Assembly (NCBI GenBank): GCA_018645325.1
Contig: JABGOU010000038.1
Location: 1 to 37,011, forward strand
DNA: 37,011 nucleotides
Reading direction: 5' to 3'
DNA from: Desulfobacula sp.
GTDB taxonomy: Bacteria > Desulfobacterota > Desulfobacteria > Desulfobacterales > Desulfobacteraceae
A program made the position numbers and the translations under genes. The notes under the pieces were generated by a model. That model saw only the letters and a list, made by a program, of their open reading frames with translations, made no database searches and had not been told where the DNA came from. Positions 1 through 37,011 of the stretch are shown here, one piece after another. The number at the start of each line of letters is the position of its first letter. Position 1 is the first letter of the stretch.

Positions 1-49
1 AGGGCTTTGTGCAAAATCCCAATATGCTTTTTTTTGTTTCTATCTATTT

Positions 50-559
50 TCATAAACTATTTAATACCTTAATAAACTCATCTGGGAGAGGTGATGGTTT
101 TTCTGTTTTCTGATCCACCACAACAGCCACAATATGACCCAGGGCCGCTATCTTGTTGCTTGTTTTATTCATGGCCTCAAATTTAATGGTAAAACTTGTT
201 TTACCCAGATGATCTGCAAAAACTTTTATACATAATTCATCATCAAACTTAACCGGTGATTTATACTGGCTTTTTGCTTCCACGTAATAAAAATTAAGAT
301 TGTTTTGAAGGAACCTGTTAAAAGAATACCCTATAATTTTCAAGTATTTTAAAAAGGCTGTATCAAACAGGGTAAAATAATTACCAAAAAATACATGGCC
401 ATTGGCATCTGTATCTGAAAATCGAATGTCTGCATTAATGGCGACCTGTTTTTTTTCAGGGGCAGGGTTATCTGAAACCTTTGCGACAGGCTTGTTTTTG
501 AAATCAGTTTTTAATATTTTTTTATGCAAACTCAAAGGCCTTTGGCCAGTCTTGGTCAA
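50..559 (-). CDS. Acyl-CoA thioesterase, YbgC/4HBT (hot-dog) family
   Basis: The protein is about 169 residues and should hydrolyse an acyl-CoA thioester in the cytoplasm; the substrate cannot be told. The hot-dog domain starts near residue 42 with the family pattern RFSDTDANGHVFFGNY, which contains the catalytic-type Asp and the following helix. The first 40 residues are an unusual basic, low-complexity extension. The only available start in frame is TTG at 559, with a TAA just upstream and no clear Shine-Dalgarno, so the true start may lie further in. It lies downstream of tRNA-Pyl on the same strand with an 80-nt gap, and no functional link to Pyl is evident. Family assignment is fairly sure; substrate is unknown. 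Confidence 0.75.
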   Translation of the reverse strand: MTKTGQRPLSLHKKILKTDFKNKPVAKVSDNPAPEKKQVAINADIRFSDTDANGHVFFGNYFTLFDTAFLKYLKIIGYSFNRFLQNNLNFYYVEAKSQYKSPVKFDDELCIKVFADHLGKTSFTIKFEAMNKTSNKIAALGHIVAVVVDQKTEKPSPLPDEFIKVLNSL

Positions 560-639
560 TATTTATGAATTGTCTGTATTTTAAAATGGCCTCTTTTATC
601 ATAATTTACTTTTTTATTATAGTGTATAGTCTGGATAAA

Positions 640-713
640 TGGCGGGAAGCCCGGGAGTTGCACCCGGCTACATGGATTTAGAGTCCATGTGATCTCATGT
701 CGATCCACTCCCC
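640..713 (-). tRNA. pylT: tRNA-Pyl (CUA anticodon), amber decoding
   Basis: On the minus strand this 74-nt sequence folds as a tRNA with the features peculiar to pyrrolysine tRNA. It has a 7-bp acceptor stem beginning GGGGAGT, a D arm closed by GATC/GATC, and only one base between the D and anticodon stems. The anticodon stem is 6 bp (CATGGA/TCCATG) around the loop CTCTAAA, with CTA at 679-681. The variable loop is 3 nt, and the T stem CCGGG/CCCGG encloses TGCAACT, which lacks the usual TTC motif. CCA is encoded. It lies 27 nt after the mtbB stop on the same strand, so the two are probably co-transcribed. It supplies the suppressor needed to read the UAG inside mtbB. Confidence 0.95.
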
Positions 714-740
714 GCATTCAAAATTAATTATGTTAAGGCT

Positions 741-2123
741 TTAAGACGTCCTCGTCATAAACCGTTTGACACAATTGATATCAATATCCAGCACTTTGGC
801 TATGTTGAACTTGGCTTCAATCCCTTTGGGAGAACCCGCAACGGGTGTGATTACACCGATTCCAAGATCAGTCCGTACTTCACTCATAATAACAGGATCT
901 GTAAGATGTTCAATATCAACCGAAAGTTTTTTGGCAACATATGCTTTTGCTTCGTCAATTTTCATGCCTTTGGACATTTGCATTCGGGCAACCAGATCTC
1001 CGGCTCCCCTCATTCCGCCCATTCCAGAGGCATGTGCATGTGTTATTGCCATTCCAAATGGATCGCCTACGCCAACCTACAGGCCGTCCAGGCGGCAAAT
1101 TTCCACCATGGCCTTGGATGACCTCGATACAATATCAACGGGTGGATGGTCTGTCATTGTTACCCCTCCCACACCCATCCCCATATTGACATGGATAGGG
1201 ATATTTGCAATCTCTCCCACGGGTTTCATAAAGGTAATGGTGCGGGCCATATTCCATGCCGATGACTTGCTGGTCTTGGTATTGGCTACAGGGCCGAAAA
1301 TGGTTGCTCCGGCAAGTTCAGCCATTTTTAACTGGTCGTGGGGATACATGCCTGCCAGACGATGACCTTTATACTCCAGCTCGCTGTGCATGCCCATGAC
1401 AAATTCACCTGCCGTGCCGAATTCTATACACATCTCAGGATACTTGTCCCTTAGTTCTTCTGTTGCCAGCAATGCGCCCAGAAAATCAGCATCTCCGGCA
1501 GCGCCTGATGTATCCAGGTTGATACCATCCGCCCCGGATTCATACATCAGGCTTGCAACATATACGATATCCTTGACCAGGTGTTCAACAGAAGCCTCAT
1601 AGGATTCCTGGGCTTCCTTGATCTTTCCCATTGGCATAAGTTCCATGGGATTTGGAAAAGGTCCGTCAGGCTGGCTGTAAAGGCCAAGATTGGGTTGTGC
1701 GCCATAGAATAAAGGAATGTGAGTACCAAGCAGGGCCTGTTCAAGGACAGGCTGTTCAGAGACTGCTATGGGCTTTATGGGCTTGTAACTATAATCCACG
1801 TGGGATAATTCCATGGTATCGGCACCCATCAGTTTTTCATAGATTTGCAGAGCCTGAATCCTGTCTACATTGACCCCGGCGCGCCTTATTTTCAAGGTGC
1901 ATGCATCATAGGTTAAAATAACTTCCTTTCCCGCTTCCACGCTCATAAATTTTTCACGGGCACAGAAAATATCCAGGAGGTGCTCATACTCGTCCCTGGA
2001 GAGGGCGGGCACCTTGGCACGGTCGGCAGCATCCTCGCTTCCCTGGATCAGGTCTGCCATAATTTCATCTTTTGTCACGGAAATGGGGGACCCTCCTCCC
2101 ATCCGGCTAAAATATCGAGCCAT
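741..2123 (-). CDS. mtbB: Dimethylamine:corrinoid methyltransferase MtbB with in-frame UAG (pyrrolysine 349)
   Basis: MtbB moves a methyl group from dimethylamine to its cognate corrinoid protein. Read through the amber codon at 1077-1079, the gene gives 460 residues, close to known MtbB length. The N-terminal 348 residues carry family signatures such as [23 protein letters not shown] and [10 protein letters not shown]. After Pyl349 the frame continues [13 protein letters not shown] and ends at TAA. In methanogen MtbB the pyrrolysine is flanked by nearly the same residues (DGI-Pyl-IGVGDP), so the UAG is a sense codon here and not a mutation. A strong AAGGAGGA site at 2127-2134 precedes the ATG. 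The corrinoid protein and the methyltransferase that accepts the methyl group are not in the window. Confidence 0.95.
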
Positions 2124-2168
2124 GTTTCCTCCTTCTTTTAAATTAAAAGGTGATTAACTCATGAATGA

Positions 2169-2196
2169 ATTATCTTAAAGAAGTTCAGGTTGTCAA
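2169..2196 (-). promoter_or_regulatory. Sigma-70-type promoter of mtbB-pylT
   Basis: On the minus strand a perfect TTGACA (2191-2196) is followed after 16 bp by GATAAT (2169-2174). The predicted start is near 2162, about 40 nt before the mtbB ATG. It separates mtbB from the upstream aminotransferase gene and would also transcribe pylT. Confidence 0.6.
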
Positions 2197-2221
2197 GTTG
2201 TGATTATTTTAAAAAAAAGCT

Positions 2222-3592
2222 CTATTCTCTATCTTTTAAAGCTTTGCTAATGGCTTTACCCAAAATATTTACCATATCATCGATTTGTGATTCAGAAATC
2301 ACCATGGGTGGTGAAAATTGTAAAATATCTCCGATAAGTGGTCGCGTGATCAGACCCATCTTATAGGCAGTGTCCACAACTAAAGGAGCAAGGGGCGGGT
2401 CATATTTTGCTTTGGTTTTTTTGTTTTTTACCAGTTCCACCCCGACCATAAGACCTTTGCCCCGAACATCACCGATAATATCAAGACCAAGGGCCTGGAT
2501 TTTTTCTTTCAAAACCATGCCCATTTTCCCAGCGTTACCCACAAGGTCTTCATTCTCAATTATTTCAAGGTTTTTCAAGCCAACGGCGCAGGCCAGGGGA
2601 TGACCGCTATAGGTAAATCCATGGAAAAATCTTTCCCTTTGCTTAAATGTATCAAATATTTCACCGGAAAGGGCAACTGCTCCCAGCTGAACATAGCCGC
2701 TTGTAATACCTTTTGCCATGGTCATGAGGTCAGGGACTACCCCATCCCAGTGTTCAATACCAAACATTTTTCCAGTCCTGCCAAAGCCGTTAATAACCTC
2801 ATCTGCAATAAAAAGGACATCATTATCAGTGCAGATCTGTCTTATTTTTTCAAAGTATCCGGGCGGTGGTATTAATATTCCACCTGTTCCAATGATGGGT
2901 TCGGCAATAAAAGCAGCAACCCTGTTCCTGCCCAGTTCCGTGATTTTTTCTCCCAGAGCGGATGCACATTCAAGATTGCATGATTCAACTCTTTTCCCCC
3001 AGGGGCACAGGTAGCAATAGGGAGGATCAATATGGGCAAACCCGGGCAGCAAGGGTTCAAATCCTTCATGAAACCCGGGAAGCCTTGTTGCGCAAACTGC
3101 TCCGCATGACACACCATGATAGGCCCGGTTCCGTGTAATGATATAATCTTTGCTGTCCTGTCCTTTCAGAAACCAGTAAAATCTGGTCATTTTGAAAATG
3201 GTATCATTGCTTTCCGATCCACTGGAGGTGAAAAAAATTCTGGCATCTTTGACTGGAACCATTTTACTGATTTTTTGGGCCAATTGGATTGCTGGTACAT
3301 TTGCAAATTCATTAAAGGAATGATAGCTTTCAAGCTGCTCAAACTGTTCAACGGCTGCCTTGGTAAGCTCAGGTCGGCAATGCCCCACAGAACTATACCA
3401 TAAAGCAGCTGTGCCATCGTAATACTCATTGCCTTCCACGTCCCAGACCTTGCACCCTTTTCCTCTGGCAATGATTTTAGCTCCATTTTCCTGCAGAGCC
3501 CAAATGCTTGAGGTTGGATGAAAATAATAATCCTGATCTGCTTTTTTCAGTGCCTGGATTTCAGCCGGCATGAATTTTTTTTCTGTGTCCAT
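2222..3592 (-). CDS. Class III PLP aminotransferase (omega-amine/taurine type)
   Basis: This is a fold-type I, PLP-dependent transaminase of about 456 residues that transfers an amino group, usually a terminal amine, to pyruvate or 2-oxoglutarate. Visible signatures are SSGSESND (cofactor phosphate binding), DEVINGFGRTG (Asp contacting the pyridine ring) and TMAKGITSGY (Schiff-base Lys). A CX2CX8CX3C cluster lies in mid-protein and also occurs in the taurine aminotransferase of this window. The start is placed at 3592 because GGGGA lies 5 nt upstream; an ATG 12 nt earlier has no ribosome site. It stops at TAG. It is transcribed away from the aldehyde:ferredoxin oxidoreductase gene, so the pair could convert an amine to an aldehyde and then an acid. 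The substrate is not known. Confidence 0.8.
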   Translation of the reverse strand: MDTEKKFMPAEIQALKKADQDYYFHPTSSIWALQENGAKIIARGKGCKVWDVEGNEYYDGTAALWYSSVGHCRPELTKAAVEQFEQLESYHSFNEFANVPAIQLAQKISKMVPVKDARIFFTSSGSESNDTIFKMTRFYWFLKGQDSKDYIITRNRAYHGVSCGAVCATRLPGFHEGFEPLLPGFAHIDPPYCYLCPWGKRVESCNLECASALGEKITELGRNRVAAFIAEPIIGTGGILIPPPGYFEKIRQICTDNDVLFIADEVINGFGRTGKMFGIEHWDGVVPDLMTMAKGITSGYVQLGAVALSGEIFDTFKQRERFFHGFTYSGHPLACAVGLKNLEIIENEDLVGNAGKMGMVLKEKIQALGLDIIGDVRGKGLMVGVELVKNKKTKAKYDPPLAPLVVDTAYKMGLITRPLIGDILQFSPPMVISESQIDDMVNILGKAISKALKDRE

Positions 3593-3651
3593 TACAATCC
3601 CCATTAAAAATGAATTTTAATCAAAATTCAACATCTGATTAAAAAAAATAA

Positions 3652-3665
3652 ACTTAAACGATTAA
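3652..3665. promoter_or_regulatory. Candidate operator, copy 1 (ACTTAAACGATTAA)
   Basis: This 14-mer recurs with one change at 4054-4067. It lies 60 nt upstream of the aminotransferase start, downstream of a TTGACA (minus strand, 3705-3710) that probably is the -35 element of that gene. The motif is an approximate dyad. Its function as a regulator site is inferred from the paired placement. Confidence 0.35.
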
Positions 3666-3791
3666 TCCAATATTATATGCTGTATTATTCAATAATAATT
3701 ATCTTGTCAAGTAAATTAACCCGGCTTTCAGGGCCAACGCATGTAAATAATATTGTAATGGTTCAGCCGGTTAAAAAAAGTTATCCCCAAA

Positions 3792-3860
3792 GCCCTGTCT
3801 AATGGATATTTACAGGAGGTTAAGTGAATAGCCTCGAAACAAATATCCATCAGACAGGGC
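3792..3860. repeat. Long hairpin with 20-bp arms in the intergenic region
   Basis: Arms 3792-3811 and 3841-3860 are complementary over 20 positions with one A/C mismatch. They begin GCCCTGTCT and end AGACAGGGC. The 29-nt loop has an inner GAGG/CCTC stem. It lies mid-way in the 520-bp gap between the divergent aminotransferase and oxidoreductase genes, next to neither start codon and without a T run. It may be a cruciform, a mobile repetitive element or part of an RNA. Apart from this hairpin and promoter-like sequences the gap shows no gene. Confidence 0.6.
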
Positions 3861-4021
3861 GGTTTCAGGTGTAAGAGCTGAATAATTACATTGGAAATTT
3901 GATCAGGCATGGTAAACAGATGTTCAAGGAGTCATTACCAGGTAGGCCTGATACAAATTAATGCGTAATAAAGAAAATTATAAAACCGATTACCAAAAAA
4001 CAGAAATCTTTTTGTTTTGGC

Positions 4022-4049
4022 TTGACAAAAACGCTATAAATTATGTTAA
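4022..4049 (+). promoter_or_regulatory. Candidate promoter of the aldehyde:ferredoxin oxidoreductase gene
   Basis: A perfect TTGACA (4022-4027) is followed by only a weak -10 (TGTTAA at 4044-4049, 16-bp spacing). The weak -10 and the repeated motif just after it (4054-4067) suggest that an activator or repressor controls it. Confidence 0.4.
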
Positions 4050-4053
4050 ACTC

Positions 4054-4067
4054 ACTTTAACGATTAA
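4054..4067. promoter_or_regulatory. Candidate operator, copy 2 (ACTTTAACGATTAA)
   Basis: It differs from the 3652-3665 copy at one of 14 positions and is extended on the right to a CTT...AAG dyad. It lies at the predicted transcription start of the oxidoreductase gene. A shared regulator for the divergent pair is an inference. Confidence 0.35.
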
Positions 4068-4114
4068 GTTATTATAAATAGTATTAAGCCAATACATGAT
4101 TTGAGGAGAGACCG

Positions 4115-5863
4115 ATGAAGGGTTTTTATGGAAAATTATTATCAATCGACCTTACGGATCAGTTATTTGATGAAATAGCCATTGAGGAAGAAGTTTTAAA
4201 ACAATATTTAGGGGTCAAGGGATTGGGGGCCTATTTGCTTAATAAATACAATCCGCCACAGGTTCCACCCCTGGACCAGGCCAATAATTTGATTTTCAGC
4301 ACAGGGCCAACAGCTGGAAGCAAGGTATGGGGCTCAAGCAGGTATGGGGTTTTTACCAAATCCCCTTTGACGGGTTTTTTTTCTGAATCCTATTCCGGGG
4401 GAAAAGTGCCCGAAGCCATGGATGCTGCAGGCTATGATGCAGTCATGATCCATGGCATATCAAAAGTTCCAGTGGTCCTTTCCATAGAGCCGGGACAGGT
4501 TGTTTTCAACAATGCCGAAGATTTATGGGGCAAAGATACCTTTGAAACAGAAGCCCTTATTAAAGACAGGTATGTAGACAAGGATAAAATTTTTAAAAAA
4601 AGCGGGGTCCTGGCCATTGGGCCGGCAGCTGAAAACGGTGTATGCTTTGGTATTATCCAGAATGATAACTGGCATTGTGCAGGACGAACCGGTGCCGGTA
4701 CTGTAATGGCATCCAAAAAAATAAAGGGAATCCTCTTCCAGGGAAGCAAAAAAAGAGAATACCATGATGAAAAGGCTCTCAAGTCTTTTGTAAAACATAT
4801 TGCTCAAGAGGGAAAGGATCATCCGGCAGTCAAGGCTTACAAGTCAATGGGAACATCCCAGATGGTAAAGGTTTTGAATAATAACAAGGCCTTTCCGACA
4901 CAATACTGGTCAAAGGGGTATTTTGACAAATGGGAGAATATAAGTGCAGATGCTTTGCACACCCAATGTAATGTGACCCCCACTGGCTGCTCCAAATGTT
5001 TCATGTCCTGCGGAAGACAAACTACCATATTAAAGGGACGTCACAAAGGCATGACTCTTGAGGGCCCGGAATATGAAACCATCTATGCTTTTGGCGGATT
5101 ATGCATGGTTGACAGCATTGAGGAGATAGCTTTTTTCCATGTGTTATGTGATCGCCTGGGAATGGATACCATCACGGCCGGTAATTTGTGCGCCTTTGCC
5201 ATAGAAGCTTCCAAACAAGGTAAAATAGATCTTGATATTGATTATGGGGATGTGATCGGCATAGAAAAACTGCTTCATATGATAGCCAAAAGACAAGGGC
5301 CAGGAGAAATACTTGCCCATGGTATTAAACATGCAGCAAAGCAATGGAACCTGGAGGATATTGCAGTGCATGCCAAGGGGCTGGAACCGGCCGGGTATGA
5401 TCCCAGGGTTTTCAAGGGAATGGGACTTGCTTATGGGGTGTCCGACAGGGGGGCTTGTCATTTGAGAACTACCTTTTATAAACCGGAGCTGGCAGGTATC
5501 AGTCCAATGGACAAGCTTGAAGGGAAAGCTGAAATTTTGATTGATTTTGAAGATCGCCTGACCATTTTTGACACCATGGTTCTCTGTCGTTTTTTCAGGG
5601 ATTTTTACACATGGGAAGAATTAGCGGTCATGATCCATTCATTGACCGGTCTAAAATCCGATAAAACTTCGCTTCAGGAAAAAGCCGGGAATATCGCCCA
5701 GGAGATCAGGAAATTTAATGTCCAGGAAGGATTGACCAGTGATGATGATCGGTTGTCAAAAGGACTGTTCAGAGAACTTACCGACACCAAAGCCAGGTTG
5801 ACCCATGAAGAATATGAATTTATGCTGGCTGAATATTATGAAATAAGGGGCTGGGCAGGTTAA
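4115..5863 (+). CDS. Aldehyde:ferredoxin oxidoreductase, tungstopterin family
   Basis: The 582-residue enzyme should oxidise an aldehyde to the carboxylic acid in the cytoplasm and reduce ferredoxin, using a tungsto-bis-pterin cofactor and one 4Fe-4S cluster. Length and domain order fit the AOR family. The N-terminal domain starts GFYGKLLSIDLT and carries the pterin-binding region GPTAGSKVWGSSRYGVFTKS. Cluster ligands are C292, C295 and C299 (CSKCFMSC) with the fourth at C491 (MVLCRF). GAGGAGA lies 6 nt before the ATG. It is the only plus-strand gene in the first 17 kb, divergent from the aminotransferase and convergent with pylC. The specific aldehyde is unknown; product of the neighbouring aminotransferase is one possibility. 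Confidence 0.92.
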   Translation: MKGFYGKLLSIDLTDQLFDEIAIEEEVLKQYLGVKGLGAYLLNKYNPPQVPPLDQANNLIFSTGPTAGSKVWGSSRYGVFTKSPLTGFFSESYSGGKVPEAMDAAGYDAVMIHGISKVPVVLSIEPGQVVFNNAEDLWGKDTFETEALIKDRYVDKDKIFKKSGVLAIGPAAENGVCFGIIQNDNWHCAGRTGAGTVMASKKIKGILFQGSKKREYHDEKALKSFVKHIAQEGKDHPAVKAYKSMGTSQMVKVLNNNKAFPTQYWSKGYFDKWENISADALHTQCNVTPTGCSKCFMSCGRQTTILKGRHKGMTLEGPEYETIYAFGGLCMVDSIEEIAFFHVLCDRLGMDTITAGNLCAFAIEASKQGKIDLDIDYGDVIGIEKLLHMIAKRQGPGEILAHGIKHAAKQWNLEDIAVHAKGLEPAGYDPRVFKGMGLAYGVSDRGACHLRTTFYKPELAGISPMDKLEGKAEILIDFEDRLTIFDTMVLCRFFRDFYTWEELAVMIHSLTGLKSDKTSLQEKAGNIAQEIRKFNVQEGLTSDDDRLSKGLFRELTDTKARLTHEEYEFMLAEYYEIRGWAG

Positions 5864-5907
5864 ATCCAGCCCGGCAAAGTCATCACTTTACCCTAATATT
5901 GCAAAAG

Positions 5908-7149
5908 TCATGAAGGTTCCATGTCAGGGTTTATTTCATAGGGATTGGTATCAGCTAGAAGAGGCAGGTTGAATTTAACAGCCATGTCATTTAGAATCTG
6001 CTTGTGTTTTTTACTTGTTTCCCGGCGGTTGTTCCCCTTGATGATCAGGGTGGCCACCCATTTGCCGGCGCCTTTTACAAAGCTTGTCAAAGCCTCATCT
6101 GCTCCGAAAAAAAATGTTTCAAAATGAAGCGGGCCGCATGATTTCATTATATTTTCACCTTTGACGCAAATTCCTTTGGGACTTACCATGATATGCTCTA
6201 CAATTATATGTTTTGGTGCATGGTCAAGTTTTTCAGGCAGGGCAGGTGAATCAGGTTTTTTATTCAAGGCCTGATCTGCCAAAATTTTAACCATATTCAC
6301 TCCAGTGGAAGCATAAACCGCCATGGGGGTCTGACTCGGGAATCTGGCATCGATTTCCAGCATTTTCATTACTCCCGTATGCAGGATAACCTCAAAATCC
6401 ATAATACCCTCAAGTTTCATCTCTTGAGCAATGGTTAAAGCCGAGTTTTCAAAATCCCTGATAAGTTCCGGTTCAATCTCAACAGGTGCAGCAACCCTTT
6501 TGCAGTCATAGTTTTCATCCATATAAAGTTCTGTAATCTGAAGGGTTTTATATCTGCTTTTGTTACCAATTATTTCCAGGGAATATGAAGGCCCATTTAT
6601 ATATTCTTCCATTATCCAATGATCTTGTTCTAATTGATCTTTTGGATATGGGATATCAAATGATTTTACCCAGTCCTTTTTTGAAGATATGATTTTAACG
6701 CCATGACTGCCGCTCCCCTTGCTGGGCTTTACCAGAACAGGATAGCCGCATGCAGGCCAGTTCCGGGGTTTTGTAATGGCGAGTTTTGAAAACATATTAT
6801 TTGATCTTTGTTTTGACGACGAAATCTCATATGCTTTAAAGTCAAAACAAAGGGGGGTGGTTGAGCTTTTCTGCCATAGTTTAAGCGTTTCCAGAGCCTT
6901 ATCATTTTCCAGGGCCGGTAGAACAAGGTCAGCTTTTTCAAGAAAAACAGATGCCTTTTTTATCTGACAGATATCAAGTTTGACAAAGACGTCGGCAAGT
7001 CCTTTTGCAGGTGGATCAGAGGTTTTATCCAGCACCATGACTTCAAACCCGGCTTTTTTTGACAAATAGGCAACCTCCACCCCCTGGAGCCCGCCTCCGA
7101 CAATAGCTATTAACAAGATATTCTCCTTTAAAACTAAGGGTCCACTCAT
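5908..7149 (-). CDS. pylC: 3-methylornithine--L-lysine ligase PylC (pyrrolysine biosynthesis)
   Basis: PylC joins (3R)-3-methyl-D-ornithine to the epsilon-amine of lysine with ATP, the second step of pyrrolysine synthesis. The protein has an N-terminal nucleotide-fold start (IAIVGGGLQGVEVAYLSKKAG), which matches PylC proteins. It then has an ATP-grasp core: the lid and Lys motif VLVKPSKGSGSHG, the hinge region IMEEYINGPSYSLE and the Mg-binding stretch LEIDARFPSQTP. The ATG at 7149 overlaps the pylSc stop by 4 nt (ATGA). A TTG at 7116 preceded by AAAGGAG fits PylC N-termini better and may be the true start. It is convergent with the aldehyde oxidoreductase gene. pylB and pylD, the other biosynthesis genes, are not nearby. 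Confidence 0.92.
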   Translation of the reverse strand: MSGPLVLKENILLIAIVGGGLQGVEVAYLSKKAGFEVMVLDKTSDPPAKGLADVFVKLDICQIKKASVFLEKADLVLPALENDKALETLKLWQKSSTTPLCFDFKAYEISSSKQRSNNMFSKLAITKPRNWPACGYPVLVKPSKGSGSHGVKIISSKKDWVKSFDIPYPKDQLEQDHWIMEEYINGPSYSLEIIGNKSRYKTLQITELYMDENYDCKRVAAPVEIEPELIRDFENSALTIAQEMKLEGIMDFEVILHTGVMKMLEIDARFPSQTPMAVYASTGVNMVKILADQALNKKPDSPALPEKLDHAPKHIIVEHIMVSPKGICVKGENIMKSCGPLHFETFFFGADEALTSFVKGAGKWVATLIIKGNNRRETSKKHKQILNDMAVKFNLPLLADTNPYEINPDMEPS

Positions 7150-7988
7150 AGGTTGAGTCGAACGCCATCAAGCCAGGTCAGGCTCCTGGTATATTTGCCC
7201 AATGTATTGCTTTTATCTTTTGCCATTAAAAGTCGTTCAACTCCAAAGCCGATACCAACCCAGGTTTCATTTATTTTCCAGGCATCATCCAGGGGGTGAG
7301 GCCCCATTGCGCCTGATCCAAGTTCCAGGCCATGGGGCTTTTGGGTCACTACATCAATGGTGCTGCCATAAACGGCAGACTCTTCTGTTTCAAGTTCATA
7401 GTCATCAATGTGAGAAGCTTCCATGACAAATCCGGCCAGCTCTTCCAGCCTTGTCTGGCGTTTTTCCATGGGAAGGCCGAATTCACAGACATTCAGCATG
7501 GTAAATTCGCTTGTATGACGGGCGCCTTCTGATTCCTTTCGAAAGCACGAGCCAATCTCAAATATTCCAATGGGCTTTTCCCATATTCTAAGCAGATCCT
7601 TCATGATATAATACAGATGGGGTGCAAGCATGGGGCGCAGACATCGGTTTGAGTCAACCCAGAAAATCTGTTTTGTCAGAGGATGGAAATCTGTGATGGA
7701 CATTTTTTTAAGAAGGCTTTTGGCCATCATGGTGGGCGTGGTTACCTGGACAAAACCCTTTGAGGTTAAAGCCTTTACAAGCTTATCACAAAGAAGGCAA
7801 AATCTTGAACGCCTTTTATTGCTGCGCATTTTTTCCAATTTTATTTTTTGAGTTTTTACCAGAGCTGTTATCAGCATCTGAAAGCTTTTATTTCTCTTAG
7901 TTTCATCCTCAAACTCCTGGGCCAGATTTTTAGTGTCGGCATTTAGTTCCAGCAACCGGTTTTTTTGAGTTTCAGTCCATTTTTTCAT
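7146..7988 (-). CDS. pylS: Pyrrolysyl-tRNA synthetase, catalytic subunit (PylSc)
   Basis: It activates pyrrolysine and charges tRNA-Pyl. The 280 residues correspond to the class II catalytic domain alone, as in other bacteria where the tRNA-binding N-terminal part (PylSn) is a separate protein. Motif 2 is in FEIGSCFRKESEG, and motif 3 is GFGVERLL. The pyrrolysine pocket is well kept: RPMLAPHLY corresponds to the A302/L305/Y306 wall of the Methanosarcina enzyme. N166 and C168 (TMLNVC) match N346 and C348, and Y207 (AVYGST) matches Y384. It follows the choline-sulfatase gene by 36 nt and overlaps pylC. The ribosome site is weak (AGGG, about 10 nt upstream). No PylSn gene is visible in this window. 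Confidence 0.96.
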   Translation of the reverse strand: MKKWTETQKNRLLELNADTKNLAQEFEDETKRNKSFQMLITALVKTQKIKLEKMRSNKRRSRFCLLCDKLVKALTSKGFVQVTTPTMMAKSLLKKMSITDFHPLTKQIFWVDSNRCLRPMLAPHLYYIMKDLLRIWEKPIGIFEIGSCFRKESEGARHTSEFTMLNVCEFGLPMEKRQTRLEELAGFVMEASHIDDYELETEESAVYGSTIDVVTQKPHGLELGSGAMGPHPLDDAWKINETWVGIGFGVERLLMAKDKSNTLGKYTRSLTWLDGVRLNL

Positions 7989-8024
7989 AATAATGCATAC
8001 CCTGTATCAAATAAAAATATTTTG

Positions 8025-9596
8025 TTAACCTTCCTGTCTTTTCCCCAGCCTTCCGTCTGGTTCAGGTATTTTGGGAGATGGAAACCTGGCTTTACGCTCA
8101 AGAGCATTTAGATCAAGATGATTGCGCATGTATTTTTTTGAAGCATCTTCAAATGGCTGAAAATCCCAGGGTGTGAACCTGCCCTTTCTCATTGATCTGT
8201 CAACCAGCCGTCTGCGATTCTGGTTTGCGACGATCTGTTCCCTGAGAACTTTTGTATCCCATTTTTTTGTTACCTGGTCATAAAACGTTTTACGCAATTC
8301 TTCATATTCTTTCTGCCCTGCAAGGTTGTTGATTTCATCCGGATCATTGTCCAGATCATAAAGCTGCTCTGGGTCCACATCACAATAGATATATTTATAT
8401 CTGCCATTCCTTAGCATAACTATCGGGGAAATTGCTCCTTCACAAAGGATTTCACCATAAACAAGTGCCTTCTCATCTTCATCTTCGCCATTCAGCAGGG
8501 GGAAAAGGCTTTTTCCATCAATTGAATCAGCATATTCAACAGGTTTTCCTCCACAAGCAATGTCTGTAAGCGTGGGCAGAAAATCAACAAGGGAGACGGG
8601 CTGATTTACCCTTCTGGGAGAAAACCTTCCAGGCGCCCGGATAATCATGGGAACACGGGAAGCCCATTCAAAGTATGACATTTTATACCACATTCCCCTT
8701 TCACCCAGCATCTCACCGTGATCAGATGTGATCACAATTATGGTATCGTCCTTAAGGCCATTTTTTTCCAAAGCACTGACAAGGCATCCCACTTTATCGT
8801 CTGCATAACTGATCTCGCTGTAATAGGCGTGGCGGGCATTGAGGATACGCTCTTTTGTCTGCTCATATTCACCCATTGCGCTGACATGATAGAGCCTCTT
8901 GCAATGGGGATCCAGTTTTTCATAATCAATTTGAGGAATTTTTGGCATATCAATTTCATCATGATCATACCGATCCCAGTATTCTTGTGTAATGGCAAAA
9001 GGGTCATGGGGATGCGTAAAAGAGGCAAGCAGGAAAAAGGGGCGTTCATCATCGCTTCTTGCAAGTTCATTTATTTTTCTAACAGAATTAAAGGCGACTT
9101 CCTCGTCAAAATCAATTTGATTACTTGTTACGCATTGACCCGACTGAACCACACTAAGCATGTTATGGTACCATGTGGGACGTCTGTCAAAATTATCCCA
9201 GTCAGGGGTCCATCCAAAATCGCCGGGATATATGTCGGTTGTAAGCCTGTCTTCAAAGCCGTGGGTCTGATCAGACCCCACAAAATGCATTTTGCCTGAA
9301 AGACAGGTGTAATAACCATTGTCACGCAGATAATGGGCAAAGGTGGGAACATCCTGGGAAAAAGGGCTTGAATTATCATAGGCGCCGATTCGGGAGGCCA
9401 ATTGCCCGGTCATCATGGAAGCCCGGGAAGGCGCGCACAAAGGGCTGTTGCAATAGGCATTCTCAAAAATAACACCTTCATCGGCAAGTTTTGAAATATT
9501 GGGTGCCTTTACAACCTTATTCCCATAACAGGGCAGGGCAGGTGCCGCCATTTGATCAAACATGATAAAAAGAATGTTGGGCTGTTTTTGAGCCAT
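8025..9596 (-). CDS. betC: Choline-sulfatase (Cys-type sulfatase)
   Basis: The enzyme hydrolyses choline-O-sulfate to choline and sulfate. The 523-residue sequence has the sulfatase signature CAPSRASMMTGQ with C54, the residue converted to formylglycine, and R58. Metal-binding residues are in the N-terminal IMFDQ and in ITSDHGEM. Blocks typical of BetC rather than general arylsulfatases are SGKMHF, ERLTTDIYP-type, FGWTPDWDNF, RPTWYHNM, FTHPHDPFA and the C-terminal TPWDFQPFEDA. No signal peptide is seen, so it is cytoplasmic. The radical-SAM maturase that would activate C54 without oxygen lies directly upstream on the same strand, followed by pylSc 36 nt downstream. AAGGAAA precedes the start by 8 nt. 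The choline released would feed quaternary-amine metabolism. Confidence 0.9.
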   Translation of the reverse strand: MAQKQPNILFIMFDQMAAPALPCYGNKVVKAPNISKLADEGVIFENAYCNSPLCAPSRASMMTGQLASRIGAYDNSSPFSQDVPTFAHYLRDNGYYTCLSGKMHFVGSDQTHGFEDRLTTDIYPGDFGWTPDWDNFDRRPTWYHNMLSVVQSGQCVTSNQIDFDEEVAFNSVRKINELARSDDERPFFLLASFTHPHDPFAITQEYWDRYDHDEIDMPKIPQIDYEKLDPHCKRLYHVSAMGEYEQTKERILNARHAYYSEISYADDKVGCLVSALEKNGLKDDTIIVITSDHGEMLGERGMWYKMSYFEWASRVPMIIRAPGRFSPRRVNQPVSLVDFLPTLTDIACGGKPVEYADSIDGKSLFPLLNGEDEDEKALVYGEILCEGAISPIVMLRNGRYKYIYCDVDPEQLYDLDNDPDEINNLAGQKEYEELRKTFYDQVTKKWDTKVLREQIVANQNRRRLVDRSMRKGRFTPWDFQPFEDASKKYMRNHLDLNALERKARFPSPKIPEPDGRLGKRQEG

Positions 9597-9676
9597 TTAT
9601 TATTTCCTTATATTGGGTATCATTTTAGATGTTTAAAAAATATTTATCACAATACCTTGGATTATAACTTTAAAAT

Positions 9677-10915
9677 TTATTTTCCGCAGCATTTTTTAAA
9701 CTTAATACCGCTTCCACAAAAGCAAGGATCATTTCGCCCGGATTTAGGAATTTTGTCAATCATTTTCTGTTCTTTTGTCCGCAGGTTCTGGATTGTTTCA
9801 CAAAGAATGTCAGACCTGTGTCTTGTATGGTTGAAAAAAGTTTTCAACCCAGGGCACAGACAGCTTATATTTTGGGGCAAATTTTGTGCATACATCCGAT
9901 TTTTAAGACAGTCTCCGGCGCATAGTTCAAGGTGATCACAGGTTGAACATTTTTCATTCCAAAGTTTTTTTTGTGCACCAAATTTTACATAGGCAGGAGA
10001 ATCAAGCATTTCTTCCCAGGATGTTTCCATTATATTGCCGAGTTTTAACTGTTTTTCAACAAAAAAATCACAGGGATAAATATCTCCATTGTATTCAACA
10101 ACAAAATACTGGCAGCAATTTTTTCCCATAACGCAGATATCATTTATTCCATCAATTTTTTTTGAAAGAATAGAATCAAAATTTCTGACTGACACGGAAA
10201 ATATATCATTGGGATACCATGAATCAAAAAGGTTGCACATAAAACGTCCCCATTGTTCTGCTTTTATGGAAAAGGGAAGCAGGTTCTTATTCTTGTCAAA
10301 TTCAACGCAGGGAATATATTGATGAAAATAAAATCCCATATTTTTCAAATAGTGATAAATCTCATGTGCATTGTCAACATTGGCCTGGCTGACAAGGGTA
10401 AGGATATTGAATTGCACATTATAGCGTTTTAATATTTCGATTCCTTTTATCGCCTCTTTGTGTGTGCCATTTCCCTTAGTTGTAACCCGGTACTTATTGT
10501 GAATTTTTTCAGGCCCATCAAGACTGCACCCCACAAGAAATTTATATCTGGCAAACAATTGGGCCATCCTTTCTGTAATAAGGGTGGCATTGGTCTGAAC
10601 CGAGTTGTTGATCCTGGCTTTGGCAGTGCCATGTTTTTTTTGAAGTTCGATAACTTTTAAAAAAAAATTGGTCCCCATCAGTGCAGGCTCACCACCCTGC
10701 CAGCAGATTGAATAGACAGGCTGCCGTGTTCCCATATATGTTTTGATCAAGCGTTCAAGCACTGGATCAGGCATCCTGTGTTTCTTTTTTTCTGGATATA
10801 GATTTTTTTTTGGCAGGTAAAAACAATATTCACAGTCAAGATTGCAGTCTGCGGAAACAGGTTTTACAAGTAAGCTAAAGGGGTGGGTGAGATTTTTTTT
10901 CCGGGAGCTATTCAT
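9677..10915 (-). CDS. Anaerobic sulfatase-maturating radical SAM enzyme (anSME) with C-terminal SEC-C motif
   Basis: It oxidises the active-site Cys of a sulfatase to formylglycine without oxygen. The radical-SAM cluster motif is CNLDCEYC (C24, C28, C31 from the ATG at 10915). ICWQGGEP follows, as in anSMEs. The SPASM half has many Cys (CVMGKNCCQY, YPCDFF, CSTCDHLELCAGDC) for two extra clusters. The last 20 residues form a SEC-C zinc motif (NDPCFCGSG...KKCC), an appendage not needed for catalysis. I place the start at ATG 10915, which overlaps the upstream stop by 8 nt; a GTG at 10927 is the alternative. Its target is almost certainly the choline-sulfatase encoded next. It is not PylB, which is a different radical SAM family. 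Confidence 0.9.
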   Translation of the reverse strand: MNSSRKKNLTHPFSLLVKPVSADCNLDCEYCFYLPKKNLYPEKKKHRMPDPVLERLIKTYMGTRQPVYSICWQGGEPALMGTNFFLKVIELQKKHGTAKARINNSVQTNATLITERMAQLFARYKFLVGCSLDGPEKIHNKYRVTTKGNGTHKEAIKGIEILKRYNVQFNILTLVSQANVDNAHEIYHYLKNMGFYFHQYIPCVEFDKNKNLLPFSIKAEQWGRFMCNLFDSWYPNDIFSVSVRNFDSILSKKIDGINDICVMGKNCCQYFVVEYNGDIYPCDFFVEKQLKLGNIMETSWEEMLDSPAYVKFGAQKKLWNEKCSTCDHLELCAGDCLKNRMYAQNLPQNISCLCPGLKTFFNHTRHRSDILCETIQNLRTKEQKMIDKIPKSGRNDPCFCGSGIKFKKCCGK

Positions 10916-12344
10916 TTTTTTTGACACGCTTTACATACTTTTCAAGATCAATACCAACATCCGGGTCAATGATCATATCAGGACTGTTTTCAAGAATTTG
11001 TTTAAATTTTTGGTTTGCCTTTAGTTTTACATCCAGGCTGCCATTTTTTTCCCAGTCGTCAAAGCTCTTTGTTTCAGAAACAGAGGGTTCCCAAAATTTT
11101 CTGCAATATTTCAATGTGGTTGGATGCGTCAGATATGATCCGCCATGCCCCACTTCTTTTATTGTATTTATTGAAAAATCATCTTCAAAATAGTCAATCC
11201 CTTTTACCACACAGGCTGCTCTTGACATTATTTCTTCATCAATGATGAACTTTTCATAGGAGACAGTCATGATGGAGTCAAGTATTCCAAAACATTCATT
11301 AACGACATTTACACCTGACATGGCCACCATTAAATAATTCTGCATAGTTTCAAACCCAGCCTGGCAGTCAATTATTTTAGAATCTGTCAGCCCTGCCATA
11401 CATCTTGTGGGAAGACCATAAAGTTCTGCGGCCATCTGGATGCCTGCGATATTTATTTGATTAGAAACAGGTGAGCCCGTGATATAGTTTGCCGTTCGCA
11501 TATCAGGAATGGCTGAAGCCGGTGAATAAATAAAAGGGGTTCCCTCAAAAATAAGCTGGGATAAAACTAGCCCTGCAAGGATCTCAACATTCTGTAATAC
11601 CACGGTTCCCATGGGGTCGGCAGGAGCTGTCACCCCTGACATGGCGCATGTTAAGACCATTATGGGCTGACCTTCTTTTGCATAGGCCAGCATGGTTTCA
11701 CAAGGGGTTTTATCATATCGAAGAGGACTTAAGGGGTTTAATGACACGCCAATAAGATGTTTGTTTTTAAGGCAGTCAGGGTCCCCCATATATATTTTAA
11801 CCATGTCAAACATCTGGTTTATTTCCTTTTGGCTACCAACATACCCAAAAAGAGGCTTGTCCGTATGATGCAGAAGCTGTTTGAAAATATCCAGGTAACG
11901 ATGGGGATTTTTTACTTCACCTGGTTCCACAGGAATCTGGCCTACTATGGAACATATTTTGCTCTGTTGACCCAGTTTGTACAAATTTATCAGGTCTTTC
12001 ATGGTTCCGGGTCTTCTGCCCATATCCAAATCCTGAATATAAATGGGGCCGTTATTCATACTGACATGAATCCCCTGTTGTTCTTTACCGACATTTATTG
12101 TTCGTTCACAATTTAACGCCTCCCATTGAAAAGTCTCAGGCGAAGAGTTAACAGCCTTATCCACCATTTCTTCTTGTATAAAAACAGTCTGCCCGTCTAC
12201 TTTTGCACCATGGGCTTTGAATATTTCAAGGCATTCTGCTGACTGAAAAATAATTCCTGTGTTTGCAAGGATATCTAAACTTGTTTCATGTATTTTTGAT
12301 AAAGTCTGCGTCTCAAGTAATCGGAAATTAGAAGCTATCTGCAT
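10908..12344 (-). CDS. MttB-family corrinoid methyltransferase lacking pyrrolysine (probably betaine-type)
   Basis: The 478-residue protein belongs to the trimethylamine methyltransferase (MttB) superfamily but has no internal amber codon. It therefore belongs to the non-Pyl branch that demethylates quaternary amines such as glycine betaine (MtgB), proline betaine or carnitine, methylating a corrinoid protein. Family blocks include SVSMNNGPIYIQD-like, CAMSGVTAPADPMGT, YSPASAIPDMRTANYITGSP, AGLTDSKIIDCQAGFETMQN and GVNVVNECFGILD. The TAG stop overlaps the start of the maturase gene, and AGGAG lies about 12 nt before the ATG. It is preceded by a sigma-54 activator on the same strand. With choline-sulfatase two genes on, choline or glycine betaine is the likeliest substrate, but sequence alone does not decide it. 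No corrinoid protein is encoded nearby. Confidence 0.85.
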   Translation of the reverse strand: MQIASNFRLLETQTLSKIHETSLDILANTGIIFQSAECLEIFKAHGAKVDGQTVFIQEEMVDKAVNSSPETFQWEALNCERTINVGKEQQGIHVSMNNGPIYIQDLDMGRRPGTMKDLINLYKLGQQSKICSIVGQIPVEPGEVKNPHRYLDIFKQLLHHTDKPLFGYVGSQKEINQMFDMVKIYMGDPDCLKNKHLIGVSLNPLSPLRYDKTPCETMLAYAKEGQPIMVLTCAMSGVTAPADPMGTVVLQNVEILAGLVLSQLIFEGTPFIYSPASAIPDMRTANYITGSPVSNQINIAGIQMAAELYGLPTRCMAGLTDSKIIDCQAGFETMQNYLMVAMSGVNVVNECFGILDSIMTVSYEKFIIDEEIMSRAACVVKGIDYFEDDFSINTIKEVGHGGSYLTHPTTLKYCRKFWEPSVSETKSFDDWEKNGSLDVKLKANQKFKQILENSPDMIIDPDVGIDLEKYVKRVKKNE

Positions 12345-12440
12345 TTTGAAAAAATTCTCCTTTTCGGTCAGGTTGAAAAAACACCTGCTCAGATTTTAAT
12401 ATATTAAATTTGATGCATAAAAGAAAAACCATAGGGTTGA

Positions 12441-13859
12441 TCAGTGGACAATAAGAGGAGGGGACATGTTCTTCAGCTTTCTTGAAAGGGTTGACTGGCT
12501 TATCCCCAACACTTTGGCAGCTTTTCTCTGGCTGCCGTATTTTTTTATGACTTTATTAATAATTTTTAATTCAAAAGCTTTGATTGTTTCTTTATAATTT
12601 TCTTTTTTAATGGAAACAGAGCTTGAAACATTAGTCTGTGAAAATATTGAAGGAAGATGTTCAGTTTCAATGACATCTCCTTCAGTCATGGTCACAAGTC
12701 GCTTAATAAGATTTTCCAATTCTCTTATATTTCCAGGGAAATTATATTCGCAAATCAGATTTTGAGCCGGTTTTGAAAGCAGTTTGCTGGTTTTAAATTT
12801 CTTGTTTAACTGGTTTAAAAAAAAGGTGGCAAGTGGAACGATCTCTTCTTTTCTTTCAGTCAGGGCAGGTATTTCTAATGGAACAACATTCAGTCGGAAA
12901 TACAAATCACTTCTAAACAGCTTTTCTTCAACCATCTGCTCAAGATTCCTATTGGTTGCAGCAATAATTCTTGTATTAATTTTAATGGATTTAACACCAC
13001 CCACCCGCATCAATTCCATACTTTCAAGAAATTTTAACAGCTTTGCCTGGGCAGGAAGCGGAATCTCTCCAATCTCATCAAGAAAAAGAGTTCCTTTGTC
13101 TGCTATTTCAAAGAGTCCTTTTTTCCCTTTTTGAGATGCTCCTGTGAAAGCGCCGCTTTCATGGCCAAATAATTCAGATTCAATGACCGATGCTGTTATT
13201 GCACCACAATTCAAATCAGCAAAAGGGAAGTGCCGCCGGTCAGATAATTGATGGATCAGTTTTGCAATCATGGACTTGCCCACACCTGATTTGCCTGTGA
13301 TTAAGAGGGGTACGTCATATTTAGCGGCACGCACGGCTGTTCTGATAATCTTTTCCATGGCCGGGCTTTTTATCACCATGCTTTCAAAATGGTTTGCGGC
13401 AAGACCCAGGTCTGAAAAATCCATCCGCATTTTGTCTTCTTGAATGTCTTCAATTTCAAGGGTTTCAGCAAGGCGGTTGATGTGGGATATATCCCTGTCA
13501 TTTACAAGGACAAAAAGGATGGCTCCTTGGCTGTCAAAAATGGGGATTCCCGTGGAAAGGATTTTTTTCTTATTGCGGGTGGTCTGAATTAAGGAGATGG
13601 CTTTTTTCTGTTTAATTACCAAAGCTGAAACGGATGGCTCATAAAAGCCTTCATCAACCAGATCTTTAACATTTCTACCCAGAACCTGGGAACTTTTGAA
13701 ATCAAACATCTCTTCTGTTGCACGGTTTACCATAACAACCATTCCTGTTGAATCAACAACAAAAAGGCCGTCTTTTGAATGCTTCATTATTGATTCAAAT
13801 ATCAGCTCAAAATCTTTGGCATTGAGTCTGTCATGAAGACTGAATTTTTTTTTAAACAT
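12441..13859 (-). CDS. PAS domain sigma-54-dependent transcriptional activator
   Basis: The 472-residue protein has an N-terminal PAS sensor (about residues 18-135), a AAA+ core (about 160-385) and a C-terminal TyrR/Fis-type helix-turn-helix ending in GSQRKAAKVLGISQSTLSRKLK. The core has Walker A GKSGVGKS, the sigma-54 contact loop ESGAFTGAS, Walker B TLFLDEIGE and an R-finger region RLNVVPLEIP. No receiver domain is present, so it should sense a small ligand or redox state directly. It lies 96 nt upstream of the methyltransferase gene in the same direction and probably controls the choline-sulfate/betaine/Pyl gene run. I did not find a convincing -24/-12 promoter in the gap. Confidence 0.9.
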   Translation of the reverse strand: MFKKKFSLHDRLNAKDFELIFESIMKHSKDGLFVVDSTGMVVMVNRATEEMFDFKSSQVLGRNVKDLVDEGFYEPSVSALVIKQKKAISLIQTTRNKKKILSTGIPIFDSQGAILFVLVNDRDISHINRLAETLEIEDIQEDKMRMDFSDLGLAANHFESMVIKSPAMEKIIRTAVRAAKYDVPLLITGKSGVGKSMIAKLIHQLSDRRHFPFADLNCGAITASVIESELFGHESGAFTGASQKGKKGLFEIADKGTLFLDEIGEIPLPAQAKLLKFLESMELMRVGGVKSIKINTRIIAATNRNLEQMVEEKLFRSDLYFRLNVVPLEIPALTERKEEIVPLATFFLNQLNKKFKTSKLLSKPAQNLICEYNFPGNIRELENLIKRLVTMTEGDVIETEHLPSIFSQTNVSSSVSIKKENYKETIKAFELKIINKVIKKYGSQRKAAKVLGISQSTLSRKLKNMSPPLIVH

Positions 13860-14076
13860 CTTAAAAGTCCCGGGTCGTCCTCAATTTATTTTTCTTTATT
13901 CAAAATTTATTAGGCACTATTTTCTATAAACACGGTTAGTCCATTCAAATTTGATGATTATGAAGGGCATCTATTGAATCTATACATATTGAACTCTATA
14001 TATAGGTAGAATAATCGTTTTTTTCAAGATTTATTCGTCCAAAAATGGCAGTATTCCCAAATCCGCTAAATGCTGA

Positions 14077-14565
14077 TTAAAATTTTATTTCCCTCTCGGT
14101 TTTAAGACCGACAAAAGAGTGTTGTCGCATTACCTCGTAACTTAAGATTGCAACGGTATTGGCCAAGTTTAAAGACCTGGAGCAAGCCGACATGGGTACC
14201 CTGACGCAAGAATCCTTGTTCTTTTGCAGCATTTTTTCAGGTAGGCCCACAGATTCCTTTCCAAAAATCAGGTAGACATTATCTGAATAACAGAATCGGT
14301 CACATTGCTTTGTTGCTTTTTTTGAGAGAAACACTTTCTGGCCCTGAGGATTTTTTATAAGGAAATCAGTATAGTCCCCGTATACTTTAACATTGAGTTC
14401 TTTCCAGTAATCAAGTCCGGCACGCTTTAAATATTTATCCTTGATGGAGAATCCCAATGGTTCTATTAGATGCAGCCAAGCACCCATGGCTTTGCAAGTC
14501 CGGCCAATATTCCCGGTATTCTGAGGTATTTCAGGTTCCAATAATACAATATTCAATTTCACCAT
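14077..14565 (-). CDS. trmL: tRNA (cytidine/uridine-34-2'-O)-methyltransferase TrmL
   Basis: It is a SPOUT-class methyltransferase of 162 residues that 2'-O-methylates the wobble base of certain leucine tRNAs. Signatures are the N-terminal VLLEPEIPQNTGNIGRTC, HLIEPLGF, RAGLDYW, the SAM knot region LIFGKESVGLP and IRVPM-like RVPMSACSRSLNLANT. Length is typical. The ATG at 14565 follows AAGGATGA. It appears to be a stand-alone housekeeping gene, separated by about 200 nt from each minus-strand neighbour, and it is not obviously linked to the methyl-amine genes. Confidence 0.93.
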   Translation of the reverse strand: MVKLNIVLLEPEIPQNTGNIGRTCKAMGAWLHLIEPLGFSIKDKYLKRAGLDYWKELNVKVYGDYTDFLIKNPQGQKVFLSKKATKQCDRFCYSDNVYLIFGKESVGLPEKMLQKNKDSCVRVPMSACSRSLNLANTVAILSYEVMRQHSFVGLKTEREIKF

Positions 14566-14764
14566 TCATTCATCCTTTTAAAAAAGGATTTATTATAGCA
14601 GATATTTAAAAAATAAAATCAATCAAATTGTTCCAAGGGAACTTTGCGACTATTGTTCTTTTTTTTTAACGGGCTGAACAATTACAAATATATAAAAAAA
14701 TATTGAGGGGAAATGGCCGGGCATGATGCCCTGGGCAAATCTATCTGTACCTGAGAGTATTTCA

Positions 14765-15790
14765 TTATACTAACTTGTATTGTTCCCTAAGATTTTCAGA
14801 AAGCGTTTGCGTTAACAGGAATGCCTTTTCAACGGTTTTCTCTTTGTCCTGATTGACCAGGCAGCAGGTGGCAGGAGATATCAGGCTTTGATTCAAAATC
14901 TGATCCAATGGGATACCTTTTTGGGTTAACGTCTTCCAGATGGTCTTTAGCTTAAAGGCAAGCAACTCAAGGTTTTCTTTTTCAAATGTTTCAATACCGG
15001 TTGGAACGATCCCCCAGACCAATATCCCGTTCCTGTCCAAAAAACGTTTAATGGAACGGGTACAGGATGAAAAAATTTCAGCATTGGTATAAATATCAAA
15101 TGACAACACATCCATATCCATCCCTAAAAGGAAATCCCAGTCTGGGTTGCCGCACAAATGTATCCCTTTGGGAGAATCAATTGTGGATAAAAACAAATCC
15201 AGATCCTTTTTGGCTTTTTGTTCTCCGTATCCGGACATGGCTGAAAAAATGAACTGCATCCCGGGCTCGTCAATAAACATAAAGGCATTGGTGTTTTTTT
15301 CTTTCAGCCTTTCTAATTGAACATTTATCCGTTTCGCCATTATCTCGAACATAAAAGGTCTTATATTATCGTCAAACAAGATGGGGCGGTCATCCTGATC
15401 CAGAACATTAAAACCAAAACTGACAGGACCCTCAAGCTGCCCCCGTATCGCTGGCCTGTCTGTGAGATCTATGTCTAAAAACCTGTGATATACTGCAGAA
15501 TACGTGGGGCTGACATCAAAATAATCCGGATCTTCAAAATGGGACATGGTTTCTTCAAACTCTTCTATAAATTTATCCATGGAGAATTTCAGGGTTTTAT
15601 TTTCCATATCAAGCAATATCCCTGGAAAATGTTCTGCCGCCTGTACATACATATCTTCATAATAGCTGTAGTTCGGCAACTGTGGCCAGAATGGTATATC
15701 CAGGCTTAATGCGGTTTTAAGCGCCTGATCCACATTGGTGTGTGGCATGACTGCCATTGCCGTGGTCATTAAATTGCCGGGTATGTTCAT
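14765..15790 (-). CDS. UROD/MetE-like (beta/alpha)8 methyltransferase or related protein
   Basis: The 341-residue protein belongs to the uroporphyrinogen decarboxylase/MetE-like superfamily, which includes zinc-dependent methyltransferases acting on methyl-corrinoids. A candidate zinc site is H211-X-C213 (HLCGNPDWD) with C309 or C310 (PATCCLVN), the same His-X-Cys...Cys arrangement used by MtaA/MtbA- and MetE-type enzymes. The segment FIDEPGM near residue 173 is also MetE-like. It starts 1 nt after the stop of the NapH-like gene with AGGGGA overlapping that stop, so translation is coupled. It could take methyl groups from a corrinoid protein to an unknown acceptor, or have another role; it is not a true uroporphyrinogen decarboxylase by its motifs. 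Confidence 0.65.
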   Translation of the reverse strand: MNIPGNLMTTAMAVMPHTNVDQALKTALSLDIPFWPQLPNYSYYEDMYVQAAEHFPGILLDMENKTLKFSMDKFIEEFEETMSHFEDPDYFDVSPTYSAVYHRFLDIDLTDRPAIRGQLEGPVSFGFNVLDQDDRPILFDDNIRPFMFEIMAKRINVQLERLKEKNTNAFMFIDEPGMQFIFSAMSGYGEQKAKKDLDLFLSTIDSPKGIHLCGNPDWDFLLGMDMDVLSFDIYTNAEIFSSCTRSIKRFLDRNGILVWGIVPTGIETFEKENLELLAFKLKTIWKTLTQKGIPLDQILNQSLISPATCCLVNQDKEKTVEKAFLLTQTLSENLREQYKLV

Positions 15791-15791
15791 T

Positions 15792-16913
15792 TTATTTCCC
15801 CTTTTTTTTAAACTGTTGCATCATTTGAGGTCTTTGTATCTGGAGATTTTTCATGGCTCGCATCATTTTTCCCATTTTTTTTGGGTCAACCTGCCCGTTT
15901 GAATTCCATGGCAGATTACTTTGTATCACATACCTGAGATAGGCAGATTTTGAAATTTCATTTTCCCAGTTACCTGATGCTTTGGCCATGGATATACCAA
16001 TGGAAAATATGAGAACCAGTATCAAGGCAATTGTGGTCTGCCCAAGCTGAATATTACCGGGAGATAGTGAAAAGCCTATGGTTTGTTTTTCAGGACAAGT
16101 TTTAACACAGGTCATGCATGCTGTACACTCTGAAGAGCGAATACTTTGCTTTTCCCTGATTTTTATAAGGCTGGTGCATTTTTTTTCGCACCTGCCGCAG
16201 TTCGTACAATTGGATGGATTTCGTTTAATCTTCCCGATACTTAAAAAGCTGAACACTCCCAGAACAGCACCATAGGGACATAGATATCTGCACCAGAAAT
16301 AAGGGATTGCAAATGATAATAAAATCAACACAAGGATAACGATTAAGGCAGTATTTGAAATATGGGTAAAAAAGTGCAGCATTTTTATATCTGCAAATCG
16401 ATTGTAAGGACTTTGAATAAACTGCTCAATACTTTGTATGGGCATCTTGTAAAAAATAGACCATACAAAAAAACCAGCCAAGCCATATTTAATACTTCTC
16501 AATACCACATCCGCCCAAATCGGCAGAACCACTTTCTTTTTAAAGGATAAGATATTTAATTTTGAAAGAATATCCGAAAGCAGGCCTATGGGGCAAACCC
16601 AGCTGCAAAACCCTTTTTTTACAATCAAAGCTGTCATGCAAATGATTGAAAAAATCACCAGTGCAGACGGATGGATAGTGTTGATTTTTCCGGTAACAAA
16701 AAAATGTTTCAGGCTGACCAGAGCGCTGATCGGAAGAAAGGCCTCTACACCCGGTGGTCTTTCAAACTTGGGAATGATACCCGTTTCAAGTTGAGAAACA
16801 AAAAGATAAAATTTAATTCCGATAGCGAGTACAATGATAAATGATAATAGCTGTAGCAGCCTCCTCGTGGAATAGAGCGGGCCAAGACCCTTTCTATGAA
16901 ATCTATTTTCCAT
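15792..16913 (-). CDS. NapH/NosR-like membrane ferredoxin, 4 Fe-S Cys motifs
   Basis: The 373-residue protein is an integral membrane electron carrier. Hydrophobic segments lie at about residues 16-40, 82-98, 140-155, 187-205 and 294-310. Two CX3CP motifs (C103/C107 and C208/C212) sit at membrane edges as in NapH, NosR and CcoG. Two full 4Fe-4S motifs follow: C236/C239/C242/C246 and C263/C266/C269/C273. It should pass electrons between the quinone pool and a soluble partner. AAAGGGA lies 5 nt before the ATG. It is co-transcribed with the UROD/MetE-like gene downstream and driven by an FNR-type promoter. A role in reductive activation of corrinoid proteins or in nitrogen-oxide handling are both possible. 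Confidence 0.85.
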   Translation of the reverse strand: MENRFHRKGLGPLYSTRRLLQLLSFIIVLAIGIKFYLFVSQLETGIIPKFERPPGVEAFLPISALVSLKHFFVTGKINTIHPSALVIFSIICMTALIVKKGFCSWVCPIGLLSDILSKLNILSFKKKVVLPIWADVVLRSIKYGLAGFFVWSIFYKMPIQSIEQFIQSPYNRFADIKMLHFFTHISNTALIVILVLILLSFAIPYFWCRYLCPYGAVLGVFSFLSIGKIKRNPSNCTNCGRCEKKCTSLIKIREKQSIRSSECTACMTCVKTCPEKQTIGFSLSPGNIQLGQTTIALILVLIFSIGISMAKASGNWENEISKSAYLRYVIQSNLPWNSNGQVDPKKMGKMMRAMKNLQIQRPQMMQQFKKKGK

Positions 16914-16941
16914 CTTTATCCCTTTTCAATATATTTAATCT

Positions 16942-16983
16942 TTTATATCACTGTTGGTACAAAAGAAATTTGATTTAGATCAA
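16942..16983 (-). promoter_or_regulatory. Class II FNR/DNR-type promoter of the NapH-like operon
   Basis: A perfect palindromic box TTGAT-CTAA-ATCAA (16970-16983, minus sense) is centred at 16976.5. A -10 element TATAAA lies at 16942-16947 and predicts a start at 16935, putting the box centre at -41.5, the classic activating position for FNR/CRP proteins. No -35 element is needed in such promoters, and none is seen. Confidence 0.75.
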
Positions 16984-16997
16984 TAAAAATAAAAAAC

Positions 16998-17039
16998 TTG
17001 ATATAGATCAAAGAAACTTTATATTCCATTCGTTATATT
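16998..17039 (+). promoter_or_regulatory. Class II FNR/DNR-type promoter of the hemerythrin/kinase operon
   Basis: A second perfect box TTGAT-ATAG-ATCAA (16998-17011) is centred at 17004.5. The -10 element TATATT is at 17034-17039, predicting a start at 17046 and again a box centre at -41.5. The two boxes are 28 bp apart and face opposite genes, so one regulator would switch both directions together. Confidence 0.72.
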
Positions 17040-17204
17040 ATCTTATAACTGCTATAAAATACCTAACCTGGGCTAATGATTGGTATCCATGATTTTGACT
17101 ACTCTTTACCGGATTTAATTTCGTGTAAATAGAATTGTGAGATTTTCTTAACACGGTTTTGAACTTAAAATAGGAGAAAAGCAAAATGAAATTCAGTTCA
17201 CTCA

Positions 17205-17390
17205 ATGAGTGCTGGCAATCAACCGGATATAATGTCATCTCCATCAATCATCACTTCACCACAGACACCTGTACTGGAGGTGGCCAATATCATGGATCAG
17301 AAAAATGTCAATAGAGTTCCCGTAATTGATTATCAGTAAAAGCTTGTCGGAATTATTGCCAGATCTGATATTGTTCAGACTATGTGTTAA
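17205..17390 (+). pseudogene. Decayed CBS-domain protein with in-frame TAA
   Basis: Starting at ATG 17205 the frame reads a half CBS domain (PDIMSSPSIITSPQTPVLEV, then NRVPVIDYQ). It meets TAA at 17337-17339 and continues in the same frame as KLVGIIARSDIVQTMC to TAA at 17388-17390. The second piece is the end of the same CBS repeat, so one codon mutated to a stop. A complete CBS protein has two or more repeats, so the N-terminal part is missing too. The stop is TAA, not TAG, so pyrrolysine decoding cannot rescue it. It lies within the leader of the FNR-type transcript upstream of the hemerythrin gene. Confidence 0.7.
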
Positions 17391-17417
17391 CACCCCTAAT
17401 TTGTGAGAGGTAATTGA

Positions 17418-17516
17418 ATGTCATTTTTCAAGAAAATGAGAGAGGGCAAAAAACGTCCATCCGGAATATTGGTATTAAGACAAGTTAGAGTTTTTATTTG
17501 GTATATTAAATTATGA
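17418..17516 (+). CDS. Possible 32-residue basic peptide, unknown
   Basis: An ATG at 17418 follows GAGAGG at about 8 nt and opens a frame of 32 codons ending at TGA, 10 nt before the hemerythrin start. The peptide is basic in its first half (KKMREGKKRP) and hydrophobic in its second (VRVFIWYIKL). It could be a leader peptide coupled to the next gene or chance. I recognise no family. Confidence 0.25.
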   Translation: MSFFKKMREGKKRPSGILVLRQVRVFIWYIKL

Positions 17517-17526
17517 TAGAGGGGCA

Positions 17527-18084
17527 ATGAAACCATTAGCAAAGTTGACAAAAGAACATGGCAATATACTTGAAGGCCTTGATTATCTTTCCAGGGCAAA
17601 GGATGCGCTTGAGAAAAACAGGTGCCCTCAAAAAAAATTCTTTGAATCTGCAGTCCTGTTTTTCAGAGAATATGCCGACAAATTCCACCATTATAAAGAA
17701 GAGTATCTTCTATTCAGCATCCTTGCCAGGAATAAGGAAGGAGAGATTGATCTTGAAATGGGTTCTCTTCGATATCAACATGAACTGAACCGGGAGTGTA
17801 TCGCTAAAATTGAAAAATCTCTCAATGGTTATGAAATGGGAAGTGAAATTGCGATTACAACACTTTTATTTAATCTTGCCGCATTTATCTCGATTCTAAG
17901 ACGCCACATTTACAGAGAAGACCAATTATTTTTTCCAATGGTCGAAGCTGAATTATCTGAAAATGAAAAACAAACTTTACAAAACCAGTTTGATCAGGAA
18001 GAGGCGGCTGTGGATCGTGAAAGCATCATCCATAGAAATCAGAAAAGACTTCAGGAAATGGCTGCATTGATATCCGAGATATAA
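17527..18084 (+). CDS. Hemerythrin-like (HHE) di-iron protein
   Basis: The 185-residue protein is a four-helix bundle expected to bind a di-iron centre and to sense or bind oxygen or nitric oxide in the cytoplasm. Ligand candidates lie at H11 (KEHGNIL), the HHYKEE segment near residue 55, YQHELN near 88 and RRHIYRED near 123. These are in the right order for HHE proteins. The start has GAGGGG only 2 nt upstream, closer than usual. The gene lies 6 nt before the regulatory kinase frame (21 nt before the preferred start) in the same transcript. Its FNR-type promoter supports a role in oxygen or nitrosative stress. Confidence 0.85.
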   Translation: MKPLAKLTKEHGNILEGLDYLSRAKDALEKNRCPQKKFFESAVLFFREYADKFHHYKEEYLLFSILARNKEGEIDLEMGSLRYQHELNRECIAKIEKSLNGYEMGSEIAITTLLFNLAAFISILRRHIYREDQLFFPMVEAELSENEKQTLQNQFDQEEAAVDRESIIHRNQKRLQEMAALISEI

Positions 18085-18105
18085 AATGATGTGTATGGGA
18101 AAGCT

Positions 18106-20313
18106 ATGATTAAAAAAAAAATAAATTGTTGGGAGTACAGGGGTTGCGGGTTAGAGCCAGGTGGGAAAAACAGTGCTGAAAAAGGAGTGTGTCCGGCAGC
18201 TTCAGATCGGTCTTTTTCAGGTATAAATTCCGGCAAAAATGCTGGAAGGTTCTGCTGGGCTGTAACCGGGACCCATTGTGACAGCGAACAACAAGGCTGT
18301 TTTTCAGAAAAACGAAAAAAATGCCATGATTGTGATTTTTTCCATATGGTGGCCGCTGAAGAGGGAACACAGAACCTAAGGACAAAGTTTTTAAGATTTG
18401 TGCAAAACTTTCAAGGTGAAAAATCTATCCTAAAAAATTTGAGTTTGAAGATTTTCCGCTCTGGTGAACGGTTTGTCTTTCAAGGAAAAGATACAGGAGA
18501 GGCATATATTATCCGGAGAGGGTCTTGTATCGTTATAGTAGAAAAGAATGGAGAGCTTCATCCAGTAGATCACAGGAGTGAGGGAGACATTGTCAACATG
18601 AGTGCTTTGTTCACAGGTGAACCAAGTATGGCCAATGTTGAAGCTGAAACTGAGATTGAAGCCTGGGTCATTGAGAAATCGGAGTTTGAAGCCATCCCGG
18701 AAAATGATCCCGGGCTTTGGAAGTTTCTTACTGAAATTGTTGCAGACAGGTTTGATTCCAAAAGACCAACCTCATATCGAACGATTGAGAAATATTTAGC
18801 AACCGATATTATCGGCCGAGGCGGATATAGCATTGTTTACAAAGGAATAGAGATTGCTACAAACAAAAATGTTGCCATTAAAATGATCCGGCATCATATT
18901 GCCCTGGATTCTGATTTCCTTGAAAAGCTCAGAAAGGAAGCTGAGATTATCAACAAGTTAAATCATGATAACATTATCAAAGTATTTGATATGGTGGAAC
19001 GATATCGTACTGTGTTTATTATCATGGAATATCTTGACGGGGAATCCCTCTTGGAAAAAATCCAAAGGGATAGAAAGATTGTTCCCCATAATGCAATCAA
19101 TTATTTAATACAGTCCTGCTTGGCAATCGAATATGCACACAACAATAGCATTCTTCATAAAGATATTAACCCTGGAAATCTTATGGTTCTGAATAATGGT
19201 AAAGTCAAATTGGTGGATTTTGGTCTTGCCTGCTATGTTCAGGATGATGATGAACTTTTTGATGGAGCCTACCCCTACCTTGCACCGGAATTGATTAAAG
19301 GAGACATTGCAGATTTAAGAAGTGAAATATATGCTTTAGGGATCTCAGCTTATGAAATGGTTACCGGTAAAAGACCTTACCCAGAAAAAGATAAAGCCAT
19401 GTTTGCCCGGATGCGTTGTGCTCAAGAAATACCAGATCCATCACTGATTGTTCCAGAACTTCCCAAAAATCTTAAACAGTTTATAGTAAAAGCATGCCGG
19501 ATAGTTCCCAAGGATAGGTATTCGAACATTGGTGAAGCCATTAAAGAATTGAAATATGAAGAAGATCAAATATCATTAAGTATAAAGAATATAGATATTG
19601 TTGCCCAAACACATATAGGACTTATAAAATCCTCAAACGAAGATCGATATCTTGTAAGAACCATGGATGATAACGCCTTGCTTTTGGCCGTTGCAGACGG
19701 TCTGGGTGGAGATGTTTCCAGTGATGTTGCAGCTGAAATAACAAAAGACAGGCTTTCCCGCTTGAAATATCTACAATCAGGCAAAGAAGCTGAAGGTCTT
19801 GATACCTTTGCAAGAGATCTTGATCTGATTATTCATAAAAGGGCCCTGGCAGATTCCGGTTTGACATACATGGCAACCACCCTGGCTTGTATTGTTCTCA
19901 AATCAGATTTGATTCATTGGCTCAATGCAGGGGATAGCCGCTTCTATATTCTAAGGAATGATCAGCTGCTACAGATAACCCATGACCACACTTTAGCCAG
20001 AGTTCTTGTGGAAGCGGGACGGTTAAAACAGGAAGATGCTGATGAGCATTACTCAAGTAAAATACTGGATCAATGCTTAGGATACAATATGTGTGACCCT
20101 GAAACCGGAAGTGTCAGAGTAAAAAAGAACGATCTTATTATCTTAGCAACTGATGGCCTTTATAAAATGGTAAAGGAAAAAACCATTCTGCAGATCCTAT
20201 TGTCCAACACAACCTTGAAAGAAAAAATGGAGATCCTTGTGAACTCAGCTCTAAAATCAGGGGGAGAAGACAACCTCACTATAGTGCTTGCCCACATAAA
20301 ACAGACACTTTAA
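18106..20313 (+). CDS. Cys-rich / cNMP-binding / Ser-Thr kinase / PP2C phosphatase fusion
   Basis: The 735-residue protein joins four parts. Residues 6-88 are a Cys-rich module of the type seen at the N-terminus of deltaproteobacterial sensors (CWEYRGCG, CPAA, GRFCWAV, CHDCDFF). Residues 105-215 are a cyclic-nucleotide-binding domain (FRSGERFVFQGKDTGEAYII). Residues 233-485 are a Hanks-type kinase with glycine loop GRGGYSIVYKG, VAIKM, HKDINPGNL, DFGLA and APE. Residues 500-735 are a PP2C phosphatase with NEDRY, VADGLGGD, ATDGL and GGEDNLT. All catalytic residues look intact; the kinase has HKD in place of HRD. The start is ATG 18106 with GGGA upstream; a GTG at 18091 is the alternative. It probably integrates a redox or nucleotide signal, sharing a transcript with hemerythrin. 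Confidence 0.88.
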   Translation: MIKKKINCWEYRGCGLEPGGKNSAEKGVCPAASDRSFSGINSGKNAGRFCWAVTGTHCDSEQQGCFSEKRKKCHDCDFFHMVAAEEGTQNLRTKFLRFVQNFQGEKSILKNLSLKIFRSGERFVFQGKDTGEAYIIRRGSCIVIVEKNGELHPVDHRSEGDIVNMSALFTGEPSMANVEAETEIEAWVIEKSEFEAIPENDPGLWKFLTEIVADRFDSKRPTSYRTIEKYLATDIIGRGGYSIVYKGIEIATNKNVAIKMIRHHIALDSDFLEKLRKEAEIINKLNHDNIIKVFDMVERYRTVFIIMEYLDGESLLEKIQRDRKIVPHNAINYLIQSCLAIEYAHNNSILHKDINPGNLMVLNNGKVKLVDFGLACYVQDDDELFDGAYPYLAPELIKGDIADLRSEIYALGISAYEMVTGKRPYPEKDKAMFARMRCAQEIPDPSLIVPELPKNLKQFIVKACRIVPKDRYSNIGEAIKELKYEEDQISLSIKNIDIVAQTHIGLIKSSNEDRYLVRTMDDNALLLAVADGLGGDVSSDVAAEITKDRLSRLKYLQSGKEAEGLDTFARDLDLIIHKRALADSGLTYMATTLACIVLKSDLIHWLNAGDSRFYILRNDQLLQITHDHTLARVLVEAGRLKQEDADEHYSSKILDQCLGYNMCDPETGSVRVKKNDLIILATDGLYKMVKEKTILQILLSNTTLKEKMEILVNSALKSGGEDNLTIVLAHIKQTL

Positions 20314-20408
20314 TCAAGACAAGGCTCTTTTTTTGAGATATTTTAGATTCTGTCATGTTCACTCTAAGTAACCCAGAAGCCCACCCATATTTTTTGTGAA
20401 CAAAAGGA

Positions 20409-21611
20409 TTATTTCAATAGTTTCTGTACATCTTTGGCTATTTGAAGTTCTTCATTGGTGGGGACAACCCATACCTGAACCTGGCTGTCCTCTGAATGAA
20501 GATAAAATGGTTTGGATGTTTTTTGATTGTTTTTTTCAGGGCTTATCCAGATACCTAAAAATGAAAGATTTTCACAGGTTTTTGCCCTTATAATCGGATC
20601 ATTTTCTCCCACACCGGCTGTAAACACGATGGCATCAATATGCCCAAGAACAGCCGCATAAGCGCCAATATATTTTTTAACCTGGTAGCAGAACATTTCA
20701 ACGGCAAGGGCAGCTTTGGTATGGCCCGCATCAATTTTTTCATGGATATCCCGCATATCATTCATTCCGCAAATCCCCAAAAGTCCGCTTTTTTGATTTA
20801 ATACAATATCCAGTTCTTTAATGGTCTTCCCCGTTTGTTCCATAAGATATCCGATAATGGCCGGGTCAATGTCTCCTGTTCTCGTGCCCATCATTATACC
20901 TGCAAGGGGTGTCATACCCATGGAAGTATCTATACATTTGCCCTTTTCAATCGCAGTGACAGAACATCCGTTTCCAAGGTGTATGGTAATCAGATTTGTT
21001 TTATCGATGTCTTTTTCCATCAGCTTTGCGGCTTTTCTTGACACATATTTATGGGAGGTTCCATGAAAACCATATTTCCGAACTTTTAATTTTGAATAGT
21101 ATTCATAGGGGAGGGCATAAAGAAAGGCTTTTTGAGGAATACTTTGGTGAAATTCTGTATCAAAAACTGCGATATTGGGAATTTTGGGAAAGAGCTTTTC
21201 AGCTGCCATTATACCAACAAGATTAGGCGGATTGTGTAATGGGGCAAGGGGGCTATTATCTATTATAGCCTGCTTGACTCTATCATTAATAAGAACAGCA
21301 GATCCAAAGGTTTCACCACCCTGGACCACTCGATGACCTATGGCATCAATATTTTTTATATTATCAATAACACCTGTATCTGGATCAATTATCAGATTTG
21401 CAACCAGATGCATGCCACGATTATGGTCTTTTACTTTCTGTTCTTTGACAATTTTTTTACCCTGGCCCGGCATACATATATGATGAGTTAAAACACCCTT
21501 TGTCTCACCAATCCTTTCAATACTGCCCCGGGCCATTACAATGGCGCCTGCCATATTAAAAAGCTGATACTTTAATGAAGAACTGCCAGCATTAATGACC
21601 AAAATTATCAT
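20409..21611 (-). CDS. ackA: Acetate kinase
   Basis: The 400-residue enzyme converts acetyl phosphate and ADP to acetate and ATP. Signatures are the N-terminal VINAGSSSLKYQLF, KYGFHGTSHKYVS, HLGNGCS, MGTRTGDIDP and FTAGVGEN near the C-terminus, and length is standard. It is the last gene of the taurine set (xsc, tpa, ald, gntR, ackA), where it captures as ATP the acetyl phosphate made by Xsc. The gap to the GntR gene is 37 nt and contains a 7-bp hairpin. It is convergent with the kinase fusion gene. Confidence 0.96.
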   Translation of the reverse strand: MIILVINAGSSSLKYQLFNMAGAIVMARGSIERIGETKGVLTHHICMPGQGKKIVKEQKVKDHNRGMHLVANLIIDPDTGVIDNIKNIDAIGHRVVQGGETFGSAVLINDRVKQAIIDNSPLAPLHNPPNLVGIMAAEKLFPKIPNIAVFDTEFHQSIPQKAFLYALPYEYYSKLKVRKYGFHGTSHKYVSRKAAKLMEKDIDKTNLITIHLGNGCSVTAIEKGKCIDTSMGMTPLAGIMMGTRTGDIDPAIIGYLMEQTGKTIKELDIVLNQKSGLLGICGMNDMRDIHEKIDAGHTKAALAVEMFCYQVKKYIGAYAAVLGHIDAIVFTAGVGENDPIIRAKTCENLSFLGIWISPEKNNQKTSKPFYLHSEDSQVQVWVVPTNEELQIAKDVQKLLK

Positions 21612-21623
21612 AGGTTAGTCAAG

Positions 21624-21640
21624 AATCCTTTTTAAGGATT
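21624..21640. other. Small hairpin in the gntR-ackA gap
   Basis: AATCCTT and AAGGATT are perfect 7-bp arms around a TTT loop. On the transcribed minus strand the hairpin is about 12 nt before the ackA ATG and takes in the only purine-rich ribosome site (AAAAGGA). It might limit ackA translation or act as a processing site. Confidence 0.4.
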
Positions 21641-21648
21641 TTCCATTA

Positions 21649-22311
21649 TTACGTCATGTTGTAGAATTTTTTAATAAATTTTTTTTGATATTCAAAAGAC
21701 CAATGGACATCCTTTAATATATTTGCTGCTTTTTCAGGATTCCCCTTTTTTAACCAGGTTATAAAAAGGGCGTGCTCTTTACAATTTCTTGTTTCCCATT
21801 CCTTGATGTAATTTTGTCTGGGAAAATCATAAAGGCGCTGTTTTGTGGGAAGTATGAATTTTTTTATGAGTTCGTTGTCTGAAATATCAAGATAAACATT
21901 GTGGAATTGAATATTGGTATTAAAAAGCCGTGAATAATCATTTTTCCCAACATCCTGAAACTGTATCTCATTCAATTGTTCAAGCTTTAAAATATGTGAG
22001 GGTTCAATTTTTTCAAAACAGTCCACGACAATGGAAGCTTCCACCATTCCAATGGCATCATATGCATTTTGAACGTCTTTTAGTTCAAGCGCGTTCACGC
22101 ACACCCCGCGCCGGGGTAAAATCGTTACAAATCCTTCTATTTCAAGGTGAATCAGCGCATCTCTTAAGGGGGTCTTGCTGATGCCTAGCTGTTCTGCAAT
22201 CTTGCCTATATTTATGGTTGAACCGGGAAGCAGAGCCCCAAGGTTCATTTGTCTTCGCAGGTAGGTATAAACCTGTTCTCTAAGTGATACAACATTTAAT
22301 TGATTTTTCAT
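21649..22311 (-). CDS. GntR-family (FCD subfamily) transcriptional regulator
   Basis: The 220-residue protein has an N-terminal winged helix (IGKIAEQLGISKTPLRDALIHLEIEG) and an alpha-helical FCD ligand domain (from about residue 80) with the usual His/Asp metal positions (NIQFHNVYL, CKEHALF). FCD regulators usually bind an organic acid or amino acid and repress the adjacent catabolic operon. Its place between ald and ackA suggests control of taurine genes. AGGAGG lies 9 nt upstream of the ATG. Its likely operators are the inverted repeats at 22344-22411 or the palindrome in the xsc promoter. The effector is unknown. Confidence 0.9.
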   Translation of the reverse strand: MKNQLNVVSLREQVYTYLRRQMNLGALLPGSTINIGKIAEQLGISKTPLRDALIHLEIEGFVTILPRRGVCVNALELKDVQNAYDAIGMVEASIVVDCFEKIEPSHILKLEQLNEIQFQDVGKNDYSRLFNTNIQFHNVYLDISDNELIKKFILPTKQRLYDFPRQNYIKEWETRNCKEHALFITWLKKGNPEKAANILKDVHWSFEYQKKFIKKFYNMT

Positions 22312-22343
22312 TATTGAAATCCTCCTCTGTAACTATTCAAACC

Positions 22344-22411
22344 TTATACTTTCCCGTTCATAGGATAAAAAATATTTTATCCCGGCATGATTCAGAACAA
22401 GGAAAGTATAA
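22344..22411. promoter_or_regulatory. Nested inverted repeats in the ald-gntR gap
   Basis: An outer perfect 11-bp inverted repeat (TTATACTTTCC at 22344-22354, GGAAAGTATAA at 22401-22411) encloses an inner 8-bp hairpin (GGATAAAA/TTTTATCC, loop AATA, 22363-22382). The inner hairpin could end ald transcripts. The outer arms, 57 bp centre to centre, could be a pair of inverted operators for the GntR protein. Confidence 0.5.
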
Positions 22412-22429
22412 AGTTTTTTTGCTCATGAT

Positions 22430-23542
22430 TTAGAGGAATTTTTCAACAGGGGTGTAATCAAGATTAAAAGCTTCGGCAACTGCTTTAAAGGTTACCTGAC
22501 CTTTAATAACATTGGCGCCCAGTTTGATTTCCTTGTTGTCCTGCATGGCTTTTTTCCATCCTTTGTTGGCAATTTCAATGGCATAGGGAAGGGTGGCATT
22601 GGTAAGGGCGCGGGTTGACGTTCTTGCAACGGCACCTGGCATATTAGCGACACAATAGTGGATAACACCTTCCACTACATAGGTGGGCTCGGTGTGGGTA
22701 GTAGCTTTGGAAGTTTCAAAACATCCGCCCTGGTCTATTGCAACATCCACAATCACAGAACCGTCTTTCATTTTTTTAAGCATTTCTCGGGTTAGCAGTT
22801 TGGGTGCTTTTGCTCCTGCAACAAGAACAGCACCTATCACAACGTCAGCCTTGATAACAAATTCTTCCAGAATAGCTGCATTGGACATGATGGGAAAGCA
22901 GTTGGCAGGCATGACATCATCAAGGTACCGAAGTCTTTCCAGGTTTGTATCCAGGATATATACTTTTGCGCCAAGGCCGCAGGCCATTTTAGCTGCGTTG
23001 ATACCAACCACTCCACCACCGATAACAACAACTGTGGCTGGTTCAACACCGGTTACACCACCCAGAAGAATACCCATTCCGCCCTGGGGCATTTCAAGGT
23101 ATTTTGCCGCTTCCTGGGTGGCCATACGACCTGCCACTTCGCTCATGGGAAGAAGCAGGGGAAGAGAACCATTATCCTTTTCAATGGTTTCATAGGCAAT
23201 ATCAATTGATTTGCTTTTGATCAATGCGCGGGTCTGCTGCTCATCAGCTGCCAGGTGGAGATAAGTAAAAATAATTTGATCTTCTCGGATCATATCATAC
23301 TCTGAAGGCTGGGGCTCTTTAACATGCATGACCATGTCGCATTTTTCAAAAATCCCGGCTGGTGTGTCAACAATTGTTGCACCGGCAGCAATATATTCTT
23401 CATCAAGAAAACCTGCGGCTATACCCGCAGTTTTTTCAACCAGGACATCATGACCATTTTTTTTCATGGCAACAACACCGGCAGGTGTCATGCAAACTCT
23501 TTTCTCAGCAATTTTAATTTCTTTTAAGATTCCAACAAGCAT
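22430..23542 (-). CDS. ald: Alanine dehydrogenase
   Basis: It catalyses NAD-dependent oxidative deamination of L-alanine to pyruvate and ammonia. The 370 residues match the family: N-terminal VGILKEIKIAEKRV with the substrate Arg and Lys, MVMHVKEPQPSEY, the NAD-binding VVIGGGVVGINAAKMACGLG, and TVDVAIDQGGC-like VDVAIDQGGCFE. AAAGGAG lies 9 nt before the ATG. It follows tpa by 39 nt. In this operon it regenerates the pyruvate consumed by taurine:pyruvate aminotransferase and delivers reducing equivalents, as in Bilophila-type taurine metabolism. Confidence 0.95.
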   Translation of the reverse strand: MLVGILKEIKIAEKRVCMTPAGVVAMKKNGHDVLVEKTAGIAAGFLDEEYIAAGATIVDTPAGIFEKCDMVMHVKEPQPSEYDMIREDQIIFTYLHLAADEQQTRALIKSKSIDIAYETIEKDNGSLPLLLPMSEVAGRMATQEAAKYLEMPQGGMGILLGGVTGVEPATVVVIGGGVVGINAAKMACGLGAKVYILDTNLERLRYLDDVMPANCFPIMSNAAILEEFVIKADVVIGAVLVAGAKAPKLLTREMLKKMKDGSVIVDVAIDQGGCFETSKATTHTEPTYVVEGVIHYCVANMPGAVARTSTRALTNATLPYAIEIANKGWKKAMQDNKEIKLGANVIKGQVTFKAVAEAFNLDYTPVEKFL

Positions 23543-23581
23543 TGTAAATCTCCTTTAAAAATATTTGGTTTAAATTTATCT

Positions 23582-24979
23582 TTAAAATGTTTTTTCTATG
23601 GCGGTTGCCACAGCATTAACAATGGTATCAACTTGTTCTTTGGTGATGATAAGGCAGGGGGCAAAGTTCATGACATTGTTCAACCCGTGAAAACTGGAAT
23701 TTGTCCTTCCCACAATCACGTTTTCAGCGAGAACATTACCCATGAGCTGTGCCATCTGTTCTTCTGTTACAGGCTCTTTGGTTTCCTTGTTATTCACATA
23801 CTCAATACCGCAGAAAAGACCCTGACCTCTGACTTCACCGACACTATCATATTTTTCCAGTTCATGCAGCCTTTCAAGCAGATATTCACCCATAACCCTG
23901 CTGTTTTCAACAAGATTTTCATCATCTATGATCCTCGTGCTTTCAAGAGCTGCCGTCATTGGTGCAGTGCATCCACCATAGGTGCTGATATCCCTGAAAT
24001 AATCAAGACGTGTTTCAGGATCTGTTGGATCATTTAAAAACAAATCATAGATTTTTTGTTTAACAACGGTTGCAGACAAAGCTTCATAAGAACTTGCAAG
24101 ACCCTTTGCCATGGTAATAATATCAGGATCAAAGTCATAATGTTCATGGCCCCAGAACTTTCCTGTTCTTCCAAACCCGCAGACCACTTCATCCACGATA
24201 AGCCAGATGTCATATTTTGTACAGATTTCCCTCAGGATCGGATAATATTCTTTCACGGGTCTTAAGATTCCACCACCTGCTGTTATGGGCTCGACAATCA
24301 GGCCGCCTATTGTGTCTGCCCCTTCTTTAAGGATGATGTCTTCTACCTTGCGGGCACACTCAATATTACATTCTCCATAGGTTTTATCATAGGGGCATCT
24401 GTAACACGAACAATGGGGAAATTCAACAAACCCTTCAACAAAAGGACCGAAATCGTGTTTTCGCTGGGCATGCCCGCTTGAACTCATGGCACCGATGGTT
24501 GTTCCATGGTAATCCCGGTCCCGGTACATTATTTTATATTTGCCTTTTCGCCCAGGATTGATTCTGGAGGCCTGCCGAACAATTTTATAGGCTTTTTCAT
24601 TGGCTTCTGAGCCTGAGTTGGAAAAATAGACTTTGTCATGGTTGGGCAGTTTTTCCAAAAGTTTTTTCGCAAATTTAATGGCAGGTATATTGCCGTAAGC
24701 CCCGGCAAAATAATTCATTTTTTTCATTTGTTCGCAAACTGCCTCGGCAATTGAATCACGGCCATATCCGACCATTACGCTCCAGACACCGCCAGAGGTT
24801 GCATCAAGAAATTCTCTGCCCCTGATATCCTTTACAACCAGTCCTTTGCCTTCAACAATGATCATCTGTTCCTGGGTCTCAAAACATTTATGGGGTTTTA
24901 AGTGATGCCATAAGCAGTCTTTGTCTCCATCAACCATTTCCTGGACATCATATTCCAGCCAGTTTTTTTTTGTTTCCAT
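23582..24979 (-). CDS. tpa: Taurine:pyruvate aminotransferase
   Basis: The 465-residue class III PLP enzyme converts taurine and pyruvate to sulfoacetaldehyde and alanine. Visible are SNSGSEANEKAYK (phosphate cup), YRDRDYHGTT, DEVVCGFGRTG and TMAKGLASSY (Schiff-base Lys). It has the same CX2CX8CX3C insertion as the aminotransferase at 2222-3592. The specific name rests on context: it lies 16 nt after xsc and 39 nt before ald, an arrangement that makes sense only for taurine or a close analogue. AGGGGA lies 6 nt before the ATG. Without context it would be called only an omega-aminotransferase. Confidence 0.88.
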   Translation of the reverse strand: METKKNWLEYDVQEMVDGDKDCLWHHLKPHKCFETQEQMIIVEGKGLVVKDIRGREFLDATSGGVWSVMVGYGRDSIAEAVCEQMKKMNYFAGAYGNIPAIKFAKKLLEKLPNHDKVYFSNSGSEANEKAYKIVRQASRINPGRKGKYKIMYRDRDYHGTTIGAMSSSGHAQRKHDFGPFVEGFVEFPHCSCYRCPYDKTYGECNIECARKVEDIILKEGADTIGGLIVEPITAGGGILRPVKEYYPILREICTKYDIWLIVDEVVCGFGRTGKFWGHEHYDFDPDIITMAKGLASSYEALSATVVKQKIYDLFLNDPTDPETRLDYFRDISTYGGCTAPMTAALESTRIIDDENLVENSRVMGEYLLERLHELEKYDSVGEVRGQGLFCGIEYVNNKETKEPVTEEQMAQLMGNVLAENVIVGRTNSSFHGLNNVMNFAPCLIITKEQVDTIVNAVATAIEKTF

Positions 24980-24995
24980 AATTTTCCCCTTTTTT

Positions 24996-26774
24996 TTAAG
25001 CCCCTTTTTGGGGGGTCATATCAGCTTTATTAATTCCTGCAACAACCACAGGTGTTGTCATGGCATCACGACGAAATGGTTCTCCCAATTCCTGGTTGGT
25101 CATTACCTCAATGAAAGTGGTCTTGCCTTCTTCCATCTGTAGCCTTATGGCAGTGTTCAACTTATGGGCCAGAACCTCCATTGTGGTTGCCTGAACACCT
25201 TCTACACCACAGGCCTTTGCTATGGCAGCATAGGAAACATCCTGACTCAGTTCGGTTCCAACAAAATTATCATTGTACCAAAGTGTGGTGTTTCGTTTTT
25301 CAGCGCCCCATTGAAAATTGCGAAAGATGATCATGGTAATGGCGGGCCATTCATCACGGCCGCAGGCTGTCATTTCGTTCATAGAGATCCCAAAGGCCCC
25401 GTCACCTGCAAAACCAACCACAGGAATGTCTGGTTGCGATATTTTTGCACCCAGGATTGAAGGAAAACCATATCCACATGGCCCGAACATGCCGGGAGCC
25501 AGATATTTACGGCCTTGTTCAAAGGTGGGGTAAGCATTGCCGATTGCACAATTATTTCCAATATCAGAGGAGATGATCACATTTTCCGGAAGTGCTTTTT
25601 TGATGACGCGCCATGCCATGCGTGCCGTTATTTTTTCCGGCTCTCGATTGCGGGCACGTTCGTTCCAGGTGGTTCCAGGATCATCTTGTTCGTGATCCAT
25701 GGCAGCCAGTTCCAGGGCCCAGTTGGATTTGGTTTTTTCTATGACTGCCCTGCGTTCTTCCCGGCCTGGGTCCCCGGCAGTAACAGCCAGCCTGGCAAGA
25801 ATGGAGGCGGCAACCTTTTTAGCATCGCCTGCAATGCCAATTGTAACGGGTTTGGTAAGGCCGATACGATCCGGGTTGATATCAACCTGAATGATGGCCG
25901 CATCTTTTGGCCAATAGTCAATTCCGTAACCCGGCAGAGTTGAAAAAGGATTCAGCCTTGTTCCCAGGGCCAGTACAACGTCAGCTTTGGAAATCAACTC
26001 CATTCCGGCTTTTGACCCGTTGTAGCCCAAAGGACCTGCGAAAAGCGGATGGCTGCCCGGGAAGGCATCATTGTGCTGGTAACCGCAGCAGACCGGGGCA
26101 TCCAGGCGTTCAGCCAAAGCCATTGAATCTTTGATTGCATCACCGATTACAACGCCTCCGCCGTTCAGGATGACAGGAGACTTGGCATTGGACAAAAGCT
26201 CAGCTGCCCGGGTTATGGCGTCATCGCCACCAGCCGGAAGCTCGAAATCTACAATAGGGGGCAGTTCAATGTCGATCACCTGGGTCCAGAAGTCACGGGG
26301 AATATTGATCTGGGCAGGGGCAGAGGCGCGTTTTGCTTTCATGATCACCCGGTTGAGAACCTCAGCCATTCTGGATGGATGCAGAACTTCTTCCTGATAG
26401 GCAACCATATCCTTAAACAGGGCCATCTGGGGAACTTCCTGGAAACCGCCCTGACCCATGGTCATGTTTGCTGCCTGTGCTGTTATTAAAAGCAGGGGGG
26501 TGTGGTTCCAATAGGCGGTTTTCACAGGCGTAACAAAGTTGGTGATACCAGGGCCGTTCTGGCCCACCATCATGGACATCTTGCCCGAGGCACGGGTAAA
26601 ACCGTCCGCCATCATGCCGGCACTGTATTCATGCCCGCAATCCCAGAAAGTGATGCCTGCTTTAGGAAACAGGTCAGAAACCGGCATCATTGCTGAGCCA
26701 ATAATGCCGAAGGCGTGTTCAATTCCATGCATCTGTAGAACTTTTATAAAGGCTTCTTCCGTGGTCATTTTCAT
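24996..26774 (-). CDS. xsc: Sulfoacetaldehyde acetyltransferase
   Basis: The thiamine-diphosphate enzyme turns sulfoacetaldehyde and phosphate into acetyl phosphate and sulfite. I place the start at ATG 26774 (593 residues, the usual Xsc length), which has AAGGGAG upstream. An in-frame ATG at 26834 lies inside the promoter. The N-terminal pyrimidine domain has GIIGSAMMPVSD and the catalytic-type Glu-containing HEYSAGMMADG. The C-terminal pyrophosphate domain has GFAGDGAFGISMNE followed by IIFRNFQWGAEKRNT. It is the first gene of the taurine operon. Sulfite released can be reduced by dissimilatory sulfite reductase, encoded elsewhere. Confidence 0.94.
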   Translation of the reverse strand: MKMTTEEAFIKVLQMHGIEHAFGIIGSAMMPVSDLFPKAGITFWDCGHEYSAGMMADGFTRASGKMSMMVGQNGPGITNFVTPVKTAYWNHTPLLLITAQAANMTMGQGGFQEVPQMALFKDMVAYQEEVLHPSRMAEVLNRVIMKAKRASAPAQINIPRDFWTQVIDIELPPIVDFELPAGGDDAITRAAELLSNAKSPVILNGGGVVIGDAIKDSMALAERLDAPVCCGYQHNDAFPGSHPLFAGPLGYNGSKAGMELISKADVVLALGTRLNPFSTLPGYGIDYWPKDAAIIQVDINPDRIGLTKPVTIGIAGDAKKVAASILARLAVTAGDPGREERRAVIEKTKSNWALELAAMDHEQDDPGTTWNERARNREPEKITARMAWRVIKKALPENVIISSDIGNNCAIGNAYPTFEQGRKYLAPGMFGPCGYGFPSILGAKISQPDIPVVGFAGDGAFGISMNEMTACGRDEWPAITMIIFRNFQWGAEKRNTTLWYNDNFVGTELSQDVSYAAIAKACGVEGVQATTMEVLAHKLNTAIRLQMEEGKTTFIEVMTNQELGEPFRRDAMTTPVVVAGINKADMTPQKGA

Positions 26775-26810
26775 TGGATTATTTTCTCCCTTATTATTTG
26801 TCAGAATACT

Positions 26811-26845
26811 GATATCTGATATATCACATATCAATGGCTTGTCAA
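26811..26845 (-). promoter_or_regulatory. xsc promoter with overlapping 22-bp dyad operator
   Basis: On the minus strand TTGACA (26840-26845) is followed after 16 bp by TATATC. A dyad at 26811-26832 (arms GATAT and ATATC around the perfect core TGATATATCA; 20 of 22 positions symmetrical) covers the -10 element. A repressor bound there would block the promoter; the GntR protein of the operon is a candidate. Confidence 0.55.
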
Positions 26846-26917
26846 TACAAATTTTTTAATTGAAACCCCGAAAGATGGGACAATAAATTTATTGGAAAGA
26901 TTTTTTTTTAAAAGGCT

Positions 26918-28654
26918 CTAATCAAGGGACAGCCCGTGTTTTTTCATCTTGCGAACTACTGTGGACTGGCTTATGCCGAGGTGGTTAGCTAAATCACGGG
27001 TTGAATCAAATCTGGCCATGGCTTTCTCAAGTTTTTTGCGTTCAAACTCAAGCAATTCCTCGTTAAGTCCCTGGGACACCATTGATTTTCTGTCTTCAAA
27101 TGATGAGCTGTGCCTGGATTTTTGTCTGGTTATGCCTGGTGAAATGATTTTGTCCAGAACATCTTTTTCTTTTATCACAACTGCATTTTTAATAATATTT
27201 TTTAATTCACGTACATTACCTGGAAAGTCATGTGCCTGAATCTGCTCAAGACAATTTTCTGAAAATCGTTTTTTCTGTTTATAAATTTTATTATATTTTT
27301 TCAAATAGAAATTTGAAATTTTCAATATATCTTCCCGTCTCTTTCTTAACGGCGGAATGTGGACCGGAAAAATATTGAGTCGGAAATACAGATCCTGCCG
27401 GAATTTTTTTTGTTGAACAAGCTTTTCAAGATTTCGGTTGGTTGCGGCAATGACAATGCAGTTCACCTTGATGGTACGGGTTCCCCCAAGTCTTCTGATT
27501 TCTCCATCATCAAGAACTTTGAGAAGTTTGGCCTGAACGGGAAAAGGCAGGTCTCCGATTTCATCTAAAAAAATAGTTCCCTGATTGGCCAGTTCAAATA
27601 ATCCGGCTTTACCGGAATCAGAGGCCCCTGTAAAGGCACCTTTTTCATACCCGAACAATTCAGCTTCCAGGAGCATATCCGGGAGCGCAGCACAATTAAT
27701 GGATATAAAGGGTTTGTTTCTCCGGTTACCATTATGATGCACAAATTTAGATAAAAGCCCTTTGCCTGTGCCGGATTCACCCGTGATAAGAATATTAGAG
27801 GCATCCATTTTAGCCAGTTTAAGCAGTACCGTTAACACCTGGTTCATTGCGGGTGCGTCGGCAATAATTTTACTGTTTTTCAATTCAAGAAGGTTACGAT
27901 CAGACAATTCACTCTTAATGGTGTCGGCAACCTGTTCTACTTGTTCCAGTCTGGTTCTCAACTCTTTTACCATGGTCATGTCATGTTCAATGACAACGAC
28001 AAATAAAATTTTACCTTGTTCATCAAATATAGGCATACCCGATGCCATGATATACTTATTGCTTTTAATGACGTAAAGCGGACGGGTCAATGGCTTTTTA
28101 TATTTTAATATGGCGGGAGTCAGGGTAGTATCAACAATACCATTTTTGACAATATCAGTAATTTGGGTCCCTATCATTTCTTCTTTTTTAACCCCGATGA
28201 GACCTGCGGCAACATCGTTGACCTTTAGAACGATTCCCTGGTGATCAAGGATGTATATCCCATAATAACTGTGGTCCAGAAGGGTTTGAAACTGCATGCG
28301 CATCTCTTTTATATTGGGCAGTTTCAAGGCTGATGCTTCAAGGTCTTCAATGGTTCGCATGAAGCAGCCGGCTCCTTTTGAGCCATTGTCACAGGTCAAA
28401 GGTGAGACCAAAACTTCAATTGCGACTTTGGATTTTTGGATATGAAATGTTTGATTTTCTTTGTCTTGTTCAATACAGGAGACTAACTTTCCTGCCATAT
28501 AAGAATCAATTTTTTCCAAGGGACAGCCCATGGAGTTGCTGCATTCGAGCAATTGTTCTGCCCTGTGATTGATGTATTGGATAATCCCCTGGTTATCCAC
28601 TCCCAAAACACCGATGTAAGAATGTTCTAAAATGGTTTCAGGCCGTATTTCCAT
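26918..28654 (-). CDS. Tandem-PAS sigma-54-dependent activator
   Basis: The 578-residue protein has two PAS domains (about residues 8-105 and 122-235), a AAA+ core and a TyrR/Fis-type helix-turn-helix (STRDLANHLGISQSTVVRKMKK). The core has Walker A GESGTGKG, the sigma-54 loop EKGAFTGAS and Walker B TIFLDEIGD. It has no receiver domain. It lies 143 nt upstream of xsc in the same direction, so taurine or a related signal is the natural guess for its ligand. The stop is TAG. I see no convincing -24/-12 element before xsc, so its target promoter may be elsewhere. AGGAAA lies 8 nt before the ATG. Confidence 0.9.
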   Translation of the reverse strand: MEIRPETILEHSYIGVLGVDNQGIIQYINHRAEQLLECSNSMGCPLEKIDSYMAGKLVSCIEQDKENQTFHIQKSKVAIEVLVSPLTCDNGSKGAGCFMRTIEDLEASALKLPNIKEMRMQFQTLLDHSYYGIYILDHQGIVLKVNDVAAGLIGVKKEEMIGTQITDIVKNGIVDTTLTPAILKYKKPLTRPLYVIKSNKYIMASGMPIFDEQGKILFVVVIEHDMTMVKELRTRLEQVEQVADTIKSELSDRNLLELKNSKIIADAPAMNQVLTVLLKLAKMDASNILITGESGTGKGLLSKFVHHNGNRRNKPFISINCAALPDMLLEAELFGYEKGAFTGASDSGKAGLFELANQGTIFLDEIGDLPFPVQAKLLKVLDDGEIRRLGGTRTIKVNCIVIAATNRNLEKLVQQKKFRQDLYFRLNIFPVHIPPLRKRREDILKISNFYLKKYNKIYKQKKRFSENCLEQIQAHDFPGNVRELKNIIKNAVVIKEKDVLDKIISPGITRQKSRHSSSFEDRKSMVSQGLNEELLEFERKKLEKAMARFDSTRDLANHLGISQSTVVRKMKKHGLSLD

Positions 28655-28795
28655 ATCATATTTCCTATCGGGTTGGTTTTAAAACATAGACCATATCAAT
28701 TCGACATGACAGGGTCAATAGGTTACACTTTTTTGAGTATACTTGCCTTGCAATGGAAACAGTTCTTATGATGGTAGTCACCTGCACAGTAACTA

Positions 28796-28974
28796 GTTCT
28801 GGGTGGTTTGCCTTTACTGAGCATTTTGGAACGGGTTGTTACAGGCTCTGGTGGACAAAACGTGAAGTGGCGGGAACTGTTTGAGGGTACCGAGTTTTTC
28901 CGCCACAAGTTGTGTCCACCATAGAGCCTGTCATCCAGTTCCATCCAGCGATGGAAAGGTAAGCCACCCGGAAC
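28796..28974 (+). repeat. Long imperfect inverted repeat (arms about 75-78 nt), possible structured RNA or MITE
   Basis: Arms 28796-28873 and 28900-28974 fold back on each other. The outermost 20 positions pair completely when read as plus-strand RNA, three of the pairs being G-U. Inner helices include GGAAC/GTTCC, ACAGGCTC/GAGCCTGT, GTGGACA/TGTCCAC and GTGGCGG/CCGCCAC, separated by small loops; the apical loop is 26 nt. The G-U pairs would be A-C mismatches on the minus strand, pointing to a plus-strand RNA or to ordinary decay of an inverted element. The identity is unknown. Confidence 0.65.
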
Positions 28975-29121
28975 GGGTATGGTGTGTTTATAAAAAGTTA
29001 CATGCGATGACCCTGGTCAATAGAATTTGGGGATCACAAATTTTTCCAAGGGCAAAGATTCCTTGTCCCGGCCGGAACTTTTCAAACTCTTCTGAGAAAA
29101 TGGGATAAACCACTATCCTGA

Positions 29122-29466
29122 AAATTCCCCCTTGGCATTTTAGTTAAAGACTTCTGGCTGTTCCTGGCAATCACACCGCGCAAATGCGAAAACAATTCAG
29201 GCAAAACACCCCTTGAAAGGGTGCATAAAATACTGTCAAAGTTTGATTCCATAAGGCGGAGCAGGGAATGTGGGTCTGTTGCTTTAGAGAATGAAAATGA
29301 CCTGTTCCATAAATTTATGGGACAGGTAGAGTCAATTTTCAAAAATCTCCCAAAACCCTTGAAGTGGCAGTTTTTCCTGTTACATGATCTGGTTTTATTA
29401 ACCGGCATTCCCTCCAAAGTTCAAAAAGCATCAGTGAAACGTAGTCTGAACAAATCAAAGATATAA
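29122..29466 (+). pseudogene. Unidentified coding remnant
   Basis: An open frame of 114 codons begins after a TGA with no start codon or ribosome site and ends at TAA. Its product would be helical and basic (GKTPLERVHKILSKFDSIRR, LFHKFMGQVESIFKNLP). A different frame continues from 29445 to 29615 (SEQIKDIKSISEQ, LNFMRDYPVKGGLWTEMM), as if a frameshift had split one gene. I recognise no family, and a frame of similar length exists on the other strand, so coding status is doubtful. Confidence 0.25.
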
Positions 29467-29844
29467 AAAGCATATCTGAACAAAAGCCCTGGCAAAACTT
29501 GAACAGGTATCAGTATAGGGAGGCATATGAATTAAGGGATTTGAACTTTATGCGGGATTATCCGGTAAAAGGCGGGCTTTGGACGGAAATGATGCTTGCG
29601 GTTCAATTGAATTGAAATTTCAAAACTGAAAAAAGGTCACACACAATATATGGGGTTGTTGAAAATTTATCTGTACTGAGCCCTATGAATACAAGCATTC
29701 ACCAGCCTGATTTTGATTGCAGGCTGTACTGGAAGAAGAAGTCAACGCCTTTTCAATGAATGGTCTTACCCCATAATGACACTATAGTCGTTTTGGAACA
29801 TGAAGTCTCAGCTAAAATTAGAAAGCTTTTCCTGCCCAGAATAC

Positions 29845-30357
29845 TCAATATAATATCCTTAATAATTTTTGTACCGATGATCGATAGGGATTGGATAATA
29901 ATACTTGAGTGAACTCAAATTGATATTTAATGGTCAACCAAATACCAAGGAGCATAACGCTGATACCAACCAGGCGAGAAATATTAATCTGGCGTATGTC
30001 TGCACCTAAAAAACCAAAATGATCAATGACCGCAGCAATGATAAACTGAGATGCAACCATAATTGTGAATGCGGTCACAAGTCCAAGACGAGGAACACTA
30101 TACCCGATGGCTGCGATTATTACTAAGCCCAAAGGACCGGTTAAAAGAACGTAATTAGGAATGCTTTGCAGTGAAGAAAGATTTCCACCCCGCAAGAGTA
30201 GCATGGTAATTCCAATAATGAGCCCACCCCCTCCGTAAGTGATGAACACACTCTCAGCTATCCCTACATTTTTGTTTATAATGCCGATGAGTTGTCCTTG
30301 TAAGGTAACTACAACTCCACCAACTGCTGCAACCAGAACCAAATACAATAGATTCAA
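29845..30357 (-). CDS. Small DMT-superfamily membrane protein (YdcZ/DUF606 type)
   Basis: The 170-residue protein has five hydrophobic segments (about residues 3-22, 35-56, 70-88, 92-112 and 125-145) and resembles the DUF606 half-size members of the drug/metabolite transporter superfamily. These are thought to work as dimers in the inner membrane. The start is TTG at 30357 with GGAG 7 nt upstream. It is the last gene of the hydrolase operon, 53 nt after sdaA. It may move a substrate or product of that pathway, but direction and cargo cannot be read from the sequence. Confidence 0.7.
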   Translation of the reverse strand: MNLLYLVLVAAVGGVVVTLQGQLIGIINKNVGIAESVFITYGGGGLIIGITMLLLRGGNLSSLQSIPNYVLLTGPLGLVIIAAIGYSVPRLGLVTAFTIMVASQFIIAAVIDHFGFLGADIRQINISRLVGISVMLLGIWLTIKYQFEFTQVLLSNPYRSSVQKLLRILY

Positions 30358-30410
30358 AATACATCTCCAAAAAGTATAATTTTAAAATATTTGCTATATC
30401 ATCGTTTTAT

Positions 30411-31622
30411 TTATTTGTGAGGATGCTTTTTATTTTGATAAATTTTTGCCAATCCTCCTGTCGATGTTTCTTTGTAAAATGGTGACATATGATCCCCTGT
30501 CTCGGACATGACCTGAACGACATCATCAAAAGAAACATAATGCTCACCACCTAATGCTATAGAGTAACGAGCACTGGTTAATGCACGGTTTGCGGCAAAC
30601 GCATTCCGTTCAATGCATGGAACCTGAACAAGGCCATAGATAGGGTCACAAGTAAGTCCTAAATGATGTTCCATCCCTATCTCAGCTGCGTATTCAATCT
30701 GGTTTAGATTTCCGCCTAAAATTTGTGCAGCAGCAGCTGCTGCCATGGCACATGCAGTCCCAATTTCCGCCTGGCATCCTGCTTCTGCACCTGATATGGA
30801 GGCATTATGTTTCACAATATTTCCTATCAGGCCAGCTGTAACCAATGCATCCAAAATCACTCGATCGTCACACTTTAAAACGATTTGAAGATATCTTAAT
30901 ACAGCAGGAAGGACACCACATGATCCACAAGTTGGGGCTGTTACGATGACACCGCCACCGGCATTTTCCTCAGATACCGAAAGGGCATAAGCTGATATGA
31001 GTTCATTTGCTGAAAAAAGAGAATCCGTTTTTTTCGTATAGAGAAAAATAGTTTTAGCCTTCCTTTTGAGTTTCAGTTTGCCTGGCAGGTAGCCCTCTTT
31101 TTCAAGACCGGTATCAATCGCATGACGCATTGTTTTCCAGACCTTCTCCAGGTATGACCGGACCGATTTCCCTTCACATTGATAACCATATTCATACAAG
31201 GCCAAATTTTGCATTTTGCAGTGATATAATATCGCTTCTAGGGAATTTAAAGAATAGACTGTATTGCCAGAAATGGTGGCCCCTTCCTCAGTTATCGCAC
31301 CCCCCCCGGTACTGTAAAAGGTAGCTTTTCCGAACCCGGACCCACTGTCATTCAGCGCATAAAATTTCAATCCATTCGGATGAAATGGGAGTTCTTTCAT
31401 TGGTTCCCATATAATCTCAAGCTGCTCCCCGAGTATTTTTTTTATTGCTTCATCTGTTAGGTGTCCCTTACCTGTAGCAGCAAGGCTACCATACAAGAAG
31501 ACTTTGTATCCGCTGGCTCTTGGATATCTTTTTTTAAATATTCTGGCGGCTTTTTCAGGACCCATGGTATGGCTACTTGAGGGGCCGGTTCCTATCCTGA
31601 AAATTTTTCTTATTGATTTCAT
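30411..31622 (-). CDS. sdaA: L-serine ammonia-lyase (iron-sulfur serine dehydratase), single chain
   Basis: It converts L-serine to pyruvate and ammonia using a 4Fe-4S cluster. The N-terminal beta-type domain begins RIGTGPSSSHTMGPEKAA, the substrate-binding signature. The alpha-type domain has APTCGSCGVLPAV, SGAEAGCQAEIG and GLTCDPIYGLVQVPC, which supply the cluster Cys residues. At 403 residues it is a fused single-chain form. It is oxygen-sensitive by family. It follows the EutA-like gene by 38 nt. With glyA in the same operon it would complete the conversion of glycine to pyruvate. Confidence 0.93.
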   Translation of the reverse strand: MKSIRKIFRIGTGPSSSHTMGPEKAARIFKKRYPRASGYKVFLYGSLAATGKGHLTDEAIKKILGEQLEIIWEPMKELPFHPNGLKFYALNDSGSGFGKATFYSTGGGAITEEGATISGNTVYSLNSLEAILYHCKMQNLALYEYGYQCEGKSVRSYLEKVWKTMRHAIDTGLEKEGYLPGKLKLKRKAKTIFLYTKKTDSLFSANELISAYALSVSEENAGGGVIVTAPTCGSCGVLPAVLRYLQIVLKCDDRVILDALVTAGLIGNIVKHNASISGAEAGCQAEIGTACAMAAAAAAQILGGNLNQIEYAAEIGMEHHLGLTCDPIYGLVQVPCIERNAFAANRALTSARYSIALGGEHYVSFDDVVQVMSETGDHMSPFYKETSTGGLAKIYQNKKHPHK

Positions 31623-31660
31623 TTTTTTTATCTCATCGAATGCGTTTTAAACATAACCAA

Positions 31661-32440
31661 TCAGTAACTTTGGTTGTTAAACAAACGCCCAAAACCTTTA
31701 CAATCCGGTGGTTTGCCTGCAAGTGTCATGGCATGCCAAAACATCGCCTGGTTGCTGCATATAATTGGAATATCAAAGATTGATTCAAGTTTTTCAAGGT
31801 GGTCCAGAATTCTTAAATTTGTACAGGACATAAAGAGGGCATCTGTTTTTGCATGGTCAAGGATTTTTTCTACACCCTTTACCATGGAATCCAGGGAGAC
31901 AGTTGTAATATCCGTGTCATTTTGGATTCGCAGGGCACCAATGGCCGGGATATCAAATCCTTCGGCACGCAATTCCTGATAAAGCGGATAGTTGACTTCT
32001 GTTGGATAGGGCGAAAAAATTGAAATTTTTTCGGTATTCAGGTGTCGAAAAGCGGCTTTTGCTGCTGCCCAGGGATTGGTTGCCGGAATGCCGGGATGAT
32101 GAATCGTCAATAATTCTTCAATTTTTTTGCTGCCAATCACCATTGAAGCAGAAGTACATCCAAACGCCATGACATCCATTGGAAGACCCACTGCAATCAA
32201 ATCGGCAGCAGCCGTGATTCCTTGAGAAATGTCATTGAGGGCTTTAGACGTCATGATGCTGGAGTAATACACCCGGCTGCTGAAAACCATTGCAGACGAT
32301 CCGCTCAGCTTTGTCCAGTCCACCTCAAGTGAATGGTCGGTTGAAAGTTGAACCAGTCCTATATGAACTTTATCAGGACGAGAGCTCTTTGAATAATTCA
32401 AATGGATCTCCAGAGCTTCAAACTCTTGTTTTGTCGTCAT
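31661..32440 (-). CDS. EutA-like Asp/Glu racemase / maleate isomerase family protein
   Basis: The 259-residue protein belongs to the two-cysteine racemase/isomerase superfamily, with C95 (AFGCTSASMVIG) and C206 (MSCTNLR) as the catalytic pair. The arrangement LSTDHSLEVDW, GCTSASMVIG, SPYPTEVN, SNQAMFWHA, LAG and GFGRLF matches the ectoine-utilisation protein EutA and related maleate isomerases. In EutA clusters it acts near M24-type hydrolases, and an M24 gene lies 14 nt upstream here. It may epimerise or isomerise an intermediate or be a broader housekeeper. The reaction is not proven even for many family members. Confidence 0.75.
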   Translation of the reverse strand: MTTKQEFEALEIHLNYSKSSRPDKVHIGLVQLSTDHSLEVDWTKLSGSSAMVFSSRVYYSSIMTSKALNDISQGITAAADLIAVGLPMDVMAFGCTSASMVIGSKKIEELLTIHHPGIPATNPWAAAKAAFRHLNTEKISIFSPYPTEVNYPLYQELRAEGFDIPAIGALRIQNDTDITTVSLDSMVKGVEKILDHAKTDALFMSCTNLRILDHLEKLESIFDIPIICSNQAMFWHAMTLAGKPPDCKGFGRLFNNQSY

Positions 32441-32454
32441 GGGAGTCTCTTTTC

Positions 32455-33621
32455 CTATTCAATAATAGTAAGTTCCGGTGGACATCGGACAGACAGATAC
32501 TCAGCACCATTTTTTGTTATAACAATATTTTCTTCGTGAACCATGGACTTTCCTGGGGCATACATCATTCCCGGTTCCAGAGTTATTACCATACCCGGCT
32601 CCAGCAGAGTATTATCCGATGCTGTGTTGGAAGGCCATTCGGTTAATTGAATCCCAAGTCCATGGCCCAAACGGCCCACATCATTTCCAAGCGCTCCGGC
32701 CTGTTCCATAACGGACCACATGGCTGTATAGACATCCGAAGTGGTTGCTCCGGGCCGGGCCGCTTTAAAGCCCGCATCAGTTGCTTCATAAACAGCAGTA
32801 TAGGCTTTGAGAGTAGCATCACTGGGGCGACCAAATGCAAAATTCCTATCAAAATCTGAAAAATAGCCGTCATAAACCGCACCCACGTCAATAATCAGTA
32901 CATCGCCCATATTCAGTTGACGGTCTGTCGGGCCCATGATGATACTGTCATATCCGTCCGGCCCGGACCCTGATATCAGATACTTGATGATGTCAGCACC
33001 TGCATGAAGCATATCAATGCGCATCTGTTTGCAAATATCACGTTCTGTCTGGCCGATCCTGGCATGATCTGGGATATTGGCAAACCCAATGTGTGCGATT
33101 TCACAAGCCTTTCGGATTTTTTCGATTTCTGCTTTGGATTTTATAGAACGCAGACGATGAATCTGTGTGGCAATATCAACGAACGCCGTATCCTTCAGGC
33201 GGGAAGATAGATCCATAAAGTCATTAAACGGCATTCTGAGATAGGATTCCATGCCCAGTGTTGCGCCAATACGGCCATATCGACAGGGAATATTGTTCAG
33301 TATATCTGCCACAAGTGAAATACCGTCATCTGCAGGATTTGGAGATGCCCAGGTGTGGATATCATCAATCCAGGTGGCTGCCATGCCGCTTGCCCCTATT
33401 TCAGGAATAACTGCAATGGGTTTTCCCGTTAACGGAACGATGAGAAACCAGGGCCGGGTGGGGCTTTCCCAAAATTGTGTAAAAAAACCTGAAAAATAAC
33501 GGACATTGGGCTCGGTTGTCAAAAAAATAGCATCAAGCTTATGCTCAGTCATCATTTTTTGAGCCTTTAAGGTCCGCATTTCAAATTCAGATACTTCAAA
33601 TCCGCGTTTTAATAAACTCAT
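32455..33621 (-). CDS. M24 family (creatinase/Xaa-Pro aminopeptidase fold) hydrolase 1
   Basis: The 388-residue pita-bread protein has a creatinase-type N-terminal domain (from LKAQKMMTEHKLDAIFLTTEPNVRYFSGF) and a C-terminal M24 domain. All five metal ligands of the dinuclear site appear: Asp pair in DVGAVYDGYFSD, His in GRLGHGLGI, Glu in ITLEPGM and Glu in HEENIVIT. True creatinase lacks this full set, so a metal-dependent C-N hydrolase or ectoine-hydrolase-like role is more likely than creatine hydrolysis. It stops at TAG. It sits between glyA (12 nt) and the EutA-like gene (14 nt). Substrate is unknown. Confidence 0.8.
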   Translation of the reverse strand: MSLLKRGFEVSEFEMRTLKAQKMMTEHKLDAIFLTTEPNVRYFSGFFTQFWESPTRPWFLIVPLTGKPIAVIPEIGASGMAATWIDDIHTWASPNPADDGISLVADILNNIPCRYGRIGATLGMESYLRMPFNDFMDLSSRLKDTAFVDIATQIHRLRSIKSKAEIEKIRKACEIAHIGFANIPDHARIGQTERDICKQMRIDMLHAGADIIKYLISGSGPDGYDSIIMGPTDRQLNMGDVLIIDVGAVYDGYFSDFDRNFAFGRPSDATLKAYTAVYEATDAGFKAARPGATTSDVYTAMWSVMEQAGALGNDVGRLGHGLGIQLTEWPSNTASDNTLLEPGMVITLEPGMMYAPGKSMVHEENIVITKNGAEYLSVRCPPELTIIE

Positions 33622-33633
33622 TGTAAATCTTCC

Positions 33634-34872
33634 TTATTTGTAAAGAGGGAATGCCTGACATAGATCCTTGACCGTAGCCCTGGTTTTTTGAATTATTGCC
33701 TCGTCACCGGGGTTCTTTAATATCCCTGAAATGAGTCCGGCAATGGTTTCGGCCTGGGCAGCTTTTATCCCTCGGGATGTGATTGCAGGTGTTCCAATTC
33801 GAATGCCGCTGGTGACAAAAGGGCTCCTTGTTTCAAAGGGAATCGAATTTTTATTAACGGTTATTCCAGCTTGCCCTAAAACGTCTTCTGCATCTTTTCC
33901 AGTAATATTGAGACGTGTGAGGTCCAGAAGAATAAGGTGATTATCTGTTCCTCCTGAAACAAGATCAACACCATTTTCCATAAAAACGAGAGCCATGGCA
34001 GCGGCATTGGCCACAACATTTTTCTGGTAGCGCGTGAAGGTATCGGAAAGCGCTTCTCTGAATGCAACTGCCTTTGCAGCAATCACATGCATGAGGGGTC
34101 CACCCTGTATCCCCGGAAATATTGAACTGTTCAATTTAGATTCAAACCCTGATTTAGCCAGGATCATACCCCCACGTGGTCCTCTCAGTGTTTTATGGGT
34201 GGTTGTGGTAACAATATCTGAAACCGGGATCGGTGACGGGTGAAGTCCCGTTGCAACAAGGCCTGCTATATGGGCCATGTCTACTATCAAAAGAGCATTG
34301 TATTTTTTAGCAATCTCAGCAAATCGATTAAAATCAATTATTCTGGGATACGCGCTTGCCCCGGCAATAATTACCTTTGGCTGATGGTCTTTTGCCAATT
34401 GTTCTACCTGTGCATAATCGATGGTTCCGGTTTTATTGGATACGCCGTAGTGAACAAAGCGATACAGTTTTCCTGAAAAATTCACCGGGCTGCCATGGGT
34501 CAGGTGCCCCCCGTGGGAAAGATCCATTCCAAGGATGGTATCGCCTGGGTCTACCACAGCCATCAGGGCAGCCATATTTGCCTGTGAACCCGAATGGGGT
34601 TGAACATTAATATACTCTGCTTTAAAAAGAGCTTTGGCCCTTTCAATGGCCAGGGTCTCGGCTGCATCTGCATAGGTGCATCCCCCATAGTATCTTTTGT
34701 TCGGATAACCTTCTGCATATTTATTGGTCAGCACGCTTCCCTGGACTTCCATGACAGCTTGGCTGACACTATTTTCAGATGCAATCAGTTCAAGACCCGT
34801 CTCTTGTCTTTTTTCTTCCTGTTCAAGGATGGTTGCAATTTCAGGGTCTGCATTGACAATATGATTCGACAT
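33634..34872 (-). CDS. glyA: Serine hydroxymethyltransferase
   Basis: It interconverts serine and glycine with tetrahydrofolate. The 412 residues carry [56 protein letters not shown] with the PLP Lys, and GTPAITSRG. Length and motifs are canonical. AAGGAT precedes the ATG. Its location in the middle of a catabolic operon, 12 nt before an M24 gene and ahead of serine dehydratase, suggests a pathway copy that turns glycine plus a one-carbon unit into serine, not only the housekeeping enzyme. Whether another glyA exists in the genome cannot be seen. Confidence 0.96.
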
Positions 34873-34959
34873 TTTTTCAATCCTTTTTATATATTGATCT
34901 GGTATTTCATTAATTTTAAAGTTTGTTTAGAAATGGCACGATGTATCACACGTTTATTT

Positions 34960-36135
34960 TTATAAATGATTCACGATTGATGTGTAAAATTTGAAAGCCT
35001 GGACAATTTGAGATATCTCGCAACATTCATCCCGACAATGGGCCAATTCCGGGTTGCCCGGACCCATCCCGATGGTGGGGATTTTCATTTTACTGGCGCT
35101 GGCAAAACCATTGGTGGAAAAATTCCATTTAAATAAAGCAGGTTCGCCTCCGATCGCCTCATTGAATGCTTTTATACTTGACCGGGTTAGCAGGTGACCC
35201 TCTTTTAATTCCCATGGAAGAAAAAAGGCGCTGCAGTTTACGGATTTACCGGTCCAGGTTTTATCTGTTATTTCATAAATTTCCCAGATGGCTTCTGTTC
35301 CTTCAATCAAGGCATCCATTTCTTTTGCCACGGATGTCTGGGTTTCACCGACCTCGAGACGTCTGTCAAGATAGAGTTTGCATTGATCCGGAACCGCATT
35401 AAGAGAAACAGCTGTGCTTTCTATGCGGCTCAACGTCACGGAACCTGATTTATTGTCAGCTGCAAGGCTTGATTGGAGTGCTTCAATACGCCCTATAATA
35501 GTCTTCGTTTTATAGATTGCATTTACACCCAGTTCAGGAGAACTGCCGTGAGAGGAAACGCCCTGGGTCGTTATCGTCAGCATGGCTCTGCCCCTGTGCC
35601 CCAATGCCAGCTTTAAAGAGCTTGGTTCACAGATAACAACAAAATTGGGAGAAATTTCATTTTTTTCACACAAATAAAGAAGCGCCTCGCCTTCCACATC
35701 CTCCTCAAGAATTGAACATGAAATATAAATGGTTTTTCCTTCACAAAGTGACAGCTTCTTTATGGCATAACCGGCATAAACAGCTGCAGCAATAGCCCCC
35801 TTCATGTCCACGGCACCTCGCCCATAGACCTTCCCATCAATTATTTCTCCACCAAAAGGATCGGCTTGCCACTCATCCGGATCGTTGACTTCCACCGTAT
35901 CACAGTGGCAATCAAATAAAATTTTGGTATCGCCACTGCCAATACGGCCGACAACATTTCCAAAATCATCAATCATCACTTCATCATAACCCAGTGATTT
36001 CATTTTCTCGCTGATAAACCTGACGATTTTTTCTTCGTTGTGGGTGGTGCTTTGAATCCTTATCAGTTCCCGGGTTAATCCGATGATTTCATCTTCAAGT
36101 GCATTGCACAAATTTTCTATTGGTTTGGTTGCCAA
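34960..36135 (-). CDS. M20 family metallohydrolase, YgeY-like
   Basis: The 391-residue zinc hydrolase resembles E. coli YgeY more than ArgE or DapE. Metal ligands are visible as DCHCDTVEV (His and Asp), GRGAVDMKGA (bridging Asp), LEEDVEG (Glu pair), ICEPSS (Glu) and ELAHCRDE (His). The dimerisation lid has GVSSHGSSPELGVNAIYK, and LYLDRRLEVGET, WTGKS and WNFSTNGF are YgeY-like. The start is TTG at 36135 with AGGAG about 10 nt upstream. It should hydrolyse an N-acyl or carbamoyl-type bond of an amino-acid derivative. It lies 18 nt after the second M24 gene. Confidence 0.82.
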   Translation of the reverse strand: MATKPIENLCNALEDEIIGLTRELIRIQSTTHNEEKIVRFISEKMKSLGYDEVMIDDFGNVVGRIGSGDTKILFDCHCDTVEVNDPDEWQADPFGGEIIDGKVYGRGAVDMKGAIAAAVYAGYAIKKLSLCEGKTIYISCSILEEDVEGEALLYLCEKNEISPNFVVICEPSSLKLALGHRGRAMLTITTQGVSSHGSSPELGVNAIYKTKTIIGRIEALQSSLAADNKSGSVTLSRIESTAVSLNAVPDQCKLYLDRRLEVGETQTSVAKEMDALIEGTEAIWEIYEITDKTWTGKSVNCSAFFLPWELKEGHLLTRSSIKAFNEAIGGEPALFKWNFSTNGFASASKMKIPTIGMGPGNPELAHCRDECCEISQIVQAFKFYTSIVNHL

Positions 36136-36153
36136 GGCTGTCTATCTCCTCTC

Positions 36154-37011
36154 TCAACATTTTATCTCATAAAGAGTTCTTTTTGCTCCTGAAAGAATCT
36201 TGGCGCCATCTTTGGTAACAACAACATTTTCTTCAATGTTGAAAACACCATTTTCTTTAACAAATCCAGGCTCTATATTAATGATCATGCCTTCGCGAAG
36301 AACGGTTTCATCCTGTTGCGTTATTGAGGGCGGTTCCGTACTCATGATACCCATTCCATGCCCCAAGCGACCACAGTCAAATGATGAAGGATCAAACCCA
36401 TACTCAACAAGGGCGTCAATACAAGCGCCCGCCAGATCACTTGCGGTGATACCAGGCTTGATCGCCCTTATCGCCTTCATCGTTACTTCATGAACACATG
36501 CCTGATAATCTTGTCTTTCCTGATCAACAGGCCCAACGATACCGGCACGGCCAAAGTCTGCCCAATACCCATTATAAAGGGCGCCGCCATCCACCCAGAC
36601 CAGATCCCCTTTTTTAATTCTTCGATCTGATCCGATATTGCTAATCCTGTCATAATGACCTTTCTCGCTCGCAATAAGGGCAAACCCGGGTTTGTCTGCA
36701 TCCGCCTCCATCATGTAAGAGAAGAAATTTTTAACGATCTGTGTTTCCTTCATCCCTTCATGCATCGTATTGAAAACCTTATCTAAAGCAAAACTGGTTG
36801 CATCACAGGCTTTTCTTATGCAATCAATCTCAATTTTAGATTTAACGGTTCTAAGGCTCCAGAGGATGTCACTGCCATCAACGAATTGACATTGATCCAT
36901 CATCCGCCGCAATGATTCATATTCAAGATATGGAATTCCTATCCGCTGTTCATATCCTAATTCCCAGCCTACATTTCCCTCTCCCATACCATGGGAATCC
37001 ATAATGTTTTT
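36154..37011 (-). CDS. M24 family hydrolase 2 (partial, runs off the window)
   Basis: At least 285 codons are present and the frame is open to the window edge, so the N-terminus is missing. The five M24 metal ligands are kept: Asp pair in VDGGALYNGYWAD, His in GRLGHGMGI, Glu in INIEPGF and Glu in NIEENVVVT. It shares the fold with the protein at 32455-33621 but differs widely in sequence, so it is not a recent duplicate. The order M24, M20, glyA, M24, isomerase, sdaA suggests stepwise cleavage of one compound. Substrate unknown. Confidence 0.8.
   Translation of the reverse strand, partial: KNIMDSHGMGEGNVGWELGYEQRIGIPYLEYESLRRMMDQCQFVDGSDILWSLRTVKSKIEIDCIRKACDATSFALDKVFNTMHEGMKETQIVKNFFSYMMEADADKPGFALIASEKGHYDRISNIGSDRRIKKGDLVWVDGGALYNGYWADFGRAGIVGPVDQERQDYQACVHEVTMKAIRAIKPGITASDLAGACIDALVEYGFDPSSFDCGRLGHGMGIMSTEPPSITQQDETVLREGMIINIEPGFVKENGVFNIEENVVVTKDGAKILSGAKRTLYEIKC

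Follow-up and report, generated by a model that had tools for sequence, protein, structure and literature searches.

A pyl locus in Desulfobacula, probably rearranged and probably complete, with pylSc and pylC behind a choline-sulfatase gene

Two gene runs on the minus strand

The window, i.e. the whole stretch of 37,011 nucleotides that was analysed, is an entire contig (C90:1-37011) of an assembly of 157 contigs with a rated completeness of 90.3%; the cas genes are presumably of type I-C. The minus strand carries, in this order, genes for a sigma54 regulator, a non-Pyl MttB homologue, an anaerobic sulfatase maturase and a choline-sulfatase, followed by pylSc and pylC, with gaps of 96, -20, 80, 36 and -4 nt. 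Gene identities, order and spacing are direct observations, and profile scores and gene calls agree with an initial annotation of the sequence, which had listed the genes from the MttB homologue to pylC in the same order, with overlaps or gaps of at most about 80 nt (measured: -20, 80, 36 and -4 nt), and had correctly stated that pylB does not lie between pylSc and pylC.

The first run (coordinates refer to the minus strand unless stated otherwise) is headed by a PAS/AAA+ sigma54-dependent activator (12441..13859), which shares 88% identity with the gene preceding the maturase and betC genes in the relative G021. The MttB-superfamily methyltransferase that follows (10908..12344; PF06253, 373.2 bits) fails the cut-off for trimethylamine methyltransferases (TIGR02369, 318.5 versus 525 bits), contains no in-frame UAG, and has a leucine in the Pyl column, where five other MttB genes of the genome have UAG. 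Its best relatives of solved structure are a glycine betaine methyltransferase (PDB 9yce) and the related entry 2qne, with 297 bits each. The maturase (anSME, 9677..10927), a radical SAM/SPASM protein, has the CxxxCxxC motif (CNLDCEYC) as well as the SPASM domain and passes its family cut-off (TIGR03942, 400.4, cut-off 349.45). By family criteria BetC (8025..9596) is a choline-sulfatase: it passes the cut-off of TIGR03417 (749, cut-off 433.45), it contains the C-terminal choline-sulfatase domain and the CxPxR motif in its Cys-type form (CAPSR at residue 54), and its best matches in the PDB are solved choline sulfatases. A junction of 36 nt (7989..8024) separates betC from pylSc (7146..7988), which encodes the catalytic subunit of PylRS (TIGR02367, 319.3, cut-off 178.15) and overlaps by 4 nt with pylC (5908..7149; TIGR03909, 392.7 bits, cut-off 248.3).

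The second run comprises a class III aminotransferase (2222..3604), the dimethylamine methyltransferase gene mtbB with an in-frame UAG at codon 349 (741..2123; PYLIS_2, 77 bits), the 74-nt gene pylT for tRNA-Pyl with a CUA anticodon (640..713), a thioesterase of the 4HBT family (50..559; PF13279) in the interval between pylT and pylB, and the 5' end of pylB (1..53). Between the two runs, an aldehyde ferredoxin oxidoreductase (AOR) gene is located on the plus strand (4115..5863), divergent from the aminotransferase and convergent with pylC. The AOR, aminotransferase and thioesterase genes have counterparts in Candidatus Desulfobacula maris (G014) with identities of 89, 83 and 74%, respectively, the latter two at the same place. 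The best match to the sigma70 consensus (11/12) was found in the interval between aminotransferase and mtbB (minus strand, 2196-2169), and it is a candidate promoter for the second run.

In Alphaproteobacteria, choline-O-sulfate is oxidized to glycine betaine. Clusters of bet genes that include betC are reported to bring about this conversion (PMC12442346), and the window resembles them in having a choline-sulfatase gene within a quaternary-amine cluster, but differs in that an anaerobic maturase and a methyltransferase lie beside betC. A second comparison is offered by MthB/MthK of Eubacterium limosum, a choline pathway that, as outlined in PMC12155760, has the acidic choline ester phosphocholine as a substrate. 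Both systems link a non-Pyl protein of the MttB superfamily to the use of choline, a likeness of description; in the window, unlike in E. limosum, no kinase gene is adjacent and a choline-sulfatase with its maturase is present instead. Among the window genes scanned, no adjacent choline kinase gene was found, and the kinases were an acetate kinase and, encoded on the opposite strand at a distance of 4.2 kb, a Ser/Thr kinase-PP2C protein of 740 aa. The gene betC is present in three of 38 genomes searched (G000, G014 and G021).

The truncated pylB and the remaining pyl genes

In the same locus as pylT, the first 17 codons of pylB are present, and the rest of the gene lies beyond the contig end. 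This start was observed directly: positions 53..1 of the minus strand read MKIDRNKKKHIGILHKA, versus MKKVENKKKHAAILQKA at the start of pylB in G014, with identity at 41 of 53 bases (equalled by 0 of 100,000 mononucleotide shuffles) and at 11 of 17 residues. It overlaps the stop of the thioesterase gene by 4 nt, as it does in G014, and blastn aligned window positions 3-623 with the locus L087 across the thioesterase/pylB junction (79.2%). The assembly breaks off within this gene, and its remainder was not found in the assembly. The view that pylB is absent was rejected, and the reading of a missing pylB is an effect of the contig edge; as the contig ends only 53 bases into the gene, the locus looks rearranged, not gene-depleted.

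The ends of the G014 contigs C377 and C16 have 55 identical bases in common, which lie within mtbB; joined there, the two contigs carry AOR, aminotransferase, mtbB, pylT, thioesterase, pylB, pylD and pylSn in this order, which includes the block seen in the window as far as pylB. The genes pylB, pylD and pylSn occur in the same order in G021 (94, 83 and 94% identity to G014 over the parts present), and by extrapolation from these two relatives pylD and pylSn are predicted past the contig edge of the window. The claim of the initial annotation that pylB, pylD and pylSn are missing was thus not borne out, as pylB begins at the contig end and pylD and pylSn follow it in G014. The pylSc genes of G014 and the window are 84% identical. 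In contrast to the window, pylSc of G014 lies after corrinoid-methyltransferase genes (URO-D methyltransferase, RACo-type and corrinoid-protein genes) in the opposite orientation relative to mtbB, and its betC module is on another contig. No pylC was found in G014 at E <= 1e-40, and none lies behind its pylSc, so that this relative also looks incomplete. In G022 (contig C430), pylSc and pylC are adjacent as in the window; the two pylC genes are sisters in the tree with a support of 90/88, not starred, and pylC of the window is not firmly placed. Homologues of the thioesterase occur in two other pyl loci (L126 and L146).

The initial annotation had named an intact pyl operon at another place in the genome as an observation that would count against it. 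Such an operon was searched for in the assembly and rejected: a single match each was found for pylSc (E <= 1e-20) and pylC (E <= 1e-40), both in the window, and pylD was found neither by a family search (50 of 60 candidates scored) nor with the G014 protein as query (best E 0.07). Likewise, a second tRNA-Pyl was rejected, as a native-type query of 73 nt matched in the assembly only pylT of the window and, by chance, a stretch of 20 nt. No full-length pylSn was found in the assembly. A second, full pylB of native type is present on contig C103 (133728-134765) behind a decayed pylSn relic, which covers 33 of 89 model positions and contains an internal UAG. In phylogenetic trees this pylB falls within the native Desulfobacula clade, and pylSc of the window, G014 and G022 stand apart from the native Desulfobacula pylSc. 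The native Desulfobacula pyl operon seems to have been displaced, leaving pylB and the pylSn relic on C103.

Bacterial pyl clusters with the orders pylTScBCDSn and pylSnScBCD have been described (PMC3941956). They share with the window the tRNA, the PylSc, PylB and PylC families, and a Pyl methyltransferase gene alongside. In the window, unlike in these clusters, the set is split into pylSc-pylC and pylT-thioesterase-pylB (with pylD and pylSn predicted to follow), and pylSc lies behind a choline-sulfatase gene; the contiguous order Sc-B-C-D-Sn is not found, as the AOR, aminotransferase, mtbB, pylT and thioesterase genes separate pylSc-pylC from pylB.

The junction between betC and pylSc

Homology to G014 stops at 8022 on the betC side and begins again at 7991 on the pylSc side, and about 30 nt of the spacer are private. 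Neither a stable hairpin nor a sigma70-like or terminator-like match on the pylSc strand was found within the 36-nt gap. Of 370 pylSc matches, 80 named loci were retained for comparison, and none of these shows betC beside pylSc; they include three contigs of G014, G022 and G023, and many of the contigs are short, with neighbours often off-contig. Among the loci examined, the junction was seen in the window contig only, and it rests on one assembly. Both modules were observed separately in relatives: G014 has the methyltransferase, maturase and betC genes (88, 80 and 86% identity to the window) with no pylSc behind them, and G021 has a sigma54 activator-anSME-betC arrangement.

In the open-access literature searched, no paper was found that treats choline-sulfatase together with a trimethylamine methyltransferase, and the titles and abstract starts among the matches listed contain no report of a betC-pylSc junction; PMC6716910 mentions choline sulfate and pyrrolysine in unrelated passages. 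The initial annotation had described the pathway genes as scattered in an arrangement not known before. As to the junction, this agrees with the survey; as to scattering, there is precedent, since in PMC3941956 interrupted bacterial pyl clusters are described, and pylB of 'Ca. M. alvus' is located about 0.7 Mb from pylTSCD.

Control of Pyl formation

It is probable that the window contains a rearranged Desulfobacula pyl locus, probably complete, that consists of two runs in the same direction with the AOR gene on the opposite strand between them. The first run would be a quaternary-amine module in its own right (sigma54 activator, non-Pyl methyltransferase, sulfatase maturase and choline-sulfatase), behind which the pylSc-pylC pair would have come to lie in this lineage. 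Judged from gene order and spacing, pylSc and pylC seem to close the choline-sulfatase run, and their co-transcription with the module is plausible. They would be read through from the module promoter, and their expression would rise with choline-O-sulfate or related quaternary amines. A scan with a sigma54-site pattern lends this no support, as it gave no signal (48 matches versus 50.7 expected). The second run (aminotransferase, mtbB with its UAG, pylT, thioesterase, pylB and, outside the contig, presumably pylD and pylSn) would supply tRNA-Pyl, PylB, PylD and PylSn, so that both runs together would provide for the synthesis and charging of the Pyl that seven methyltransferase genes with UAG require. 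These genes lie on seven contigs, one (mtbB) in the window and six elsewhere, and comprise five mttB, which have the UAG in one shared alignment column, one mtbB and one mtmB. As all seven depend on the one pylSc found, exclusive control of Pyl by choline-O-sulfate is unlikely, and some basal expression or an additional promoter would be expected.

Somewhat unlikely, though compatible with the anatomy of the rearranged locus because it concerns regulation only, is transcription of pylSc-pylC from a promoter of their own, in which case the neighbourhood would have no regulatory meaning. The genome-wide demand for Pyl is in line with this, as is the position of pylSc behind different genes in different relatives, which is therefore labile. 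However, a consensus scan, which covered the sigma70 type only, revealed no match on the pylSc strand from 7989 to 8963 (45 matches overall versus 35.1 +/- 6.4 expected). Moreover, 49 of 88 pylSc genes have a same-strand ORF, called mechanically, that ends close upstream (37 have none and two are at a contig edge), and where the gap does not exceed 50 nt (26 genes), this ORF is a URO-D methyltransferase in 13 cases, and thus read-through into pylSc from catabolic genes may be usual.

It is improbable that the junction is a misassembly that joins a choline-sulfatase module and a pylSc-pylC pair from different places. The junction is confined to a single fragmented assembly, in G014 each of its sides adjoins other genes, and the homology to G014 breaks on each side of the spacer; nevertheless, the nucleotide identity to G014 is similar on both sides (83.7% for the methyltransferase gene to betC, 81.9% for pylSc and 84.4% for AOR), as is the GC content, the join falls cleanly between genes, and none of the 12-mers in the spacer is repeated within the window. 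We also give little credence to the idea that the MttB homologue demethylates choline-O-sulfate itself, which like the phosphocholine of MthB is an acidic choline ester, with BetC removing the sulfate before or after, and that the sigma54 activator of the module also switches on pylSc-pylC; if true, a sulfated osmolyte would turn on genetic-code expansion and, through it, the use of tri-, di- and monomethylamine in downstream steps. Very improbable is the initial proposal of scattered Pyl genes, with pylB, pylD and pylSn not at the locus and Pyl dedicated to the use of choline-O-sulfate or betaine, as the short betC-pylSc gap without a terminator match, the solitary pylB on C103 and the failure to find pylD and a full pylSn in the assembly are opposed by the pylB start at the contig edge, the position of pylB-pylD-pylSn directly behind the G014 thioesterase and their order in G021, the seven dispersed genes that need Pyl, and the G014 betC module without pylSc. 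What stands of that proposal is the apparent place of pylSc-pylC at the tail of the run; a specific tie to choline-O-sulfate is unsupported, because in G014 the betC module lacks pylSc and pylSc is found elsewhere, and because of the seven UAG genes.

The reading of missing genes, which was caused by a contig end, is thus corrected. Among related species, the pyl gene set is divided and its parts adjoin different catabolic runs, and in the genome studied here a second pyl set appears to have taken the place of the native one, of which pylB and a pylSn relic are left. Should pylSc-pylC indeed be transcribed from the choline-sulfatase module, Pyl decoding under the control of a sulfated osmolyte as substrate would be directly testable.

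Choline-sulfatase as the upstream neighbor of pylSc

The window is all of contig C90 (37,011 bases) in a 4.39-Mb assembly of 157 contigs that is rated 90.3% complete. Its minus strand carries genes for a PAS/sigma54 activator (12441-13859), an MttB-superfamily protein (10908-12344; the MttB homologue), an anaerobic sulfatase maturase (anSME; 9677-10927) and a choline-sulfatase (betC; 8025-9596), followed by pylSc (7146-7988) and pylC (5908-7149), with gaps of 96, -20, 80, 36 and -4 nt; the order from the MttB homologue to pylC is thus as initially annotated. Elsewhere in the window, a hemerythrin-domain gene precedes a gene for a single protein with cNMP-binding, Ser/Thr kinase and PP2C phosphatase domains (17527-20313). 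A further run (20409-28654) comprises genes for acetate kinase, a GntR regulator, alanine dehydrogenase, a class III aminotransferase, a TPP enzyme and a second PAS/sigma54 activator; judging from the Pfam families, it could encode a pathway for taurine or sulfoacetaldehyde.

A Cys-type motif, CAPSR, is present in the choline-sulfatase, whose best structural matches are solved choline sulfatases. Above the cut-off, betC occurs in three of 38 genomes, namely the window's own, G021 and that of Candidatus Desulfobacula maris (G014), a member of the same genus. G014 contains the MttB homologue, anSME and betC (88, 80 and 86% identical to those of the window), and pylSc does not follow them; the next same-strand open reading frames of at least 150 aa begin 1.2 kb downstream and encode Cas3, Cas5d, Csd1 and Cas7 (L211:5561-11448, on contig C231), presumably of type I-C. 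In G021, anSME and betC are located directly behind a sigma54 gene on a 3.4-kb contig. The choline-sulfatase module is separable from pylSc.

In window coordinates, nucleotide homology with G014 extends to 8022 on the betC side and resumes at 7991 on the pylSc side, so that the spacer of about 30 nt between the two blocks is private to the window. The G014 pylSc instead lies, with a gap of 21 nt, behind genes for LacI, a URO-D methyltransferase, a RACo-type activase and a corrinoid protein, and no pylC was found behind it within the 294 bases remaining on the contig. In the 80 named pylSc loci compared (of 370 pylSc matches), which include G014, G022 and G023 contigs, tblastn at E <= 1e-4 detected no betC and no anSME. 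Among 88 pylSc genes, a same-strand open reading frame ends close upstream in 49, none does so in 37, and two are at a contig edge; where the upstream gap is at most 50 nt (26 genes), the neighbor is a URO-D methyltransferase gene in 13 cases, pylD in five, and a sulfatase gene in the window only. These counts indicate that methyl-transfer genes are ordinary partners of pylSc and that the choline-sulfatase gene is an odd one. The adjacency of pylSc and pylC is common to the window and contig C430 of G022, suggesting that the pair may predate its position behind betC; the two pylC genes are sisters (support 90/88, unstarred).

The betC-pylSc gap contains no stable hairpin and, on the pylSc strand, no promoter-like or terminator-like match. 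Given these features and the spacing, it would be a natural expectation that transcription of the choline-sulfatase module reads through into pylSc-pylC.

pylB at the contig edge

Beyond pylC, the window encodes an aldehyde ferredoxin oxidoreductase (AOR; 4115-5863, plus strand) and, on the minus strand, a class III aminotransferase (2222-3604), mtbB (741-2123, which has a UAG in its reading frame and matches PYLIS_2), pylT (640-713) and a thioesterase (50-559). The initial annotation regarded pylB as missing, which is refuted by the end of the contig: the minus strand from 53 to 1 reads ATGAAAATAGAT..., translates to MKIDRNKKKHIGILHKA and overlaps the thioesterase stop by 4 nt, and the G014 pylB (374 codons), which begins MKKVENKKKHAAILQKA, has the same place and the same overlap. 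The two starts share 11 of 17 residues and 41 of 53 bases, and none of 100,000 mononucleotide shuffles attained the latter value; furthermore, blastn aligned window 3-623 with the G014 contig across the thioesterase/pylB junction (79.2%). The window contig breaks off inside pylB.

In G014, pylB is followed by pylD and then pylSn. The G014 contigs C377 (letter for letter JACNHV010000369.1) and C16 have an exact 55-base overlap of their ends inside mtbB, so that AOR, aminotransferase, mtbB, pylT, thioesterase, pylB, pylD and pylSn form one stretch. G021 likewise has the order pylB-pylD-pylSn, with 94, 83 and 94% identity to G014 over the parts present. After pylSn, both genomes encode a further protein (G014, L087:3975-4301; G021, L100:12511-13086), for which the G014 copy, the one tested, had no Pfam match. 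A search of the rest of the window's assembly for the supposedly missing genes recovered a full pylB on contig C103 (508 bits), the only one, and neither pylD nor a full-length pylSn; the presence of the latter two in the genome is therefore a prediction.

A 4HBT thioesterase lies within or beside pyl runs in four genomes, i.e. in the window, in G014 (L087:6740-7258), in a Desulfohalobiaceae genome (L126:2411-2821) and in a Desulfobacteraceae MAG (L146:1145-1600). We know of no role of this protein in Pyl synthesis.

The MttB homologue and known pyl arrangements

The MttB homologue scores under the trimethylamine-methyltransferase cut-off and is nearest, among solved structures, to a glycine betaine methyltransferase; at the alignment column that is UAG in five other MttBs of the genome, it has Leu. 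Relatives occur beside pyl genes in G002 (contig C290, L094:3691-5124, 63% identical) and directly before pylT-pylSc in another locus (L120, 8262-9695, 42%), neither locus having a betC match. Their positions point to an association of this type with pyl loci that is looser and older. By analogy with the choline pathway of Eubacterium limosum (PMC12155760), in which phosphocholine is the substrate, choline-O-sulfate itself would be a candidate substrate.

In published descriptions, the general bacterial orders are pylTScBCDSn or pylSnScBCD, interruptions being allowed, and in 'Ca. M. alvus' pylB is about 0.7 Mb away from pylTSCD (PMC3941956); archaea with duplicated pylS and pylB genes (PMC9071458) and Pyl use by Desulfobacula-related sediment bacteria (PMC8318568) are also described. 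In contrast to the two general orders, the window has pylSc-pylC behind the choline-sulfatase gene and the pylB start apart, behind pylT and the thioesterase gene. The thioesterase-pylB block is common to the window and G014, whereas pylSc follows corrinoid-type genes in G014 and betC in the window. Relative to these published precedents, the locus is a new arrangement of known parts.

Two pyl sets and the use of Pyl

The pylB on C103 is preceded by a pylSn relic (33 of 89 model positions, internal UAG) and groups in the native Desulfobacula pylB clade (98/95, 11 rows); pylB and relic together (L085:15612-16802) are flanked by cobalamin-type and VWA/MoxR-type genes (types judged from translations). 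The G014 locus that has genes on one side in common with C103 contains a pylT of its own (73 nt) and a pylB with an intact pylSn; the second G014 pylB, on C16, is on a different branch, paired with one G010 pylB (100/100). The pylSc genes of the window, G014 and G022 fall outside the native Desulfobacula group, in a nine-row set (96/91) whose other members are one Gemmatimonadetes MAG and five sequences, most of which bear the label Desulfosarcina or Desulfosarcinaceae; the grouping with G022 has a support of 97/79 (unstarred). The simplest account of these trees and loci would be that a native pyl set was displaced by a second one.

It should be noted that G014 has two different tRNA-Pyl genes (L087:7408-7481, 74 nt; L088:9070-9142, 73 nt) and two pylSn genes versus only one pylSc match in its assembly. 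The pyl pieces of G010 (rated 96% complete; L090, L091, L092) are two pylB, two pylSn and a pylC start, with neither pylSc nor pylD at the cut-offs used.

As a whole, the initial annotation is confirmed in part, since the gene order stands and the absence of pylB does not, and the proposal that Pyl production is tied to choline-O-sulfate or betaine use is supported in part. The window's assembly has one match each for pylSc (E <= 1e-20) and pylC (E <= 1e-40), both within the window, and one tRNA-Pyl. It also has 25 MttB-family matches, including five genes with one UAG each, all at one alignment column in the context AG-[GQ]-UAG-[GA]-DSK, as well as one mtbB and one mtmB with UAG. These seven UAG methyltransferase genes are spread over seven contigs, so that methylamine use in general requires Pyl.
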